64,000 nucleotides of DNA from a virus. The stretch covers positions 1 through 64,000 of IMG/VR virus record IMGVR_UViG_3300038366_000033; one strand, written 5' to 3'. The stretch's first letter is position 1. Each line of letters starts with the position of its first letter. Both the position numbers and the translations under genes were made by a program. This document shows, piece by piece, positions 1 to 64,000 of this stretch. The notes below the pieces were generated by a model. The model did not search any database. It was not told the origin of the DNA and was given only the letters and a program-made list of their open reading frames with translations.

Positions 1-333
1 GAAGATTATGAGATGAAGAAGAGACAGATGATGAACGACCGCTGGGAGGTGCCGGGTAAGATCGAACAGATAAGCGAGTATCTAGAAGAGGAAGAGAATC
101 TTACTCCAAACGAGATCAATCTGGATCCATCCGCGGAGACCGAGATCTACATATCCCAGCAGGAAGCAAGAGCTCGCGGCCATGATACCAAGTACACAGT
201 TCACTTTCTTGCCTACGACCCTGACGAACAGCCGGAGAACGGAGTGCTTGACGCTCAGTTTATGATAGAAGGCTCGTGGTACGACGAAGACCCATCGAAT
301 ATGAACCTAGAAGATGTGTTTGACTACGATTAG
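1..333 (+). CDS. Acidic protein of unknown function, possibly 5' partial
   Basis: The frame is open from base 1, and the first ATG is at 13 with no ribosome binding site in the 12 bases before it, so the true start may lie outside the window. From that ATG it gives 106 aa, very acidic, with a YLEEEE run and a DVFDYD end. A second frame stops at 14-16 (ATGA overlap), so 13 could also be a translationally coupled start. It converges on the Cas4-like gene, with a 4-base overlap of the 3' ends. No family recognised. Confidence 0.6.
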   Translation, partial: EDYEMKKRQMMNDRWEVPGKIEQISEYLEEEENLTPNEINLDPSAETEIYISQQEARARGHDTKYTVHFLAYDPDEQPENGVLDAQFMIEGSWYDEDPSNMNLEDVFDYD

Positions 334-1073
334 TCTTCCTCATTAAGGTTGCCGTCCGGTTCGGCACGGCCGAGTTCTTTCTTGACTTCTACCTTGAAAG
401 TTTCTTTGCCACAGTAGAAACAGTCGTCCTCACACTTGTCGAAAGGATTCTCATATTCTGTGCCTTCTTCCTCGGCGTGTCTGACAGCCTGTGCGACCGC
501 CTTCATGTTCTCGACCGTTTTGTCGAAGAGCTCTTGGTCGAAGTCGAAGGTATGTCTTATCATCTTTTCGTCCTCAGGGAATCTTCCGTCTCGCGTGACG
601 TATTCTAGCTGTCCTGTTTCGACGTCGTCCAGACCGTAGATGTACATGTTGACCTGACGTTTGTCCTTGTCCTTTGGTGCGTCTGTTACGTAGTATGTGT
701 TGCCTGTGAACTTGTGGTCATAGACATTGCCCTCGTCATCAACCGCGTCGGCCTCTCCGTAGACGTAAAGATCGAAGTCTGCCTCTGTCTCGATCCTGAC
801 GCGGACTCTCGTCTCTGTGCGTAGAGCTCTATCATCTATGAGCTCCGGCAGGTTGTGTTCCAGCCAGAAGTGGTTGCGGGTCCCGGCGTGAAGTATACCC
901 TTGATATCTCTGGGCATCGTGGTAAGAGAGAACTTACGGTTATACATCTGGCGCTTGCAGTATCCGGTCATCGAGGGAGAAAACTGGTTGTATGGTTTTG
1001 GAGTGCGGCCGTAGTCTGGTTCGATTACCTTTTCCTCGACGATCTTGTTCAGAAACAGAGGATCCTTACCCAC
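330..1073 (-). CDS. Cas4-like PD-(D/E)XK exonuclease
   Basis: About 247 aa. It shows the Cas4/RecB-type layout: an N-terminal Cys in SPSMTGYCKRQMY, GTRNHFWLEH, GEADAVDD (catalytic Asp), VYDHKF (E/DxK position), a QVNMYIYGL helix, and three C-terminal cysteines in CEDDCFYC. One Cys plus three is the Cas4 iron-sulphur cluster pattern. Cas4-family enzymes resect DNA ends. GTG at 1073 is chosen because it overlaps the stop of the upstream winged-helix gene; the open frame continues further but would bury that gene. No cas1 or cas2 is nearby, so a role in viral recombination or replication is more likely than spacer acquisition. Confidence 0.8.
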   Translation of the reverse strand: MGKDPLFLNKIVEEKVIEPDYGRTPKPYNQFSPSMTGYCKRQMYNRKFSLTTMPRDIKGILHAGTRNHFWLEHNLPELIDDRALRTETRVRVRIETEADFDLYVYGEADAVDDEGNVYDHKFTGNTYYVTDAPKDKDKRQVNMYIYGLDDVETGQLEYVTRDGRFPEDEKMIRHTFDFDQELFDKTVENMKAVAQAVRHAEEEGTEYENPFDKCEDDCFYCGKETFKVEVKKELGRAEPDGNLNEED

Positions 1074-1455
1074 TCTTGAACAACTCCCTTGACTGTTTGT
1101 AAGCTTTCTCGAAGAGAGTGCGTTTGAGCTCCAGTAATTTGACGGTCTCTTTGTCCTTTTCTCTGACCATCGCCTCCATTCTGTCAAAGCGAGTGTTGGT
1201 TCTGAGCTTGAGAAGTCTGAGTCTTCCTACCTCTGTGATTTCCCACTTGAGGTCGCCGTCGACACTCTCAGGGATCCGTTTGATAAGATTCTGTGACTCA
1301 AGACCGCGTACCTCCGCCTGTATTCGCTTGGGTTTACAATTATACTTGTCGCCGATTTCTTTTAGCGTGAGAGAAGGGTTCAGCGCCAGAACCTGAAATA
1401 CTGACTCCTGATTTGCCGTGAGGTCACCCGTGACTCTGTCTTCCACCAAATCCAT
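1066..1455 (-). CDS. Winged-helix DNA-binding regulator
   Basis: 129 aa starting at MDLVEDR. Residues about 15-65 form a MarR/ArsR-like winged helix: LTANQESVFQVLAL, then LTLKEIGDKYNCKPKRIQAEV as the helix-turn-helix, then GLESQNLIKRI. The C-terminal third is a charged helix likely to dimerise. The ATG at 1455 is chosen because a TATA box at 1476-1486 places transcription at the start codon. Its 3' end overlaps the GTG of the Cas4-like gene, so the two are co-transcribed. Confidence 0.75.
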   Translation of the reverse strand: MDLVEDRVTGDLTANQESVFQVLALNPSLTLKEIGDKYNCKPKRIQAEVRGLESQNLIKRIPESVDGDLKWEITEVGRLRLLKLRTNTRFDRMEAMVREKDKETVKLLELKRTLFEKAYKQSRELFKSG

Positions 1456-1475
1456 GGATGATAACAAGTAAAGCA

Positions 1476-1486
1476 CCCTTAAATAA
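1476..1486 (-). promoter_or_regulatory. TATA box for the winged-helix/Cas4-like operon
   Basis: On the minus strand the box reads TTATTTAAGGG and ends 21 nt before the ATG at 1455, giving a nearly leaderless transcript. It overlaps the stop codon of the TFB-like gene upstream. Confidence 0.6.
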
Positions 1487-2021
1487 GTGTTGACGCAATA
1501 CCGACAGCACATGCTGCACGGACTACAGGAGATCGAGACACGCTGATATACTGCAGAAGGTATGCTGCAAACGCCCTGACAGAATTGCCCATGTATCCGA
1601 GTGACTCGGGAGTTATGCCGGACTCGCGGATGTCTCGCGAAGTATCTATGCCGTGATCGCCGAATACTTCTTTTTTGACGCGGTCGAAGCTGGAGGTCGA
1701 AATGCCGTAAAAGTCTAGGGCTTCTGTTGCGTTTTTGAAGTCTCTGCGGTCGTGCCAGAATACGATGAAGTCCTGTGCCGAGAAGAACTGTTTCTGGAGA
1801 TCAAGTCTGTCCCGGAGCCCGCGGACCACGAAGAGAAAGTCGGAGGTGCCGCCCTGATAGAACATGCCAGGAGACAGAGGTACATCGTGGTTTTGGCGCA
1901 GATCTAGGTAAAGAGAAGCTGCGTGCAGTACCTGATCGCCGCCGCGGTTTGCCGCCAGACGGCCCATGTTCGCAATGTCGAGTCCTGCCTCGTCGCGAGA
2001 TATCTCAAGATTTGCCCACAT
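1479..2021 (-). CDS. TFB-like (cyclin-fold) protein, divergent and truncated
   Basis: 180 aa. Two stretches resemble the ends of the two TFB/TFIIB cyclin repeats: GGDQVLHAASLYLDLRQNHDVPLS near residue 30 (family pattern AASLYxAxRxxxxP) and SRSPVVRAACAVGIAST at the C-terminus (family pattern GxSPxxxAAAxIYIAS). The N-terminal zinc ribbon and B-finger of normal TFBs are absent and the second repeat stops early. A role as a virus-encoded initiation factor or decoy is inference; another cyclin-like protein is possible. It has its own TATA box at 2045-2052. Confidence 0.45.
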   Translation of the reverse strand: MWANLEISRDEAGLDIANMGRLAANRGGDQVLHAASLYLDLRQNHDVPLSPGMFYQGGTSDFLFVVRGLRDRLDLQKQFFSAQDFIVFWHDRRDFKNATEALDFYGISTSSFDRVKKEVFGDHGIDTSRDIRESGITPESLGYMGNSVRAFAAYLLQYISVSRSPVVRAACAVGIASTLI

Positions 2022-2044
2022 GAGGGAAGGCTTGTCGGCGAAAA

Positions 2045-2052
2045 CATATAAA
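2045..2052 (-). promoter_or_regulatory. TATA box for the TFB-like gene
   Basis: The minus strand reads TTTATATG, 24 nt before the ATG at 2021, which fits a leaderless start. Confidence 0.55.
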
Positions 2053-2198
2053 CTTACGGCGTGAAAAATACGGGAACTTGAGAGGTGACGGATGGGGAAC
2101 TGCGAGTTTCCTTACGGCACCAAAAATGTGATATCCTGACACAGATTTTCGCAGGTGCACTGCTGCTGTCTGACTCTGCGGATCTGCGAATATATTGT

Positions 2199-2218
2199 TA
2201 TATACTATTTTGTATATA
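2199..2218. promoter_or_regulatory. AT-rich inverted repeat, candidate operator
   Basis: TATATAC and GTATATA flank a 6-base spacer in the divergent gap between the TFB-like gene and the small-gene operon. Lying just upstream of the TATA box at 2242-2250, it could bind a dimeric regulator. The rest of the gap (2054-2198) shows no gene. Confidence 0.4.
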
Positions 2219-2241
2219 CCAACATAAAAGGTTATTTAAAA

Positions 2242-2250
2242 GTTAAATAC
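2242..2250 (+). promoter_or_regulatory. TATA box for the 2274-3003 micro-operon
   Basis: GTTAAATAC ends 24 nt before the ATG at 2274, so the mRNA is nearly leaderless. Confidence 0.5.
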
Positions 2251-2273
2251 ATAGTATATGTATGGTCGATACA

Positions 2274-2441
2274 ATGACCGAACAAAACAACAACCCATAC
2301 GTTATCTGGATATGTCCCACTTGTGGCAATCCCGAGAACGTGCCGACCGATTCAGAAAGTCAAGGTAAAACCGTAACAAAAGAACTAGAAGTCGAATGTG
2401 AATATTGCCGAATTGACGGCAAACTTGAGCTTGAGGTGTGA
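2274..2441 (+). CDS. Small zinc-ribbon protein
   Basis: 55 aa with CPTCG and CEYCR knuckles about 25 residues apart, a classic zinc ribbon. First gene of a micro-operon; downstream genes start at GGAGGTGA-like sites or ATGA overlaps. Specific role unknown. Confidence 0.65.
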   Translation: MTEQNNNPYVIWICPTCGNPENVPTDSESQGKTVTKELEVECEYCRIDGKLELEV

Positions 2442-2444
2442 TTT

Positions 2445-2633
2445 ATGGAACAACAGGAAAAGGAATACACCAAATTGACAACCAAAGTTAAGAGGGGTTC
2501 AGGGACACGTGATCAGGACACAACAAAGATCACAACCCGACATCCAGACCCATCAGAGGCGGTCACTCGACACCGTCAAGCGGTCAAAACACTTCAGGAA
2601 TTTGCTTCAGAGGGGCGGGATGTTTCCCCATGA
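2445..2633 (+). CDS. Small basic protein of unknown function
   Basis: 62 aa, rich in Lys, Arg and Thr, unusual among the acidic neighbours. The GAGGTG inside the end of the previous gene serves as its ribosome binding site. Its stop TGA overlaps the next ATG at 2630. Confidence 0.6.
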   Translation: MEQQEKEYTKLTTKVKRGSGTRDQDTTKITTRHPDPSEAVTRHRQAVKTLQEFASEGRDVSP

Positions 2634-2704
2634 GCATCTCCTTTTTACGTGAAAAATCCAAAGAAGCACCCAATAAGAAAATCTACTTTGGGGGTGGTTC
2701 ATGA
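2630..2704 (+). CDS. 24-residue peptide, translationally coupled
   Basis: MSISFLREKSKEAP and a short tail ending GGGS. It begins in an ATGA overlap and ends in another. Kept because of the unbroken chain of overlaps, but nothing else supports it. Confidence 0.35.
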   Translation: MSISFLREKSKEAPNKKIYFGGGS

Positions 2705-2790
2705 TGGATTTACAGCGACTTATAGCTATGGATATTGCGGAACTGGATGTCCTCCATACTTTTGGAGGTGATGCCATTCATGAACTCTGA
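2701..2790 (+). CDS. 29-residue acidic peptide
   Basis: Starts at an ATG overlapping the previous stop, preceded by GGGGGTGG. Encodes MMDLQRLIAMDIAELDVLH plus a short end. Its final codons overlap the next start at 2780. Confidence 0.35.
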   Translation: MMDLQRLIAMDIAELDVLHTFGGDAIHEL

Positions 2791-2881
2791 TTTATTCAGA
2801 TCCTTATCTGAAGGGGGGCGGCCCCCTTCATTTCTCAACCCCACAAATCCAAAACAGTATTCAGGAGGTGATATATCATGA
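2780..2881 (+). CDS. 33-residue peptide of unknown function
   Basis: Preceded by GGAGGTGAT at 2764-2772, a strong archaeal ribosome binding site placed 7 nt before the ATG. Ser/Pro/Asn rich. Ends in an ATGA overlap. Confidence 0.4.
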   Translation: MNSDLFRSLSEGGRPPSFLNPTNPKQYSGGDIS

Positions 2882-3003
2882 GTCTACCAGCAAATTTCGA
2901 TGAGGACGAAATCCGACTTGATGAGGATGAATATTGTCGGACATGTGACTGTAAACCATGTGAATGTGAAAAGCTGAATAATGAGGAGTGGAGGGACATT
3001 TAA
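2878..3003 (+). CDS. Small cysteine-rich metal-binding protein
   Basis: 41 aa with the tight cluster CRTCDCKPCEC, preceded by GGAGGTGAT at 2863-2871. Five cysteines within 11 residues suggest zinc or other metal binding. Last gene of the micro-operon. Confidence 0.55.
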   Translation: MSLPANFDEDEIRLDEDEYCRTCDCKPCECEKLNNEEWRDI

Positions 3004-3068
3004 CCCCCTCTTTTCCTTATACATATACTTATAAGGTTTGGCTACATAGTATGTGTATGGTGACAACC
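3004..3068 (+). promoter_or_regulatory. T-tract terminator and promoter of the 3069 gene
   Basis: A pyrimidine-rich stretch at 3004-3018 is followed by the paired AT elements TTATACATA and CTTATAAGG; the TATA box is 3029-3036. Unlike the later cassettes it carries a GGTGA ribosome binding site at 3059-3063. Confidence 0.65.
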
Positions 3069-3470
3069 ATGAACCACGATTTGGATTATGACTACGTGAA
3101 GCAACAAGTAGAATCACACTTGAACATCGATATAAGAGACAAAGATCATGTGGCATTTGACCATCATGGAGATTCAACTGCCGATGTTCACGTGAAAAAA
3201 TCTGGCAACCGTAACCATTCAGAGATATTTTACAATGTCCGTGTATGTGAAGTTTGCGGTCATAGTCAATGTCTGAACTATGAAGCATATGCCCGACATT
3301 CTCCAGTTGAGGCTAAAAGCCTTCTCCAGGATCTGAGACGAGACGAGGCTGAGGAATATATCGACTTAGGAACAATGCCAAAGTCTGATAAGAGGCTGAA
3401 AGCTATCATCGAGGACAAACATCTCAACTGGAATAAAGCTGAATGTGACAGGAGACATCCAGAGGGGTGA
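3069..3470 (+). CDS. Protein of unknown function with paired CxxC/H residues
   Basis: 133 aa. The ATG at 3069 is chosen because GGTGA ends 5 nt before it; in-frame GTG (3060) and ATG (3057, 3051) codons are alternatives. The C-terminal half has CEVCGHSQC and several His, suggesting a metal site. Followed with a short gap by another zinc-ribbon protein. Confidence 0.65.
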   Translation: MNHDLDYDYVKQQVESHLNIDIRDKDHVAFDHHGDSTADVHVKKSGNRNHSEIFYNVRVCEVCGHSQCLNYEAYARHSPVEAKSLLQDLRRDEAEEYIDLGTMPKSDKRLKAIIEDKHLNWNKAECDRRHPEG

Positions 3471-3474
3471 TAGA

Positions 3475-3627
3475 ATGATAATTCAACGTTACTGTGAGAA
3501 TTGTGGGCGGACAGAAGGGCTGACAGATAGAGATCTGAAACACCACGAGATTGTACAGAAGCCACACGATGAGTTATGTGGTAGATGTGCCGATGACGGG
3601 ATAGATAACAGAGACCAACCCCTCTGA
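3475..3627 (+). CDS. Small zinc-ribbon protein
   Basis: 50 aa with CENCGRTEG and CGRCAD knuckles 25 residues apart. The start at 3475 follows GGGGTGAT at 3466-3473. A T-tract begins right after its stop. Confidence 0.6.
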   Translation: MIIQRYCENCGRTEGLTDRDLKHHEIVQKPHDELCGRCADDGIDNRDQPL

Positions 3628-3687
3628 TTTTTTCTTTTTCTATTATACATTCTTTTATAAGGTTTAAGGTGTATACATATAATACCA
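3628..3687 (+). promoter_or_regulatory. Terminator T-tract and leaderless cassette promoter
   Basis: T-tract 3628-3641, TATA box TTATAAGG 3655-3662 ending 26 nt before the ATG at 3688, with TATAATACCA just before the start. Confidence 0.8.
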
Positions 3688-3849
3688 ATGAAACTGACCG
3701 AACAACTTATTGACGAGATGGGAGCAGATACCCGACTAGATCAGACGTGTGCCATTTGTAACGAGACATTCAAAACTGATACGGGCTTCAAGTTTCATAT
3801 GAGAAATTCACATCCCGAGGAAGCTCAAAACAGAGGGCCGGTACTATGA
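3688..3849 (+). CDS. Single C2H2 zinc-finger protein
   Basis: 53 aa. Carries one C-x2-C-x12-H-x4-H finger: CAICNETF, then FKFHMRNSH. The same spacing recurs in the proteins at 7047, 8651 and 37872. Likely binds nucleic acid or a protein partner. Ends in an ATGA overlap. Confidence 0.75.
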   Translation: MKLTEQLIDEMGADTRLDQTCAICNETFKTDTGFKFHMRNSHPEEAQNRGPVL

Positions 3850-4025
3850 GTCTGGAAGACAACCCGTACGAGAAAGCGGACGATCCATTCGAGAAAATCC
3901 ATGAGGATCTGAAACAGACCATGGATATGTATTTCCAGGATGGAGGAATTTCGAGGCCGGGATTTGCTGAGGCCCTTCTTACAATCGCTCAGGAGTATGA
4001 GGAGTTTGCCCGACATACAAAATAA
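3846..4025 (+). CDS. Small acidic protein of unknown function
   Basis: 59 aa, coupled to the zinc-finger gene by an ATGA overlap. Mostly charged, predicted helical, no motif recognised. Confidence 0.55.
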   Translation: MSLEDNPYEKADDPFEKIHEDLKQTMDMYFQDGGISRPGFAEALLTIAQEYEEFARHTK

Positions 4026-4085
4026 TTTCCTTTTCTTTTCTTATAGATACCTTTATAAGGTTTCTTATCACTAACTATAATACCG
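4026..4085 (+). promoter_or_regulatory. Terminator T-tract and leaderless cassette promoter
   Basis: T-tract 4026-4042, TATA box TTATAAGG 4053-4060 ending 26 nt before the ATG at 4086; TATAATACCG precedes the start. Confidence 0.85.
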
Positions 4086-4532
4086 ATGGATACACAAACG
4101 GTTACCTCTGAGGAAGAGGAATGGACGGAATTTGAAGCAAAACTTAAAACCGACTGGCATGATGAGGACGGAGTGAATCAGATCCACCTAGATGGAGAAA
4201 TGGATTTTAGAGCCGACCTATCGATGGACGAGATCTATGAGACCCTACATGAACGAGCCAAACAGATTGGAGGTCTAGTCTCCAAATCGAATGATGGGCG
4301 CATGGTTACCGTCTCAACTCAGCATGGAGCCTTGAAGTTCCGACTTATCGGATCAAACAAGGACGAGCCACTGAGCAAGATTATCAGCCATGACCAGACC
4401 ACTGGAGAAAGTCGCATAAGATCTATGGAGGATCTCCAGGATCAGGGCGAAGCCGCTGAGGAGTTCAAGGAGAAGCTAGAGGAAGCCATTGACGAGGGCG
4501 ATATTGAGATATCCATTGAGGAGAACCCCTGA
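4086..4532 (+). CDS. Acidic protein of unknown function
   Basis: 148 aa, strongly acidic at both ends, with a more mixed centre (HGALKFRLIGSNKDEP). Single-gene cassette with its own promoter and T-tract. No family recognised. Confidence 0.7.
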   Translation: MDTQTVTSEEEEWTEFEAKLKTDWHDEDGVNQIHLDGEMDFRADLSMDEIYETLHERAKQIGGLVSKSNDGRMVTVSTQHGALKFRLIGSNKDEPLSKIISHDQTTGESRIRSMEDLQDQGEAAEEFKEKLEEAIDEGDIEISIEENP

Positions 4533-4596
4533 TTTTTCCTTTCCTTTTTTCTTATACACATGTTTATAAGCCTTGCCTTCTGTTAGTATAATACAC
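4533..4596 (+). promoter_or_regulatory. Terminator T-tract and leaderless cassette promoter
   Basis: T-tract 4533-4553, TATA box TTATAAGC 4564-4571 ending 26 nt before the ATG at 4597; the proximal element is TATAATACAC. Confidence 0.8.
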
Positions 4597-4725
4597 ATGA
4601 AACGAGATCTGATCGACGACCTAGATATTGTATTGGACGACTTCAAAAATGACGTAACGGATGAAGACCAAGCTATAAACGACATTCTGTCTGTCCTAGA
4701 AAACCATGGAGTGGAGGTCGAGTAA
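4597..4725 (+). CDS. 42-residue acidic protein
   Basis: Begins MKRDLIDDLDIVLDDF; predicted helical, unknown function. The GGAGGT near its end is the ribosome binding site of the next gene. Confidence 0.6.
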   Translation: MKRDLIDDLDIVLDDFKNDVTDEDQAINDILSVLENHGVEVE

Positions 4726-4726
4726 A

Positions 4727-4984
4727 ATGGAGCTTGAACACGACGAGCCACTGACAGACCGCCTGCTGGATCTTGAAGCGGGCGACGGACTCCACTATGG
4801 TCTCTTGGAGGAACTGGAGAGCTCCGACGTAGACGTAAGAGTGGATGACCATTACCATGACTCGCAGGGATTTATCGAGACGTGGAGAATCGGAGACAAC
4901 GCCAAGATAGTTGTGGACTCTCTGAGGGGTCAGCCTATGGTCAGGAGAACTAGGGGCTTAGTTAAGGAACTCGCCCACAGATAA
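4727..4984 (+). CDS. Acidic protein of unknown function
   Basis: 85 aa starting at MELEHDEPLTD. GGAGGT at 4713-4718 lies 8 nt before the ATG; an ATG further upstream would overlap the previous gene. Contains the His/Asp patch VDDHYHDSQG. Confidence 0.6.
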   Translation: MELEHDEPLTDRLLDLEAGDGLHYGLLEELESSDVDVRVDDHYHDSQGFIETWRIGDNAKIVVDSLRGQPMVRRTRGLVKELAHR

Positions 4985-5045
4985 CCCTTTCTTTTTCTTC
5001 TTATAAACATACTTATAAGGTTTCGGTTGTATAAATATAATACCG
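4985..5045 (+). promoter_or_regulatory. Terminator T-tract and leaderless cassette promoter
   Basis: T-tract 4988-5002, TATA box TTATAAGG 5013-5020 ending 26 nt before the ATG at 5046; proximal TATAATACCG. Confidence 0.85.
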
Positions 5046-5357
5046 ATGACCGACATTAACCAAAGGTTGGCTGACGTTGTAGACGCTGAAATCGAAAATC
5101 TGAAAGACTTGGATGTCCCACACGAGAGGAAGCTTGGTGTCCTGGACGTAGTATATACCGTAGGAGCTGATAAGAGCATAAGAGAGATAACGCTTACGAC
5201 TGCCACAGGTGGACCGCACGTTGAAATCGACCTGATGAGCGGAAGCATAAACGCACACTGGGGAAGCGAGGACCACTACAGGACCATAGATGATGAGGAC
5301 GCACAGGAATCTCTGGACATCCTGATTGAGAGATACAAGGCGGTATTCAACGCCTGA
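5046..5357 (+). CDS. Acidic protein of unknown function
   Basis: 103 aa. An N-terminal helix (INQRLADVVDAEIENLK) is followed by a probable beta region. Single-gene cassette. No family recognised. Confidence 0.65.
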   Translation: MTDINQRLADVVDAEIENLKDLDVPHERKLGVLDVVYTVGADKSIREITLTTATGGPHVEIDLMSGSINAHWGSEDHYRTIDDEDAQESLDILIERYKAVFNA

Positions 5358-5420
5358 AATCCTTTTTTCTTTTTCTTATACATATACTTATAAGGTTTGC
5401 TATCACTATGTATAATACCG
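5358..5420 (+). promoter_or_regulatory. Terminator T-tract and leaderless cassette promoter
   Basis: T-tract 5361-5377, TATA box TTATAAGG 5388-5395 ending 26 nt before the ATG at 5421; proximal TATAATACCG. Confidence 0.85.
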
Positions 5421-5711
5421 ATGACAAAGCGAATTATGGCCGGAAACGGTTTGGAAGAGCTTGAAGGTTACGATCTCGAAGAAGGCAAAACCTACTACAT
5501 AGGCGCCTCGGACTCTCCAGATCTGATTTACATTGAGAGCCTGGAGAAAAACCGAGTATTTTACAGAACGAGACCTTACACCGAGGAGAAGCTTATGTCC
5601 GAGAAAAGAGACATCGCTGAGGATTTGATAAAGAGAGGTTGCGAGACCATGGAGGAAAAGGGCCGAGACAAGTTTGTTAATCGAGATACGGACCTAGACG
5701 AAATCCAGTAA
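5421..5711 (+). CDS. Acidic protein of unknown function
   Basis: 96 aa starting MTKRIMAGNG; start fixed by the cassette promoter, which excludes the in-frame TTG at 5397. It has a short beta stretch (YYIGASDSPDLIYIESL), then a charged helix. Confidence 0.65.
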   Translation: MTKRIMAGNGLEELEGYDLEEGKTYYIGASDSPDLIYIESLEKNRVFYRTRPYTEEKLMSEKRDIAEDLIKRGCETMEEKGRDKFVNRDTDLDEIQ

Positions 5712-5768
5712 CTTTTCTTTCTTTTCTTTATCATTTACTTTATAAGGTTTCTTATCACTATAATAACT
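5712..5768 (+). promoter_or_regulatory. Terminator T-tract and cassette promoter, variant spacing
   Basis: T-tract 5712-5730, TATA box TTATAAGG 5740-5747. The ATG at 5769 is 22 nt away and an in-frame ATG at 5775 is 28 nt away; neither matches the usual 26. Confidence 0.7.
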
Positions 5769-5975
5769 ATGGTTATGACAACCTATGACCTACACAGCCC
5801 AGATGGACAACACGAGAAAAGCGGAACAATCAGGACCGAGGCGAGCTTTGAGACGGTGAGAGAAGCTAGAGATTCTGTAAAAGCTGATAGTGGCGAGATA
5901 TATCACTTGGTCCAGTTTCTGAACAAGAGAGGTTTCGAGACCGAGGCAGTCGACACAAAAAAGATTTTTTTCTGA
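5769..5975 (+). CDS. Small protein of unknown function
   Basis: 68 aa (66 aa if ATG 5775 is used). Contains the pattern FETVREARDSVKADSGEIY, reminiscent of small beta-alpha-beta proteins. Single-gene cassette. Confidence 0.6.
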   Translation: MVMTTYDLHSPDGQHEKSGTIRTEASFETVREARDSVKADSGEIYHLVQFLNKRGFETEAVDTKKIFF

Positions 5976-6031
5976 TTTTTCTTTTCTTATACACATACTT
6001 ATAAGAGTTGTTCCGTATAAATATAATACCG
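5976..6031 (+). promoter_or_regulatory. Terminator T-tract and leaderless cassette promoter
   Basis: T-tract 5976-5988, TATA box TTATAAGA 5999-6006 ending 26 nt before the ATG at 6032; proximal TATAATACCG. Confidence 0.85.
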
Positions 6032-6208
6032 ATGACACGAGAACGAAACTACTTCAAGGGATCCAAGGACTCCAGAAAATCCGCTTTCCAGAAAGAGGGC
6101 AGCTCCATCGTATGGGTGGAGGACGGTTCGAAGAACTCGGGAGTCAAGCAACAGATGAGCTTCGACGAGGATTTTATTCTGGACCTTGCCGAGAAGATCA
6201 GGAACTGA
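6032..6208 (+). CDS. Small protein of unknown function
   Basis: 58 aa starting MTRERNYFKG; basic N-terminal half and acidic end. Start set by the cassette promoter. Confidence 0.6.
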   Translation: MTRERNYFKGSKDSRKSAFQKEGSSIVWVEDGSKNSGVKQQMSFDEDFILDLAEKIRN

Positions 6209-6256
6209 CCCCTTCTCCTTTTCTTTATAATATTTACTATACATATCATATATACC
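6209..6256 (+). promoter_or_regulatory. Promoter of the RHH gene, variant type
   Basis: Pyrimidine tract 6209-6225 and AT-rich box TTATAATA 6226-6233, 24 nt before the ATG at 6257. It lacks the TATAATACCG element of its neighbours. Confidence 0.55.
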
Positions 6257-6460
6257 ATGACTAGCAAGAAGAAAAAGACTGTTACAATCGAAGAACACCA
6301 CTACGAGTTTCTAGATAAAACCAACATCAACGCGTCGAAGGTCCTGAGAGAGGCAGTGAATCATCTCAGATCTCAGATGACTCATGAGGAAGAGGAGCTA
6401 CTGAGGAAGGCAGCGAATCCAGGACCCGAGCAATTCGAGGGTATGGAGGTAAGGGAGTAA
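6257..6460 (+). CDS. Ribbon-helix-helix DNA-binding protein (candidate)
   Basis: 67 aa. KKTVTIEEHHYEFLDKT fits the RHH beta strand and first helix, and NASKVLREAVNHLRSQ fits the second helix. Such proteins are usually dimeric repressors or antitoxins. No toxin gene is obvious next to it. Confidence 0.6.
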   Translation: MTSKKKKTVTIEEHHYEFLDKTNINASKVLREAVNHLRSQMTHEEEELLRKAANPGPEQFEGMEVRE

Positions 6461-6511
6461 GCTTTACCTTTATAACTCTTGTTATACATATCATACATAG
6501 GGTGACACCAC
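6461..6511 (+). promoter_or_regulatory. Promoter plus GGTGA ribosome binding site
   Basis: AT box TTATAAC at 6470-6476 and a GGGTGA ribosome binding site at 6500-6505, six bases before a TTG start. The same arrangement occurs before the gene at 14051. Confidence 0.6.
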
Positions 6512-6652
6512 TTGACAACAAAACTACTTTGGCAAAACAAAGGCGAAGTTGAGCTTCTAGAAGACTACGATAACGACTACTTCAAAATCAGAGATGCCTT
6601 CGGTAACGAGGTTATGGTTCACAGAAAAGAGGTCGAATACATTGACTCTTGA
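6512..6652 (+). CDS. 46-residue protein of unknown function
   Basis: Starts with TTG, selected by the GGGTGA site. Encodes an alternating acidic/beta sequence (GEVELLEDYDNDYFKIRD) resembling a small SH3-like barrel. Overlaps the next gene by 11 bases. Confidence 0.5.
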   Translation: MTTKLLWQNKGEVELLEDYDNDYFKIRDAFGNEVMVHRKEVEYIDS

Positions 6653-6839
6653 GGAAAAGTTCTCCCGACTTGATGGGGCAGAGGTAACCGGATCTGATCC
6701 GGTAACCTTTACCATCGAGAACATCGATCCTGAGAGCGACGCGATGGTATTCAAGAACTTGAGAATGAACTACACCTTCGAGGTCGAGAGAGTGGATATC
6801 AACGACGACGGGAATCTTGAAGCGGTGATCAGAGAATGA
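6642..6839 (+). CDS. Small beta-rich acidic protein
   Basis: 65 aa from the TTG at 6642, overlapping the previous stop; GAGGT at 6630-6634 can act as ribosome binding site. ATG at 6594 is an alternative but would bury more of the previous gene. Unknown function. Confidence 0.5.
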   Translation: MTLEEKFSRLDGAEVTGSDPVTFTIENIDPESDAMVFKNLRMNYTFEVERVDINDDGNLEAVIRE

Positions 6840-7054
6840 GATACGCAATCTGGAATACCCATCAGGGCAAGTTTCTTGGTCCTATGGACCACTCGACTCC
6901 CGACACATTCACCGATAAGGAGAATCTATTCGAGTTCTTTCAGGATCAGGTCGATACCCATGACCTAGACGATATCGCGCACCTCAGAGTGGTCAGGGTC
7001 GAGATCGCGGACGACGTGGACGAGGAGGCCGCGGAGGTGGTCCAAGTTGAGTAA
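6836..7054 (+). CDS. Acidic protein of unknown function
   Basis: 72 aa beginning MRYAIWNTHQGKFLGP, coupled by ATGA overlap. The C-terminus is extremely acidic. Its GGAGGTGG near the end serves the next gene. Confidence 0.6.
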   Translation: MRYAIWNTHQGKFLGPMDHSTPDTFTDKENLFEFFQDQVDTHDLDDIAHLRVVRVEIADDVDEEAAEVVQVE

Positions 7055-7199
7055 ACATCCCATCATCGAGAACATGGACTCACAGGTCGACTCAGCTTAT
7101 TCTCACACCTGTAAGTTCTGCCAGGAGGAGTTTAACTCCGAGAGGATGTTCAGGCTTCATCAGAAGAGGGAGCATGACGAGAATCTCCCCTTCATTTAG
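7047..7199 (+). CDS. Single C2H2 zinc-finger protein
   Basis: 50 aa from a TTG start 6 nt after GGAGGTGG (7033-7040). The finger is CKFCQEEF plus FRLHQKREH with C-x2-C-x12-H-x4-H spacing. Overlaps the previous gene by 8 bases. Confidence 0.65.
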   Translation: MSKHPIIENMDSQVDSAYSHTCKFCQEEFNSERMFRLHQKREHDENLPFI

Positions 7200-7256
7200 T
7201 TTTTCTCCTTCTTATACATTCTTTTATAAGGTTTACCTTCTATAAGTATAATACCG
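7200..7256 (+). promoter_or_regulatory. Terminator T-tract and leaderless cassette promoter
   Basis: T-tract 7200-7213, TATA box TTATAAGG 7224-7231 ending 26 nt before the ATG at 7257; proximal TATAATACCG. Confidence 0.85.
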
Positions 7257-7409
7257 ATGGTTGCTATACCAGAAGATATGCTTCCCGAAGGCTTCTCCAA
7301 TCACATGGGGATGCCGATGTGCCCTTGCGGTAACATAACGGAAGTGGACGGAGAATTTCCATGCGAACACGAAAACCCAGTAAAGAAACTACTAGCAGGT
7401 GCTATATAA
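7257..7409 (+). CDS. Small zinc-binding protein
   Basis: 50 aa with CPCGN, then a CEHE site, i.e. three cysteines and a histidine in suitable spacing. Start set by the cassette promoter; the stop overlaps the next ATG by one base. Confidence 0.6.
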   Translation: MVAIPEDMLPEGFSNHMGMPMCPCGNITEVDGEFPCEHENPVKKLLAGAI

Positions 7410-7540
7410 TGAGACCTATAGATGAAGCGATGGAAGAAGCGGCAGAACATCTAGGTGAGGCTGCCGACTGCCTTCAGGACGCAGGAGATACTCAGGCACT
7501 AATCAAGGTCGAGGAAGTACTCGCGGAGGTGGAACCATGA
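7409..7540 (+). CDS. 43-residue acidic helical protein
   Basis: MRPIDEAMEEAAEHLGEAAD and a similar tail, predicted to be one long helix or coiled coil. Coupled at both ends by overlaps. Confidence 0.55.
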   Translation: MRPIDEAMEEAAEHLGEAADCLQDAGDTQALIKVEEVLAEVEP

Positions 7541-7896
7541 GTGGATGGAAGACCGCACGATTCCACGTCGGGGACGACGTAGATGGCAAAATCGAGAGCT
7601 ACTGTGAAGCTAACGAGTACGCTAGTAAACGTGGACTCAACGGAATAGTCATCCGAGGATACGACGCCAAGATTAAAGAAGCGGTCAGGAAGATTATTCC
7701 AGGCGAGGAAGGTAAAGTACTTATCGTCGAGGCGAACGATACCTCCGACTCTGGAGATGCTTTCCTGTATGAGATCACCGAGGACTACGAGCTTGAACAC
7801 GTCGAGACCAAGCGAGGCTACGAGGGGGCGCGAGGTTACGACGCTATAGGCTACATGAGGGACGAGTACGACGTGGACGCGCCTGCTGGTCCATAA
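7537..7896 (+). CDS. Acidic protein of unknown function
   Basis: 119 aa, ATGA-coupled, preceded by GGAGGTGG at 7523-7530. The C-terminus has a Gly/Tyr repeat (GYEGARGYDAIGY). No family recognised. Confidence 0.6.
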   Translation: MSGWKTARFHVGDDVDGKIESYCEANEYASKRGLNGIVIRGYDAKIKEAVRKIIPGEEGKVLIVEANDTSDSGDAFLYEITEDYELEHVETKRGYEGARGYDAIGYMRDEYDVDAPAGP

Positions 7897-7953
7897 CCTT
7901 TTTTCTTCTTATACACATACTTATAAGTCTTGTTCTGTATAAATATAATACCG
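7897..7953 (+). promoter_or_regulatory. Terminator T-tract and leaderless cassette promoter
   Basis: T-tract 7899-7910, TATA box TTATAAGT 7921-7928 ending 26 nt before the ATG at 7954; proximal TATAATACCG. Confidence 0.85.
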
Positions 7954-8505
7954 ATGTTACAGACGAAAAAAATTGAAGTACCAGACCTAGTACTCAACCA
8001 CGAGGAAAAGGACGTAACCGTAAAACTCTACAGAGAACAGGATCCCGAGGACCCACTATGTTGGCCGTCCCTAGTTACACTGGACCTAGACCATTCACGT
8101 TATGACCTAGGAGACCGTAATATCGAGAAGGAAGGTAAGACAGTCATGAAGGCTATGCCAGTGTACCTGTACGACCATTCAGGTATAACTATCAGTACTG
8201 AGCCTTTCCAGTCACGTTGGGACTCCTCCAAGATTGGAACAGCCTATGTCTTCGAGGAGGACGTCGAGGACCGAGGTGTCAAGGAAGAGCACCGTACCAA
8301 GGAACGTGCGAAGCAATGGATCGAGGACCGCGTCGAACAGTACGATAACTACCTTCGAGGTGAGATATACAGATTCGAGCTATACGAGGATGGAGAACGG
8401 ACAGACTCCTGTGGTGGCTTTCATGACTGTGGATACATGGGACGTAACGAGATCCTATGGGACCACATAGGCTATGAGAGAGAGGACTTCGAGGTGATTG
8501 ATTAA
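7954..8505 (+). CDS. Conserved phage/plasmid protein of unknown function
   Basis: 183 aa. The core PVYLYDHSGITISTEPFQ plus RWDSSKIGTAYV, and the later EQYDNYLRGEIY and DSCGGFHDCGY, resemble a family common in bacterial and archaeal viruses (remembered, not searched); its function is unknown. It uses CGT arginine codons more than its neighbours do, a hint of separate origin. First gene of a three-gene cassette. Confidence 0.7.
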   Translation: MLQTKKIEVPDLVLNHEEKDVTVKLYREQDPEDPLCWPSLVTLDLDHSRYDLGDRNIEKEGKTVMKAMPVYLYDHSGITISTEPFQSRWDSSKIGTAYVFEEDVEDRGVKEEHRTKERAKQWIEDRVEQYDNYLRGEIYRFELYEDGERTDSCGGFHDCGYMGRNEILWDHIGYEREDFEVID

Positions 8506-8654
8506 TGTCTTACCGCGTCCAGTTTACCCAGACCCTCTTGGTTGAAGAGGACTCCGAGGACGAGGCAGTCAGTACTGCAAAGAACGTTCTGTTCGACCAC
8601 TTGGGGCGCAAGGTCCTCAAGGAAGAGGACTTCGAGGTGCTAGGTGAAGAATGA
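8505..8654 (+). CDS. Small acidic protein of unknown function
   Basis: 49 aa, TAATG overlap with the previous gene. The sequence FTQTLLVEEDSEDEAVSTA followed by a short beta end suggests a beta-alpha-beta fold. Confidence 0.55.
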   Translation: MSYRVQFTQTLLVEEDSEDEAVSTAKNVLFDHLGRKVLKEEDFEVLGEE

Positions 8655-8734
8655 GACCGCGTTGCGAGAAGTGTCAGATCCGCTTTCTCCACCACTCCAA
8701 TCTGGTGTATCACTGGAAACAGGAACACCAGTAA
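8651..8734 (+). CDS. 27-residue C2H2 zinc finger
   Basis: The whole protein is one finger: MRPRCEKCQIRF plus VYHWKQEHQ, with C-x2-C-x12-H-x4-H spacing. It starts in an ATGA overlap. The metal-site spacing matches three larger relatives in the window, which supports it as a real gene despite its size. Confidence 0.6.
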   Translation: MRPRCEKCQIRFLHHSNLVYHWKQEHQ

Positions 8735-8780
8735 CTTTCCCTTTCTTTTATAAGATTTCTTATACATAACTATACTACCG
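8735..8780 (+). promoter_or_regulatory. Terminator T-tract and leaderless cassette promoter
   Basis: Pyrimidine tract 8736-8749, TATA box TTATAAGA 8748-8755 ending 26 nt before the ATG at 8781; proximal element TATACTACCG. Confidence 0.8.
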
Positions 8781-9053
8781 ATGACACGATTTATATTGAC
8801 CGCATACGAGCCTGTATATCAACATTCGGAATACAGAGTGACTACGAACCGCGAACCCGAGAAAATTCATTCAGAGGTTGATTCTCACATAGGGTCTCTG
8901 GACGGACAGTTCCACGTACGGGATACCGAGCTACAGATAAGCTACCGCGTCGTGGATTTCCAGGCAGGTCTGGACCTGATAAACGCTCTGAAGGACGACG
9001 TCATAGATAAAGAGCCTGAGGACGTAAGAGATAGTGAGTACGTCGAGGCATAA
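8781..9053 (+). CDS. Protein of unknown function, paralogue of the 14051 product
   Basis: 90 aa. Its N-terminus (ILTAYEPVYQHSEYRV) matches that of the protein encoded at 14051 (VTLKAEEPVYQLSEFN), which identifies the two as relatives. Single-gene cassette. Confidence 0.65.
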   Translation: MTRFILTAYEPVYQHSEYRVTTNREPEKIHSEVDSHIGSLDGQFHVRDTELQISYRVVDFQAGLDLINALKDDVIDKEPEDVRDSEYVEA

Positions 9054-9113
9054 TCTCTTTTTTCTTTCTTATACACACCTTTATAAGATTTCTTACCACT
9101 TACTATAATACCG
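9054..9113 (+). promoter_or_regulatory. Terminator T-tract and leaderless cassette promoter
   Basis: T-tract 9055-9071, TATA box TTATAAGA 9081-9088 ending 26 nt before the ATG at 9114; proximal TATAATACCG. Confidence 0.85.
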
Positions 9114-9500
9114 ATGACAGAATTACGAGAACAGGTTGTATTTGGACGGTCAATCGACTGGGAAGAAGAATCAGTCGGTGGAGTCGTACGCTTCAAAGAT
9201 TTAAAAACTGAGGATGCAAAACGTCTGATGAAAGCCGGAGAGATTGACCCGGAAGGTCGACAGAACAACTCACCGATGGCGAGTGAGTTTATCAAGTTCA
9301 TGGACTCTGTTGACGACCACGATATTCGTGCGATAGGGTATATGGTCGCACCGGACAGGAGCGATTCCAGGATTACGATCGAGGGCTTGAGAGTCGATGA
9401 GTCAATATCCAGAGATCTGATGCTCAGGTTTACCAACAAGTTCAGAATGGCTGATGAGTTCACGGTAGAGGAAGACTACCTGAGGTGCTGGTATGACTGA
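9114..9500 (+). CDS. Conserved hypothetical protein
   Basis: 128 aa. The pattern DPEGRQNNSPMASEFIKF, then IGYMVAPDRSDSRITIEGL, and a RCWYD end resemble a small family in phages and prokaryotes (remembered, not searched), of unknown function. Confidence 0.65.
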   Translation: MTELREQVVFGRSIDWEEESVGGVVRFKDLKTEDAKRLMKAGEIDPEGRQNNSPMASEFIKFMDSVDDHDIRAIGYMVAPDRSDSRITIEGLRVDESISRDLMLRFTNKFRMADEFTVEEDYLRCWYD

Positions 9501-9630
9501 GGTATACTGGGTGAAATCCCCGGATCTGCCTGAGAATACTATCAGGTCTTACACTGCCGACGACATAGAGCACCTAGAAGATAAGCTCAGGGACGACGGG
9601 CTCGACTGTTACGACCTAGTACATCAGTAA
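9493..9630 (+). CDS. 45-residue acidic protein
   Basis: Overlaps the previous gene by 8 bases. MTEVYWVKSPDLPENTIRSY then a charged helix; unknown function. Confidence 0.55.
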   Translation: MTEVYWVKSPDLPENTIRSYTADDIEHLEDKLRDDGLDCYDLVHQ

Positions 9631-9690
9631 TTCCTTTCTTCTTTCTTATACACATAGTTATAAGGTTTTCTGGCTATAAATATAATACCG
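9631..9690 (+). promoter_or_regulatory. Terminator T-tract and leaderless cassette promoter
   Basis: T-tract 9631-9647, TATA box TTATAAGG 9658-9665 ending 26 nt before the ATG at 9691; proximal TATAATACCG. Confidence 0.85.
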
Positions 9691-9948
9691 ATGAGCTATT
9701 TTGACCTAACACCGGATACGTACACACCAAAAGAACTTGCAGACGAAATCAACATAAACGTCGACGAGGACCGGGGGAGATATGATACACTCACCAGTAT
9801 AGTAATCGCTCTTGAAGACGTACAGTACCTGAGCGGAGACGACGATGTTAAGTGGGAGGTGATAGCCAGACTTACCGAGGCACTTAACGACCTTGAACCG
9901 GATATGGACGTGGAGGTAACAGACCGGAAAGTCAAGGTCTACCACTGA
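9691..9948 (+). CDS. Acidic protein of unknown function
   Basis: 85 aa. The segment YTPKELADEININVDEDRG resembles a short helix-turn-helix start, but the rest does not support a DNA-binding call. Single-gene cassette. Confidence 0.6.
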   Translation: MSYFDLTPDTYTPKELADEININVDEDRGRYDTLTSIVIALEDVQYLSGDDDVKWEVIARLTEALNDLEPDMDVEVTDRKVKVYH

Positions 9949-10003
9949 TTTTTTCTTCTTATACACATGTTTATAAGTCTTGGGTTCTATAAGTATAATA
10001 CCG
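9949..10003 (+). promoter_or_regulatory. Terminator T-tract and leaderless cassette promoter
   Basis: T-tract 9949-9960, TATA box TTATAAGT 9971-9978 ending 26 nt before the ATG at 10004; proximal TATAATACCG. Confidence 0.85.
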
Positions 10004-10462
10004 ATGGAAGAACTACAACGAGATCTAGCGGAGAAGTTAACTCTGTTTATGGAGGAAAATCAGCAATTTCACATCTCTAGGGAGTACACATCCGACGACG
10101 GCCTGACCCTGCAGGTACTTGTAGACTTTGGCATTGAGGACCGGGACGATGGTATGGCTTACCCTGCTGACGTGTTCGCGCGGTTCCAGGATAACATGGA
10201 GTACCTGCACGATCAGGGGATCCTTGAGGAAGGAGACAGGATAGAGGATATAAACAACGATGAGCTGAGAGATCTAATAGGAAATCACGAGCTCTTTACG
10301 GAGTTGAGGTCCGACCTGATTCGTGCGGTCAGACAGGTATTTGATATACCTAGGTCCACTAAGTTGGGTGTTCCGGCCCAGATGTCAGACGTCGATATAG
10401 ACGGACGCGTTGACATACACTACGGAATATGGAATACAAGGGACGGGGTCGAGAGCCCCTGA
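10004..10462 (+). CDS. Acidic protein of unknown function
   Basis: 152 aa starting MEELQRDLAEKL. Mostly helical and acidic, ending HYGIWNTRDGVESP. The IWNT motif also occurs near the start of the 6836 product. No family recognised. Confidence 0.65.
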   Translation: MEELQRDLAEKLTLFMEENQQFHISREYTSDDGLTLQVLVDFGIEDRDDGMAYPADVFARFQDNMEYLHDQGILEEGDRIEDINNDELRDLIGNHELFTELRSDLIRAVRQVFDIPRSTKLGVPAQMSDVDIDGRVDIHYGIWNTRDGVESP

Positions 10463-10515
10463 TTTTCTTCTTATCAATTCATTTATAAGGTTTCTTATAC
10501 ATAACTATAATACCG
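10463..10515 (+). promoter_or_regulatory. Terminator T-tract and leaderless cassette promoter
   Basis: T-tract 10463-10472, TATA box TTATAAGG 10483-10490 ending 26 nt before the ATG at 10516; proximal TATAATACCG. Confidence 0.85.
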
Positions 10516-11091
10516 ATGGGACAGTACTATACGATAGCTAACCTTGACGCGAAAGAGTACGTAAAACCTAGAAAACTTGGATCAGGACTTAAGCTCTGGG
10601 AGATCAGTATGACAAATGTTCCTCAGATCCTGCCTTACCTACTGAGAGAGACAGATAGTTCAGGTGGTGGCGACCCGAGAGTCAGACTTGAGAGAGACCC
10701 CGACATGGATGTAGAAGAACAGCTTGAGATCGAGAGACGGCGCACAGCAGAAGTTTACTCCATGATGGGTAACTGGGCAGGAGATAGAGTTGTGTTCCTA
10801 GGCGATTATACAGAAAGGGAATCTGAGGAATACGGGAACCTATACCAAGAGGTCCAGCAGAGCGAGGAATGGACGGACGTTTCCCGGACCGTGGCTAAAG
10901 AGGTCGCAGACTTTATCGACCACGAGGACAAGAACCCGGAAGTGCCTAAGGACCCACAGGAGTGCGACCACGAGGATCCTATGATTACCAGATACAGCGA
11001 CGAGGAAACATACGGGGACTTCTACTGTAGGGAATGTCATATGTCAAAAGAGCTAGAGACGGAAGAAGAACTAGGTGAAATCCGCGCCTAA
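10516..11091 (+). CDS. Conserved MGQYY-family protein with zinc-ribbon tail
   Basis: 191 aa. The N-terminus MGQYYTIANLDAKEYVKPR, then GSGLKLWE, and the later NWAGDRVVFLGDY belong to a widespread prokaryotic and phage family of unknown function (remembered, not searched). A C-terminal addition has CDHEDP and CRECH, a likely metal site. Confidence 0.75.
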   Translation: MGQYYTIANLDAKEYVKPRKLGSGLKLWEISMTNVPQILPYLLRETDSSGGGDPRVRLERDPDMDVEEQLEIERRRTAEVYSMMGNWAGDRVVFLGDYTERESEEYGNLYQEVQQSEEWTDVSRTVAKEVADFIDHEDKNPEVPKDPQECDHEDPMITRYSDEETYGDFYCRECHMSKELETEEELGEIRA

Positions 11092-11219
11092 ATTTTTTTT
11101 CTTTCTATTTCTACATATATAAAAGTTGAGTGTTATGTATTTTGATTAGGGATCCGGTGTTAACCGTACGTGTCTTATGTACAAGTATATAAAGGTTGTT
11201 ATACAATACTTCAATACCG
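11092..11219 (+). promoter_or_regulatory. Terminator T-tract and two promoters for the 11220 gene
   Basis: T-tract 11093-11110. A first TATA-like box (ATATATAAAAG) lies near 11125-11135. The second, ATATAAAG 11187-11194, ends 26 nt before the ATG at 11220 and is followed by CAATACCG, so it is the likely start-site promoter. Confidence 0.7.
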
Positions 11220-12017
11220 ATGGAAACACAACAAAAACAGGATGTTCCAGACACAACAGACGTACTGGAATCTATGCTGAAAACCAACACCGGACGTCAC
11301 CCACTCGACTCCGGTTCACACTATGGACGCAACTTTGAAGAAAATCAGAAAATAAAAGATCTAGAAGATGCACCTGTCTCGACCCATGACATCAGGAACT
11401 ACGATGACGAAATAGAATTGATTAGTTATGTATCGACGTATCATTTCCTGAAATACCGCGTCGATTATGATTCTGAAGCCCATGAGCTACAGCAACAGTT
11501 CGAGGACTACTGTGATAATCTGGATGCTCTAGAGGGTGAATCATGGTTAAGCTGCATGGAAATGCTCTTTGGGGGCGCGACCGTCAACACCTACAACCAT
11601 GAGCACATAGTCGATCAGGTCCTGCAGTTCTCTGGTTTCTCACTCGAACACGTGGGGTATGTATCTGATCGAGACCCGAGGCCCGAGGACCATGAGTTCG
11701 TACTCGGTGAACGTATAGTTCAGGCCGTCGAGGATATACATGGAGACTTTGTAGCTCTACAGATACACAATGGGTGCGACGTACGTGGGGGATACACATC
11801 TCCGACCGTATTCCGTGCGACCCATGGACTTGATTACCTGATTATGTCTCCAGGAACCGACGTATCATGTACTGAGTGCGGATGGGTCGCTGCTCAACGT
11901 GATGGCTATCATAAAGAGGGTGCATGGGACGAACTCGAATACCGTGAGGAACCGGATCTGATCTTCCATACGGAATGTGGGTCCGAATGTACGGTAAGGT
12001 CGATGGTACAAATATAG
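11220..12017 (+). CDS. Conserved phage-type protein with NTGRHxLDSG motif
   Basis: 265 aa. The segment LKTNTGRHPLDSGSHYGRNF near residue 23 is a signature of a family found in many phages and plasmids (remembered, not searched), with unknown function. The C-terminal third has CTECGWVA and a later ECGSECTV, forming a probable zinc site. Last gene of the cassette series. Confidence 0.75.
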   Translation: METQQKQDVPDTTDVLESMLKTNTGRHPLDSGSHYGRNFEENQKIKDLEDAPVSTHDIRNYDDEIELISYVSTYHFLKYRVDYDSEAHELQQQFEDYCDNLDALEGESWLSCMEMLFGGATVNTYNHEHIVDQVLQFSGFSLEHVGYVSDRDPRPEDHEFVLGERIVQAVEDIHGDFVALQIHNGCDVRGGYTSPTVFRATHGLDYLIMSPGTDVSCTECGWVAAQRDGYHKEGAWDELEYREEPDLIFHTECGSECTVRSMVQI

Positions 12018-12052
12018 GCACATTCCCTCTTCCATTCTTATTTTGAATACCT

Positions 12053-12102
12053 ATTCGGTGAGACACACACACAACGGTAAAGTTCCCATATTAAATACCT
12101 TT
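12053..12102 (+). promoter_or_regulatory. Conserved 50-bp promoter block, copy A
   Basis: GGTGAGACACACACAC, then AAAGTTCCC, then the TATA box TTAAATAC at 12091-12098. Same order and spacing as copies B, C and D. The only start codon at the expected place (ATG 12118) opens a 4-codon frame, so the product may be a non-coding RNA. Confidence 0.7.
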
Positions 12103-12163
12103 CCGTGGCAGACTGTTATGAGTACTAAGTGAAAAGGCAAATTCAATTGAGATCTGAAGGTCC

Positions 12164-12213
12164 ATTCGGTGAGACACACACACAGTGCCAACTTTCCCAC
12201 TTTATAAACCTAT
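12164..12213 (+). promoter_or_regulatory. Conserved 50-bp promoter block, copy B
   Basis: Same block 111 bp downstream of copy A: GGTGAGACACACACAC, AACTTTCCC and TATA box TTTATAAAC. No reading frame begins at the predicted start; sequence downstream is rich in stop codons. Confidence 0.7.
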
Positions 12214-12465
12214 CAAGCAAGATCTAATTCAATCGAGTAGTAGAATAGAGAGCTAAGGTACCTGAGAATACTAATAAGGCGGCCATTAGTTACCAAAGGG
12301 GTAACTAACTAACGGGGTATACTCGGGGTTAACCGGACCACGCCGTGGACCATACTACAACTATTACTCACGCTCGTTTATAAGTATTAATGTGACTGGA
12401 AAACTGGAAGCAACATGGAGATCATGCGCACCCTTATAAGCTTTAGTATACAATATCTTATTACA

Positions 12466-12651
12466 ATGGAACGAACTACACTTGCGGTCCCTGTCAAGTT
12501 CAGGGAGATGCTCAACGAAAACTACGACGGCGAAAACGATCTAGAACGACTCAAGCTCTGGGCCAATGAATACGAGGTAAGCGAAGAACACGGTGACGTG
12601 CCCGACCAGATGATGATAAAGGTGGAGAACATGATCGAGAAAGAGGCCTAG
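12466..12651 (+). CDS. Small acidic protein, RHH-like N-terminus
   Basis: 61 aa. TTATAAGC at 12434-12441 ends 25 nt before this ATG, so it is preferred to the ATG at 12415. The start MERTTLAVPVKFREMLNE resembles an RHH strand and helix, but the assignment is weak. Confidence 0.6.
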   Translation: MERTTLAVPVKFREMLNENYDGENDLERLKLWANEYEVSEEHGDVPDQMMIKVENMIEKEA

Positions 12652-12653
12652 GG

Positions 12654-12812
12654 ATGAGCTCTCTCTCGGAATATGCCGAGTACGAACACGTTCTTAGTGA
12701 GAAGGACGTCATAGAACTTTACTCAGCCTGTGAGAGGGGCGACATTGAACTGACAGATGAGCTATTGAGAAACCTGCAATTTGAAGCGGAAAAGATCCGA
12801 GAACAGGCATAG
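12654..12812 (+). CDS. 52-residue acidic protein
   Basis: Begins MSSLSEYAEYEHVLSEKD, two bases after the previous stop. Predicted helical; unknown function. Confidence 0.55.
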   Translation: MSSLSEYAEYEHVLSEKDVIELYSACERGDIELTDELLRNLQFEAEKIREQA

Positions 12813-12881
12813 TCCCTCTTACTTCTTTTCAGATCTGAGGACCATAATTCTTTTCAGAGCTTCTATATATACTAAGACACA

Positions 12882-13280
12882 ATGACAGCAGACTACTACG
12901 CGGACGGCAAGAAGATTGTAGTTAAAGCCAAGGATGGAAGAGAGTTTCACAAAGAGGCCACGGTAACAGAGCCAGATAGGAATAAGTACTACAATATTAG
13001 AGTGGGCGGCAAAGATGGCGCGGCCAAGTTCACAGATGTTGCACGATTTAACGAGGAGGAAGAGTTCCTGCTGGATGAGGTAAGATTGATCTATAACGGA
13101 GAGATGGTCGCGCTCAGAAAGGTCGAACCTGTATATGTACAACCATCGGATGATATAGAGATCACATATGAGTTTGAGCTCAAAAGAGACAGGGGAGTAA
13201 TCAAGGCGATGTCTCCGGTTTCCAGTGGAAACAAAGGTTGGATCTCAAGGGTGAAGGGGGGTCTTGGGCGTCTTCTATGA
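12882..13280 (+). CDS. Protein of unknown function
   Basis: 132 aa, leaderless from a TATATAT box at about 12863-12870. Mostly beta with a basic C-terminal end (SRVKGGLGRLL). No family recognised. Confidence 0.65.
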   Translation: MTADYYADGKKIVVKAKDGREFHKEATVTEPDRNKYYNIRVGGKDGAAKFTDVARFNEEEEFLLDEVRLIYNGEMVALRKVEPVYVQPSDDIEITYEFELKRDRGVIKAMSPVSSGNKGWISRVKGGLGRLL

Positions 13281-13641
13281 GCTTTCACTTGAGCGTACTA
13301 TCAGAGAGAGTTCCACATGAAATCAGGGTGAGATCTACTACTCAATCGGTCAATCTAGGGGTTGATTAGTGATCTCAGAGGAAGTTTCTCTTACAAGTTC
13401 GGTCGGTATAGCACACTTTCTGAACGCCTAGGCACACTTTCTGACCACCCGATGTAAAGTACACTTTACGTAATACTTTGTAATATGCCCTCATATGTTC
13501 CTGAGTACTCCCTCTCACTTCTGATACAGACACCTAGAACTTCAGTACTATACAGTAACGACTAATCGAGTATTACAATTTTCACTGGCTCTAAGAATAA
13601 ATACCCTTTATATATTTTACTACCCCTATTATTTGTTACCT
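13281..13641 (+). repeat. Gene-free stretch with direct repeats and a palindrome
   Basis: GCACACTTTCTGA occurs twice (13411-13423, 13432-13444), 21 bp apart, and the ACACTTT core recurs at 13461-13467 inside the palindrome GTAAAGT-AC-ACTTTAC (13454-13469). The right end is AT-rich and carries the TATA box TTTATATA (13608-13615) of the next gene. Iteron-like origin or operator is possible. Confidence 0.5.
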
Positions 13642-13821
13642 ATGACCGACGACGACTCTACTTCATGTCCAAGTTGTGACGCACCAGCACCAAAAGCACA
13701 GATAGAAACTCTAGGCGAGTGTGAGAGATGTCACTATAACTCCGATCAGGAGATCACTTCCGCGAATACAGAAACCAAGAAGACCAGTGACGCTTCTATT
13801 ATCGCCAAGTGGCAGAAGTAA
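13642..13821 (+). CDS. Small zinc-ribbon protein
   Basis: 59 aa with CPSCD and CERCH knuckles. The ATG at 13642 lies 27 nt after the TATA box; TTG 13633 is less likely. The stop TAA overlaps the next ATG. Confidence 0.65.
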   Translation: MTDDDSTSCPSCDAPAPKAQIETLGECERCHYNSDQEITSANTETKKTSDASIIAKWQK

Positions 13822-13997
13822 TGACACGCTGGAATCGACAGTTACGGAAACGCCTTCAGGAGGCGCATGAGGACACCGAGCACCCTGAATTGAAGAAACG
13901 CCTAGAGAGACTTAATGAGGAACTTTCAGAGACACCTCTACTTTCAGACGACGAGTTCGACGAGCTAGAGAAACGGATCAACGGCATAGTTTGTTAA
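13821..13997 (+). CDS. Small helical protein of unknown function
   Basis: 58 aa, TAATG-coupled. A charged amphipathic helix (LKKRLERLNEELSETPLL) suggests a coiled coil or short dimerisation segment. Confidence 0.6.
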   Translation: MTRWNRQLRKRLQEAHEDTEHPELKKRLERLNEELSETPLLSDDEFDELEKRINGIVC

Positions 13998-14050
13998 CGA
14001 CACCATACTTATAAGTTTTCTTACTTAATTAGTACATAGGGTGACAACCT

Positions 14051-14335
14051 ATCGAAGTTACACTAAAGGCTGAAGAACCAGTCTATCAACTTTCAGAATT
14101 TAACTCAAGCATGGAGAGAAAAGCTAAAAGAAACACAACTATGGAAGGTCTCGAACACGCCAATCGTTTTTACTGGATTGAGGCGCATGACGACTCTGAG
14201 GAAGTACTTGTCGTAAGCGACTTTATGGTTGCAGAACAGATTATGTCTAGATTCAACGAGGGCGACTTTGACTCGCTTCAGGAAGCTGCTGACATGACCG
14301 ATAACGCACACATCGAGGAGGATCGCCCATGGTAG
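14051..14335 (+). CDS. Protein of unknown function with probable AUC start
   Basis: 94 aa. GGGTGA at 14039-14044 sits exactly as far from ATC 14051 as the same site sits from the TTG at 6512. No ATG, GTG or TTG is available in frame between the upstream stop (14042-14044) and the conserved region. The first 20 residues match the N-terminus of the 8781 product (EPVYQxSE), so translation must begin upstream of the ATG at 14111. TATA box TTATAAGT at 14009-14016. Confidence 0.6.
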   Translation: MEVTLKAEEPVYQLSEFNSSMERKAKRNTTMEGLEHANRFYWIEAHDDSEEVLVVSDFMVAEQIMSRFNEGDFDSLQEAADMTDNAHIEEDRPW

Positions 14336-14436
14336 TTCATACGTGTGTCGAGTGCGGTAAAATCTATCGTGCCGGAACCGGAGAGTCTGAATGTCCACAC
14401 TGTGAGACCACCCAGCAGGTGACAGATGATGAGTAA
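14329..14436 (+). CDS. 35-residue zinc-ribbon protein
   Basis: CVECGKIY and CPHCE form a textbook zinc ribbon of minimal length. Overlaps the previous gene by 7 bases and the next by 8. Confidence 0.6.
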   Translation: MVVHTCVECGKIYRAGTGESECPHCETTQQVTDDE

Positions 14437-14545
14437 GAGATGTTGTGGCGACACAGACATCTTCCAAGACATAGACGGACAGATAAGATGTTCGTCATGC
14501 GAAAACATCATCTATGACTATGTATCAACAGGTGATATAGAATGA
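14429..14545 (+). CDS. 38-residue zinc-ribbon-like protein
   Basis: MSKRCCGDTDIFQ then CSSCENIIYDY: paired cysteines 16 residues apart. GGTGA at 14418-14422 is 6 nt before ATG 14429 (ATG 14426 is too close). ATGA overlap with the next gene. Confidence 0.55.
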   Translation: MSKRCCGDTDIFQDIDGQIRCSSCENIIYDYVSTGDIE

Positions 14546-14940
14546 AGATGGTCGATTCTCACAAACTTACCTGCGAGTGTGGAGAGGAAATCGAGAACAT
14601 AGACGAAGCCAAGGAACACTTCCAGTCCCGACCCGACGAGATGAGAATGAACGAACACCTAGACGGTTACAACTTCCATGGGTTCGAGTTTGTCGGGTTC
14701 GATGCCCACACTCACAGTGCCCGATGGTCGCATCAGGACCTCGATTTATGGTTCTACGCGACACCTGCCTCATGGTTCATGCCGGACGAGGAAGGTTATG
14801 TGCAGTTCCAGGTTGAGGGCGGCGGAGCCTTCAGGGAGCTTCAGGGGCAGGTCGTCCACAAGGCTTTCTTCGAGGAGACCCTGAGCTTTCAGGAATACAG
14901 GGAAATGGTAAAACACTTCATAGAGGATCACTTCCTATGA
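14542..14940 (+). CDS. Protein of unknown function with N-terminal CxC site
   Basis: 132 aa. N-terminal LTCECGEEIENIDEAKEHFQ looks like a half zinc ribbon; the remainder is rich in aromatic residues (DLWFYATPASWFMP). Start preceded by GGTGAT. ATGA overlaps at both ends. Confidence 0.65.
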   Translation: MKMVDSHKLTCECGEEIENIDEAKEHFQSRPDEMRMNEHLDGYNFHGFEFVGFDAHTHSARWSHQDLDLWFYATPASWFMPDEEGYVQFQVEGGGAFRELQGQVVHKAFFEETLSFQEYREMVKHFIEDHFL

Positions 14941-15119
14941 AGGAGACCTACGAGGTTATGCTGTATGAGGACCCCGATACCTACATACACTATGCCGACA
15001 CCCGGGATAATGTCCCGAGATACGTGGAAGAACACGCCGAAAACGTGGAAAAGGCAGATCTGAGCTATCTGGAAGACAACTTTGTTACCGGCGACATCAG
15101 CCGTCTACTTGAGGAGTAA
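14937..15119 (+). CDS. 60-residue acidic protein
   Basis: ATGA-coupled to the previous gene. MKETYEVMLYEDPDTYIHYA followed by acidic helices. Unknown function. Confidence 0.6.
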   Translation: MKETYEVMLYEDPDTYIHYADTRDNVPRYVEEHAENVEKADLSYLEDNFVTGDISRLLEE

Positions 15120-15141
15120 CTCTCCTCGGCGGCTATTTCCT

Positions 15142-15378
15142 ATGACATATCCTATTACCGAGAGTATGTACGAGTTACTTGAAATCTTCGAAAACAACAA
15201 CCAAAACCTATCAGAGATCGCGGAAGAACACGACATGGACTACTCGACTCTCTCACGCACAAAAGACCTTATGAAGGACAGAGGCTGGATCAACGAGGAT
15301 CCTACGTACAATTACTCTGTATACTTCAACAACGAGAGAGGTCAGAAAGTCCTGAAACTGTTGAGGGAGATGCCATGA
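15142..15378 (+). CDS. Winged-helix DNA-binding protein
   Basis: 78 aa. NLSEIAEEHDMDYSTLSRTK is a clear helix-turn-helix, followed by the wing (GWINEDPTYNYSVYF). No strong ribosome binding site precedes ATG 15142. ATGA-coupled to the next gene, beginning a likely four-gene operon ending with the AAA+ ATPase and its partner. Confidence 0.7.
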   Translation: MTYPITESMYELLEIFENNNQNLSEIAEEHDMDYSTLSRTKDLMKDRGWINEDPTYNYSVYFNNERGQKVLKLLREMP

Positions 15379-15971
15379 CCCAGACGTTCATGAAGACCCT
15401 CAACAACATATCCAAGGCCCTCTGGGAGAAGAGTGACGACGGCGAAATATCCGAACAGGAGATCAAAAAGACCATCAAGGTCGAGGCAGGATATACGGTC
15501 GTCGATAAGTACTGGGACGAGCTTCACGATTTCAACAGAGTCGAACAGGTCCCGGAGACCCAGACGTGGATAGTCTCGAAACCCGAGAAAGTTGGTATAG
15601 AAAAGACCAATACGGACGTCGAGAAGAGATCGAAGAAAGTCCTAGTGCCGGAAGATGTTTTACAGGCAGCGAAACAGTACGGCGTCGATTTCTCGAAAGT
15701 CTTTACGGAGGCACTGATCGAGGAAGTTTCCGACGTCAAGTCCTTTCTCGAAACCTACATGGGCGGAAAGTACAACGACACTGAGTCAAAGTACATCTTC
15801 GAGCTATTCAAGAAGGGTCTCGATACCCATGAAGGCAGAGATACAGAGAGAGCCAGGAGAGATAAGAGACGCAGAGAGCTCTACAAGGACATCTTCGAGA
15901 CCAGTAAAGCCGATAGAGAACACATAGGCGAACTCAGGAAGAAGGCGGCAGAGCTTGGCCAAATACTATAA
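15375..15971 (+). CDS. Protein with CcdA/RHH-like segment
   Basis: 198 aa. Residues about 90-118 (VLVPEDVLQAAKQYGVDFSK then VFTEALIEEV) resemble the RHH DNA-binding core of CcdA-type proteins. The C-terminus is a very basic/acidic helix. Sits between a winged-helix gene and an AAA+ ATPase, suggesting a replication or partition complex (inference). Confidence 0.5.
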   Translation: MTQTFMKTLNNISKALWEKSDDGEISEQEIKKTIKVEAGYTVVDKYWDELHDFNRVEQVPETQTWIVSKPEKVGIEKTNTDVEKRSKKVLVPEDVLQAAKQYGVDFSKVFTEALIEEVSDVKSFLETYMGGKYNDTESKYIFELFKKGLDTHEGRDTERARRDKRRRELYKDIFETSKADREHIGELRKKAAELGQIL

Positions 15972-15995
15972 AAGACTTTGGTGATAGTAACAAGT

Positions 15996-17210
15996 ATGGG
16001 ACTCGACACGAACAAGGGGTTGTTAAAACACAACGCCGAGCAGTACGCGAAGAAGCGCAACGTAGACCCAGCTCTCATTGACTTCGAAAGCATTATTGAC
16101 ACAGAACTTTCTGACGGTGAGAACTGGAGAAAAATCGACAACCAAGTAAAAAAACACATGGACCCAGATGCAAAGCTGGATGAGGAAACACCTCACAAGG
16201 ACGAGATCGCTGCCAAGGAGAGAGAGATTCAGGAAAAATACATAGAGGAAATAGAGAAAGATAAGAAGCTCGATCTCCACAAACAGTTCAAGGACGATAT
16301 GCACGAGGAGGTACAGTCCTTTTACAGTATGTTCAACTACTACCTCAAGTCCATATGCCGCGGACATCATACTTCATTCATGGTCAACGCGGATCCTGGA
16401 ATCGGTAAGTCGTATCAAACCACACAGACTCTGATCAACGAGGTCGGCGAGGACAAGTTCACCAAGTCCCCTGCCGTTGCCTCGCCGTTCCAGTTTTACA
16501 AACAGCTTTGGGAACTTGAGGAGTCACAACAGGACATTCTGGTCCTTGACGACATCGAAGGTCTGCTTCGAAGTAAGAAGGCACTCGCCATTCTGAAACA
16601 GGCGACGTGGACAGAGACCGAGGACAGATTTGTCGGTTGGAACTCTTCTCCCTCGAAGCTTCAGACCAAAAACGGGAAGGACATACCGAAGGAGTTCAAG
16701 TTCACTGGCAAACTTATCATGATATTCAACGAAGTGCCAGAGGACGACATCATCTTCGAGTCACTGCGAGATCGATGCTTCTACTATGAGCTCTCCTTTG
16801 ACTATGAACAGAAGTGTCAACTTCTACGGGCTCTCGCCGACAAGGGTATGGGTTACGATGTCGATCAGGCCGATCGCGAGGAGATTGCATCGTGGCTCAT
16901 CGATGTCTCGAACCCGGCGACGTCGGATCTGAACTTACGTACGTTCGAACTTGCACTCAAACACTTCAAGGGTGCGCGTGACATTCAGGACATCGATGTT
17001 ACGTGGCGTGACGTCATACGTACAAACATGGACATCGACAGAAAGCTCGAAGCGGCACGTGAGGTCATCAAGGATCCTTCACTCACATCTCCTGGAGAGA
17101 GACAGGACGAGTTCAAGTCCATGACAGGACTCTCCAAGAGAACTTACAGGAACGCACGTGAAGAGCTACGTGAAAACTCACAGGAGATCAGGGAGATTCT
17201 GGACCAGTGA
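15996..17210 (+). CDS. AAA+ ATPase
   Basis: 404 aa. Walker A NADPGIGKSYQT at about residues 130-141, Walker B DILVLDDIEG near 180-190, sensor-1 IMIFNE near 241 and a following ESLRDRC arginine region. The N-terminal 100 residues are a charged helical domain. The ATG at 15996 follows GGTGAT; GTG 15978 is an alternative. Helicase-loading, replication initiation or DNA packaging are possible; the context favours replication. Confidence 0.75.
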   Translation: MGLDTNKGLLKHNAEQYAKKRNVDPALIDFESIIDTELSDGENWRKIDNQVKKHMDPDAKLDEETPHKDEIAAKEREIQEKYIEEIEKDKKLDLHKQFKDDMHEEVQSFYSMFNYYLKSICRGHHTSFMVNADPGIGKSYQTTQTLINEVGEDKFTKSPAVASPFQFYKQLWELEESQQDILVLDDIEGLLRSKKALAILKQATWTETEDRFVGWNSSPSKLQTKNGKDIPKEFKFTGKLIMIFNEVPEDDIIFESLRDRCFYYELSFDYEQKCQLLRALADKGMGYDVDQADREEIASWLIDVSNPATSDLNLRTFELALKHFKGARDIQDIDVTWRDVIRTNMDIDRKLEAAREVIKDPSLTSPGERQDEFKSMTGLSKRTYRNAREELRENSQEIREILDQ

Positions 17211-17211
17211 G

Positions 17212-17715
17212 TTGGAAAACTGGAAACAGTATATGGAACACGCGTTCATCAAGCAGTACTGGTCGCTCGGGGGTTCGACTCCTCCGGCTGCTATCTATGG
17301 TAACAACTACCATGCATACCATACAACTTTACGGCGAGGTAAAATCACAATGATGGATCAACCATTTTACATGGTCGAGGTATCAAGATCGGACGCGGAA
17401 AAGATGCAGACGTACATGTTCGAAAACAACCTTCAGCATTACTTCGACATGGACGAGAGAAGAGTCGAGAAGGTCGAGAGAGTACCACTGGAAAAGATCA
17501 ACCACTTCACAGAGGAACACGTACAGGAACTCTTCAGAAGCCTAGAACAGGAATACGACTTCAGCTTCGAGAAGGACCACTCGGACATGAAGAAATCTGT
17601 CCAAGAGATGAGAGAGGCTATCAGAGATGCTCTGGTAAGTGAGCTCATCCAGAAGGGAGATAAGGACGACACGTTCTCAGAGGCTCTTTTGAGAGGTGTA
17701 GAAGATGCCGGTTAA
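17212..17715 (+). CDS. Protein of unknown function, partner of AAA+ gene
   Basis: 167 aa if TTG 17212 just after the ATPase stop is used; ATG 17233 and an upstream GTG (17158) are alternatives. The C-terminal half is a long helical segment (DMKKSVQEMREAIRDALVSE). No family recognised. Confidence 0.6.
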   Translation: MENWKQYMEHAFIKQYWSLGGSTPPAAIYGNNYHAYHTTLRRGKITMMDQPFYMVEVSRSDAEKMQTYMFENNLQHYFDMDERRVEKVERVPLEKINHFTEEHVQELFRSLEQEYDFSFEKDHSDMKKSVQEMREAIRDALVSELIQKGDKDDTFSEALLRGVEDAG

Positions 17716-17878
17716 AGAGGTAACAGTCGAGGATCCTGGAGACGGATATATCAAACACGAACTCGGCGACGCCAAAGTCGAGGTAATTTACCGGGCGGAC
17801 GACGAACTAGAGGTGGTCTTTACAAACGGCGACCGCTATGTGTACCCGATTTCAAGAGTGGTGTACTACGTAAAATGA
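17705..17878 (+). CDS. Small beta-rich protein of unknown function
   Basis: 57 aa overlapping the previous gene by 11 bases. Alternating strands ending DRYVYPISRVVYYVK suggest a small barrel. ATGA overlap with the next gene. Confidence 0.6.
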   Translation: MPVKEVTVEDPGDGYIKHELGDAKVEVIYRADDELEVVFTNGDRYVYPISRVVYYVK

Positions 17879-18336
17879 AAAGGAGAGTGAGAGTAAAAAC
17901 AGGGGTGTCGATGCTTTCAGTCGCCTTACTTGTTGTTATCTCATTCGTACTGGGACAGGCGACATCGAACCCCGAGCTCACATTGAATCAGGCCGAGACC
18001 CCAGCATGGGAGTACATGCACGTCAACTACACGGGGAGCTTTCACTCTGGCGGATACCACTTTCACTTCAGACAGCAAGGCGAGGGCATGTTAAGAAACA
18101 ACTCTGTGGGGATTACAAGAGCCAAGGACCCCAGAAATGACATATACATCAGGACAGATAGGTCCGGCAAAGCGATCATCAGGACGTGCCGACACGAGGT
18201 CCTGCACCACTACTTCCCGAACTACAAGCACCAAGATGATGTCAGCAGGTGGGACGACCCTATCTATATGTTAGAGGACAACGTCGAGTTCGCCACCTGT
18301 AAGTACATGATGCAGAAGATTCAGAGACTATCCTAG
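17875..18336 (+). CDS. Membrane-anchored HExxH putative metallopeptidase
   Basis: 153 aa. A signal anchor at residues 10-27 (SMLSVALLVVISFVLG) is followed by an outward domain with several His and the zincin motif HEVLH at 107-111. H119, E134 or E138 could be the third zinc ligand. Cys105 and Cys142 could form a disulphide. Role in entry, egress or superinfection control is inference; the family was not recognised beyond the motif. Confidence 0.6.
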   Translation: MKRRVRVKTGVSMLSVALLVVISFVLGQATSNPELTLNQAETPAWEYMHVNYTGSFHSGGYHFHFRQQGEGMLRNNSVGITRAKDPRNDIYIRTDRSGKAIIRTCRHEVLHHYFPNYKHQDDVSRWDDPIYMLEDNVEFATCKYMMQKIQRLS

Positions 18337-18596
18337 GCCGGGACAAAATACCGGCCCTCTCCACATTCTGGACACTCGAAGTGGAATAGCTCCTTACCTC
18401 TTTCGATATCGTCATCTAGGTGACGATCACCTGTTTTCTTATATACTTCTAGTACCTCTTCGATTCCCTTCCAGATACGTCTTCCCTTGATCGTGATATC
18501 GCACTTGTTTGGTCCGGTCGGTTTCATCTCCTCGGAGGTTCTCGCTTTGAACTTGGCCTTGATCTTCTCGGTCTTCTCGTCGAAGTCCATATACAC
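18333..18596 (-). CDS. Small zinc-binding protein
   Basis: 87 aa. C-terminal HFECPECGEGRYFVPA is a half zinc ribbon; an earlier KCDI cysteine may help. GTG 18596 lies 27 nt from the TATA box of promoter block C and is preferred as a leaderless start; ATG 18590 is in frame. Confidence 0.65.
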   Translation of the reverse strand: MYMDFDEKTEKIKAKFKARTSEEMKPTGPNKCDITIKGRRIWKGIEEVLEVYKKTGDRHLDDDIERGKELFHFECPECGEGRYFVPA

Positions 18597-18617
18597 ATAT
18601 TAGAGACCCAGACACAT

Positions 18618-18667
18618 AAAGGTATTTAAAGCGGGAACTTTGGGCTTGTGTGTGTGTCTCACCGAAT
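18618..18667 (-). promoter_or_regulatory. Conserved 50-bp promoter block, copy C
   Basis: On the minus strand: GGTGAGACACACACAC, AAAGTTCCC and TATA box TTTAAATAC in the same spacing as copies A, B and D. It drives the 18596 gene. Confidence 0.75.
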
Positions 18668-18714
18668 GAGTGTTCAATTCCAGAAGTTTCCACATGAAAC
18701 CAAGGTAAACACAA

Positions 18715-18764
18715 AAAGGTATTTAAGGTGGGAAAGTTGCCGCCGTGTGTGTGTCTCACCGAAT
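18715..18764 (-). promoter_or_regulatory. Conserved 50-bp promoter block, copy D
   Basis: Second minus-strand copy, 97 bp upstream of copy C, with AACTTTCCC and CTTAAATAC. An ATG 24 nt past the box opens a 31-codon frame that runs through copy C; this is probably chance. Confidence 0.7.
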
Positions 18765-18879
18765 GAGTGTTCAGATTCAACCTGCATTTAAAAGGGCCCA
18801 TCTTACAGAATCTGTAAACGTTTCTGAACAGTTTTCCACATAACCTTTTTGAATGACTTTTACATGACAACAGCTTACA

Positions 18880-19635
18880 ATGGCATTAGACAGAGATAAG
18901 TTGAAGAAAGCCGGCAAAGCTGCCGGTCTCGGTGTCGTCGGAGCCGGAGTTGGGGCACTAGGATCCCAGCAGGTAGACGACGCACCATCAAAGGAGAAAG
19001 TACAAAACCTACAAGATCAGAAAGCTGACCTAGAGGAAAAGGTCGCCAATCTGGAAGAGAGACCTACCCAGGAGGACCTAGACAATAGAGTCGCGGACCT
19101 CAAGGAAGATACGGTAGCTCAGAAGGAGTATCTAGAGCTCAAAAACAAGTACGAACAGGCATACACTCAGGAAGAGGTAGACGCGCTAGTCGCAGACGCC
19201 GAAGAGAGAGAAGGACTTGTTGGCTACCTACCAGTACTGGTAGACGAGGAAGTCGAGCTCAGGAACGGCGATGTCGAGGCCAAACATGACGTACAGGCAA
19301 CAGACGGCAACCTAGAACACCATGTGGTCGCAGATGACGCTGACTTTGACGAGTCAGATCTCGACAACGAGGAATACGACCAGATCAGAGCCGTTTACAG
19401 ACACGACGACGGTCATCAGTATGAAGTACTTGTCAGAGCCTTCGAGGACGGAGACGACGCAGACGAGTACGAGGGAGAGCTCAGACAGGCAGTAGAGTTC
19501 GCAGACTACGACGACCAGATAGATGCAGACGCAGACGTCATAAGATCGGGCGATACAGTACTGTACCTTAAGGGCGAGGCAGACGTAGACGACTACGACA
19601 CTTACAGGTACGACAAACTTGTAGGCCAGTATTAA
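18880..19635 (+). CDS. Acidic coiled-coil protein with N-terminal glycine-zipper helix
   Basis: 251 aa. Residues 11-30 (GKAAGLGVVGAGVGALG) look like a glycine-zipper membrane helix or amphipathic insertion helix. Residues about 38-95 are a coiled coil. The remainder is extremely rich in Asp, Glu and Tyr. No signal-peptide cleavage site seen. Function unknown. Confidence 0.65.
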   Translation: MALDRDKLKKAGKAAGLGVVGAGVGALGSQQVDDAPSKEKVQNLQDQKADLEEKVANLEERPTQEDLDNRVADLKEDTVAQKEYLELKNKYEQAYTQEEVDALVADAEEREGLVGYLPVLVDEEVELRNGDVEAKHDVQATDGNLEHHVVADDADFDESDLDNEEYDQIRAVYRHDDGHQYEVLVRAFEDGDDADEYEGELRQAVEFADYDDQIDADADVIRSGDTVLYLKGEADVDDYDTYRYDKLVGQY

Positions 19636-19695
19636 TCTGGCCCCCTTTCTATTTATCAAAACTTACTTAAAGTTGCGAGAGCTCATTGAACCATA

Positions 19696-19878
19696 ATGCC
19701 AAAGTGGGAAGACGACAAGCAACAGCTTATTGACAACATACTCGACGAACTAAACCTCCTATCCTCTGAGACTGAAAAACTCATGCTCATTTACGAGGTC
19801 ATGATGTCACTCGACAAGGAGAAAATGCCAAAGATGATGAGGTCGGCACTTGACTGGCCGGACGATGATGTCATATGA
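19696..19878 (+). CDS. 60-residue helical protein
   Basis: MPKWEDDKQQLIDNILDELN followed by Met-rich helices. TTAAAG box near 19667-19672 gives a short leader. ATGA overlap with the next gene. Confidence 0.6.
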   Translation: MPKWEDDKQQLIDNILDELNLLSSETEKLMLIYEVMMSLDKEKMPKMMRSALDWPDDDVI

Positions 19879-19991
19879 AGTATTCTCTATGTGCGAATTG
19901 CGGCCTCAGGATCGATTACACCCAGATGCGGTGTGCGATGCACAAAAACAAAGACAGAAAAACCTCAGCAGTGAAGATAGATATACCATGA
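19875..19991 (+). CDS. 38-residue cysteine-containing peptide
   Basis: MKYSLCANCGLRIDYTQMRC and a basic tail. Three cysteines and a histidine could hold zinc. Coupled by ATGA at both ends. Confidence 0.5.
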   Translation: MKYSLCANCGLRIDYTQMRCAMHKNKDRKTSAVKIDIP

Positions 19992-20077
19992 ACTGCGACC
20001 ATGAAACATACACAGACAGGTGCAAATCATGCTTCATAAGATATCTGATGAACTTTGTGAGAGTTGGAGATGACTGA
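19988..20077 (+). CDS. 29-residue zinc-binding peptide
   Basis: MNCDHETYTDRCKSCFIRY and a short helix: C-x-x-H and C-x2-C in zinc-knuckle spacing. Overlaps the next gene by 8 bases. Confidence 0.5.
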   Translation: MNCDHETYTDRCKSCFIRYLMNFVRVGDD

Positions 20078-20270
20078 ACTAAGATGTAAGGACTGCGGCG
20101 ACAGAACAGAACACCTCATCTACAAACAGAACCTGTACAAATACAAGGGCGAGAGAGTCAGATCCTGTAAGAAATGCGGCAAACTCCGGACGGAAAACAA
20201 CGAATATGTATCGGAGAGAGAAATGATACACCTGCCGTCACAGAAAAAAGTTAAAAACATCGAGGACTAG
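20070..20270 (+). CDS. Small zinc-ribbon protein
   Basis: 66 aa. CKDCG and CKKCG knuckles separated by a basic hairpin, as in nucleic-acid-binding zinc ribbons. ATG 20070 sits just after GGAG. Confidence 0.65.
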   Translation: MTELRCKDCGDRTEHLIYKQNLYKYKGERVRSCKKCGKLRTENNEYVSEREMIHLPSQKKVKNIED

Positions 20271-20278
20271 AATAGCAT

Positions 20279-20524
20279 ATGCCCTACGACGAAGAGGACG
20301 AATACGTAGTCGACTTCAACGACCTTGAATCCGTGTTCGAGGACCTCCGCAGGTACGACGAAGAGGATGATGAGACAAACTATGGCGCTGTCCAGGCTTC
20401 ACTGTACGTAGCACTGGAAGATCATATGTATACAGGCGGCGCTGATGCCCTGAACGTTGCCAGACACCTAGAACGCGGAGAGATAGACGAGGCACAGGAA
20501 CTGACTGAAGAGATGCTTGAATAA
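20279..20524 (+). CDS. Acidic helical protein of unknown function
   Basis: 81 aa; very acidic N-terminus, then helices (GADALNVARHLERGEIDEA). Converges on the minus-strand gene next door with no gap. Confidence 0.6.
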   Translation: MPYDEEDEYVVDFNDLESVFEDLRRYDEEDDETNYGAVQASLYVALEDHMYTGGADALNVARHLERGEIDEAQELTEEMLE

Positions 20525-20731
20525 TCAGTGCCCGTGTTCCTCAACCATCTCCTCTATTAAATCCGACATTTCTTCGTAGAGTTCTTCGCCTATCGGGTTG
20601 TCGCTAGAAACCCGTACCGAAACCCTGTTCCCGGCTACGTCTGTTGAGTGTGTCTGAACCTTGCCATTGTAGTCGTCAAACTTGCCCTCGCTCATGTCTC
20701 GGAAATAGACCTGAAACTTTTTATCTCTCAC
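20525..20731 (-). CDS. Small acidic protein of unknown function
   Basis: 68 aa from GTG 20731. The reading frame is longer, but upstream sequence contains the AT box (CTTTATGATAT, near 20764-20774) and overlaps the divergent gene at 20775. Ends EEMVEEHGH. Confidence 0.5.
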   Translation of the reverse strand: MRDKKFQVYFRDMSEGKFDDYNGKVQTHSTDVAGNRVSVRVSSDNPIGEELYEEMSDLIEEMVEEHGH

Positions 20732-20774
20732 GCCAAGCTTTATTTGGCAGCGTAACAAAGCACATATCATAAAG

Positions 20775-20885
20775 ATGACAGAGTTCTGGCGTATCAAGGA
20801 ATCAGCACCGCCCTACGAATACCCACTTGAATGGGTCAACGAAAGAAAAAAGACCAGCGCTGTGCTGGAAAAGTGGCGAGAATGA
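20775..20885 (+). CDS. 36-residue protein of unknown function
   Basis: MTEFWRIKESAPPYEYPLEW then a charged tail. ATGA overlap with the nuclease gene makes translational coupling likely. Confidence 0.55.
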   Translation: MTEFWRIKESAPPYEYPLEWVNERKKTSAVLEKWRE

Positions 20886-21265
20886 GTACACGATCAAAGG
20901 GAAATGCCAGAGAACGGCAATGTGTACAGACTCTCGAAGAGGCAGGCTGGCATGTCCACAAAAAAGTCAACAACACCTACGACTCGGGCGACATGTTCGA
21001 GCTCTTTGACTGCGTCTCTCTCCGCAAAGGGTATGCTCCAATATTCATCCAAGTCAAATCGAACCGTACTGACGGAGCTTTGAAAGCTATCTCAGAGGCC
21101 GAGTTTGTAGACCCGGCACAGATCACACCAGAGGTATGGGTCTTCCATGACAGAGAAGGCTGGCGCGTCAAACGACTTACGGAAGATGGCTGGGAAACGA
21201 TAGTGGACGAAAGAGACAATGGCATGAACACGACCGAAGAAACTATAAAGCTTTATTCTGAATAG
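20882..21265 (+). CDS. Holliday-junction-resolvase-like PD-(D/E)XK nuclease
   Basis: 127 aa. SKGNARERQCVQTLEEAGW carries the leading Glu helix, SGDMFELFDC the catalytic Asp region and IFIQVKSNR the (E/Q)xK strand; this is the order seen in archaeal Hjc and related RecB-fold enzymes. Expected to cut branched DNA or act in recombination. Start ATG 20882 is set by the ATGA overlap. Confidence 0.7.
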   Translation: MSTRSKGNARERQCVQTLEEAGWHVHKKVNNTYDSGDMFELFDCVSLRKGYAPIFIQVKSNRTDGALKAISEAEFVDPAQITPEVWVFHDREGWRVKRLTEDGWETIVDERDNGMNTTEETIKLYSE

Positions 21266-21272
21266 GTATCAT

Positions 21273-21680
21273 ATGACAACCGACAGATTTTCTGTGGACA
21301 AGACGTTTACCCACTGTGGATATACGTGTGTCATAGCTACGATCAAGGACGACTACCACTGTGGATATATCGCGATCCCTGACGAACACAATATGGCCGG
21401 AAAAGATTATACGGAGATCGACGTGACCGTACACGGCGGACTCACCTTCGGACCGCAAAACGACCTTCACGGCATGGGCGAGGACGATGATACAGTCTGG
21501 TACGGCTTCGACTGTGCACACGCCGGAGATCATACGAGATCGATGCCTGGCGGCACAAACTGGCAGTCAGAAGACGTCAGGGAAGAGCTTCTCAATCTGG
21601 CCGAACAGTTCAGGGACCTAGACACCTCGGAGACAAAAAGTATTTATAGCCTGATGCAGGGATTCTTACCATGGAACTAG
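21273..21680 (+). CDS. Conserved phage protein of unknown function
   Basis: 135 aa. VHGGLTFG and WYGFDCAHAGDH are signature motifs of a family frequent in tailed phages (remembered, not searched), function unknown. Conserved Cys and His suggest a metal or catalytic centre. Confidence 0.7.
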   Translation: MTTDRFSVDKTFTHCGYTCVIATIKDDYHCGYIAIPDEHNMAGKDYTEIDVTVHGGLTFGPQNDLHGMGEDDDTVWYGFDCAHAGDHTRSMPGGTNWQSEDVREELLNLAEQFRDLDTSETKSIYSLMQGFLPWN

Positions 21681-21838
21681 ATAGATACGAGACCCACCGG
21701 TACATCAGAACACGCATACAGAAATGCTCTGACGAAGACCACGTCCAGCAAGTCGCTTACTCTGCCTACGAGGACGGTCTGACACAGACCTGTTTCACGT
21801 GTGACAAGGTCAGGACAACAATAGGTATGGAAGTATGA
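21671..21838 (+). CDS. Small protein with CxxC
   Basis: 55 aa overlapping the previous gene by 10 bases. The CFTCDKVRTT end and an earlier Cys suggest a metal site. Unknown function. Confidence 0.55.
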   Translation: MELDRYETHRYIRTRIQKCSDEDHVQQVAYSAYEDGLTQTCFTCDKVRTTIGMEV

Positions 21839-21891
21839 GCTATTTGTAACACAGAAAATATTTTAAAGGCAACTAAAGTCTTTGTCTTGTT

Positions 21892-22242
21892 ATGAACTCC
21901 TCTTTCATGAAAACATTTCTCAACGTCAGAGTAGCTGACACGCCCGAGGAGAGAAAGACGGGACTTCAGGGCAGAGAGAAACTACCCGACTACGAGGCAC
22001 TTTTACTTGACTTTGATCAACCCGGCAACCACAAGATATGGATGAAAGATACACATGTCCCTCTCGACATAGTTTTCATGGACGAAGATGCCAACGTCAC
22101 AGACATCAAACACGGCGAACCACTGGACACCACCAAACTGTCCGCAGATGATAACGTCTCTTACGTCCTAGAGCTCAAACGCGGGAAGGCAGAGGACTTC
22201 GGTATTGAACCCGGAAACTCTATGGAGGATATAGTACTATGA
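21892..22242 (+). CDS. DUF192 family protein
   Basis: 116 aa. VRVADTPEERKTGLQGRE, HKIWMKDTHVPLDIVFMD and VLELKRGKAEDFGIEPG follow the DUF192 consensus (VAxTxxExxxGLM, WMKNTxxPLDxxF, LELxxGxxxxxGI). In cells the family is often secreted, but no signal peptide is present here. TATA-like TTTTAAAGG precedes the ATG by about 25 nt. Confidence 0.85.
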   Translation: MNSSFMKTFLNVRVADTPEERKTGLQGREKLPDYEALLLDFDQPGNHKIWMKDTHVPLDIVFMDEDANVTDIKHGEPLDTTKLSADDNVSYVLELKRGKAEDFGIEPGNSMEDIVL

Positions 22243-22382
22243 CATGTGATTCATGTGTAATCGTCGCCGCCTTACTTGTTGCAATGATCACGTCCTACTT
22301 TCTTGCTATATACAATTATGTTGGACACGAAGACTGTCACCACATTTCCAGTGAAGATGAACAAAAGAGTTTAAAAGCATAG
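22239..22382 (+). CDS. Small single-span membrane protein
   Basis: 47 aa. Residues 6-24 (CVIVAALLVAMITSYFLAIY) form a membrane helix with a short outer tail containing Cys and two His. ATGA-coupled to the DUF192 gene, so the two may act together. Confidence 0.65.
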   Translation: MTCDSCVIVAALLVAMITSYFLAIYNYVGHEDCHHISSEDEQKSLKA

Positions 22383-22396
22383 ACACGTAATTATGT

Positions 22397-22505
22397 GATA
22401 GTGGTCGGTCATGGGTTGTCGACCAAAGGTTGTTGCGATTGCATCGGTTGATTTCGGTACGCGCACCTTTGCGGTACCGGATAAAGGGTGCATGTGACCC
22501 CTATC
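22397..22505 (+). ncRNA. Candidate structured RNA
   Basis: The ends pair: GATAG-T-GGTC (22397-22406) with GACC-C-CTATC (22496-22505). Inside are GGTC/GACC (22407-22424), a small CGAT/ATCG hairpin near 22436-22446, and a strong hairpin CGGTAC/GTACCG (22455-22479). This gives a closed multi-branched fold in a 195-bp gene gap. Function unknown; the strand is assumed from the neighbouring genes. Confidence 0.45.
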
Positions 22506-22578
22506 GTGGAAGATAAGCGTAGGGGGGCACCCACATATTATCCAAAGCTTTTTGAACCTGACTACATAATATACGTAT

Positions 22579-22932
22579 ATGGATAACAGACTTGACCTCC
22601 TCTCCGAAACTGTACGGGATTCCGAATACAAAGACTTGTTTCCTGCAACTTCTCCCGAAGACGCCAGATCTGACCGTGAAAAAGTCAAGGAAGCGATATT
22701 TCAGGTACACCACATGATTTACGACGAGAACCTGAGACAACTCGCAGTCTCAAGCGATGCAGGACTGATACCTTTTGAGGACGTTCTTAACTCGTGTAAA
22801 GACATGGACGACCGTGAAAGAGCCCGGACACTGCTGGCTTCAGACATCACAGAGTTAGAGGACGGCACAGAGGTTGTCATGAGATCGGACCTACTAAACG
22901 TACTGAAATCTCAGAAGGAGGCGGTCCGGTAA
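22579..22932 (+). CDS. Protein of unknown function
   Basis: 117 aa, helical and acidic. An ATAATATACG box lies close upstream. The stop overlaps the next ATG (TAATG). No family recognised. Confidence 0.65.
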   Translation: MDNRLDLLSETVRDSEYKDLFPATSPEDARSDREKVKEAIFQVHHMIYDENLRQLAVSSDAGLIPFEDVLNSCKDMDDRERARTLLASDITELEDGTEVVMRSDLLNVLKSQKEAVR

Positions 22933-23135
22933 TGGCACTCTGTGACAGAGACCACTGCAGCGAAGGAGCCACTACACGCATACAGAGATCCGACAGAGAC
23001 AATCTGTACTTATGTGACGAACACAAGTCAAAGCTCGCCGACAAGATAAGAGACAAAGTCGTGGAAAAGTTCGATGACCTCTCGGAGGAAGAAATCAAAG
23101 ACCGGATGCTTGACGGGGGCGCAGACCTGCTGTGA
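22932..23135 (+). CDS. Small zinc-binding protein
   Basis: 67 aa. CDRDHCSEGATTRI and LCDEHKSKL together offer a C-x4-C and C-x2-H zinc site, seen in small phage zinc proteins. Overlaps its neighbours at both ends. Confidence 0.65.
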   Translation: MALCDRDHCSEGATTRIQRSDRDNLYLCDEHKSKLADKIRDKVVEKFDDLSEEEIKDRMLDGGADLL

Positions 23136-23665
23136 CTGACATCCGCGACAAGCACGACGAGATAGCCGAGGAGACAGATGTCGACCTAAAAGATTTCAAA
23201 TACTACGCGGTCGGATTTCACGTCGCGGACTCACTGATAGGCAAAGACCCCGGACAGCCGGAGTTCGTCGTGACGGAAGAAGACCACGAGTCGATGGTCG
23301 ACCGCGGCTTCAACCATCTCGAAGAACGGTACTATGACCTAGACGGAAGATACGTCTTCACTCTCGCGGAGGGCGACAACTCTCTGGAAGCTCACCTCAG
23401 ACGAAAGAGAACTTTCACTGTCGAGGCCATCGCCATGAAACCGGGAGAGCAGAGTTACCACTTTCCGCTTATGAACACGTTTGACGACGACAGAGAGAGA
23501 CCGGAGAAACCGGTGGATCCGATAGCTGATCTCAAGAACGGGGTCATTCGCCACACGACAAAGGAGGCGGTCGAGAACGCCGGTGACTTCCAAGAAGAGC
23601 TAGAGGACATCAAGCACAGATATCCGGACTTCGAGCTCGCAGAAGAGACAAGAAAACTGATGTGA
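23132..23665 (+). CDS. Protein of unknown function
   Basis: 177 aa from GTG 23132 (GTGA overlap). Acidic, mixed alpha/beta, no recognised motif. Lies directly before the Mom-like gene and might serve the same pathway. Confidence 0.6.
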   Translation: MTDIRDKHDEIAEETDVDLKDFKYYAVGFHVADSLIGKDPGQPEFVVTEEDHESMVDRGFNHLEERYYDLDGRYVFTLAEGDNSLEAHLRRKRTFTVEAIAMKPGEQSYHFPLMNTFDDDRERPEKPVDPIADLKNGVIRHTTKEAVENAGDFQEELEDIKHRYPDFELAEETRKLM

Positions 23666-23666
23666 G

Positions 23667-24152
23667 ATGGGCTTTGATCTTGACTCTCTCAAAGTCGCCG
23701 AGATATCGGGAGAGGGCGCCCGGAAGAAGGTAGATCACATCATAGAACGGAACCACTACCTGCAGTCAGTACCCTTCGTGCCTACAAAACACAGATACCT
23801 GATCACCTTCGGTCTCAAAGGCGTGGTCGGTGCCGCAGCGTGGGGCAAGCCGGTCGCACGTATGGAGGACCAAGAAGATACTGTAGAACTCCTGAGGTTC
23901 TGGACCGCCGACTCCACGCCGAAGAATACTGAGTCCAAGGCCCTAGGGTACATGATGCGAGACATGAAGGACAAGGGCTATGAGAGACTGATCGCCTACG
24001 CCTCCGAGGGAGAAAACCACGAAGGGACAATCTACAGGGCGACGAACTGGGAGATAGAGAAGAGAACAAACAGGTCGGGCACGTGGGAAAACAGATCCGG
24101 CAGAAACGACCGCGACAAGGCAGATAAGATCAAGTTCTGTAAGCAACTGTAA
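23667..24152 (+). CDS. Mom-like GNAT-fold protein, candidate DNA modification enzyme
   Basis: 161 aa. Features of the phage Mom/GNAT group: RNHYLQSVPFVP, VVGAAAWGKPV, then ELLRFWTADSTPKNTESKAL (conserved Arg-x-Trp and N-T-E-S), LIAYAS and HEGTIYRATNWE. Mom of phage Mu adds an acetamido group to adenine and shields DNA from restriction. The neighbouring DNA methyltransferase on the other strand supports a genome-protection role. Alternative: an unrelated GNAT acetyltransferase. Confidence 0.6.
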   Translation: MGFDLDSLKVAEISGEGARKKVDHIIERNHYLQSVPFVPTKHRYLITFGLKGVVGAAAWGKPVARMEDQEDTVELLRFWTADSTPKNTESKALGYMMRDMKDKGYERLIAYASEGENHEGTIYRATNWEIEKRTNRSGTWENRSGRNDRDKADKIKFCKQL

Positions 24153-24175
24153 CTCTTATCACGTTTAATATACAA

Positions 24176-25012
24176 TTAAGTTTGTTTGAGCCTATTAAGT
24201 GACTGATTGATGTACTCTTGCTGCGTTTCCATTCCGATATATTCTCTATCTCTTCTCTTAGCCGCCACTAAACAACTTCCGCTTCCAGCAAAGATGTCTA
24301 CTACTTTGTCTCCTTTGTACGAGTAGAATTTGATTACTCTTTCAGCCAACTCTACTGGGAAAGGGCAAGGATGGTCTGTTTCTTGAGGTGCTGTAGGTCT
24401 AATCTTCCAGGCATTTTTGCTTTGCTCTCCCTGATAGTCAGAAAGATCTATTTCATTCTCTTCCTTTTGCTCTTGACTTTTGTCGTGGTAGATATTCTGT
24501 TTTGAGTCGCTTTCTGCTGGTTTCTGGAAGACGAAAATATATTCTGTCACTAGACTTGGATAATAATAACCAGGGTATGGATGCTGCATCAACACTCCGG
24601 ATCTTCTATCCTTAGCAACTGGTTTTTCCCAGACTATATCCTCTTGGAACTCCCAGCCAATCTCTTCCATCCAGCTGACGAAATGAAAGGGTAATGCAAC
24701 TCTATCTCCGTTCCAGGAGACAGGAGCGATGTTAACGACATTATATCCACCGGGCTCTGTTATTCTGAATAGCTCTTCAAACCTCTCAGTCAGAAAGTCT
24801 CTGTACTCATCATAATTTATATCCTCCCTCTCCCATTTTTCGTCATTGTCTAAATTTTGCGTGTGTTCATCATAATTCACAGCATTGAGGTATGGTGGAG
24901 ATGTGAAGCACAAAGTAATCTCACTCTTGTCTATATCCCTCATCACATTAAGACAGTCACCTTTGATAATAGTCCCTTTGGATCCAAATGTTTCATAGTC
25001 GGAAAATTCCAT
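24176..25012 (-). CDS. N4/N6-type DNA methyltransferase
   Basis: 278 aa. Motif IV TSPPYLNAV at about residue 36 and motif I VVDIFAGSGS at about 235 give the beta-class order. SPPY is typical of N4-cytosine enzymes. No restriction endonuclease is adjacent, so it looks like an orphan protective or regulatory methylase. It is AT-richer than its neighbours and points the other way, signs of recent transfer. Confidence 0.85.
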   Translation of the reverse strand: MEFSDYETFGSKGTIIKGDCLNVMRDIDKSEITLCFTSPPYLNAVNYDEHTQNLDNDEKWEREDINYDEYRDFLTERFEELFRITEPGGYNVVNIAPVSWNGDRVALPFHFVSWMEEIGWEFQEDIVWEKPVAKDRRSGVLMQHPYPGYYYPSLVTEYIFVFQKPAESDSKQNIYHDKSQEQKEENEIDLSDYQGEQSKNAWKIRPTAPQETDHPCPFPVELAERVIKFYSYKGDKVVDIFAGSGSCLVAAKRRDREYIGMETQQEYINQSLNRLKQT

Positions 25013-25096
25013 ATTTGTTATTAGTACTGGATTTTGATATATCCTTCCGTCGACAAAAGTACTATAAGTGAGTATAACTTTGTGTAGTAAGGGACG

Positions 25097-25360
25097 ATGG
25101 CAGAGTACGAGGAAACCACAGATAAGATATACGAAAAAGCATACGAGCGAGTTGACGGAGACTCATTTGTTTACGCTACAGATACTTACGACGACGGACT
25201 AGAGTATACACAGACAGACTTTGACGACTTTGAGGACGACAGGTATGAGGTAAGACACACGGATCCACTTGCACCGACCGAGAGAGACGACACGGTTCTC
25301 TACACTTCTATGAACTGGGACGAGGCCGAGAGGTTTCTCGACGCACTTGTCGAAGAATGA
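25097..25360 (+). CDS. Acidic protein of unknown function
   Basis: 87 aa, exceptionally rich in Asp, Glu, Tyr and Thr. TATA-like CTATAAG near 25061. ATGA overlap with the following membrane-protein gene. Confidence 0.6.
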   Translation: MAEYEETTDKIYEKAYERVDGDSFVYATDTYDDGLEYTQTDFDDFEDDRYEVRHTDPLAPTERDDTVLYTSMNWDEAERFLDALVEE

Positions 25361-25638
25361 TCCTGTCCCAGATGATGATCGACTTCCTACTGGCACTGGG
25401 AGGTCTGATAGGTCTGGCCACGAAGCTTTACGCACTTCTTGACGAACAGACGATATGGTCAAGACGAAGCTCTGGCTTCAACACTCTCTCATACCCGTTC
25501 ACAGCACTGTTGCCGTTCGCGGCCCTTGGTCTGCCTTTCACATTCCTGACGTCATTCTGTAACTTTCTTGTCTGGGTCGGCATCTTTATCTACCGGGCAC
25601 CGGAGGACGAAGACTGGCTAGGTCGTGAAAAGACTTAA
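25357..25638 (+). CDS. Three-span small membrane protein
   Basis: 93 aa with hydrophobic segments at about 5-25, 44-62 and 62-80 and an acidic tail. Size and topology would suit a holin or a SemiSWEET/PQ-loop-like protein, but no signature settles this. Overlaps the next gene by 14 bases. Confidence 0.65.
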   Translation: MILSQMMIDFLLALGGLIGLATKLYALLDEQTIWSRRSSGFNTLSYPFTALLPFAALGLPFTFLTSFCNFLVWVGIFIYRAPEDEDWLGREKT

Positions 25639-26071
25639 AAAGGTCGCTCACTCTTTCTCCTCTATGAAGCAGGTAGATGACAACCTTCACGTCGGTACAG
25701 TAAGCGAAGCCGCCAAAGTCGAATACAACATATTGAACCTTAGCGAACAGTGTATAGAAACACACGAAGACGCCGCTTATGTACACTTTCCTATATCAGA
25801 AGACGGCAGCGACGAATCCGAGATCATAAAACAGGTAATTAGGGCAGGAAGAGCTCTTCGCAAGAGAGGAGAAACGGCAGTAGTAAGTGATACTCTTTCC
25901 CAGAAGGCAGCGGTCATAGCCGCCGCAGTCATGTCTCTTGACAACTACGATTTACTCGGATCGAACCTAGAGAAGATAAGCTATGTCAAGTCAGGCGTCG
26001 ACACGGAGAACAACCTGACAAGGGAGGTCCGACAATGTCTCCTGAGTATGGGCGAGACCCAAGATTTTTAA
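25625..26071 (+). CDS. Degenerate dual-specificity-phosphatase-like protein
   Basis: 148 aa from GTG 25625. MKQVDDNLHVGTVSEAAKV, YNILNLSEQC and YVHFPISEDGSDESE follow the DSP fold order. Where the catalytic HCxxGxxR loop should be, the sequence is VVSDTLSQKAAVI, with neither Cys nor Arg. It would therefore be catalytically dead. Fold call is from pattern only; ATG 25664 is an alternative start. Confidence 0.5.
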   Translation: MKRLKKVAHSFSSMKQVDDNLHVGTVSEAAKVEYNILNLSEQCIETHEDAAYVHFPISEDGSDESEIIKQVIRAGRALRKRGETAVVSDTLSQKAAVIAAAVMSLDNYDLLGSNLEKISYVKSGVDTENNLTREVRQCLLSMGETQDF

Positions 26072-26097
26072 AAGCTGAGATCTCTGATACTAATATT

Positions 26098-26466
26098 ATG
26101 ACTGTAAGTAGTTGTGTGCAATGTGACGATTCAGTGATGAAGTCAACAGACGAAGTACCGTTTCTTTGCAGTTCGTGTAGAGACGATCTTACCGAAGAGA
26201 TCAATAGGATTGACCGCAACTCGGACAGATACACAAAGAGAGGCAAACTCAGAAATCGTCTCAGCGATATACCGGACGAGGCAATTCCGAAAGATATGGC
26301 GTTGATGATTGAAGAGGTTGCAGACCCTGAGGTCGAGGACCGCCAGTATAAATTAGGCAACATGGAGGAGATAAAGAAGCTCGACGACAACGAGATACAC
26401 TCTCTCAATAACGACCTGTCTGAAAAAGATCGAGGCAAGATAGTTCTCAAGAAGCGATACAGGTAA
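26098..26466 (+). CDS. Zinc-ribbon protein with helical tail
   Basis: 122 aa. CVQCDDSV and CSSCRDDL form a zinc ribbon; the rest is charged helix. TTTTTAAAAG at 26065-26074 ends about 24 nt before ATG 26098, so the upstream ATG 26035 inside the previous gene is rejected. Confidence 0.65.
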   Translation: MTVSSCVQCDDSVMKSTDEVPFLCSSCRDDLTEEINRIDRNSDRYTKRGKLRNRLSDIPDEAIPKDMALMIEEVADPEVEDRQYKLGNMEEIKKLDDNEIHSLNNDLSEKDRGKIVLKKRYR

Positions 26467-26837
26467 TGGTAAAGCGAAGCTTCAAGACGCCGACCAAAGA
26501 CGACCTGTTGATGGATATGGTAAAGACCAATCGCAGGACGCCTGGCGAGACAATGACCTCTTTAGAATATACGGAACACGGCGAATACGACCGGCACCAC
26601 GCCACAAGACGATACGGTAGCTGGGAAGAAGCCAAGGCCGCTGCTGGTATCTACAAGTACGGGGACCAGTATCAGATTTCGGAACAGGAACTCTTGGCCG
26701 ACATCAAAAGGGTCGATTCGGAGGTGGACGGCAAGGTAACCGTTGACGATTACAGAGAACACGGAGAGCATCATCTTCAGACATATTACCACAGATTCGA
26801 CGGTTTCGCCGAAGCAAGAGACAGGGCGCTAGACTAG
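26466..26837 (+). CDS. Homing-endonuclease-associated-repeat protein
   Basis: 123 aa with two repeats of the type YxxHGxYxxxxxxRRYGSWEEAKAAAG (residues about 35-62) and YREHGEHHLQTYYHRFDGFAEA (about 95-118). Such repeats bind DNA and are common in haloarchaeal homing endonucleases, but no HNH or LAGLIDADG domain is attached. TAATG overlap with the previous gene. Confidence 0.65.
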   Translation: MVKRSFKTPTKDDLLMDMVKTNRRTPGETMTSLEYTEHGEYDRHHATRRYGSWEEAKAAAGIYKYGDQYQISEQELLADIKRVDSEVDGKVTVDDYREHGEHHLQTYYHRFDGFAEARDRALD

Positions 26838-26869
26838 AACACAAACCGTTTTCAATGCAGTTTATTTTA

Positions 26870-26890
26870 GTGTAGTCTTACACACTACAC
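26870..26890. promoter_or_regulatory. Inverted repeat upstream of the nrdB-like gene
   Basis: GTGTAGT and ACTACAC separated by 7 bases, in the leader of the ribonucleotide reductase operon; candidate operator. An AAGGTGAT ribosome binding site follows at 26898-26905. Confidence 0.45.
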
Positions 26891-26912
26891 ATGTAACCAA
26901 GGTGATTTTTTC

Positions 26913-27911
26913 ATGACAGAGACAAAACAAACAACACCAAATATATTCCAGGCAAGAACGAGCCTAAAACCGTACGAATACTCGGACTTCCTTGACTACA
27001 AGGATGCAATCAGAAACTCATACTGGGTACACAACGAGTTCAACTTCTCGGGAGACGTACAGGACTTCAAGGTTGATACCACAGACGTAGAGAAAAGTGT
27101 AATCAGAAAAACGATGCTCGCAATATCACAGATAGAGGTATCAGTCAAGACCTTCTGGTCTGACATTTACGAGGAGATGCCTAAGGCAGAGATTTCATCT
27201 GTCGGACAAACTTTCGCAGAGTCAGAGGTAAGGCATATGGACGCATATTCACACCTTCTCGACATCCTCGGAATAACAGAGGACTTTGAAGAGGTAACAG
27301 AAGTACCTGCCATCAAGAACAGAATAGACTATCTGAACGAGATGAAGGAGGGCGCAGACTCGGACGACCGTAAAGAGTACGTCAAGTCCATCATGCTTTT
27401 CTCGACCTTCGTAGAACATGTATCGCTATTCTCACAGTTCTTGATCATGACGAGCTTTGACAAATATGAAAAGAAGTTCAAGGGAATCTCCAATGCCGTC
27501 GAGGCCACAAGTAAAGAAGAACAGATTCACGGTCTCTTCGGTGTCGAACTTGTTAATCAGATCCGGGAAGAAAACCCTGAGATGTTTGACAAAGAGTTCG
27601 AGCAAGAGATTCAGGATCACTGCATGAAAGCGTACGAGGCAGAACAAGACATCCTTGACTGGATATTTGAAGAAGGAGAGTTAGACTTCTTGCCACGTAA
27701 ACACATCGACGAGTTCCTGAAGGACAGATTCAACCAGAGCATGGAGAATGTGGAGGTAGAACCGATTTTCGAGACAGACGACGACCTACTAGAAGAGACA
27801 AGATGGTTTGACGAGGACATTATGATGACAAAAGACAACGACTTTTTCAGTAAGAGATCGACCACGTACAACAAGAACACAAAATCCGTCACGGCTGGTG
27901 ACATGTTCTAA
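26913..27911 (+). CDS. nrdB: Ribonucleoside-diphosphate reductase, small subunit (class I)
   Basis: 332 aa, normal length. Metal ligands are visible as E75, E105-x-x-H108, E168 and E203-x-x-H206. Tyr112, four residues after H108, sits where the radical tyrosine of class I enzymes is found. It houses the radical for the large subunit encoded next door, making deoxynucleotides for virus DNA. TAATG overlap with the large-subunit gene. Confidence 0.93.
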   Translation: MTETKQTTPNIFQARTSLKPYEYSDFLDYKDAIRNSYWVHNEFNFSGDVQDFKVDTTDVEKSVIRKTMLAISQIEVSVKTFWSDIYEEMPKAEISSVGQTFAESEVRHMDAYSHLLDILGITEDFEEVTEVPAIKNRIDYLNEMKEGADSDDRKEYVKSIMLFSTFVEHVSLFSQFLIMTSFDKYEKKFKGISNAVEATSKEEQIHGLFGVELVNQIREENPEMFDKEFEQEIQDHCMKAYEAEQDILDWIFEEGELDFLPRKHIDEFLKDRFNQSMENVEVEPIFETDDDLLEETRWFDEDIMMTKDNDFFSKRSTTYNKNTKSVTAGDMF

Positions 27912-29596
27912 TGGAGAACGTACTGGCCAAGAAACGAGAAGAACACAAAGAGCCTTGGTACTGGCTAAACGATGACGCCAGAGAGTTCCTAGACAACGGC
28001 TACCTCCTAGAAGGAACCGGACCGAAGGAAAGAGTCCGCGATATCGCAGAACGGGCAGAAGAGATACTCGGCGAAGAGGGCTTCGCAGACAAGTTCTACG
28101 AGTATGTATCCAAGGGTTATTACTCCCTTGCAAGTCCGATCTGGTCCAACTTCGGTCTCGATAGAGGGTTACCTATTTCCTGTTTCGGGAGCTACATGGA
28201 AGACAACATGGAAAGTATACTTTACACCCATGCCGAAGTAGGAGAGATGACCAAACAGGGTGGTGGAACCTCAGGGTACATGGGGAACCTGAGACCTAGG
28301 GGTGCGCCAATTACTAACAACGGCAAGTCAAACGGAAGCTACTCATTCACCGAGCTATTCGATACAGCCATCAATGTCATCTCTCAGGGCGAGACAAGAA
28401 GAGGTCAGTTCGCAGGATACATCGACGTAGAACATGATGACCTTGACGAATGGCTGAACATCAAGACCGAGGGCGACCCCGTGCAGGATATTTACTACGG
28501 CGTCATCATAGGTGACGAATGGTTCGAAGAAATGGTCAACGGCGACGAGGAAAAGAGAGAAACATGGGCCGAGATCATCGAAACCAGAATCAACATCGGC
28601 GTACCTTACATCATCTTCAGAGGCAACATGAACGAGGGCAAGCCACAGGTATACAAGGATAAAGACTACGAAATCAACGCCTCGAACCTCTGTACAGAGA
28701 TCGCACTTCCGGCGACACCAGACGAGTCATTTGTTTGCTGCCTCTGTTCAATGAACGCACTGCACTACGACCAGTGGAAAGATACTGACGCAGTAGAAAC
28801 ATTGACGTACTTCCTAGACGCAGTCATGGAAGAGTTTATACAGGAAGCCGAGGGAGTCCAGTTCATGGAGAGGGCCGTCAAGTTTGCCAAGCGCCACAGA
28901 GCTATCGGCATTGGCGTACTCGGATGGCACAGCTATCTACAGTCAAAGGGCATACCTTTCGACAGTATGGAAGCCATGAACCACAACAGGGAGATCTTCT
29001 CTCATATCGAAGAAAAGTCTTACGAGGCATCAGAGGAGCTAGCCGACAAACTTGGCGAGCCAGAGATGCTAGAGGGCTACGGCAGACGTAATACGACCAC
29101 GATGTCTGTCGCACCGACAAAGTCAAGTTCGATAATTCTTGGCCAAGTATCACCAAGCATCGAGCCACTAAAGGCAAACTACTTCGTGAGAGACGGAGCT
29201 AAGTTGAAGTCCACACAGAAAAACAGATTCCTAGAAGCCATCTTACAGGACCGTGGAGAAGACAACAGAGAGACATGGGATAGTATCGCCCAGAAGGACG
29301 GAAGCGTACAACATCTCGACTGTCTGACCGACGAAGAGAAAGAAGTATTCAAGACTTTCTCAGAGATCCCTCAGATGGCGGTAATCAATCAGGCGGCTCA
29401 AAGACAGAACTACATCGACCAAGCACAGTCAGTCAACATTTCCCTAGACCCCGCAGAAGTGCCACTTGAAGACATCAACGAACTTTACATACAGGCATGG
29501 AAGAAAGGCGTAAAATCACTCTACTACCAGAACTCTGTCAACGCTGCACAGAAATTCAGCAGAGACATTCTGGACTGCAAGGCGTGTGAAGGATGA
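27911..29596 (+). CDS. nrdA: Ribonucleoside-diphosphate reductase, large subunit (class I)
   Basis: 561 aa, short because the N-terminal ATP-cone is missing. Catalytic segments present: PISCFGS (first redox Cys), ASNLCTEI (N-x-C-x-E centre), a following Cys in CCLCSMN, SVAPTKSSS, and the radical-relay tyrosines in SLYYQN. The C-terminus ends CKACEG, the usual re-reduction pair. Without the ATP-cone, overall activity control by dATP is expected to be lost. Confidence 0.93.
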   Translation: MENVLAKKREEHKEPWYWLNDDAREFLDNGYLLEGTGPKERVRDIAERAEEILGEEGFADKFYEYVSKGYYSLASPIWSNFGLDRGLPISCFGSYMEDNMESILYTHAEVGEMTKQGGGTSGYMGNLRPRGAPITNNGKSNGSYSFTELFDTAINVISQGETRRGQFAGYIDVEHDDLDEWLNIKTEGDPVQDIYYGVIIGDEWFEEMVNGDEEKRETWAEIIETRINIGVPYIIFRGNMNEGKPQVYKDKDYEINASNLCTEIALPATPDESFVCCLCSMNALHYDQWKDTDAVETLTYFLDAVMEEFIQEAEGVQFMERAVKFAKRHRAIGIGVLGWHSYLQSKGIPFDSMEAMNHNREIFSHIEEKSYEASEELADKLGEPEMLEGYGRRNTTTMSVAPTKSSSIILGQVSPSIEPLKANYFVRDGAKLKSTQKNRFLEAILQDRGEDNRETWDSIAQKDGSVQHLDCLTDEEKEVFKTFSEIPQMAVINQAAQRQNYIDQAQSVNISLDPAEVPLEDINELYIQAWKKGVKSLYYQNSVNAAQKFSRDILDCKACEG

Positions 29597-29742
29597 CAGA
29601 CGAGTGTATTGCGTGCGGTGACGGTGCAGATTCGGCAGAGGCGCTTCAGGAGATCATCGAGGAGAAGAAAGAAGAATGTCCCGAGTGTGGATCTGAAGAT
29701 TACGACGCCGAAGACGGTTGTCCAGATTGCAGTCGCGAATAG
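29593..29742 (+). CDS. Small triple-CxxC protein, possible reductase tail/redox partner
   Basis: 49 aa with CIACG, CPECG and CPDCS. It begins in an ATGA overlap with nrdA, whose own end (CKACEG) looks like the beginning of such a module. It could be a detached C-terminal zinc/redox domain of the reductase or a thiol donor. Inference from context. Confidence 0.6.
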   Translation: MTDECIACGDGADSAEALQEIIEEKKEECPECGSEDYDAEDGCPDCSRE

Positions 29743-29826
29743 CCCTACTATTTTCCCACTGTACCGGGTGATTTTCCCGGTTATTCTTCCCCTATTTAAC
29801 TGAGTTTTACCTGCCCGAAAACCATT

Positions 29827-29910
29827 ATGATTGAGAAAAAACACATCATATTACATGTTGATATCGATACACAAATTCTTCTGTCGCCAAGTGAGAAAGC
29901 TAAAATGTAA
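29827..29910 (+). CDS. 27-residue putative peptide
   Basis: MIEKKHIILHVDIDTQILLS and a short end. A TATTTAAC box at 29793-29800 ends 27 nt before the ATG, matching the leaderless pattern. Otherwise unsupported. Confidence 0.3.
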   Translation: MIEKKHIILHVDIDTQILLSPSEKAKM

Positions 29911-29925
29911 CTGCCACGACCACAG

Positions 29926-30774
29926 ATGAGTGAGGATGACGCCGGAACTGAGAGAATAAGGCGTTACCTCGACGGAGAAGATAAACGACACTACGAGAGG
30001 GACGACACCGACGTTTACTCCGTCACGACGATTCTCGACGAAGAAAATGACGGGGAGCCATATTACATCCAGCAGTGGAAGAAAAACAACGACGGCAAGG
30101 GCGACAACGCATACTGGAAAGACATACTCGAATACAAGAAAAACCGCGGCACGATGGCACACTATGCTGCACTATCTCAACTGGAAGAACACCACCCTCA
30201 CGCAGAAGAGCTCTGGAGCGGCGATGAAAAGTCTTCACTTGACGCTATCATGGACAGAACGGGAGACAAAGACTTTCTGTACTCTGTTCTCAAAGACCGT
30301 GGAATGATAGAATCACGTGACGCCTACGAACCGATAAAAGACGAGATAGAGCTTACCGACATTTTCTACAACGACATGGACTATTTCAAGGACGCCTTCG
30401 CAGAAACTATGATAGATAAAGGTGTCACGCCAGAGGACGTAGAATCCGTAGAACACATGTTTGCGCTACCGGAGGGTCAGAACCACTCAGGTTACGGAGG
30501 CCAGGCCGACATGATCTATGAGGATCCTTACAACGGTGACCACGTAGTAGTAGATCTCAAGACGTCAAAGAACGTATATGACAAACACAAGAAACAGGCG
30601 GCAGCATACGCAGAGGCAGCCAAACAGTCACCAGACATGAACGGCGACTACATTGATAGAGCGGAAATATGGCGATTCTTTCCTGACGAAGAAGAAAAGG
30701 AGATATATGAAATCGATGACCACAGAGAGTACTGGGACGACTTTGCCCAGCTCACTGATGAAGCTTACGACTAA
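29926..30774 (+). CDS. RecB/Cas4-like PD-(D/E)XK nuclease
   Basis: 282 aa. YSVTTILD, the RGTMAHYAAL helix, GYGGQADMIYED (catalytic Asp) and VVVDLKTSK (D-x-K), then the KHKKQAAAYAEA helix, are the ordered RecB-family motifs. It lacks the Cas4 cysteine cluster. It likely acts as a viral 5' exonuclease in recombination or replication, near radA. Confidence 0.8.
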   Translation: MSEDDAGTERIRRYLDGEDKRHYERDDTDVYSVTTILDEENDGEPYYIQQWKKNNDGKGDNAYWKDILEYKKNRGTMAHYAALSQLEEHHPHAEELWSGDEKSSLDAIMDRTGDKDFLYSVLKDRGMIESRDAYEPIKDEIELTDIFYNDMDYFKDAFAETMIDKGVTPEDVESVEHMFALPEGQNHSGYGGQADMIYEDPYNGDHVVVDLKTSKNVYDKHKKQAAAYAEAAKQSPDMNGDYIDRAEIWRFFPDEEEKEIYEIDDHREYWDDFAQLTDEAYD

Positions 30775-31052
30775 AGCCCTAGGAGACCGGCCACATAGAT
30801 CGCCGATCCGATTGCACCGTACTTCAGAAGATACGATGAAACAAGCAGATAGATGTAGTAATGCTTGTCATTCTCCTCGAACTCTTTGAACGGTCTGTCT
30901 CTGAAAGATTTGAGGGCCTCCGCGAAGTTGTCGGGACGCCAGTACTTTACCATACCGTCGTAGATGCCTCTGTGAATTTCTCTTGCTTCCTGTGCGGTGT
31001 TCGGACCAATACCTTTGGCCCAAGTGACCGCGTACTTAACCTTTTCTTTCAT
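30771..31052 (-). CDS. Small protein with C-terminal membrane helix
   Basis: 93 aa. The last 25 residues (LLVSSYLLKYGAIGSAIYVAG) are hydrophobic. Coupled by ATGA to the HTH gene upstream. Its stop overlaps the end of the nuclease gene on the other strand. Confidence 0.6.
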   Translation of the reverse strand: MKEKVKYAVTWAKGIGPNTAQEAREIHRGIYDGMVKYWRPDNFAEALKSFRDRPFKEFEENDKHYYIYLLVSSYLLKYGAIGSAIYVAGLLGL

Positions 31053-31579
31053 CTTTCTAGCTTATTGGGTTCGTGAATCGTAATCACGCCCTTTTCCTCA
31101 TACTCCATGAGTTTTTCCGATAACTGGATTGCGGTGTTGTTTGTTACCTCGACGTTGTTTATCTGAGTGTTGGGTGTTGTTGCCTCTTCGATATACTCCT
31201 TCTGGAACTCCATGAGTTTACGGACCTCTTTCATGACTTGAAGGATCTGACCTACGTCCTGTTTGTTCTGTTCATCAAGGGTCACTTCCAGAATCGTGTC
31301 AAGCTTGTCTTCCATCTGTTCTATCTTGTTCCCGTACTCAAGTATGAGCTCCTGTTTCTCCTGAGCCAAATATCCTTTGTTCTCTTCGGTCATACGAGCG
31401 AGTCTTTCATCCTTGTTGTTGTTGAGATAATTCTTTACCGACTCGTGGCTGATATCTGTGTTGAACCTCTCGCTGACCTCGTCCGCTATGTCTCTGAGTG
31501 ACTTTCCCTGAGCGTGAAGACTCATTACCGCGGACTCACAAGTCCATCCGTTTTTCTTGACTTTGTTTTTCCTTCCCAT
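31049..31579 (-). CDS. HTH and coiled-coil protein, terminase-small-subunit-like
   Basis: 176 aa. LRDIADEVSERFNTDISHES is a helix-turn-helix of the kind found in terminase small subunits and resolvases, followed by a long coiled coil (EYGNKIEQMEDKLDTILEV). No large terminase is next to it, so regulator is equally possible. Promoter box at 31602-31611 on the minus strand. Confidence 0.55.
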   Translation of the reverse strand: MGRKNKVKKNGWTCESAVMSLHAQGKSLRDIADEVSERFNTDISHESVKNYLNNNKDERLARMTEENKGYLAQEKQELILEYGNKIEQMEDKLDTILEVTLDEQNKQDVGQILQVMKEVRKLMEFQKEYIEEATTPNTQINNVEVTNNTAIQLSEKLMEYEEKGVITIHEPNKLER

Positions 31580-31665
31580 ACCGAGACTACATATTTAGCT
31601 CATTAATAAAGATAACGCGGTTTTGACCGAAGAGCATAAAAGTACTGATAAACAATATGTATAAT

Positions 31666-31920
31666 ATGACAGAGGTCGTTGAAATAAGAAAAGAAGATCT
31701 AGCGAAGCTACTTGAACTTATCAATTACGACCTTGAGCTCCTTGAAGATGTCCCGGTCCTGGTGGACGAAGAAAGGGACGCAGAAATTAGCAAGAACATA
31801 GGCAAACTGCTAGAGATAAATTACGACAGTATGAACAAGTTGAAGAAGAGATATTCATTTATCAGAGATTATCAGGGCCCGGACTCGGAGCTCGAAAAAC
31901 TAGAACAAGAATTTCTTTAG
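31666..31920 (+). CDS. Acidic helical protein of unknown function
   Basis: 84 aa from ATG 31666, 26-27 nt after the AT box near 31632-31639. Helical, DnaA-like contacts not seen. Directly precedes radA. Confidence 0.6.
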   Translation: MTEVVEIRKEDLAKLLELINYDLELLEDVPVLVDEERDAEISKNIGKLLEINYDSMNKLKKRYSFIRDYQGPDSELEKLEQEFL

Positions 31921-31930
31921 GTGACAACCA

Positions 31931-32923
31931 ATGACTGAACCAGACGACAACGTAAAAGAGCTAGACGGTGTTGGACCCAAGACCGGAGCGGACCTGAAAG
32001 CGTCAGGACGTGGCACGGTCAGGAAGCTGGCAACAGCGAACCCTGACACCTTACCAGAAAACACCTCGCTTGGCGAGAAAAAATCAAAGGACTTGGTCCA
32101 GACGGCCAGAAACGCTTTACGTGGCGGAAGCCCGTTCGAAAACGGACTGGACTTCGAGAAAGAACAGAATAATATGGGAACTATTAGCACAGGATCTGAT
32201 GACCTAGACGGCTTACTCCGTGGAGGCATCGCCGTAGGCTATCTCACCGAGGCTTTTGGTCTTTCTTCCTCTGGCAAATCACAGCTGGCTTTCCAGTTGT
32301 GTGTCAACGCACAGTTACCGGAGGACGAGGGAGGCGCCGGAAACGGAGACATGGTAATATTCATAGACGTAGAAGAGACCTTCAGGGCTGACAGGATTAG
32401 GTCTATGGCGAAGGCGGCAGGACTTGACCCGGACGAGGCACTCTCGAACATAGAGGTCGCAAGACCTACAGACGTGACGGATCAGGAAAGAGCCATACAG
32501 GAGACAAGACAGTTTGACCTGGACAACGTCGCGTTGATCGTGGTCGACTCTATATCAGGCCACGTCCGGAACGAGTATCAGGGTCGAGAAAACTTTGGTG
32601 AGCGCAGCGACCGCTTCGGTGGTATGCTAGAGGACTTGAGTAAGATGGCATCCGGAGAGACAGGTCATGACATCGCTGTGTTCTATCCCAATCAGGCAGG
32701 GAAGAAACCACAGAAACAGTACGGCGACCCAGTCTATTCCTATGGAGCATCGACTCTCGAACACCAGAGCTCTTTCAGGATGAGACTGGACGCCAGAGGA
32801 TCCAAGGGATACAACGCCTCTCTGGCTGACTCACCAAACCTGCCTCCGGGTGAGTGTTATTTCGACATATACGAATGTGGCATCAACGATCAGGACCACG
32901 AGTGTGAGATATGCAGTGATTGA
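31931..32923 (+). CDS. radA: RadA recombinase
   Basis: 330 aa. N-terminal helix-hairpin-helix (LDGVGPKTGADLKAS), Walker A GLSSSGKSQ at about 109-117, the FIDVEETF strand with the conserved Glu, Walker B LIVVDS near 202, and the NQAG region. The Walker A differs from the usual GEFGSGKTQ. Catalyses strand exchange in recombination-dependent replication or repair. GGTGACAACC precedes the ATG as ribosome binding site. Confidence 0.92.
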   Translation: MTEPDDNVKELDGVGPKTGADLKASGRGTVRKLATANPDTLPENTSLGEKKSKDLVQTARNALRGGSPFENGLDFEKEQNNMGTISTGSDDLDGLLRGGIAVGYLTEAFGLSSSGKSQLAFQLCVNAQLPEDEGGAGNGDMVIFIDVEETFRADRIRSMAKAAGLDPDEALSNIEVARPTDVTDQERAIQETRQFDLDNVALIVVDSISGHVRNEYQGRENFGERSDRFGGMLEDLSKMASGETGHDIAVFYPNQAGKKPQKQYGDPVYSYGASTLEHQSSFRMRLDARGSKGYNASLADSPNLPPGECYFDIYECGINDQDHECEICSD

Positions 32924-33083
32924 CGAAGACCCGGAAGACATCGATTTCCCGTGGACCTGTTACATCGAGGACATGGAAGAGATTACAGTGACACAGGAGG
33001 AATGGCAGAAGGCTGCGAACATCATGGACGAAAAGACAGAACTTGAGGCGGCCCGCACCATCCTACAGAGAATAGCAAAATAA
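32916..33083 (+). CDS. 55-residue protein of unknown function
   Basis: GTG 32916 overlaps the radA stop by 8 bases; GTG 32904 is an alternative. Begins IDEDPEDIDFPWTCYIED, acidic, followed by a helix. Possible RadA accessory from position only. Confidence 0.5.
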   Translation: MIDEDPEDIDFPWTCYIEDMEEITVTQEEWQKAANIMDEKTELEAARTILQRIAK

Positions 33084-33087
33084 TACT

Positions 33088-33258
33088 ATGGAACACGCAC
33101 CATCTGACGAAGCAGAAGAGCTCGTAGAAGGCGTAGTAGACAACGGTAGAAGGCAAATCATTTCAGATCACAGTGACTTGATAGACAGAGCAGCGGAGGA
33201 ATTACAGAACTTCAGACAATTCAACGCAGTAATGTCAGAGATCAGGAGGAGAATCTAA
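33088..33258 (+). CDS. 56-residue helical protein
   Basis: MEHAPSDEAEELVEGVVDNG then helices. Its end contains AGGAGGAG, the ribosome binding site for the next gene. Confidence 0.55.
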   Translation: MEHAPSDEAEELVEGVVDNGRRQIISDHSDLIDRAAEELQNFRQFNAVMSEIRRRI

Positions 33259-33402
33259 GTGAACAAATCACAGGAAAGTTACATCAAAGGACAGATAGAC
33301 CGGGCGAGAGCTCGGTTAGACTTACCTGAAGTGAACCAGCACGATGTAGAAAAGGTCAGGACATATCTCAAGGAGGCACTCGGGGAACTACCCGAAGATT
33401 GA
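33259..33402 (+). CDS. 47-residue helical protein
   Basis: Starts with GTG immediately after the previous stop. Basic helix IKGQIDRARARLDL followed by an acidic helix. Unknown function. Confidence 0.5.
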   Translation: MNKSQESYIKGQIDRARARLDLPEVNQHDVEKVRTYLKEALGELPED

Positions 33403-33432
33403 AAAACCTCCGGTACTTACTTTCTTTCTAGG

Positions 33433-35499
33433 ATGACAACCTTCAAGGAAGAGACTGACACTCTCAAAATTATGGTCGAAGACCCTGAAAAAGACGAGGA
33501 TCAAAACCTAAGAGCTCGTGTCCACGCGAAACCGCAAGGACATGAGATGAACTCATATGACGAACGTATCAAGTTCTCAGGCAGATCTGCACAGAGCTAT
33601 GCTAATACCGTACAGGACGTATTCGACTGTGGCGACGACCTTGTCAACGAGCTCAAAAAAGAGATACTGAAACTGAAAAACAAGGTAAGAAACGAAGCCG
33701 AGCCTGAAAATGACTATGACCAAGACGGAGAGAGTCAGCGCTCACAGGAAGACAAAAGACAGAAGCTGTTCAAGATCATGGAACAGATAATGAAAGCTGG
33801 CGACTCCATCGAACAGGAGGCGGTAGAAGAGACTCTAGGCCTAGAAAACGTATGGGATATAGTTGATGACGTTGACATAGACGCAGAATACATAATACCT
33901 GATGGAGACGACTCTATCAGACTTACCGACGAGGGACGCAGCGAGCTCAAACAACACCTCGGCTTCGAGACTTTTGACGGGGACCCACAGGCTGAGGCAC
34001 AGAGACAGCTAGAATCAAACAATCCTCTGCGATATTACCTAGACGCCTTCAATAAGATACACAAGGGCGATCACCTTTTGAAATGCTGGGAGATGATTTC
34101 GGCACTATCAAGCAAGTGCGCGGACCGTCAGATCCACTCTTGGGCAGTAGGACCTTCTGGTACAGGTAAGTCACACCTCAAACGTAAACTTCTGGAGTTC
34201 CTGCCAAACAAGATGTACAAAAGAAAAGAGAGCTTCTCTCCAAAGGCACTTCAGTACAAGTCAAAGACCGAAGGGCCGTCTTTCATGAACAACAAACTTA
34301 TCTACTTCGATGAAGTCGGAGAAGAGGATGTAGACAACGCTATTGAGCTCATGCGTCTTATGACTGACCAGGACCAAGATATCGTGACTCACGAGACCGT
34401 AAAGGATCAGGAGATCATGACAATCACTCTCGACGTCTCTAATATCACGGTATGGTTTACCTCGGTCGTAGCCATACAGGACGAGCAACTCAAAAACAGG
34501 TTCATACTTACCAACCCGGATTCATCCTCCGCACAGAATGAGACGGTCAACATGCACCAGCAAAACATCCTGAACTCCGGAGGAAGCCTAGACTTCATAC
34601 CGAAAGAGACACCAGTAATACAGGCTATGGTACAGGACATTCGCGAAGAGACGCCAGGATACCGCCCGGTAGTCCCGTTTATGATCGACTGGAAGCAGGA
34701 GTTCAACCGCAGACTGTACCCGTTTTTCTACACACTGATGGGTATGATAGCGAAGATTCACATCAGGAACCGCGTCACCAAGGACGGATTCATCTTCGTC
34801 ACACGAGCTGACTTTGACCTCGCAAGACTTATCTGGTCCCGACTCATCGATACCACCGTGGCCCAGACGGATGAGAAGAGCATATCTTTACTCAAAGAGC
34901 TCCCGAACTCACAGACAGCGTCTCTATCGAGAAAGGAGCTCAGAAACAGGCTCACAGGATTTACCACACAGGACATCAAGGATACTGCTGACTCGCTGAT
35001 GGAGACCGAGGAGCTACAGTTGATAAACTCCGAGTACATAGAGGGCGAAGTATACTACTGGGCCGGTGCCGACGTAGAACAGTTAGTTGATAACGTACCG
35101 GAAATCATGGGAGAGCTCACAGACGAGAAGATAGAGAGCCAGTGCCGTGAGGCAGGCGTAGAACCGACACAGGAGATCAGGGACTCAATTTACAACGCGG
35201 AGATCCCGGTCATCGACTTCCTGCGTGACTCTCTTGGAGAAGACACCGAGACAGAGCCTCCAGAACTGACAGAAGAAGAGGTCTACTTCCTGAGGACTCT
35301 CGAACAGATGGAATGGGGGATCACGATAGACTCTGCCAGAGACTTCTTCGAGACAGATACAGAGACCCCGGATGCAGACATACACGAGATAGTCGAGTCA
35401 CTTGAGGATAAGGAGGTCATAGAGGTGGATGGAGAGAACAAACCTTCACCTCTCCCTATGTACGACAGGCTGAATAGCCAAGGGGCGATGGAGATATGA
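33433..35499 (+). CDS. AAA+ ATPase, candidate replicative helicase
   Basis: 688 aa. Walker A VGPSGTGKSHLK near residue 239, Walker B KLIYFDEVGEED near 289, sensor-1 ITVWFTSV near 336, arginine-finger candidate in KNRFIL near 355, and C-terminal winged-helix-like segments (SLSRKELRNRLTGFTTQDIK). The layout fits a hexameric helicase of the MCM/viral type; no primase motif seen. A GATGACAACC context gives the start. Confidence 0.7.
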   Translation: MTTFKEETDTLKIMVEDPEKDEDQNLRARVHAKPQGHEMNSYDERIKFSGRSAQSYANTVQDVFDCGDDLVNELKKEILKLKNKVRNEAEPENDYDQDGESQRSQEDKRQKLFKIMEQIMKAGDSIEQEAVEETLGLENVWDIVDDVDIDAEYIIPDGDDSIRLTDEGRSELKQHLGFETFDGDPQAEAQRQLESNNPLRYYLDAFNKIHKGDHLLKCWEMISALSSKCADRQIHSWAVGPSGTGKSHLKRKLLEFLPNKMYKRKESFSPKALQYKSKTEGPSFMNNKLIYFDEVGEEDVDNAIELMRLMTDQDQDIVTHETVKDQEIMTITLDVSNITVWFTSVVAIQDEQLKNRFILTNPDSSSAQNETVNMHQQNILNSGGSLDFIPKETPVIQAMVQDIREETPGYRPVVPFMIDWKQEFNRRLYPFFYTLMGMIAKIHIRNRVTKDGFIFVTRADFDLARLIWSRLIDTTVAQTDEKSISLLKELPNSQTASLSRKELRNRLTGFTTQDIKDTADSLMETEELQLINSEYIEGEVYYWAGADVEQLVDNVPEIMGELTDEKIESQCREAGVEPTQEIRDSIYNAEIPVIDFLRDSLGEDTETEPPELTEEEVYFLRTLEQMEWGITIDSARDFFETDTETPDADIHEIVESLEDKEVIEVDGENKPSPLPMYDRLNSQGAMEI

Positions 35500-35639
35500 G
35501 ACACGACATCAGGATGATATGCCAGAGGATAAGGTGTATTATCTTCGGTCATGAGTACACTTACAAGCGTAAAAGCAAGGAATACTACTCCGAAAACGTG
35601 TACGAGTGTATTCACTGTCCCCGTCACAGGAAAGTTTAA
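35496..35639 (+). CDS. Small zinc-binding phage-type protein
   Basis: 47 aa. The pattern CQRIRCIIFGHEYTY plus CIHCPRH matches small phage zinc proteins (CxxxGHxW...CxxC). ATGA-coupled to the helicase gene. Confidence 0.65.
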   Translation: MRHDIRMICQRIRCIIFGHEYTYKRKSKEYYSENVYECIHCPRHRKV

Positions 35640-35678
35640 AAAAGTATAGTACAGTACTTTACCATAAGGTTGTCACCC

Positions 35679-35747
35679 AGGTGGCAGTATAGTAGGGCGT
35701 GATCGTGTCGGGTCCCACATCTTGACACAACTCACGCCCTCCCACCT
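35679..35747 (+). ncRNA. Candidate structured RNA (long hairpin)
   Basis: Nested complementary segments: AGGTGG (35679-35684) with CCACCT (35742-35747); GGGCGTGA (35695-35702) with TCACGCCC (35732-35739); GTGTC (35705-35709) with GACAC (35724-35728), closing a 14-base loop. Either strand could be transcribed. The gap 35640-35801 has no gene; an additional AAAGTA/TACTTT inverted repeat lies at 35641-35660. Confidence 0.5.
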
Positions 35748-35801
35748 CCATAATCACACAAAAATTATTTAACTGAAGATAACTACACTACAGTATATCA
35801 C

Positions 35802-36101
35802 ATGAATATAGAAGAACTTGTTGATCAAGCATACGAACTGACACTTGCCGAGGACGACCTACCTGTAGATGACAGACGTTTCTTTGTAGAACAGGGCGAC
35901 GAAGAGGGAGAATATGAGGTACGTAAATTTCACAATGAAAACGCCTCCGAGTCCGGCTTTGACAGTAAACAGGATGCTATTGATGCCGCAAAGGACATGG
36001 CGAAAGAGGCCAGCGGACCCGAGACAAAGGCACAGGTCAAGGTCAGGGATGGCGGCAGCTTCTCAAAGGTCATGGACTTTGTCGATGGCGAAAGAGCATG
36101 A
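35802..36101 (+). CDS. DUF2188-like protein (weak)
   Basis: 99 aa. FDSKQDAIDAAKDMAKEASG followed by VKVRDGGSF resembles the DUF2188 pattern (sequence tag, helix, then DGG strand). TTATTTAAC near 35767-35775 gives a leaderless start at 35802. Confidence 0.5.
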   Translation: MNIEELVDQAYELTLAEDDLPVDDRRFFVEQGDEEGEYEVRKFHNENASESGFDSKQDAIDAAKDMAKEASGPETKAQVKVRDGGSFSKVMDFVDGERA

Positions 36102-36226
36102 ATGAGACAAAGGAAAAGTACGGTGACGTTGCCGCAGTCGTAGCCTCGGTCATCGTGGTGCAGTTTCACATCGCAGAGGCTCTGTTCAAAACTATCTTCA
36201 GAATACTAGAGGAACTACCAAAATGA
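36098..36226 (+). CDS. Small protein with hydrophobic helix
   Basis: 42 aa. VAAVVASVIVVQFHIAEALF may span or lie on the membrane. ATGA overlaps at both ends connect it to the ERCC4 nuclease gene. Confidence 0.6.
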   Translation: MNETKEKYGDVAAVVASVIVVQFHIAEALFKTIFRILEELPK

Positions 36227-36834
36227 CACTTTACATTGACAGCAGAGAGCCAGTAACTGTTCAAGCTATTGTTCAGACGACACTGGCCGACAGAGATACA
36301 GACGCAGAAACCGAGGTCAAGGAGCTCAAGACTGGAGACTTTGTTTACAAAAACGTGGTCATAGAGAGAAAGGAGGCAAGCGATCTCGCTTCATCGATCA
36401 AGGACAGACGCCTCAAGGAACAGACCCGGCGCATGACAGAGGACTTTGAACACCAGTATATCATCGTAGAGGGTGACCCGTATGACCTACAGTACTCCAA
36501 CCTTCACGATAACTCTTTCATCGGCACTTTGGTATCCCGTAGCCATGCCGGAATCAGTATTGTCTATACGCCGGACGAAGAGGGCACCGCCTACGCCGTG
36601 AACAAGATCGTCTCGAAACACGAGGACGACGAGGAACACAGAACGATCGAGCTAGGAGAGACCACGGTCAGCGACGTAGATACAGAGGTCGCCATGCTTA
36701 TGCAGATTGACGGCGTCAGTAAAAAGAAGGCCGAAAGGATCCTCGACCAGAGGGAGTTTGGAAAACTGGAAAGGCTATGTGAGATACGCGGTATCGGCGA
36801 AGTGCTTGAGGACCGCATTAAATCAGTACTATGA
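36223..36834 (+). CDS. ERCC4/XPF-Hef-type structure-specific nuclease
   Basis: 203 aa. YIDSREP at residue 4, then the catalytic GDFVYKNVVIERKEASDLA (GDx(n)ERKx3D) and a C-terminal tandem helix-hairpin-helix (LMQIDGVSKKKAERIL, LCEIRGIGEVLEDRI). This is the domain order of the archaeal Hef/XPF nuclease half, which cuts forked and flapped DNA. No helicase domain is attached. Confidence 0.9.
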   Translation: MTLYIDSREPVTVQAIVQTTLADRDTDAETEVKELKTGDFVYKNVVIERKEASDLASSIKDRRLKEQTRRMTEDFEHQYIIVEGDPYDLQYSNLHDNSFIGTLVSRSHAGISIVYTPDEEGTAYAVNKIVSKHEDDEEHRTIELGETTVSDVDTEVAMLMQIDGVSKKKAERILDQREFGKLERLCEIRGIGEVLEDRIKSVL

Positions 36835-37040
36835 AACAGGACAAGCTAGAAGACGCTCTCGCCAACGCAGGCGAACTTATGGTAGTACTTGAATCAGACA
36901 GGGAATACGATCTTCATCCACACGATACGGAGATCGAGGACGGATACGTCCACACGGAGGGATTGAAGCACGGAGATTACCTCGAAGTGACATTTCCTGT
37001 CGAGAGAGTCGAGCACTACTACCTACACAGGGAGGCATAA
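36831..37040 (+). CDS. Small acidic protein of unknown function
   Basis: 69 aa, ATGA-coupled to the nuclease gene. Beta-rich with several His; could be its accessory protein, on position only. Confidence 0.6.
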   Translation: MKQDKLEDALANAGELMVVLESDREYDLHPHDTEIEDGYVHTEGLKHGDYLEVTFPVERVEHYYLHREA

Positions 37041-37085
37041 TCTCCCTACAGTTAATTTTTTGAATGTTCTTTCTTAACCACAGTT

Positions 37086-37334
37086 ATGGCAACCGAATAC
37101 ATGCAGAGAGCCAGAGAGATAAACACTCTCGATGAGGTAAAGGACCACCTGTTCTTGGTAGAAAATCACCCGGACGCAGATGAGGTATTTCTGGACTTGA
37201 GAGATGACAAGTGTTCTCTGTACGGATACGACGAAGACGGAAACTCAAAAAATGTAACTCATACTGTAGCCACAAAGGAGATAAGAAACAGGTATGACGC
37301 CCAAGGAACCAGTAAGCTGGATGAGTTCGTATGA
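37086..37334 (+). CDS. Acidic protein of unknown function
   Basis: 82 aa. AT-rich TTAATTTTTTG about 33 nt upstream is the probable promoter. ATGA overlap with the methyltransferase gene. Confidence 0.6.
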   Translation: MATEYMQRAREINTLDEVKDHLFLVENHPDADEVFLDLRDDKCSLYGYDEDGNSKNVTHTVATKEIRNRYDAQGTSKLDEFV

Positions 37335-37834
37335 AGGAGAACATTCTTGATGCGACCTGTGGCGGAAGAAGCATCTGGCACACGGACAACAAGAACAGGG
37401 ACGATGTGCTATACATTGACAAGCGAGAGGAAGAGCCTGGCTTCACAGGACAAGAGAACAGGACTTTCAGCATAGAACCGGACGAGGTACAGGACTTCCG
37501 AGATTTGCCGTATGATGATTCTTCTTTTGACCTGATAGTCTTTGACCCGCCCCATGTAATAAGAGAAAACGGCATGCAGAATCTATCCGGCTACATCGAC
37601 AAGAGCTACGGCGCACTGCACGCAGAGACATGGCAGGCGGACCTGAGAAACGGATTCGAGGAGCTATTCAGAGTGCTTGAAGACGGAGGTGTTTTGATCT
37701 TCAAGTTTGCAAATAGGGCTGCTGACTTCAGAGAGGTGCTTGACCTTGCACCGACAGATCCTCTTTTCGGGACGATGACCGATCAGGACTCGAACTGTGA
37801 AAACAGATTCTTCGTGTTCCAGAAGAACGCATAA
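37331..37834 (+). CDS. Phage-type SAM-dependent methyltransferase
   Basis: 167 aa. DATCGGRSIWH replaces the usual glycine-rich motif I, then DFRDLPYDDSSFDLIVFDPP (motif IV DPPH), SYGALHAETW and FRVLEDGGVLIFKF. This is the layout of small phage methyltransferases, probably acting on DNA bases. Target unknown. Confidence 0.8.
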   Translation: MKENILDATCGGRSIWHTDNKNRDDVLYIDKREEEPGFTGQENRTFSIEPDEVQDFRDLPYDDSSFDLIVFDPPHVIRENGMQNLSGYIDKSYGALHAETWQADLRNGFEELFRVLEDGGVLIFKFANRAADFREVLDLAPTDPLFGTMTDQDSNCENRFFVFQKNA

Positions 37835-37871
37835 ATTCTTTAAAGTGCGAATAACCTTTGACACTTTTATT

Positions 37872-38003
37872 ATGCCAGAACACAGTTGCCCGCACTGCAT
37901 GATGGAGAACATGTCAGCCCATGAGCTTTCAAAGCACATGATGGCAGAGCATCCAGACGAATCGCAGATGGCGGAACACAAGAACATGTCCTACCACGGT
38001 TGA
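37872..38003 (+). CDS. Single C2H2 zinc-finger protein
   Basis: 43 aa: CPHCMMEN plus LSKHMMAEH in C-x2-C-x12-H-x4-H spacing, then a His/Met-rich tail. CTTTAAAGTG at about 37837-37846 gives a leaderless start at 37872, so the upstream frame is rejected. Confidence 0.7.
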   Translation: MPEHSCPHCMMENMSAHELSKHMMAEHPDESQMAEHKNMSYHG

Positions 38004-38118
38004 TTCTAAACTAGGACAACTAACTTAAAGATTGCTTCCCCTTTGTTCTTTTAACGGAGTTAGATTCTCCTATATTCAAAACCTGAAGAAAGACTACAAT
38101 ATGGAGGTGACAACACAA

Positions 38119-38490
38119 ATGAGCGATCAGGAAGTTATATTTGACGGTAGCGAGGACATAGAAGATTGGGACTCGATTAACTCCTCAACAGAGAACGCAG
38201 ACTTCAATGACTACGACCTAGAATTTATCGACATGGACGAGGTAGAGGAAGGCGACTACTGGGTCGGTGAGTTCACAGGAATCCGAGAGATCGGAGGAGT
38301 TGAGAACGCAATCTTTGACGTTCACGAAGAAGAAATCAGTTACGGGTTTACGCCACACGCGATTCTCAGAGATAAACTGGAAGAAGTAGAAGAGGGCGAC
38401 ACCGTAGCAGTTGTGTACGATGGTACTGTGGAAATTGAAGATCAGGCCAACGACGCACACGTCTGGGACGTAAGGACTCCACCAGAATAA
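38119..38490 (+). CDS. OB-fold-like protein, candidate ssDNA-binding protein
   Basis: 123 aa. GDYWVGEFTGIREIGG, FDVHEEEISYGFTPHAILRD and EEGDTVAVVYDGTVE follow the pattern of small phage OB-fold proteins. GGAGGTGA at 38104-38111 is 7 nt before ATG 38119, favouring it over ATG 38101. Being acidic, it might bind ssDNA weakly or act as a regulator. Confidence 0.6.
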   Translation: MSDQEVIFDGSEDIEDWDSINSSTENADFNDYDLEFIDMDEVEEGDYWVGEFTGIREIGGVENAIFDVHEEEISYGFTPHAILRDKLEEVEEGDTVAVVYDGTVEIEDQANDAHVWDVRTPPE

Positions 38491-38503
38491 ACAAGGAGTC
38501 TAC

Positions 38504-38767
38504 TTATTCCCTTTTTATTACGATCTGCAAATCGGTCACGTGTACTTCCTTGCCATCATCATTCTCGAACATAGCTGTCTCTGTAGAAATATCATCTACA
38601 ACCACGCTATCTTTCTCACGCCTGTTGATTTCGGCCAGGTCCAGTGCCTTCCCGTTGTTTTCCTGTCCACGGGAGAGAACATGTACCTCGTCATGGTCCT
38701 CAAGCTGTGTGTTCACAGCATCCTGATAGCGGCTTAGTCTCTTATCACCGATCATCACTTCTGTCAT
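38504..38767 (-). CDS. alba: Alba-family chromatin/RNA-binding protein
   Basis: 87 aa. VMIGDKRLSRYQDAV, VHVLSRGQENNGKALDLAEI and a final VTDLQIVIKRE follow the Alba fold order, including the first-helix GxKxxxxY and the RG-x-xxxKAxxxAE helix. Alba dimers coat DNA or RNA in archaea. Start 38767 follows GGAGGT. Location at the end of the structural operon suggests late expression, perhaps to compact viral DNA. Confidence 0.8.
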   Translation of the reverse strand: MTEVMIGDKRLSRYQDAVNTQLEDHDEVHVLSRGQENNGKALDLAEINRREKDSVVVDDISTETAMFENDDGKEVHVTDLQIVIKRE

Positions 38768-38778
38768 TTGTATACCTC

Positions 38779-39072
38779 CTAGAGTTTGTCTTCCTTGTTG
38801 TGGTTTAACTTGTCTCTGCGTGTGATAGCCCATGACCCATCGTCAAGCTCGTAAGCTTCGATAGAGCCTTTGCCGGGCACACGGATATATTCAATATTGT
38901 TTTTCTTGGTTCCTGTATCATCATAGACCGTGGCACCGAGTCCTCCGCCCTCGCTTCTGTGGCTATCCTGTGCATAAATGTCTCTTGTAAGGCTGGCGGA
39001 GATTCCATCCGGGAACAGTTCGTCCAAGCTCTCAACTACTTCGTCACAGTTTTCACGCTTGTAATGTGTCAC
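38779..39072 (-). CDS. Protein of unknown function
   Basis: 97 aa, beta-rich with GGGLGATVYDDTGT. Coupled to the protease gene by ATGA overlap and 11 bases from Alba. Confidence 0.6.
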   Translation of the reverse strand: MTHYKRENCDEVVESLDELFPDGISASLTRDIYAQDSHRSEGGGLGATVYDDTGTKKNNIEYIRVPGKGSIEAYELDDGSWAITRRDKLNHNKEDKL

Positions 39073-40001
39073 TTGTAAACACCTTCAGGGTTCAGTGACA
39101 GTCCTGTTTCTTCTAGTACGTTTTCGATCTTGTTTGCCACTGTTACCTCACTCGAACCCGCGAATAGCAATCCAACCAGTTCACCTGCTTCATTGACCAC
39201 GGCCGAACCTGAGTCGCCGCCTGCAGAGATGCTTTCGGTCAGTATCTGGTCCGTGAACTCTCGGGCCCCGTCGCCAAACCTCACGTTGATCCGGGCGTCA
39301 GTAGAAAGAACTTCACCTTTCTTCAATCCGGTAGTTCTTCCGAACTTCTTGACCTTATCACCTCTACTCACTTCTGCAGTCTCTGTCGGCACACCGACAC
39401 TCGGGATGTAACTGTTCGAGTCCCTTCCGTCAATAGTGTACCAAGATACATCTACAAGGTTGTCCTCTTCAACGATTTCAATATAATCATGAAGCTCACC
39501 TATCTTATCGCCGCCCCCATCATATGAGCCAGGCTGGATAATCTTGTCTCCGCGATTGGCTTTGTTTACATTGGCCCCGACATGGTTGTTGGTAACTCCG
39601 ACAGGTTCGGGATACTCGATTCCGTTTTTCTCCTTCTTCCTCCACGCGATGAATCCGGCAGTTCCCGCGGTTACATCTGGGTGACCGATTGATACTCCCT
39701 GTGGATTTGGTCGATATTCTTCCGTGGTATTGATTTCGCCAGTATCTTGTGGTTTTTGAGGTGTGATTTCCTCGATTCCGATTTCTCCCACTGGTTGAAC
39801 ATCGACTTTGACGCCTTCAACCTCCTTCGGAAGAACGTCATCTTCGTCGAGCTCTGACTCTGCCTTTTTCTCCTCTACGAAAGCCACTACGGCTTCTTCG
39901 TCGTTTTCATGCCTCTCTCCCCGTCCGTCCCCATGCCCAACTGCGGTGACTAAGGGGTATGCAAGAAGCTCCTTCTTAACTGATTCTGAAACTCTGGTCA
40001 T
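39069..40001 (-). CDS. Trypsin-like serine protease
   Basis: 310 aa. Catalytic triad visible: His140 in TNNHV, Asp184 in LVDVSW and Ser264 in GGDSGSAVV. The GRTTGLKKGEV strand between them is typical of chymotrypsin-fold enzymes. No signal peptide, so it is probably made with the virion proteins. Position after the hub gene suggests a role in tail maturation or entry. Confidence 0.88.
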   Translation of the reverse strand: MTRVSESVKKELLAYPLVTAVGHGDGRGERHENDEEAVVAFVEEKKAESELDEDDVLPKEVEGVKVDVQPVGEIGIEEITPQKPQDTGEINTTEEYRPNPQGVSIGHPDVTAGTAGFIAWRKKEKNGIEYPEPVGVTNNHVGANVNKANRGDKIIQPGSYDGGGDKIGELHDYIEIVEEDNLVDVSWYTIDGRDSNSYIPSVGVPTETAEVSRGDKVKKFGRTTGLKKGEVLSTDARINVRFGDGAREFTDQILTESISAGGDSGSAVVNEAGELVGLLFAGSSEVTVANKIENVLEETGLSLNPEGVYK

Positions 40002-40234
40002 AGTACTTTGTTTTCCTCGATATCTGATAAAATAGATTTGTATTCTTCAATAGTTCTCCTGAGATCCTCGTTATTCTTGCGGACCGAGTTGACTTCGTCG
40101 GCCAGATCTTCATTTCTACTGACAAGTTTGTCGACTTTCTCCTCAAGACCTTTGACCTTAGTCGTCAATCTGTTGTTTTTCCGTCTGAGCTTGGAACAGA
40201 AGAAACGCTGTAGATAATCATACAGGCTCATCAT
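39998..40234 (-). CDS. Small coiled-coil protein
   Basis: 78 aa (77 if the second Met is used). Residues 20-70 are an almost unbroken heptad coiled coil (LEEKVDKLVSRNEDLADEV). Coupled to the protease gene by overlap. Confidence 0.65.
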   Translation of the reverse strand: MMSLYDYLQRFFCSKLRRKNNRLTTKVKGLEEKVDKLVSRNEDLADEVNSVRKNNEDLRRTIEEYKSILSDIEENKVL

Positions 40235-40722
40235 TCTACACCTATCGCGTCTTTGACAACTTCGTCAACACTTTTCTCCATTTCAAGAAGTCTTTCGTAT
40301 TCATCGACAAACTGGTCGATGTTCAGTCCTTCCTCTCTGGATAGATAGCCTTCCGCCATATTCTCTTTCAGGTATGTGCGGATGCTCTCCGGTTCATCAA
40401 GTTTTACATCCATACTGCCAGATTGATTATTCTCCTCCTTAAAAGTTTCTGAGCCATACCTTTTATTCTCAAAATGGCTTCCATGTATCTTAGCTTCTTC
40501 AGTTGAGATATTCTGTATTTGAGTTCTTTCCTCTCTTTTCTTCTTCTCCTCGTATTTCTGTTTAAGCTTCTTCACAAACCTCGGGTCTCCCGAATCAGGC
40601 TCATTAAAGAAACCCATGTTTTTTGGAAAAGTGTGTGCGATAGCCTCTCCATTAACAAGTGCCTCTACGCTGACTCCTTTTCCGCTGTCGGCTGTATGCC
40701 TTATCTTCACATCATAACTCAT
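40231..40722 (-). CDS. Structural-operon protein of unknown function
   Basis: 163 aa. N-terminal beta segment with GVSVEALVNGEAIAHTFPKN, then basic and helical parts. Overlaps its neighbours at both ends. Confidence 0.6.
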   Translation of the reverse strand: MSYDVKIRHTADSGKGVSVEALVNGEAIAHTFPKNMGFFNEPDSGDPRFVKKLKQKYEEKKKREERTQIQNISTEEAKIHGSHFENKRYGSETFKEENNQSGSMDVKLDEPESIRTYLKENMAEGYLSREEGLNIDQFVDEYERLLEMEKSVDEVVKDAIGVE

Positions 40723-40888
40723 TTAGTTCAACACCATGATTTTCTACTAGGTCAATCTTCCATTCTTGAATATATTTCACACCATCGTCACTCAGAAAGG
40801 GTTGTTCATCAAACCAGTCAGAGCTGTAGTTTAACTTTTCCGATTCCAGCTCCACAGTGACACTGTTGTCAGTTTTCTCTATATTCAT
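40712..40888 (-). CDS. 58-residue protein of unknown function
   Basis: MNIEKTDNSVTVELESEKLN followed by an aromatic acidic segment. ATGA overlap with the hub gene and 11-base overlap with the next, so clearly coupled. Confidence 0.6.
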   Translation of the reverse strand: MNIEKTDNSVTVELESEKLNYSSDWFDEQPFLSDDGVKYIQEWKIDLVENHGVELNEL

Positions 40889-43800
40889 TTTGAATCCTTC
40901 TTATGTTCTATTGATACTTTTGCTTTTGTCTGCGTAGGTTGGTCTGGCTGAAGTTGAAGCTGGTATGGACCCACATCGTTTACCAGTCTTAGCTCTACTT
41001 CGCCACCTGAACCCCCCGAAACGTTTTCATTTACACTGATAGTAGTCTCGTTTGCAGCTGAGTCGAAAGATGTTCCTGACACTGTGAAGTCGCCATCATC
41101 GCTGCTTGTTCCTGAAACTCTCAACGTGTCGCCCGATTTTAGGAAAGATGTTTTATCACCAGAGATAACGAACTGGTTAGGTGATGATGACAGTATGTCA
41201 AATGTGCGATTAATCTTTTTGCCTTGGTCGCTGTTCCTCCCAGAGTTATTTTGTCCAGGATATAGCAGACCGGTGATGTCTCTTGAAGTGTTAGTCGAAT
41301 TGTCTTGAGGTTCTGTATCGAGAAAGATATCGTAGTTGTTGGCTACCGCGTTAGCGTCGGCGATAAGACCTGTACTGACATTTGTAGCAACATCTTCTAT
41401 ACTACCGTTTCTTTTGTCTACAGTGGTCTTTGTCTGTTCCTCTTTAGCCGATGAGAAACGTGAGTTTGTTGCTGTTGCTGCGAGATTCACTCCATCATTG
41501 CCAGAGACATCTCTGACTTCGAAAGGTTTCTCATCCGATGCCGCATCAATCTGTACGAAAAGTTCGTCGTCCTGATAACTGTTGGAGGTCACGGCTGTTC
41601 CGTTGTTGGCGGTTATGGTCTCCTGTCGTGAGAGATTGCCGTCCTCATCTTCGTTTGCTACAGTTATAGAAACATCGTTAGCGTTTTCTGTCGTATCAAG
41701 GACTATACTTTCATTGTTCGAACTGAAGTCAAGAAGTACGTCACCTTCATCATTTACCGCTGTTTCAAAGGATATCTCCTTGTTTTCAGCACCTGCACCT
41801 ACATCAGTCAAAGTGTTGCTGAAGTCAGCACGTCTTGGAACGTCGTGAGTGTGGTTCAACTGCTTCACCTTCACATCGCCTTGAAGCGAATCAATCTTTC
41901 TAACCGCGTTATCAAGTATTGTAACATAAACTTCATATCTACTTGAGATATCCTGATACGGTATAAATGTCTGCTCTCTCAGATAGAAGTCGTTTGTAGG
42001 CGCTCTCTGTTCTCCGACATTAGGCACTGAAACGGACTTGACTGTATCACCGCTGACTGTCTGTGTCGTGACTCCTTGTGAGCCTCCGACACCTCTTTGT
42101 GAGCTTGTTCTTACTGTTTCACCGTCAACTCCAAAACCGACAACCTGCTGCTCTACGTTAGACAGACCTCTCTCATCGTATACTTCTAAGGTGACGTCGT
42201 AAACGTTTTCCTGTGTGTATGTATGAGTAATGTCGCCGCTTTTGTTATCTGGCTGAGGAACATCAGCGACATATATTAAACCTTGCGCTTCTTCAGTTAA
42301 ACCGAGTATATTATTTCTTGAGTCTTTTGAGGAGAAAGCAACTATACCTTCACCGTTAGAGCCTGTACTTCTTATCTCTTCTACATTTACACCGTCGTTC
42401 GGTCCAACCTTATCACCTTCGTTTGCGACCTGAGTGGTTCCATCTACAGTTATTGTTGCCTCGTCACCGTCAGCCTGAACAAAGGTTGTACCTAAAGTCA
42501 ACTCGTTACCATTTACAGTAACTGTAGTGGTGTTACCTGTTTCCGTCACTGCGAAGTTTGATATATTTATTTCATGAGAGTTAAGTTTTATCTCCTCTAA
42601 CTTGACAGCATCACCGACACCACCGCTGTTAGTTGCTTCGAAAAGGTCAAGAATATCGCCCTCCTGTATCTGACTCTCAGAGCCTTCATACTCTACCCTG
42701 ACTGCAGCGTCCTTAATGAATTTTGTAGTGCCGTCTCCAAGGTTCCACTCCCAAGCGATTATTGTATTATCTCCCTCCGGGTCTGTTGAGTTATCTATAA
42801 AATCTATAGGATTACCGACTGATGGTTCGGGAGGGTCAAGGGCGAATTTAGCATCTGGAGCATCGTTTTCTTCAACAGTGAAATTTATACTATCTGTAGC
42901 AAGTGCTGTATTATTTATTTCGTCGTTGTCATCGTTATACTCTGCCTCAATCTCAAGTGTGTGCGTTCCTGTAGACAATCCCGTAATCAGGATGTCTCTC
43001 TTCTGATACAGCTCAAAATAAACGCCTTTTACGTCAAAGTCTGTATTGTTACTAATCTTTGATATATGTGCTTTGTCTCCGCCTCCTAAGTCAATCACAT
43101 CAAATCGCTGTACGGTTTCTAGGTTGCTACCAACTATTACATCAGCTTTTTTGGTTCCGTTGGATTCGAAAACATTAACAACTTCTAGGCTTATTGTTCC
43201 CTCACCATAATCCCAAGAAGTGTTTTCGTTCTCAGTTAAGTGTTTACTGCTGCCCGATGAAACAAAAGATCGAGACTTGGGGTCAATAGGTTTTACTCTT
43301 GAAGATGATATAACATTCCCATCAAGAATAAGTTTGAAATCTGAGAGCGCCTCCCCTGCAATGTATTCGAACTTGACAGGGAGAGACGTATCATTGACTG
43401 TTTTAGATGTGTTAGGCTGGCTTATGAACGCTTCTTCCAGCGTAACGAATAGAGGTCCGAATTTTTTCCGCGATAGGAAGTTTTCTGTATTTAATTCGGT
43501 GAACTCTATAATGTAATTATAAGTTCCAGCGCCTTCTATGGCGAAATCAGGGTTGTCGAATAGTTCCACTTGTTCAGGAAAGTCGTATTGCTCGAAGTTA
43601 GGTTCGAAGAAATCGTTGATGTCATCATCAATAAGATTAAAAACGCCGAAGAAATCATTCTGCCCATCAAAGAATCTGTCTGGAAAAACTAAATCTACAT
43701 CTATCTCACCGCTTCTCTCGGAGTCTATAGAGCCATCAAAAGGTATGAATGTCTGACCTCCTTTTGGCATTGAGAACGTTGTATTGTTGTCAGGAGAACC

Positions 43801-46281
43801 TTTCGCAAGAGTGGTGTCATTAGCCTCGAACAGGGTTTCTTGAGCAGAAATATCTGTTTTCTTAACGTTCTGTTCGTGAATAGTCTGTGCGTTCAGCGGT
43901 GGTGCTACTTTAATATCGAGACCTACGCTGTCAAGATTATTCCCGGAGCTGTCAAGGATAACCATGCCTACTGTTACCTCTCCTTCGAACTGTGCTGTAT
44001 TGTTTGTCTGGTCTTCTTGAATATCATCCAAGGTTAGAGTAGTCTCAAAGTTTGCAGAGTCAAAGGAGACGTTCTGTATGATGAATGTTTTAGCTGCCTC
44101 AGGTATGAAAAGTTTGTTGCCTGCAGATGTCTGGTCATCTATCTTGTTAGCTATCAGTATCTGGTTATTTGCCACATCTGTGCTGGCGATATTCTCTTCA
44201 TTAAACGTGTGTTCAATCTGTGCGCCACCGTCATCTCTTGTTGAGCCGTCAACGCTTCTTCCGTTCGGAAGAGCCCAGTCAAAGCTGGCTGTGAAGTCTC
44301 TGGTAGAGTTTTCTGTCAGTGTTGCAGTCTGACCTGCAGGCGGGTTAAGAGGATTGATGGTAAAGTTTGCTACAATGTCTTTTGCCACGAAAGCAATCAA
44401 AAGATCTCTTGTCGGAGTGCCATTAGCATCTGTTATTTCAGTTACTTCAAACTGGAAGCTGTGAGAAATATCCAGCTCAGGTCTGTCAGTGGTTACTGTA
44501 CCTACCGATTTCCAGCTGGAAGAATTAACAGATACATCAAACGGACCATTATCTAATGAAACAGATTTCTGCCTTATTGAGCCGGCTGTTGCCGTAGCGC
44601 TGCCAACAGGGTGTGTATGCTCTTCTATGTTTGATTTTTCCATCGTCACGCCGCTCGGTGGAATACTTGTTCCGACCACTTTTGTGCCAGGGTTGAAGTT
44701 ACTCACTTCTGTGGTTTCAGCTTCAGCGGACGCCTTGAACGCTGCCGAATCATAGCTCAGGTTTACATCAGTTATCCTGTTTTTGCCTGTGACGTCTTTA
44801 ACCCCGTCAGGAACCTCAAAGTCAAGTTTCAAAGGCTCTGGCTCTGTTGCATTACCGTTTTCTTTCTCGGTCTGTGTGTTTCTGCTGCCTTGCCCGAAAT
44901 CTGTCTGACTCTTCGTAGTATCGGATAGGTTGCTGAAGTCATCGTAGAATGAGGCAGGTTTGTTACTGAGATGTACCGTAGACTCCGCCTCGTTCTGGTC
45001 AAATCTTATCTTCAGACGAGTCTTAACAACCCGGAAAATCCCTTTGACCTTTGCATCTTTATCCACTACCTTGAAGACGCTGCCAAGACCGTAAAGCTTG
45101 TAGCTGTCAGAAGGAGTAACCTCTACGTCTCTGTATGCAATGCTTCTTTCTGCAAGTATTCTGAGAACTGTTTTTTCGGCCTCTTCTTGGGATACAATTG
45201 TTTTATCCGTAAATATCTTTGTCTTTTCATCGCCTACAGCATCAACCGTGTAAACCATGGTTCCGCTGCTGCCGCCTAAACTAAATGCACCGCCTGTGTT
45301 TTTTTCTACGTTACCGGTGACAGATACCGTGGTCTCATTGTTATTACTGTCGAAAGAGGTGGATGCCACTGTAAATTCATCTTTCTCTGATTTGCCGCCT
45401 CCCAGCAGACCGGACTTCTTTCGTATCTTGATAATGTCGCCCGAGTTTATGACTCCGGTCTTATCCTCTTTTACCGTAAATGTGTCGTTCTGTTTGTCAG
45501 AGGCGACTATCTCTGCACGTTCAGCGGATGCTGTAATCTGGTCGTCACCGTCACCACTGCCACGTACAACTGCTGCCTTGAAATCTCCCTTGTTTTTATT
45601 GGTGTTCTGTTTTATTTCTCTGGCGTTTGGGTTCGGTCCCTCCGTCGTAAAAGTGTCTATAGGTGAACCATCGCCGGCTGTATTTGTTAGAGTGGTTTCT
45701 ATGTTGAGAACAGGATTGTTTGAGTCGTCAAAGGTCACATACCACTCTAATCCGTATTCACTTGTCAGTCTGTTCAGGTCTTTGATAGCCGTCTCCTTAA
45801 CACGGAACTCATCTACATTAATCGTTGTAGGCAGCTCAAATGAAGTCGAGAATGTTTTGCCAGTCGACTGAACAGTATATCCGTCTACTAGAAAGTTAAT
45901 TATCTCTGTTGCTGTGGCATTGTCTTTAGGCTTGAAAACCTTGTCATTTTTGCCTTGAAGCTCTTTACTGTATCCTGCGACCTGTAGAAGTGACTCGCTC
46001 CCGGTCTTGTTTTCAGCTTGTTGGACGACACCTCTGAACATCTCGAAGCCCTCTTTCTCTAGGACCAGTTCTTTACCCTGTACCAAGTCTGCGTTGAACC
46101 TCTGGGCGCCGGATAGTTTGACGTTGACCTTAGATGGCTGGTTGATTGCAAATTCAGTCTCGAAGTAGTCAATGTTGCCCTTGAGATCCGTCGGACCCAG
46201 TTTTACGTTCCATTCTGTGTCAGGGCTTGAAAATTTCTCTGCAGCTTCTAGGAAGTCTTTTCGTCTCTGTGGTATATTCAT
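40885..46281 (-). CDS. Tail hub/baseplate protein with PKD and beta modules
   Basis: 1798 aa. Residues 1 to about 430 resemble a tail hub (Tal/gp27-type: FRGVVQQAENKTGSESLLQV, DKVFKPKDNATATEIINFLV). PKD-like domains start near 635 and near 1140 (PPEPSVGNPIDFIDNSTDPE, WEWNLGDGTT). A module with the tag SFDSxxxETT recurs near residues 302, 737 and 1736. Forms the tail tip and probably touches the host cell. Confidence 0.8.
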   Translation of the reverse strand: MNIPQRRKDFLEAAEKFSSPDTEWNVKLGPTDLKGNIDYFETEFAINQPSKVNVKLSGAQRFNADLVQGKELVLEKEGFEMFRGVVQQAENKTGSESLLQVAGYSKELQGKNDKVFKPKDNATATEIINFLVDGYTVQSTGKTFSTSFELPTTINVDEFRVKETAIKDLNRLTSEYGLEWYVTFDDSNNPVLNIETTLTNTAGDGSPIDTFTTEGPNPNAREIKQNTNKNKGDFKAAVVRGSGDGDDQITASAERAEIVASDKQNDTFTVKEDKTGVINSGDIIKIRKKSGLLGGGKSEKDEFTVASTSFDSNNNETTVSVTGNVEKNTGGAFSLGGSSGTMVYTVDAVGDEKTKIFTDKTIVSQEEAEKTVLRILAERSIAYRDVEVTPSDSYKLYGLGSVFKVVDKDAKVKGIFRVVKTRLKIRFDQNEAESTVHLSNKPASFYDDFSNLSDTTKSQTDFGQGSRNTQTEKENGNATEPEPLKLDFEVPDGVKDVTGKNRITDVNLSYDSAAFKASAEAETTEVSNFNPGTKVVGTSIPPSGVTMEKSNIEEHTHPVGSATATAGSIRQKSVSLDNGPFDVSVNSSSWKSVGTVTTDRPELDISHSFQFEVTEITDANGTPTRDLLIAFVAKDIVANFTINPLNPPAGQTATLTENSTRDFTASFDWALPNGRSVDGSTRDDGGAQIEHTFNEENIASTDVANNQILIANKIDDQTSAGNKLFIPEAAKTFIIQNVSFDSANFETTLTLDDIQEDQTNNTAQFEGEVTVGMVILDSSGNNLDSVGLDIKVAPPLNAQTIHEQNVKKTDISAQETLFEANDTTLAKGSPDNNTTFSMPKGGQTFIPFDGSIDSERSGEIDVDLVFPDRFFDGQNDFFGVFNLIDDDINDFFEPNFEQYDFPEQVELFDNPDFAIEGAGTYNYIIEFTELNTENFLSRKKFGPLFVTLEEAFISQPNTSKTVNDTSLPVKFEYIAGEALSDFKLILDGNVISSSRVKPIDPKSRSFVSSGSSKHLTENENTSWDYGEGTISLEVVNVFESNGTKKADVIVGSNLETVQRFDVIDLGGGDKAHISKISNNTDFDVKGVYFELYQKRDILITGLSTGTHTLEIEAEYNDDNDEINNTALATDSINFTVEENDAPDAKFALDPPEPSVGNPIDFIDNSTDPEGDNTIIAWEWNLGDGTTKFIKDAAVRVEYEGSESQIQEGDILDLFEATNSGGVGDAVKLEEIKLNSHEINISNFAVTETGNTTTVTVNGNELTLGTTFVQADGDEATITVDGTTQVANEGDKVGPNDGVNVEEIRSTGSNGEGIVAFSSKDSRNNILGLTEEAQGLIYVADVPQPDNKSGDITHTYTQENVYDVTLEVYDERGLSNVEQQVVGFGVDGETVRTSSQRGVGGSQGVTTQTVSGDTVKSVSVPNVGEQRAPTNDFYLREQTFIPYQDISSRYEVYVTILDNAVRKIDSLQGDVKVKQLNHTHDVPRRADFSNTLTDVGAGAENKEISFETAVNDEGDVLLDFSSNNESIVLDTTENANDVSITVANEDEDGNLSRQETITANNGTAVTSNSYQDDELFVQIDAASDEKPFEVRDVSGNDGVNLAATATNSRFSSAKEEQTKTTVDKRNGSIEDVATNVSTGLIADANAVANNYDIFLDTEPQDNSTNTSRDITGLLYPGQNNSGRNSDQGKKINRTFDILSSSPNQFVISGDKTSFLKSGDTLRVSGTSSDDGDFTVSGTSFDSAANETTISVNENVSGGSGGEVELRLVNDVGPYQLQLQPDQPTQTKAKVSIEHKKDSK

Positions 46282-47174
46282 GTGTCTGTTCCTCCTTTAC
46301 GTAGTTCTAGTTCAATCTTGAAAATGTCTGGATTCTCTGATTCTGAAACAATATTGACACTTTTAGGCGTTACGAGGTATTCTCTTGCACTCTTCTCATC
46401 TGACGGCGCAGTAACGGATTTCTTATCAAGCCGCATGACCGCAGGATTGCCTAACTGTGCCATTCTTCTTATGAGTGAGGCGATGTTCTGTGCTGTAACT
46501 TCAAAGTCGTACTTGACTGTGATATCTTCGTTAATTATTGTCCTGTCGCCTAGGTCTACGAAGCCAAAAGGTCCCTTCACCTGTTCCTCGGTTTTACTTA
46601 ACTGATCTTGCAAGATAGTTATCTGTCCTCTGTCGTAGTCTAGTTTGTAGTCGTCACCCCTGTCTAGCGAACCTTTATCAGTCCCTTCGACAGTCTCTGA
46701 GTCAAAAATTATACCTGTATCCCCAAGTGGCTGTGCCTCACCGAAACCGCCGACTTTGATTGTATCTGTAGTAATTGTTGCTGTTCCGTCACCGTTTCTC
46801 AAGTGGCTGCTATTTGTGGGGTCTGCCGGGCTTCTGAAAGGTGGAAGGCTGTGTATAATCTTACCACCGGGTCTAGAGTCATCTTGGTCGCCTCTGGCAT
46901 AGACGTAAGCAGATATCTCAAAAGTATGTTTTGCCTTCATGGTGTCGACAACCAATGTCTTATCTCCCTTGAAGTGCTGGTCAGGTCCTTTGTTTATGCT
47001 CTGAAACTGCGGTTCCTTCTTGAACACTTCTTTGATGCTCTCCGAGTAAAGTTTGACTTCAAAACCATCAGCCACAGAAGGAGTGTTTCTCTCTGCCTCG
47101 TTAGGAAGTGGTTGATACTGAAGTGTTAATGTCCTTTCTGGAATACCGCCGTCAGTCACGTTTACATTTGCCAT
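46278..47174 (-). CDS. Distal tail (Dit-like) protein
   Basis: 298 aa, beta-rich, between tape measure and hub as Dit proteins are. ATGA overlap with the hub gene. Call rests mainly on gene order. Confidence 0.6.
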   Translation of the reverse strand: MANVNVTDGGIPERTLTLQYQPLPNEAERNTPSVADGFEVKLYSESIKEVFKKEPQFQSINKGPDQHFKGDKTLVVDTMKAKHTFEISAYVYARGDQDDSRPGGKIIHSLPPFRSPADPTNSSHLRNGDGTATITTDTIKVGGFGEAQPLGDTGIIFDSETVEGTDKGSLDRGDDYKLDYDRGQITILQDQLSKTEEQVKGPFGFVDLGDRTIINEDITVKYDFEVTAQNIASLIRRMAQLGNPAVMRLDKKSVTAPSDEKSAREYLVTPKSVNIVSESENPDIFKIELELRKGGTDT

Positions 47175-47178
47175 AGTA

Positions 47179-49233
47179 TTAGTTGAAGAATCTGTTCCGT
47201 CTGTTTGTCTCGTTACCTATTGCTTGGCCGACTTGTCTACCTGTTTCACCAGCGGTCTCTTCGCTGTTATTAACTTCGGCTTGGACGTTTATATTATTTT
47301 GCTGGACGTTGTTGTTTCCGCCCGATCCTCCGTTTCCTCCTCCGGGAATACCGCCAACAGTGTTCGAAACACCAGAGATAAGGTTACTTCCTGCTTTGGC
47401 TATACCGCTTCCGATATTCTTCACGGCTGATCCTGCACCGATCAGGGCATCGACGACAAAGTCAGGTAGTATTCCTTTGAACGCCTCGAAGATTGATGAG
47501 CCTACACTGGTCAAACCGTTGACGATTGTAGCGACAATGGACTGCCCTATGCCGGCAATCTTGCCAGGTATGCTCATAATGAACGAGACGATGTTTGCTA
47601 CCATGTCAGGTATTATTGAGTTACCCACGATAGCCTTAGCCAACTTCCCGAAGAAACCGACCACACCTTTGAATATTTGCTTTCCTATGTTGAGAAGCCC
47701 TTTGAGCAAGCCCATGAAAATACTGACTCCTTTACTGACAATAGATGATACTATACTGATTATCTTATCACGGAATACGAATATGATACCTAACAAAGCA
47801 CCGATGGCCGCTCCTGCAAGAGCTAACGGTAGTAGCACACCACTCGCTATGACTGCGCCGATGCCAGCTATGACAGCGATTATTGTTCCAGCCACGGCAG
47901 CAACTTTCTTGCCGAAGCGTGCGGCAATAGAAGTCACGAGCTTGAATCCTACCGCTATACCACCTATCAATGATCCAATCATTGAAAGAACTCCCAAAAC
48001 GCCTGTCTGAAGAATGCCAGCTAACAAGGTCAGGAATGATGACAGCGCACCGCCGACCGTGGTCAAAACAGAAATAATTGTAACTATGGGTGAAGCAAGA
48101 ATAGTTAACAACGAACCGAAGGCAGCCACTGCGGCAGCGGCCAGCAAGAAGTTTCCGATAGATTCACGAACACTCTCATCAAGACCCATGATGAACTCTT
48201 GGAAGTCAAGCACAATATCTAAGACGTTCAACGCCGAAGGCAGGAAGAAAAACCGCAAAGTGTTTCCAAGAACCTCAAAGACTCCTACTGCGCCCAAGGC
48301 CCCAGCCGCAAGCCCTCCAAACACAAATGCAAGAGTTAGTAATGTGAACTGCAGACCAAGTAAACGCATCTGCAACTTTTGAGCTGACGGTGCGGCCCGG
48401 CCGAGTTCCCTCGTAAGTGCGCCCGTCATACGTGCTGTGTTGGACATCCCTCTGCCAGCACGACCTAGAGAACCCCCTAGTTTCTTCGTGAGCCCTGCCA
48501 TAGATTGTGTAGCTGGTGCAGCTCTATCGAGAGCCGTCCTGAAAACCGGTATAGAACGGGCAAGTCTCTGGAATTTCATGTTGGCGGTCTCAAGCCTAGA
48601 TCTGTCAAGGTTCTCAACAGTCTGTACATTTATTCCTTGAGAGGCTGAGGAAACTTCATCAAGACCTGTGGTCACATCAGAAATGCTGCGCACTGCCTCT
48701 TGTGCCCCAGCGCTTAACTCTGATAGAGGAGTCCCTTCTACTAGCTTTGCCGTATCGAAGCTGTTTGAGAGACCATCGTTGAGAGTATTTAGGTTTCTTG
48801 GTTCAGGAGTGAGATTATCTGAGACGGTTGGAGATGGTATTTCGAACCTGCTTGGATCGAAGTCATCCTTTAGCATGTCCGCCGGACTTCTCATCTCGCC
48901 GAAGCTGATATTTATAGGTGTACCGTTTCTCAAACGCCTCAGGGCGGCGGCAGTTTGTGCAAGCACCTCTTGCTTATCCTTGAACTTACCGTCCGCACCC
49001 CTAACTTTGCTGCCTCCTTCTTCAAAAGATACATCTAAATTAGCCTCAGCTAGGGCGTTGTCTAACTTATTGACGCTTGCACGTAGCTGATTGAACTCCT
49101 GAACCTGTCTGAGGAACCCCATACTGCCCGCCATCTGGGCTTCAGTCTTACCTAACTCTTTTCGGAGTCTCTTGAAGCCGTCCGAATCAAGACGGGTCTG
49201 GATGTCTATGTTGAGCTCTTCTCGAAATGCCAT
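47179..49233 (-). CDS. Tail tape measure protein
   Basis: 684 aa. Helical N-terminal third, then long hydrophobic stretches (LLGLQFTLLTLAFVFGGLAA, FLLAAAAVAAFGSLLTILAS) and a Gly/Asn-rich end, the usual tape-measure profile. At about 0.15 nm per residue the tail would be near 100 nm. Lies after two chaperone-like genes as expected. Confidence 0.85.
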   Translation of the reverse strand: MAFREELNIDIQTRLDSDGFKRLRKELGKTEAQMAGSMGFLRQVQEFNQLRASVNKLDNALAEANLDVSFEEGGSKVRGADGKFKDKQEVLAQTAAALRRLRNGTPINISFGEMRSPADMLKDDFDPSRFEIPSPTVSDNLTPEPRNLNTLNDGLSNSFDTAKLVEGTPLSELSAGAQEAVRSISDVTTGLDEVSSASQGINVQTVENLDRSRLETANMKFQRLARSIPVFRTALDRAAPATQSMAGLTKKLGGSLGRAGRGMSNTARMTGALTRELGRAAPSAQKLQMRLLGLQFTLLTLAFVFGGLAAGALGAVGVFEVLGNTLRFFFLPSALNVLDIVLDFQEFIMGLDESVRESIGNFLLAAAAVAAFGSLLTILASPIVTIISVLTTVGGALSSFLTLLAGILQTGVLGVLSMIGSLIGGIAVGFKLVTSIAARFGKKVAAVAGTIIAVIAGIGAVIASGVLLPLALAGAAIGALLGIIFVFRDKIISIVSSIVSKGVSIFMGLLKGLLNIGKQIFKGVVGFFGKLAKAIVGNSIIPDMVANIVSFIMSIPGKIAGIGQSIVATIVNGLTSVGSSIFEAFKGILPDFVVDALIGAGSAVKNIGSGIAKAGSNLISGVSNTVGGIPGGGNGGSGGNNNVQQNNINVQAEVNNSEETAGETGRQVGQAIGNETNRRNRFFN

Positions 49234-49237
49234 TCTT

Positions 49238-49579
49238 CTAGTTGAAAGTCTGGTTCTTCATGCTTTGTTTCGCCTTCTGTTTTTTCCTCTGCTTTTCCTT
49301 CTCTTCTTGATGCTCTTTCAGGAGCTCAAGATATGCAGCCAGTGTCTTCAGGGGCATCCCACGACGCCTGACCATCTCTGTGGACTCTACCTTTCTCTTA
49401 CCCACGATGTAGTCCAGAATCCCTCCAAGTGGTCCTTCTCTGTCTACCTTCTTCACGAAAGTGACTGGTTCCTCGTATCCGAAGATCTCTCTGTGGTTCA
49501 TCCCTCCTTCTTTCACAAGCTGGTAGACGGCTTCAGCCAGATCCCCGTCAGGGACTTGGTTACCTACCGACTCCAGCAT
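49238..49579 (-). CDS. Tail assembly chaperone-like protein (second)
   Basis: 113 aa ending in a very basic helix (EHQEEKEKQRKKQKAKQS). Begins 12 bases after the stop of the first chaperone-like gene in the -1 frame; no canonical slippery heptamer seen, so re-initiation at ATG 49579 is preferred. Confidence 0.6.
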   Translation of the reverse strand: MLESVGNQVPDGDLAEAVYQLVKEGGMNHREIFGYEEPVTFVKKVDREGPLGGILDYIVGKRKVESTEMVRRRGMPLKTLAAYLELLKEHQEEKEKQRKKQKAKQSMKNQTFN

Positions 49580-49590
49580 CTGTCGTCTCT

Positions 49591-49998
49591 TTATGCTTCT
49601 GGGGCTGGAAAATCCTTATCAGACATATCTACGCCATCGTTCCAGCCGAGTGAAGATACAAGCTTGTTTATCAGTACAGGAAGCTTACGAACGAGCAATC
49701 CGTTGATGAATTTCTTCGCCTCTTCGTTTTCCTGTTGTCTTGATTCGTTCAGACTCTCAGGCTCCTTCTCTCTTACATCATCGTAGTAAGGAAGGTAAGT
49801 TCTGTAGAGAATCTTCTCGAATGTGTCTGTCAGTTTCTCAACATCTTCTTCCGAGATGTCCTGACCGCCTTGACCGCCCATGGACATCATAGGTACGATA
49901 TCCTCTACCCTGACGTCAAGTTCAAGCTCTTCGCCTTCTATCTCGATTTTGATGGGTTCGTCCATCGACATGCCTTCAAATTTGTTTTCTAGTGTCAT
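49591..49998 (-). CDS. Tail assembly chaperone-like protein (first)
   Basis: 135 aa, acidic, directly upstream of a second small gene and the tape measure, as in gpG/gpGT pairs. Contains the MSMGGQGGQDISEEDVEKL segment. Confidence 0.6.
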   Translation of the reverse strand: MTLENKFEGMSMDEPIKIEIEGEELELDVRVEDIVPMMSMGGQGGQDISEEDVEKLTDTFEKILYRTYLPYYDDVREKEPESLNESRQQENEEAKKFINGLLVRKLPVLINKLVSSLGWNDGVDMSDKDFPAPEA

Positions 49999-50031
49999 AG
50001 ATCGTAGTAAACCTCTTCAAATATCGTGTTT

Positions 50032-50334
50032 TCAGTCGCCAAGTGTTGGCGTTAAGTCATCATCTTCATCGTCCGTGGATTTGCCTATCATTGCTTTCAA
50101 CGCGGCAACTTCGTCCTGAAGCTGCGATACACGTTCCTGAAGGATGTCCACGCGACCGAACTTATCCTCCTTCAGTGATGCCATGGCGTCGGCCATGACC
50201 TTCCAAACATCGTCGTCGTAGTGAAGCTTCGCCATTGAGATGTAATCGTTTTTGAGCTCCGTAGGTACATCGTAAATCTTGAAGTCAGTCGGATTCTCCG
50301 GCTGCCAAACTTCGTTGTCTTCTTCTTCTGTCAT
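50032..50334 (-). CDS. Acidic coiled-coil protein
   Basis: 100 aa. ILQERVSQLQDEVAALKAMI is a short coiled coil; both ends acidic. Lies between tail tube and chaperone genes; role unknown. Confidence 0.6.
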   Translation of the reverse strand: MTEEEDNEVWQPENPTDFKIYDVPTELKNDYISMAKLHYDDDVWKVMADAMASLKEDKFGRVDILQERVSQLQDEVAALKAMIGKSTDDEDDDLTPTLGD

Positions 50335-50344
50335 AATAGTATGA

Positions 50345-50362
50345 ACTCCCCGAAGGGGGAGT
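50345..50362 (-). terminator. GC-rich hairpin after the tail-tube gene
   Basis: ACTCCCC and GGGGAGT close a 4-base loop in the 34-bp gap. On the minus strand no T-run follows, so it may stabilise or process the tail-tube mRNA rather than stop transcription. Confidence 0.45.
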
Positions 50363-50368
50363 GTTGTT

Positions 50369-50974
50369 TTAAGGCGAGGGTGCTAGGTTGTCTTCAATGA
50401 ACCTATCAGCCACTCTACAAAGTGCCGTACCTGTGATTTCTGCCGCTCCGTCTCCGGCAAGAGAAATCTCTCCCATCTGCTGGAAGATTGCGTTGTTCAT
50501 CAGGTAATTCACTATCTCGTTGTCTGTGTCTGTTCCAGGATTAACCTTCTCTACCCTGAACAGGATTGCCTTGTTAGGACGGTTACCAATCGTGGTTCCG
50601 CCTTCGATACGTCTAAACTCACCGTTACTTGTGTCTGTGTCTGTAACTGTGGTTTCGGGCTCACCCATAAGCTCTTCGACAAGCGAGATATCTTGGAATC
50701 TTGCTGTAAACTCGATTTCCACAAGATCATGAGGGCTCTCTGTCATTACCTGTCCGCCAAACGTGTTCTGAACTTCAACACTGGCCTCAGGGTCTGTCAG
50801 AGTTATCTCAGTAAGAATCCCAGATCTGTCCTCTCCTGTAATCTGAGTGTCAAGAGTCGAGCTAGAATCAATAGTGCTGAGAGCAGGTCCTATAAGCACC
50901 TGTGCCTCACGACCGTGGAATACACGGTTATCTGCGTTTGCTGGTTGAGCTGATGCTGCTTCGTTATCTGCCAT
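50369..50974 (-). CDS. Major tail (tube) protein
   Basis: 201 aa. Beta-rich sequence with SVEVQNTFGGQ, VEIEFTARFQDISLVEEL and an end AAEITGTALCRVADRF, in the expected position. Probably the most abundant tail protein, consistent with the hairpin after it. Family call from composition and order. Confidence 0.7.
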   Translation of the reverse strand: MADNEAASAQPANADNRVFHGREAQVLIGPALSTIDSSSTLDTQITGEDRSGILTEITLTDPEASVEVQNTFGGQVMTESPHDLVEIEFTARFQDISLVEELMGEPETTVTDTDTSNGEFRRIEGGTTIGNRPNKAILFRVEKVNPGTDTDNEIVNYLMNNAIFQQMGEISLAGDGAAEITGTALCRVADRFIEDNLAPSP

Positions 50975-51189
50975 TATTCAATTTCACCTCCTTCGTCTGA
51001 TTCTGTCTCTGATTTTTCTTCATCCGGCTCGTCGTCAATTTCCTGTGGTTCGTTGTCTTCTTCCAGCAAAAAACGTCTGTCTTCTCTATATCTCTCTATG
51101 TTGTCTATCTCTACGTCTTTTGTCTCTTCTGTCTCAATCCTAGTACCTTTGATCAGCACTGGATAATTTGAAACATTTGTTAGCTTCAT
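50974..51189 (-). CDS. Small acidic protein before the tail tube gene
   Basis: 71 aa from ATG 51189 (MKLTNVSNYPVLIKGT), just after the upstream stop; the frame extends further but would overlap that gene. The tail is extremely acidic. TAATG overlap with the tube gene. Confidence 0.6.
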   Translation of the reverse strand: MKLTNVSNYPVLIKGTRIETEETKDVEIDNIERYREDRRFLLEEDNEPQEIDDEPDEEKSETESDEGGEIE

Positions 51190-51196
51190 AGTATCT

Positions 51197-51739
51197 CTAA
51201 TCAAAAAATTCAGCAAGGCTGACCGAGGCCGCATTCTGTGATGACCTCATCCTCTTCCTCATTTTTCCGATAGCTTTTGTCACGGCAGGCTCCATGAAAC
51301 TCCCTTCTTCCTTGTTGATTGGGGTGACCTCTAGTCTCCATGTGTCGTCGTAAATGCCTCTCATTTTTGCCCACTTGATGAGCTCCCTGTTCGGATTGTC
51401 ACTCCTGTCTGTGTAGTAGGCGTAATGCGATTTCTTCGAGTACTCGTGCCATGCAGCATAGTTCGTATTATCGTCGCTGTAGGCGTTTGCCGTTACCTCG
51501 TACCTGACACCGTCGGCCGTGTCTCCTTTCTTGTGAGCGTCTACGTTGTCGTGCAGGTCTCCCTCAAATCTGTCGAACTTCCTGCGAACAGATTCTTTGA
51601 TGGCGTCCTCAAGATCCTCTGCAAGCTCTTCGGCGGTCCGGTTCTCAATCCTAGAAGCGTTTTCGATAAACTGACCGGTGTTACCTTGGACCTTCCTTGT
51701 ATTGCTCTTGAACTGTATGTTGAGGTTAGTTACTGCCAT
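51197..51739 (-). CDS. HK97 gp10-like tail completion protein
   Basis: 180 aa. FIENASRIENRTAEELAEDL, the YAAWHEYSKKSHY motif and EEGSFMEPAVTKA match the gp10-type pattern (Y/W-x-x-x-x-E-x-G near the middle, F-x-x-P-A near the end). Sits at the head-tail joint. Confidence 0.75.
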   Translation of the reverse strand: MAVTNLNIQFKSNTRKVQGNTGQFIENASRIENRTAEELAEDLEDAIKESVRRKFDRFEGDLHDNVDAHKKGDTADGVRYEVTANAYSDDNTNYAAWHEYSKKSHYAYYTDRSDNPNRELIKWAKMRGIYDDTWRLEVTPINKEEGSFMEPAVTKAIGKMRKRMRSSQNAASVSLAEFFD

Positions 51740-52215
51740 TATACGTTAAACTCGAAACCTGCGGAAACGGTCGCAGTGTATTCATGGATTTTAAGGTCGG
51801 CTCGCTGTTGTGTCAGTACGCTCTTGGACGTATCCGTGACGCTGATGTTGTACAGTCGCACGCTCTTGAGATCAGTATTGTTTCTCAGACACGCAACCGC
51901 TTTCTCCACAAACTTTGGTGGGTGTTCGGCACGGGTGTCGTAGACAGTGATGTCGATGCTCAATACCGACTCCGTACGGCGGAACCCGATGATGCTCTCG
52001 TCGAACTCAGGTGTCATCAAGATGCCTATCGGGTATCGGTCCTCATCCTCAATGATTTCTCTGTCGGGATAGCTTCCTAGCCAGTAGTTGCCACTCTCTG
52101 TTTCATCCAGTTCAATAGTATCTCCTCCTAGGTTCTGGATGGTTCTAACATTCTCGTTCAGCACTCCGAATACCTCACTGAACGTATCCGAAACCAAAGT
52201 GGCTTTCTGTACCAT
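51739..52215 (-). CDS. Tail terminator/completion-like protein
   Basis: 158 aa from ATG 52215 (MVQKATLVSD); an in-frame GTG 52233 lies in the hairpin leader. Located directly upstream of the gp10-like gene, as tail terminators are; sequence similarity is weak. First gene of the tail operon. Confidence 0.6.
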   Translation of the reverse strand: MVQKATLVSDTFSEVFGVLNENVRTIQNLGGDTIELDETESGNYWLGSYPDREIIEDEDRYPIGILMTPEFDESIIGFRRTESVLSIDITVYDTRAEHPPKFVEKAVACLRNNTDLKSVRLYNISVTDTSKSVLTQQRADLKIHEYTATVSAGFEFNV

Positions 52216-52314
52216 AGTTGCTCTACCCGACACGGGTCAACTGAGAACCAGTCCACTCCGACACGGAGTCATCTGTCCTCTGATAAGAAGTCACGACTTT
52301 AGTCGCATTTATAA
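52216..52314 (-). promoter_or_regulatory. Tail-operon promoter with tandem-hairpin leader
   Basis: Minus-strand TATA box TTATAAAT at 52307-52314, predicted start near 52281. The leader folds into ACTCCG-aca-CGGAGT (52255-52269) and ACCCG-aca-CGGGT (52225-52237), two hairpins with the same loop. CGACT/AGTCG (52294-52305) lies beside the box as a possible operator. Confidence 0.6.
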
Positions 52315-52317
52315 GAA

Positions 52318-52638
52318 TTAACGTGTCTTGGTCCGTACAAGCTGAACCTTGTCACGGTTCAACGCGGTGTCGCCCTGGAAGCTGCCACGTACCTCAACCT
52401 CGTACTCTCCGAGAGGTAAATCTTCTGTAGTCTGCCAGTCGTACTTGAACTCGGTGTCGCTGATCTCGTCCATCTCTTCATTCTCCACGACGTCGCCAGA
52501 AGACAGATCTGTGATCTCAATATCGACATCATGGTCGCCGTTTGTGGCATCCGGCTCTATAATATTGCCTTCATCGTCTCTGAAAACCGTCTTGAATCGG
52601 GCCGTGTCACCAGCTTCATACTCTTTTATTATAGGCAT
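52318..52638 (-). CDS. Ig-like beta-sandwich protein
   Basis: 106 aa. YEAGDTARFKTVFRDDEGN and LPLGEYEVEVRGSFQGD match the strand pattern of small Ig/MG2-like domains in phage neck or fibre proteins. Confidence 0.6.
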   Translation of the reverse strand: MPIIKEYEAGDTARFKTVFRDDEGNIIEPDATNGDHDVDIEITDLSSGDVVENEEMDEISDTEFKYDWQTTEDLPLGEYEVEVRGSFQGDTALNRDKVQLVRTKTR

Positions 52639-52664
52639 AGTTTGAACACGGGTTTAACTCGTTT

Positions 52665-55600
52665 TTAAGTTTTTTCCAGCCCAGCCTCAGAAACAGTCTC
52701 CTTGTCCAGTTCAGCCACGGCCTTTCTGACGGCGGAAAGATTCGTTATGGCCTTCTGCAGTTTGTCTATCTCGACCGTCTCTGCAAGATCCAAGGCTGGT
52801 TCGAACGATGTAACTACATCATCTATATTGAGAAGCTCCTGTCGCTGCTTGGCTATGAGAAGCCGTATGTTGTCGACAAGGGTTATTGACTCTTGTACTG
52901 GTCGAAGCAATCTCTTACTGAATACATCTAGCGGCGAGATGCTCGCTGAAAGCCCACGTAACAACTTCGCCTCGGAACGAACTTTATCAGAGGATAGTAT
53001 AGCCTCTACAATTACTCGGGAAAGATCTACGGCTTCAGTATCATCAGGAATTATGGCCTCCGCTAATTCACGTAATAACTCAGCCTCAGTTTCGACTGTG
53101 TCATCTAGCTTCGCTCTTTCTGTAAGAGGCTTGGCTATATTCTTTATATCCGAGTCAGCTAGGTCGAGTGTCGCTGATAATCTGCGTAGAAGCTCTGCAA
53201 CTGTTTCGACTCTATCTTCTACATCTACCTCCTCATTTCTCACAAGGTTTGTAAGGCTCTGTGTCTCATCTAAGGCATTTACGTCCTCTAATACCTGTCT
53301 GGATAGAATCTTAGAGAAAACATCTTGGATAGATTGTGACTCAGATAGAACCCTCTGTAAAAAGAGTTCTTCTTGATCTGAGAGAGTCACGGCTTCGGCG
53401 ACAGACCTGAATAACGCATTACGAGAATCATCTGAAAGGACCACGGCTTGAGCCACGACTCTGAAAAGTTCTGCCTCAGTCTCCACATTATCCTCTGTAA
53501 CAATATCTTGGCTTACAACCTTACCTATCTCCCTAACATCAGAGTCACCAATGTCAAGCGAGGCGGAAATATCTCTCAGTAATGTTGCAACAGTCTCAAC
53601 TTTGTCTTCCGGTTGAATGCTTTCAGATTCTACCACACGGGCGGTCTTCGACACGCGGTCCTCTACGCGGAATGAGTCGTCTACAACAAGGTCAACAGAC
53701 TTCCTCACGGTATCCGCAACATCAACTAATTCATCGAGACCTCTGAACAGGCTGGCTTGAGTCCTGACATCGTCTTGGAGCGCTGCCGCCTCAGAGAGAA
53801 CTCTTAACAACTTTACATCGGCGTCATCAGAAGAAACTATGTCCTCTGCGAAGTTTCTGAACAACCGGGATTCGGAGGCGGCACTGTCTGACAGCACCTG
53901 TGTTTCCGACAGCGGTTTTGCCAACTGCTGTATATCAGAGTCATTCAAATTCATTGATGCTGTGAAAGCTCTGAGGAACTCAGAGCTCGTCTCAACGTCG
54001 TCGCCTACATCACTCGTTTCAGATAAAAATCTCGATAGAAGGTTTCTCAAACTGTCGTCAGGCTTCACCGACTGTAGGATATTTCTCGAAACAAGCACTT
54101 TTTCTACATCTTGTACATTTACAGACTCTTCCAGGAACTTGATAACTGAAGTCGTGGCATCTATATCAGTAGGAGTCACTTTCTCGGAGAAAGCTCTCAG
54201 AAGAGTCGCCTTCGCAGAAGCGTTGTCCTGAATATCTGACGATTCTATCAAACGTATGGCTCTTACAGAAAATGAAGATATGCTGTCATTTATATTAGGA
54301 GCTTCTGTTAGCTGTCTAAATAGCTCTGACTCTGACGCCACATTATCCGAAAGAGGAACGCCTTCAAGAATGGATAGTGCGAGCTCAAATTCTTCAGAAT
54401 CGTTCAAAACGATATCTTCAGATACAACTTTAAGCAGACGTGATGTCTGTGTATCAGACAGAGGGATGTTTTCCGAAATATCTCTGAAAAGCTCTGACTC
54501 TCTATTTACTACATCATCAGTTGATGCTGACTCAGAAAGCTGTCTGAGAAGTCTTACCGACTCACTGTCTATCACACTTGCTTGTTCAATAATACTTCTG
54601 AACAGTTCGGACGATGATGTGGCATTGGATGACGTAACAACAGACTGTATTTTCAGAATTGATACCGTCTTACTTAAAACATCGTCAAGAGATATGCTCT
54701 CTTTCTGGCTACGCTGTAAACTGGATACTGGTTGAACAGAGTCGTTTACAGACTCACTCTCCTGCACAACCTTTGAAAGAGACTTCCTGAAACTGTCCGA
54801 AGGATTTACGGACTCGCTTCGCTTAAGAGACGTAACAACGTTAGCCAAGTCATCCGTCTCAATTTGCTCGTTTCTATCCCTGAAGAACTGTGCCTCTCTG
54901 ACAGCGGTATCTTGGACAATAGGTGATTCTTCAAGCGGTTTTGAGATTTGTTTGATGTCTGCGTCACTCACAACAAGCGAGACATCAAGTGAACGTTTGA
55001 GGTCCGAGACGTTTTCAACTGTGTCAGACAAAGATTCAGCTTCTGTAAGCTCTCTTAAAACACTCTTATTGAAGTCGTCATTCACACTCACTGTCTGAGT
55101 TTTCACAGCTCTAAGAGACTTCTTTACGTCTGTATTAGGCACCACAACCTCATCAAAAATTCTTTCTAAGCTTGCGTCTTTATTAATTTGCGCAACGGCG
55201 TTGAGTGTTTCGCCGAAACTTCTGAACAACTTTGAAAGGGGTTCTAGCTGTTCTAGTAATGTAACTTGTTCGCTCCTGTCTCTCTTTAAATCTGCCTCGC
55301 TATTTATCAATATGTTGTTACTTAGGGATTCATTCTGTACTCTAAACAGGTCAGCGACATTATTAACTTGTGAATCGGTTACTAGGGCTTCACTTTGAGG
55401 TGATGAGAATAAGAATACAATTACATCATTAGGAATCACAGATTCAACTCTCTGTCTGAAGTATTCTGTGTCGCGGACAAAAGAATCACTTGCTGGTAAT
55501 GTTTCTTGGACATCCTTGGCAACCTGTTTTAAATCTGAGTCACTCACGGTAGTAGACGCAGTTTGAACGGCTTCGACCTGTTTAGTCACTAGGTCTGGGA

Positions 55601-56537
55601 AGTTACCCGCACTGTACTCCGAAGTACCTCCGCTGAACTCTGAGACGAAGAACTTTCCGCCGGCTCTGACGTCTGTAGCATCACCGCTGAAAGTAAATCC
55701 GGCCGGCTCCGATTCATCAAGTGAGAAGTTTGTAACAGGGTCAAAGGAGACAGATGTTCCAAAGTCAAAAGAGCTATTGAATTTATAGGCATAGGCGGTT
55801 GCACTGTTTCGTCCTGTGATAAACATTCTTTTCCCATTCGGACTGAAAGCCACACCTCTGGGGTTTGAATCAGCTCTGTCAACGGAGAAGCTCTGACTAA
55901 ATGAGGCTGTTGACAGATCAAATGCCGTGTTGAGAGAAAATTTTGACACGGACTGATTATCTTCATTTATCAAAAACAATGTGTTCCCGCCGTTGGCAAA
56001 CTCTAAATCAGCAAACCTTGTATTCTCCCCTAGAGTTGTCTGAAATGTAGGATTACCAATATCAAATGGCGTAGCTAGATTATACTCAGCAACGTTTACA
56101 CCTACCGAATCAACTATAAATAGTTTGTTTCCGGAGTCACCAAACTCTGCTGCACCAGCTCTGTCAAGGTCTGTAGCAGTAAAAGTCTTCTGGTTGCTGG
56201 CGGTGGAAACATCAAAAGGCGTTGACAAAGTATATTGATATAGTGTATCTGTGTCAGAATCTCCTCCTATAAGCACTGTACCGTCGTCGCTAAATCCGAC
56301 CCCGCTGTCAATATTTAAGCTACTTATGGAGTTTCTTGACGCACCGTCAAGCCTGAAGGGTGCATCTGCGTTTGCGATGTCTACAGCTTCAGTTAAAACC
56401 TGGCTAATAGTCTTGGCGGAGGCAATGTTGTCAACAAATGAGACAGACTCGTTTACTGACGCAGTTATAACGCTAGAGAGGTCATCGCTAGAGAGGTCAA
56501 ACTGTCTTTCATCATATTGAGCAGAATCAAAAAGCAA
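52665..56537 (-). CDS. Giant repeat fibre with N-terminal beta-propeller
   Basis: 1290 aa from TTG 56537, preceded by AGGTGGAT. Residues about 55-310 repeat a propeller blade pattern (TPFDVSTA, FDIGNPT, FDLSTASF plus GNKLFIVD/GKRMFITG). Residues about 330-1230 consist of dozens of roughly 22-residue repeats of the form E-x-ELFR-x-LSE-x6-D. Likely a long side or tail fibre for host binding. Confidence 0.75.
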   Translation of the reverse strand: MLFDSAQYDERQFDLSSDDLSSVITASVNESVSFVDNIASAKTISQVLTEAVDIANADAPFRLDGASRNSISSLNIDSGVGFSDDGTVLIGGDSDTDTLYQYTLSTPFDVSTASNQKTFTATDLDRAGAAEFGDSGNKLFIVDSVGVNVAEYNLATPFDIGNPTFQTTLGENTRFADLEFANGGNTLFLINEDNQSVSKFSLNTAFDLSTASFSQSFSVDRADSNPRGVAFSPNGKRMFITGRNSATAYAYKFNSSFDFGTSVSFDPVTNFSLDESEPAGFTFSGDATDVRAGGKFFVSEFSGGTSEYSAGNFPDLVTKQVEAVQTASTTVSDSDLKQVAKDVQETLPASDSFVRDTEYFRQRVESVIPNDVIVFLFSSPQSEALVTDSQVNNVADLFRVQNESLSNNILINSEADLKRDRSEQVTLLEQLEPLSKLFRSFGETLNAVAQINKDASLERIFDEVVVPNTDVKKSLRAVKTQTVSVNDDFNKSVLRELTEAESLSDTVENVSDLKRSLDVSLVVSDADIKQISKPLEESPIVQDTAVREAQFFRDRNEQIETDDLANVVTSLKRSESVNPSDSFRKSLSKVVQESESVNDSVQPVSSLQRSQKESISLDDVLSKTVSILKIQSVVTSSNATSSSELFRSIIEQASVIDSESVRLLRQLSESASTDDVVNRESELFRDISENIPLSDTQTSRLLKVVSEDIVLNDSEEFELALSILEGVPLSDNVASESELFRQLTEAPNINDSISSFSVRAIRLIESSDIQDNASAKATLLRAFSEKVTPTDIDATTSVIKFLEESVNVQDVEKVLVSRNILQSVKPDDSLRNLLSRFLSETSDVGDDVETSSEFLRAFTASMNLNDSDIQQLAKPLSETQVLSDSAASESRLFRNFAEDIVSSDDADVKLLRVLSEAAALQDDVRTQASLFRGLDELVDVADTVRKSVDLVVDDSFRVEDRVSKTARVVESESIQPEDKVETVATLLRDISASLDIGDSDVREIGKVVSQDIVTEDNVETEAELFRVVAQAVVLSDDSRNALFRSVAEAVTLSDQEELFLQRVLSESQSIQDVFSKILSRQVLEDVNALDETQSLTNLVRNEEVDVEDRVETVAELLRRLSATLDLADSDIKNIAKPLTERAKLDDTVETEAELLRELAEAIIPDDTEAVDLSRVIVEAILSSDKVRSEAKLLRGLSASISPLDVFSKRLLRPVQESITLVDNIRLLIAKQRQELLNIDDVVTSFEPALDLAETVEIDKLQKAITNLSAVRKAVAELDKETVSEAGLEKT

Positions 56538-56540
56538 AGA

Positions 56541-58445
56541 TCAATCCACCTTTTCAATAGTAACATTTGCATTTAGCACATCTGTTTCTCTACCTCCCTT
56601 TTCCTCGTTAGAAAATACCTCCAGACTATCGTTTTTACTCAGGTCTAATATGTGGGTGTTTCCAACGCCGTTCTGGTCTCCCGTTCTATCATTCCTAATG
56701 TAACACCTACACTCCGTCTCAGGTGTAAGGTTGTTAGAATTTACTCTAACAAACGATTTCATTATCTGTCTTCCTCCTCCTCCAATCTGTTTAAAATTGG
56801 TTGTATAACTTATTCTATATCTTCCTGCTTCGTTCACCGTTATTTTAGAGTCAGAGTTTTTTGTGAAGGGAGAGTCATTCTGCTCAACATTCTTGAATAT
56901 ATTTACAGCCACACCATTTTCTGCTCCTCCCTGCTGATTATTCAAATTTGATACGAATATGTCGCTAGAAGTGTTTAACGAATTTATCTCATTTTCTAAA
57001 GAGTTTATCTCAGTAACTAACGGGTCATAAGTTCCCTTAGTCCATCTATTAGCAATTGCCGTTCCATCACTAAAACTTTGAGCTGTTGTGTCTTCTTGAC
57101 CACGAAATACGCTCTTGAGAGTGTTTCCGCTTTTTTCATTGACACTAACAATCTCTCTCTTGTTGCCTTCTTCTAAACTTGCTAGAAACGGAGGACTCGG
57201 AAAAACAGATGCGTCTTTTACATCAATACTATCACTATTGGTTGAGATAGAACCGTTTAAACTGGTCTCTGCTCTATTGTCTACGTTTACAAATCCTGAA
57301 AGTCTTTTCTTTTCCGTAGAAGCATTCAAGGTTAAAGAAAAACTTGTGGTACTTGCAATATCTTTTGTTGCTGTGAATTGCTCTCCACTCCAACTAAAGA
57401 AAACCTTTCCTCCCTTGTCAGAGGCATCAAATCTACCTAAGATTTTATTTGGTGTTGTCTTAGAATCCATAACCGACACTTCATCAACGATACCATTGAA
57501 GTGGTCACCATTCACACCATTAGCACTTCCTCGTCCAATATTTAATTCAAGTCCTGATAAATCCAGGCTTCCACCCGTTCCTTGGCTTTTATTAGTAGTT
57601 GTGCTTTGCTCGACTCCATCAACAAATAATCTGACTCCTTGTGGTCCATTTCCTTTAGACGTATCTCTTATTGCATCTATCTTATGTATTCCAGAAGAAA
57701 GCGTATTAGTTGTTGCTACTTGGGTGGTGCTTGCGTTTGAATCTGTAAATCTTAATCTAAAATTACTTGCACCAAAATCTATATAGGCGTGAGGATTACC
57801 GTTAAACGAGCCTCCTGACGGCCCTACAACCGTTCCACTTGGTGAACCACCAATATCTACCCATGCCGATATGGTAAAATTAGATGTGTTTGGCATAACA
57901 TCACCAAAATCAATAAAGTCGTCAATTCCGTCAAAGTCATATCCGTCCTCAAAAACAGCAGATACAAGGTCAGGTCCGTCTATTGTACCGTCATTGTTAT
58001 TATTTGTAGAATCATTTGCATCTCCATTAAGATGAACTTTGGTTACGAAACTATCTGTTGAACTAGCCCAAGGATTATTCCCAACGCCTCCTGTTGCATA
58101 ATTAGTTCCGTCACCTGAACCTAAACCGATTACAATTTGGTCGTTACTATTCGAGTTCCAAGCCCCATAGACCCAAATCCATGCCTCTTGATTGGTGTCG
58201 TCAAAATATCCAAATTCATAATCCCTTGTAGTATCTTGGTCACCTTCAGTTATTACAAGTTCAGACCTTGAGTTAATATCATTGGTAAAAGCTGCATCTC
58301 CGTTGCCAGAATTTGTTGAGCTGTTTCCCCAAGTCACCTTAACAGGGACTACAAGATTTAATCCTGTAAAACTTGTACCATCGCTTAAGCTGTTTATTGA
58401 ACCAGCTTGCCTCTTATCCCAGTCATTTATGTCTACTGTCGCCAT
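56541..58445 (-). CDS. Receptor-binding protein with LamG-like and C1q-like domains
   Basis: 634 aa, rich in Asn and Ser and AT-rich, unlike the acidic neighbours. An N-terminal carbohydrate-module-like region leads to a LamG/concanavalin domain (DFDGIDDFIDFGD, FTISAWVDIGG, GIVDEVSVMD). The C-terminus (GRYRISYTTNFKQIGGG) resembles a C1q/TNF jelly roll. Probable host-recognition protein, with signs of horizontal origin. Confidence 0.75.
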   Translation of the reverse strand: MATVDINDWDKRQAGSINSLSDGTSFTGLNLVVPVKVTWGNSSTNSGNGDAAFTNDINSRSELVITEGDQDTTRDYEFGYFDDTNQEAWIWVYGAWNSNSNDQIVIGLGSGDGTNYATGGVGNNPWASSTDSFVTKVHLNGDANDSTNNNNDGTIDGPDLVSAVFEDGYDFDGIDDFIDFGDVMPNTSNFTISAWVDIGGSPSGTVVGPSGGSFNGNPHAYIDFGASNFRLRFTDSNASTTQVATTNTLSSGIHKIDAIRDTSKGNGPQGVRLFVDGVEQSTTTNKSQGTGGSLDLSGLELNIGRGSANGVNGDHFNGIVDEVSVMDSKTTPNKILGRFDASDKGGKVFFSWSGEQFTATKDIASTTSFSLTLNASTEKKRLSGFVNVDNRAETSLNGSISTNSDSIDVKDASVFPSPPFLASLEEGNKREIVSVNEKSGNTLKSVFRGQEDTTAQSFSDGTAIANRWTKGTYDPLVTEINSLENEINSLNTSSDIFVSNLNNQQGGAENGVAVNIFKNVEQNDSPFTKNSDSKITVNEAGRYRISYTTNFKQIGGGGRQIMKSFVRVNSNNLTPETECRCYIRNDRTGDQNGVGNTHILDLSKNDSLEVFSNEEKGGRETDVLNANVTIEKVD

Positions 58446-58454
58446 TCAAATACC

Positions 58455-58808
58455 TCATAAAGTCCAGACATTTCCTAAACTACATGGTTTACTTTCATCA
58501 GAACCATGTTTACAATCATGAATCCTTAATCTTGCCTGTTCAAAAGCTGACGAATTGTTTTGAATGTAGTTTTTAATCCAGTCAAATAAGTTATTTCCGT
58601 CCTTTGCCAATCCACATTCAACTACAACTCCGAGAGTATAAACTGTTTTTATCTCTCCATCACTTACAGTCTTAGAACCTGTATTAACATTTCTTTCATT
58701 TATTTCATAGTTGCCACTATCGAGCTGATTCTTAATGTCTGTTTGTTTTGAGTCAGCAGTAGTAGAATCAACAAGCTCGCTGTCAAGCTGTACAACTCTA
58801 TGAGCCAT
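58455..58808 (-). CDS. Protein of unknown function in the fibre block
   Basis: 117 aa with three Cys and a C-terminal CKHGSDESKPC. Preceded by GAGGAGGT. Sits between fibre genes; may be a fibre assembly or attachment factor. Confidence 0.6.
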   Translation of the reverse strand: MAHRVVQLDSELVDSTTADSKQTDIKNQLDSGNYEINERNVNTGSKTVSDGEIKTVYTLGVVVECGLAKDGNNLFDWIKNYIQNNSSAFEQARLRIHDCKHGSDESKPCSLGNVWTL

Positions 58809-58842
58809 TTTTTAATTACCTCCTCTTAAGCAAAAAAGGGTT

Positions 58843-59274
58843 TTAATCCTGGCTTCCTCCAATATTTGATACCTCCAATGTATTTATCTGACTTAAATCT
58901 CGTGACTGACTCAAAGCACCGTTAAAGAATAGGTGGTCAGTATTACTTGAGTCACCTGTCTCATCAGAGGTAAAGTTCACGACTGTAAAGTAAGCATCTA
59001 CAGTCTGAGAGTTTCCTGATACATCAAAAGTCTGAGTCGGGAACGTAATCACAGCATCAGTACCCGAGGTATCAACAGTAAGATTTGCAGCAGACTCACT
59101 CTGCCTAGCATAAGTATTAGCAGTATTCGGTTCTGAAGTAATCGCAGCCAAATCACTTGAATCAGTAAGGCTGTCAGTAGAGTCATTATACAATCCTACA
59201 TCAAAAGATTTACCGCTTGTTTTAATCAAGTCAACTACAAATTCTTCGCCTGTTTCAACCAAGTTAAAAGCCAT
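58843..59274 (-). CDS. Phage-type fibre/baseplate protein
   Basis: 143 aa. SFDVGLYNDSTDSLTDSSDL and DAYFTVVNFTSDET plus HLFFNGALS resemble small virion proteins that sit next to fibres in haloarchaeal and bacterial tailed viruses (remembered). Ser/Thr/Asp rich. Confidence 0.6.
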   Translation of the reverse strand: MAFNLVETGEEFVVDLIKTSGKSFDVGLYNDSTDSLTDSSDLAAITSEPNTANTYARQSESAANLTVDTSGTDAVITFPTQTFDVSGNSQTVDAYFTVVNFTSDETGDSSNTDHLFFNGALSQSRDLSQINTLEVSNIGGSQD

Positions 59275-59322
59275 TTTTCAAAACCCGTTATAGTATGTAT
59301 GGGTTACTTTCACATAAAAAAC

Positions 59323-60012
59323 TTACTGAGGGTCGTCCTCCTCAGCATCCGCCACAATCTGAGCAAACTCAGTCAAATCAGTCTTCCTGTAATGACTGCA
59401 AACATACTCCGCAGACACATACACATCCACGCCTTTCTCACGTAGCTTCTGGGCGAAATAAAAGTCCTCTCCGAGCTTTAATGTACCGTCCTCGTTGTAC
59501 ATGAACTTGAACCATGGAGGCTGCATCTCCTCGAAAATACTTCTATGCACCAATAAACAACCTGTGCCAACTCCGTCGACCCCGATCAGACCATCCTCGG
59601 TCACTTCATCGTTGAACTCGTCGAGGCTGATGCGTCGAAGCTGTCCATCATCGCGTTCTTTAACAATAACTGGATGCGGCACACCCTCTTTCTTGATAGT
59701 TACAGTACCAGAAACAACTTTCTCCCCGTGGTCGACCATCTTCAGGATGTCGCCAGGAGGCACAACATCGTTGTCAATCATCAGCATCCACTCATTGTCC
59801 TCGTCATCAAGAAAGTCTTTCACCATCTTGTTGCGGTTAGCATCAACCGGTTGAAGGTAATTGAAAGAAACTTTCAAGTTGTAGTCGCCGGACTCGGGCA
59901 TGTTCTCCGAGCCGACCTTGTGTATAAAGTTTGCAAGCTCTGCGTTGATTTGTGAAGCCGCAGAACGGTTTGGAATAGCTAAAACTATGTTCTTTGTTTC
60001 GTCGTCCGTCAT
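59323..60012 (-). CDS. GT-A glycosyltransferase-like protein
   Basis: 229 aa from ATG 60012. EWMLMIDNDVVPPGDILKM carries the D-x-D motif, VGTGCLLVHRSIFEEM and LGEDFYFAQKLREKGVDVYV the acceptor/catalytic segments of GT2-type enzymes. Within the fibre block it may decorate virion or host surface sugars. Confidence 0.75.
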   Translation of the reverse strand: MTDDETKNIVLAIPNRSAASQINAELANFIHKVGSENMPESGDYNLKVSFNYLQPVDANRNKMVKDFLDDEDNEWMLMIDNDVVPPGDILKMVDHGEKVVSGTVTIKKEGVPHPVIVKERDDGQLRRISLDEFNDEVTEDGLIGVDGVGTGCLLVHRSIFEEMQPPWFKFMYNEDGTLKLGEDFYFAQKLREKGVDVYVSAEYVCSHYRKTDLTEFAQIVADAEEDDPQ

Positions 60013-60060
60013 TGTAGTATACACTCTTTCGAAAAAATGTAAATAGTTTACGTAATCACT

Positions 60061-60405
60061 TTACTGGATTTCTACATCCCATGTAATCTCCAATGTGTCG
60101 CTCGTCTGAACGTTGACAGTTGAAATAACCTGTCTAGCTAGAAGGTCGTCACTGACGCTTTCGAAAGCAGTAGCTTCCCTGACAGTCGCTGAATTACCTG
60201 TAAAGGTTCCGACTAAAGTCAGTGTGCTGCCGCTTACCGATGCGGTTAGACCTGTTGCAGTATCAACTGTGGTGCCTAGGCTTCCGTCGCCGTCTGAGAA
60301 CGCTGTAGAATCTGAACCGATTCCAACTCCGTCGTAACGATTTCCTCCTGTCCCAGCTCCTATCAGCTTTGCAACGTTGTTTCGAGCTTCGCTTGGTACT
60401 CCCAT
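60061..60405 (-). CDS. Virion-associated beta protein
   Basis: 114 aa. GIGSDSTAFSDGDGSLGT then LTLVGTFTGNSATVREA resembles small phage fibre/baseplate proteins. Preceded by GAGGTGAAAAATTA, the same leader as the 62707 gene. Confidence 0.65.
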   Translation of the reverse strand: MGVPSEARNNVAKLIGAGTGGNRYDGVGIGSDSTAFSDGDGSLGTTVDTATGLTASVSGSTLTLVGTFTGNSATVREATAFESVSDDLLARQVISTVNVQTSDTLEITWDVEIQ

Positions 60406-60432
60406 ATCTAATTTTTCACCTCGTAGTATTGT

Positions 60433-60645
60433 TTAAATCTTAAATTCCTGTGACTCTACCTGCTTCTCATTACCGTCCTCATCAATCACACGGGCTGTTA
60501 TCTCTCCCTCCATGTTCACATCCTGAAGCAGTCCTGAGGGGGTGTCGCCGTCTTCAAGCTTGTTGTGAAGCTTTTCTAGCAGTTCTATCTTATCCTTTTT
60601 TGGCTTCTCTTCAAAGTTGTCGAAATCTATGTCTTCTTCTGTCAT
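60433..60645 (-). CDS. Small acidic protein of unknown function
   Basis: 70 aa, charged helix then a beta end (GEITARVIDEDGNEKQV). ATGA overlap with the connector gene upstream. Confidence 0.6.
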   Translation of the reverse strand: MTEEDIDFDNFEEKPKKDKIELLEKLHNKLEDGDTPSGLLQDVNMEGEITARVIDEDGNEKQVESQEFKI

Positions 60646-60980
60646 TTTCTTGATGCACCTACCTCGATGTGTCCTTCACCGGCTACGGCGTATCTCTGGA
60701 CATCTTGGATTCTGTATTCCTTATCTTGGAAGACTAGGATGTTACCTTCTTCGATGTTTTCGAACCCTGCGGGTATGTACGCACGCAGATCTCCGGAATC
60801 AAAGTTACCCTCTGTGACCTCCTCTCTTTCGTCGGAAAGGAGCTCAAATACTCCTGTAATCTTCTTTTCAGTTACGGATTCGTCCGCGTCACCGTATCTG
60901 TTAATATCGCTTTTCTCAACGACTTTGAGGGTCGCCCTCTCTTCGCCGGTAGACTTAACTATATCGTCTATATAGCTCAT
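60642..60980 (-). CDS. Head-closure/connector-like protein
   Basis: 112 aa. SGDLRAYIPAGFENIEEGNI then DKEYRIQDVQRYAV matches the small barrel of head-completion proteins (gp16/gpFII type). Position between adaptor and tail genes supports this. Confidence 0.6.
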   Translation of the reverse strand: MSYIDDIVKSTGEERATLKVVEKSDINRYGDADESVTEKKITGVFELLSDEREEVTEGNFDSGDLRAYIPAGFENIEEGNILVFQDKEYRIQDVQRYAVAGEGHIEVGASRK

Positions 60981-61014
60981 AAATTAATCTCACATTAAAA
61001 GATTTTCACTGCCG

Positions 61015-61383
61015 TCAGTAATAACTTGCGCTATCACAGGCAGAAATTAAGATATTCTGTGATTTTCCCTTACTGTCAAAATCGTCGTTCAAAAGACCTT
61101 CGGAGTATGCTTCACGTCGAGCCTTATTCCTGAAGTATGATTTGTGTACCTCAATGAACAGCTTTGGTAAGACCTGCGCTATAAATATACCAGCCGCCAC
61201 GGCCGGAAGCTGTCCTGCAGGAACCTCTGTCAGAAAACTCGTCACTGCGGTTGCGGATGCACTTGATAGTATAGATACAACTGTGTTCAAGACTATGCCT
61301 TTATAATCTATTTGATATCTCTTACGAGCCTGTTTGAGCGCCTCTTTTTTCTTCTGTTCGCTAATAGACGCCACCTCCTCCAT
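61015..61383 (-). CDS. Two-span membrane protein in the head-tail block
   Basis: 122 aa. Hydrophobic segments near 30-50 (IVLNTVVSILSSASATAVTS) and 55-75 (LPAVAAGIFIAQVLPKLFIE), flanked by basic helices. Holin-like size, but unusual location. Overlaps the adaptor gene by 23 bases. Confidence 0.6.
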   Translation of the reverse strand: MEEVASISEQKKKEALKQARKRYQIDYKGIVLNTVVSILSSASATAVTSFLTEVPAGQLPAVAAGIFIAQVLPKLFIEVHKSYFRNKARREAYSEGLLNDDFDSKGKSQNILISACDSASYY

Positions 61384-62104
61384 CGTTCATATTGTTCAAT
61401 GCACCTCTGACAGTGTTCTCGTTTTCTCCTGACTGAATAACTTGGGTCTGGTTGATTCGTCTGCGAGTAGCCATGTAGTTCTCTCTCATGATGCGTGCAC
61501 CTTCGGACTGACTGTTGATCGTGACGTTGCCTATGCTGAAGTCCTTGAGCTTGGATGCCTCGATATTCGTGAAGGCGTAGGCGGATGTAAGCTGTGCACA
61601 TGCTGTCTCGATTAGAGGGTTTGGTCCTCCTGTTTCAAAGTCCGTGCCCTCGTAGCCGTCTTGGTCAACAGGTGATAACACGTAAGAAACATAAAGCTCT
61701 CCTTGATCAAGTGCCGTGCCGTCGGCGAGTTCAACTGAGAATCTACCGACCTCTCTATCTTCGAGAACTACGTTTAAATCCTCTACCCTCTTGTCGTCAT
61801 CCTCTATGAAAAATACCTCTAGGTCAGAAGCATTTACTCTGCCGTCATCGTTTTTATCACCGACCTGCAACTCAGATCTGTGAGTTCCCTTGAGGTGAAA
61901 GGTCTTGTTTTTTCCGTTGATATTATTGTCCTTTTCGCTTGACAACTGTTCGAATATTCTCTCGTCCTGACGCTTCTGGTTGATATCCTTGTTGAGCTCA
62001 GAGGTCGCGACCTCATCACGCAAGTCTCTAATCTTCTGATCGCCGATATCCTGTGAGTCTAGGCCAGAAATCAGGCGAACCTTGTTTACCGAACAGTATG
62101 TCAT
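61361..62104 (-). CDS. Head-tail adaptor protein
   Basis: 247 aa. N-terminal MTYCSVNKVRLISGLDSQDI, later PLIETACAQLTSAYAFTNIE and a long helical end, resembling helical connector (gp6/gp15) proteins. An internal GDKNDDGRVNASDLEVF looks like a dockerin/EF-hand calcium loop. Confidence 0.65.
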   Translation of the reverse strand: MTYCSVNKVRLISGLDSQDIGDQKIRDLRDEVATSELNKDINQKRQDERIFEQLSSEKDNNINGKNKTFHLKGTHRSELQVGDKNDDGRVNASDLEVFFIEDDDKRVEDLNVVLEDREVGRFSVELADGTALDQGELYVSYVLSPVDQDGYEGTDFETGGPNPLIETACAQLTSAYAFTNIEASKLKDFSIGNVTINSQSEGARIMRENYMATRRRINQTQVIQSGENENTVRGALNNMNDGGGGVY

Positions 62105-62105
62105 T

Positions 62106-62393
62106 TTATTCTACCTGCTCAAGTAAAGACTCAGCCCTAGTCTCCCCTATGCCCGAGATATCTGACAGTGATTCAACGTCTGCCTCTTCTACAAAATTGC
62201 TGTAATCTCCGTAAACCTGTCTGATTTCGTCTGCCAGTTCATCACCGACACCTTTCAGATCCTCATATTTTCCGTCGGTGTCAGAGGTTTCAACCTCTCT
62301 ATCGCCATGTATTTTTCGAGCAACCTCTGTGGCTTCTTCAGTTCTACCATCTCTCAGAGCCGAAGCATACTCCTTTTCTAAATCGTGTGTCAT
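62106..62393 (-). CDS. Helix-hairpin-helix protein
   Basis: 95 aa. GKYEDLKGVGDELADEI and SLSDISGIGETRAESLLEQV are two HhH units that bind DNA non-specifically. In tailed viruses such domains may contact DNA at the head-tail joint. Confidence 0.7.
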   Translation of the reverse strand: MTHDLEKEYASALRDGRTEEATEVARKIHGDREVETSDTDGKYEDLKGVGDELADEIRQVYGDYSNFVEEADVESLSDISGIGETRAESLLEQVE

Positions 62394-62411
62394 AGTATTG
62401 TTTTGTGCTAG

Positions 62412-62421
62412 CTATAAAAAG
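62412..62421 (-). promoter_or_regulatory. TATA box of the connector operon
   Basis: Minus strand CTTTTTATAG, about 19 nt before the ATG at 62393; nearly leaderless. Confidence 0.5.
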
Positions 62422-62449
62422 AGTTTGAAGGGTGTGTTCCCTTTGTGTG

Positions 62450-62707
62450 TTATCTCCTGTCGTCGTTGAAAGCTATGAAGCCGACATCTACATCTGATGA
62501 AGCGCCAGTTCCCAGCGTAAAACCGTTCTGGTCTTTACTGACTACAAAAACGTTTGCGTCAGACTGAGCGGTGGCGACAACTTCAGGCTCGCTTTTCATC
62601 GAACGATTAAAAGCAAAGCTTGTATCAGCTCCTCCGGAAAGAGTTACAGCGCCAGCTCTTAGATTCCTGGTCTGAACTCCTCCTTTGCTAAAGCTTGCAT
62701 CTCCCAT
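62450..62707 (-). CDS. Capsid decoration/lectin-like protein (candidate)
   Basis: 85 aa, beta-rich, preceded by GAGGTGA. The SFAFNRSMKSEPEVVATAQS pattern resembles H-type lectin-like or decoration proteins on phage heads. Being the gene after the major capsid gene supports a head role. Confidence 0.55.
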   Translation of the reverse strand: MGDASFSKGGVQTRNLRAGAVTLSGGADTSFAFNRSMKSEPEVVATAQSDANVFVVSKDQNGFTLGTGASSDVDVGFIAFNDDRR

Positions 62708-62953
62708 TTTAATTTTTCACCTCTTAGTATTGGTTATATTGTGGTTTTGGCGTGTACCGTTCGGCCTTCGGCTCGACATTGCCATCCTGATTGGATACAG
62801 GCGTTGACTCCGTGGTGTCCGAGCTCACGCTTTCGCGTCTGGCCGCCCCACCCAGATAAATGAAAAACGGTCGGGGATAAAGGGTATAGTGGCTTCGCCA
62901 AGAGACTTACGTAGTTTTGCCTCAGGGCGTCACCGGAAAGTCAGACTAGGTTT
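62708..62953 (-). ncRNA. Strongly structured gap after the capsid gene
   Basis: On the minus strand, many short hairpins: TGGC-GAA-GCCA, ACGC-GAAA-GCGT, GCC-GAA-GGC and GCC-CTGA-GGC. No frame of note is open. It could be a regulatory RNA, a ribozyme or an mRNA-stabilising leader for the decoration gene. The fold as a whole was not solved by hand. Confidence 0.45.
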
Positions 62954-63928
62954 TTACGCCTTTGTCTGAATCAAGCTAAGAGCGTCTGGCTGGACTGTGT
63001 TCGTTTCGAACGCGTGATCGTAGTAGATCCTCTGTGCGTTCTCTTCCCTGTTGTACTGCATGTCCATGTTCGGAAGCTCCTTGTAAGCAAGAAGCGGTCC
63101 GACTGCACGGCCATCAGGTCCTTCTCCAACTAGGTAAGCGAACTCATCTCCTGCGTCATCTCTGACAGCTGCCTGTGTCTTCATAACTGAGACACCTAGG
63201 TACTGTCCAATCTCTCCTTCCATAACTACTTCGTCATCTCCGTACTCGGAAGCGTTTGTGAACTGAGAGTCTTTTCTGAGATCATTAATCTGTGCAGGTG
63301 ATACTATGAGGAATCTTGGTGTGTAGTTATTACGTTCGACGTTCTCCATTGCATCAGCAATAGCTTCAGGTGTAAGCTCTCCTGAGCCAGTCTGATCAAC
63401 GACATTTGCTGCAGGTGTTGCGTCTACAATCTCATCACGGATTGCTAGGTCAACGTCCTCTGCGATCTGTTGAGTTACCGCATTACGCGCTTCCTCAACA
63501 AGATCAATGTTCGTTGTCATCATAGCTTGCTTACTTATCTCGATACCGCCTGAGACAAACGAATCTGCCGTAATAGTTGTCTCAATGGTGTCAAGATTCT
63601 CAAGCTGCTGGTAGGTTCTGTCTTCTCCCTCAACTGACTGTTGATCAGTCAAGTCAAGGTGACCTGTCGTCCTCGGAATCTCCAAGGTGCTGTCTCCAAC
63701 ATCAACAAGGTCATCATAGACTGAAGCAACTCTTTCGAACACTCTTCTTTCTTCAGCGTCTCGAATTACTCTTTCGAGGAACTCAATCGCTGTAAAGTCG
63801 GAAAGATTGTCTCCTGCGTTCGTGGTGGTGCCTGTAGTTGTGGCTCCGCCTGTTGCCTGCAGTTCAGCTACCTTCTCTGAAAGCCTCTGCCTATCTTTGG
63901 CTTTCTTTCCTTTTGCCATTCTTGTCAT
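62954..63928 (-). CDS. Major capsid protein, HK97 fold
   Basis: 324 aa. A short charged N-terminal coil (to about residue 30) replaces a long scaffold domain. Typical HK97 features follow: FLERVIRDAEERRVFERVAS (long helix), ISKQAMMTTNIDLVEEARN, NYTPRFLIVSPAQINDL (spine) and the YYDHAFETNTVQPDALSLI end. ATG 63928 overlaps the upstream stop; ATG 63919 is in frame. Confidence 0.85.
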   Translation of the reverse strand: MTRMAKGKKAKDRQRLSEKVAELQATGGATTTGTTTNAGDNLSDFTAIEFLERVIRDAEERRVFERVASVYDDLVDVGDSTLEIPRTTGHLDLTDQQSVEGEDRTYQQLENLDTIETTITADSFVSGGIEISKQAMMTTNIDLVEEARNAVTQQIAEDVDLAIRDEIVDATPAANVVDQTGSGELTPEAIADAMENVERNNYTPRFLIVSPAQINDLRKDSQFTNASEYGDDEVVMEGEIGQYLGVSVMKTQAAVRDDAGDEFAYLVGEGPDGRAVGPLLAYKELPNMDMQYNREENAQRIYYDHAFETNTVQPDALSLIQTKA

Positions 63929-64000
63929 TGGAACATCATCTCCTTTGTTGCTGAAACTCCGCTATCAGAGTTCATCTGTGAGAAAATCTGGGCGTGAAGT
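63925..64000 (-). CDS. 3' end of an upstream head gene (partial)
   Basis: The last 24 codons end VSATKEMMFQ and a stop overlapping the capsid start (ATGA). By position it could be a scaffold, protease or portal protein; too short to tell. Confidence 0.5.
   Translation of the reverse strand, partial: LHAQIFSQMNSDSGVSATKEMMFQ

Follow-up and report, generated by a model that had tools for sequence, protein, structure and literature searches.

Here, we find that a block of about 60 nt occurs in four ungapped copies in a viral genome. In every copy the elements keep one order and one spacing: an invariant 20-mer (ATTCGGTGAGACACACACAC) comes first, followed by AANNTTCCC and a TATA box. Copies A and B on the plus strand and copies D and C on the minus strand form two tandem pairs that face each other across about 6 kb. 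As judged from the letters of the DNA, the block is best read as a small co-regulated class of multi-copy viral promoters. It appears to us rather probable that this class answers to one viral regulator shared by both units, with D/C and A/B acting as tandem promoters whose transcripts converge. Multi-copy promoters are already known from similar viruses; what sets this case apart is that the 20-mer upstream of the BRE region is invariant, that the tandem pairs face each other and that three copies are gene-less. The window that we analysed comprises the first 64,000 nt (bases 1-64000) of a virus record of 78,377 bases.

The four copies claimed by the initial annotation are indeed all in place. 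Block A (12044-12103, plus strand) consists of TGAA, five nucleotides, the 20-mer, six nucleotides, AAAGTTCCC and the TATA box (ATTAAATACC), with a predicted start at about 12116. Block B (12155-12214, plus strand) keeps this order of elements, with AACTTTCCC and the TATA box TTTATAAACC, and has its predicted start at about 12227. On the minus strand, block D (18714-18773), the upstream copy of its pair, carries AACTTTCCC and CTTAAATACC and would start at about 18701, and block C (18617-18676) carries AAAGTTCCC and TTTAAATACC, with a predicted start at about 18604, 14 nt before the ATG at 18590. The motif in front of the TATA box had been written as AA(A/C)(G/T)TTCCC, and correctly so: A and C contain AAAGTT while B and D contain its reverse complement, AACTTT, so that the form shared by all copies is AANNTTCCC.

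Conservation among the copies is sharply delimited. In their ungapped core, 40 of 62 columns are invariant, the longest invariant run being 20, and these columns are clustered beyond what permutation gives (p about 4e-4). The conserved stretch extends from the TGAA, 13 nt upstream of GGTGAG, to about 12 nt past the start of the TATA box, and the region of the expected start site shows no conservation among the four copies. An invariant 20-mer lying beside a variable 6-nt spacer reflects patchy constraint rather than uniform recent copying. GGTGAGACACACACAC has exactly four occurrences; when up to three mismatches are allowed it has five matches for 0.63 expected, a number reached in none of 100 shuffles. 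With the same tolerance, TTCCCNNNTTAAATACCTT is found within the window only at the four copies. A 73-nt weight matrix gives the four copies 89-103 bits, no other site in the 78-kb record scoring above -8 and the maxima of five random sequences ranging from -11 to +0.3, and by this measure there is no fifth or degenerate copy in the 78 kb. The copies are thus, like the promoter repeats of halovirus HF2, several near-identical intergenic repeats of about 60 nt that are present nowhere else in the genome.

Start sites were predicted 26 nt after the first TATA base, as mapped for HF2 promoters (PMC8707807). Relative to these starts, the 20-mer spans about -63 to -44. AANNTTCCC falls at -37 to -29, which is the position of the BRE, and for this reason it is less likely to be another regulator site than core promoter; the candidate regulator site is the 20-mer. 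A promoter with an upstream regulator site, as first proposed, holds as the best reading of a block with fixed spacing, except that AANNTTCCC more likely belongs to the core promoter. In block C the TATA box is 40 nt upstream of the ATG at 18590, which gives a predicted leader of 14 nt. The presence of the TATA box and BRE region at an exact spacing from the 20-mer in four of four copies also bears on another reading, in which a viral DNA-binding protein would use the copies mainly as operator, replication or partition sites (iterons) and the TATA box would be incidental. Several identical sites in inverted pairs, with winged-helix and ribbon-helix-helix-like proteins nearby, would suit such a role, but the exact spacing argues against it, as does the lack of a GC skew turn at 12-19 kb, and we consider it very unlikely. 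The inverted arms formed by the facing pairs, 65-73 nt long and 78-82% alike, could likewise be thought of as bounding a 6-kb segment that inverts or transposes. This seems extremely unlikely, as the arms are promoter-shaped, each side is itself a tandem pair, and none of those segment proteins that were scanned with Pfam, PHROGs and NCBIfam proved to be a recombinase or transposase.

The record is taken as that of an uncultured tailed virus whose host is an archaeon and very probably a haloarchaeon, on the basis of a RadA-type recombinase, acidic proteins and predicted short-leader TATA promoters. The best structure matches of the recombinase are archaeal Rad51/RadA proteins (E 5e-58 and 1e-54), and the viral proteins are strongly acidic, with a median pI of about 4.5. 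Strongly acidic proteins are typical of salt-in halophiles. The window encodes an HK97-type major head protein, a tape-measure protein, a ribonucleotide reductase, a Mom-like protein and a head-protease-like protein, and a terminase is encoded in the same record beyond the window. The ends of the record are alike but not exactly so, its last 1.66 kb or so (L009 16714-18377) matching its first 1.67 kb (window 1-1670) with 92% identity. A circular or terminally redundant genome map is probable, with reads at the join that vary; the 92% match could correspond to variant reads at a circular join or to diverged terminal repeats.

Among the four copies, only C has a coding-like gene directly behind it. 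This gene, of 85 codons (18333-18590, minus strand), has viral-type codon usage, with 0.31 bits per codon, true viral genes having 0.11-0.46 and off-frame readings falling below zero; its product has a CPEC motif and weak matches to Zn-ribbons. Behind D lies a 31-codon ORF with a score of -0.28, which does not look coding. D and C thus look like tandem promoters of the 85-codon gene, with only C standing at the gene start. It had been noted that A and B lack a gene at the expected start, and this was borne out: A is followed only by a four-codon ORF (MSTK) and B by no ORF. The DNA from A to 12412 contains no coding-like frame. A and B look like tandem promoters whose RNA would begin in non-coding DNA and enter the plus-strand genes from 12466 onwards. 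The run of genes that may be read in this way extends from 12466 to 18336 between the two pairs, and the first of them (12466-12651, plus strand) encodes a 61-aa protein that by eye is ribbon-helix-helix-like (TTLAVPVKFREML).

The absence of genes behind A, B and D, in a region packed with small single-promoter genes, would also be expected if these three were leftover promoters of small genes lost from a fast-changing region, C alone being in use. We find this unlikely, as the 20-mer is identical in the four copies despite their diverged neighbours, which suggests continuing constraint on all of them. Alternatively, A and B could be regulated promoters that make a short non-coding regulatory RNA ending before 12.4 kb and do not feed the plus-strand genes. 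Indeed, the approximately 190 nt after B (12227-12414, plus strand), a putative leader or non-coding RNA, are non-coding in all six frames, and the starts at 12415 and 12466 each have their own TATA box, that of gene 12466 being at 12434. Against such an RNA, the predicted fold of this stretch is no better than that of shuffles (z about -0.1; -0.09), it has no Rfam match, and it contains no T-rich terminator, which makes this outcome improbable. On the plus strand, T5 tracts are absent between 12.0 kb and 14167, and hence between A and gene 12466; on the minus strand there is none from D's own leader to 17899, nor within the 430 nt past the stop of the 85-codon gene. Nothing obvious would therefore halt the RNA from A/B before 12466, or that from C/D before it crosses the convergent gene. 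Because gene 12466 has a TATA box of its own, A/B need not be its main promoter and may be dispensable for the gene run.

In the reading that we favour, that of a co-regulated promoter class, one virus-encoded DNA-binding protein would probably act on the 20-mer of all four copies, so that a single regulator would control the plus and minus units jointly. On the minus strand, D and C would drive the CxxC gene of 85 codons; A and B would start in non-coding DNA, with a long leader running into the plus-strand genes at 12.47-18.34 kb; and the two sets of transcripts would converge, one antisense to the other where they overlap near 18.3 kb. There, the stop codons of 18590-18333 (minus) and of the convergent 17875-18336 (plus) overlap in the palindrome CTAG, at 18333-18336. 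Many antisense transcripts are produced by HFTV1 (PMC12542753). A more far-reaching version, in which the regulator fires both facing pairs so as to yield sense and antisense RNA across the 6-kb gene block, with A/B producing a non-coding regulatory RNA, we regard as doubtful. If true, this arrangement would give an archaeal virus a regulated switch based on convergent transcription. The facing pairs make regulated antisense transcription directly testable.

Candidate binders are encoded nearby. They include a winged-helix regulator within the enclosed 6 kb (15142-15378, plus strand; HTH_45, E 5e-6, query 15133-15375), the ribbon-helix-helix-like protein of 12466-12651, whose model shows a strand-helix-helix arrangement at low confidence, and the CxxC protein of 18590-18333, for which binding would mean autoregulation. 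The single-sequence structure models of two candidate regulators are too poor to rely on (mean pLDDT 54 and 66). As to the direction of control, activation is slightly favoured over repression, since the putative site is clear of the BRE and TATA box, and since the T at -6 and the C at -3 near the TATA box, present in all four copies, differ from the G and A that TFB is described as preferring at Sulfolobus virus promoters (PMC11065993). An almost equally good fit is repression of the kind put forward for SvtR, in which the protein binds upstream and then spreads; at one target SvtR binds about 80 nt upstream of the TATA/BRE (PMC5569661). Moreover, the HF2 repeats are active without viral factors, and mutation of their upstream alpha motif left activity in the reporter host unaffected (PMC8707807), so that conservation of an upstream motif does not by itself mark it as an activator site.

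The closest parallel to the block is found in HF2, which has seven class I (56-58 bp) and two class II (29 bp) intergenic repeats that are distinctive of its genome and are active promoters, the class I repeats keeping a motif 5′ of the BRE; these repeats are believed to give viral temporal regulators a handle (PMC8707807). In both cases an archaeal tailed virus carries several copies of a genome-specific repeat of about 58 nt, a proven promoter in HF2 and a putative one here, that combines TATA/BRE with class-specific motifs (PMC8707807). In our copies a TATA box and an upstream motif stand at fixed spacing, and the start sites are predicted ones. The sequence, however, is different, the most conserved part here is the 20-mer at -63 to -44 with an unconserved initiation region, and our copies are arranged as facing tandem pairs, three of the four without a gene at the start. 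In SIRV2, the early genes have in common a regulatory sequence located around their core promoters (PMC11065993). The block resembles this sequence and that of the early (anti-defence) genes of other archaeal viruses in that a virus-specific sequence, probably bound by a viral regulator, surrounds several core promoters (PMC11065993). Unlike the SIRV2 sequences, which precede many single small early genes, the four copies have one clear target gene. AvtR of AFV6 binds eight sites and SvtR of SIRV1 several in their own virus genomes (PMC5569661), and a regulon in which one small viral DNA-binding protein occupies several sites upstream of promoters is what we envisage here; the comparison is one of organization rather than of site sequence, and the binder in our virus is a candidate only. 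Temporal gene control in halophilic archaeal viruses is poorly understood and viral regulator sites have hardly been mapped, and the compact element described here, with its four copies and sharply bounded 20-mer, is well suited as bait for isolating a viral transcription factor.

No true match to the block outside this virus turned up in the collections searched, which may leave out records very near the window. Exact-pattern scans of IMG/VR and GTDB for the block gave chance hits only, in bacteria or their phages; two bacterial phages that we inspected (L010, L011) match the pattern but lack the rest of the block, and two bacterial contigs (L026, L027) match at chance rate. In GTDB, the scan was made with a gapped exact pattern and its two chance matches lie in a rumen bacterium and in Phocaeicola; by this pattern the block is absent from the cellular genomes covered and does not behave as a host promoter type. 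Protein searches that started from the enclosed ATPase and from the 10.5-kb gene gave no relative, and the DNA of the block region had no match in phage and plasmid records. A terminase search revealed one close relative (L012, 82% identity), whose 45.8-kb contig spans only the other half of the genome, and no relative covering 11-19 kb was found by IMG/VR pattern and protein searches, the GTDB pattern or phage and plasmid DNA.

The same virus has a second promoter class, of 13-14 near-identical modules of 59-67 nt at window 3009-11231. Each module consists of a pyrimidine tract, CTTATACACAT, CTTATAAGGTTT and TATAATACCGATG, with conserved upstream sequence, and nearly all of them end in an ATG a few bases past the expected start; the pattern has no match in IMG/VR. 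This class is likely an early regulon of small genes, and this array at 3-11 kb is a closer match to the SIRV2 arrangement than is the four-copy block. The initial annotation had called conservation far upstream of the TATA box unusual for archaea, a view that does not stand for archaeal viruses, as HF2 class I, the SIRV2 early genes and this second class all have it. With promoter classes of conserved flanks common in this genome and with the HF2 and SIRV2 precedents, the four-copy block adds to a known kind.

Some other features of the virus and its relative are worth recording. The relative's contig (L018 361-2772) has 12 tRNA genes in about 2.4 kb, and none was detected in the virus of the window. 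Between the facing pairs, window 15978-17210 encodes a P-loop protein related to phrog_1250, with weak kinship to proteins annotated nrdC.10 in T4-like phages. The Mom-like DNA modification protein is encoded at window 23667-24152 (phrog_1384, E 3e-32), and adjoining its gene on the opposite strand is a gene (24176-25012) that by eye appears DNA methylase-like.
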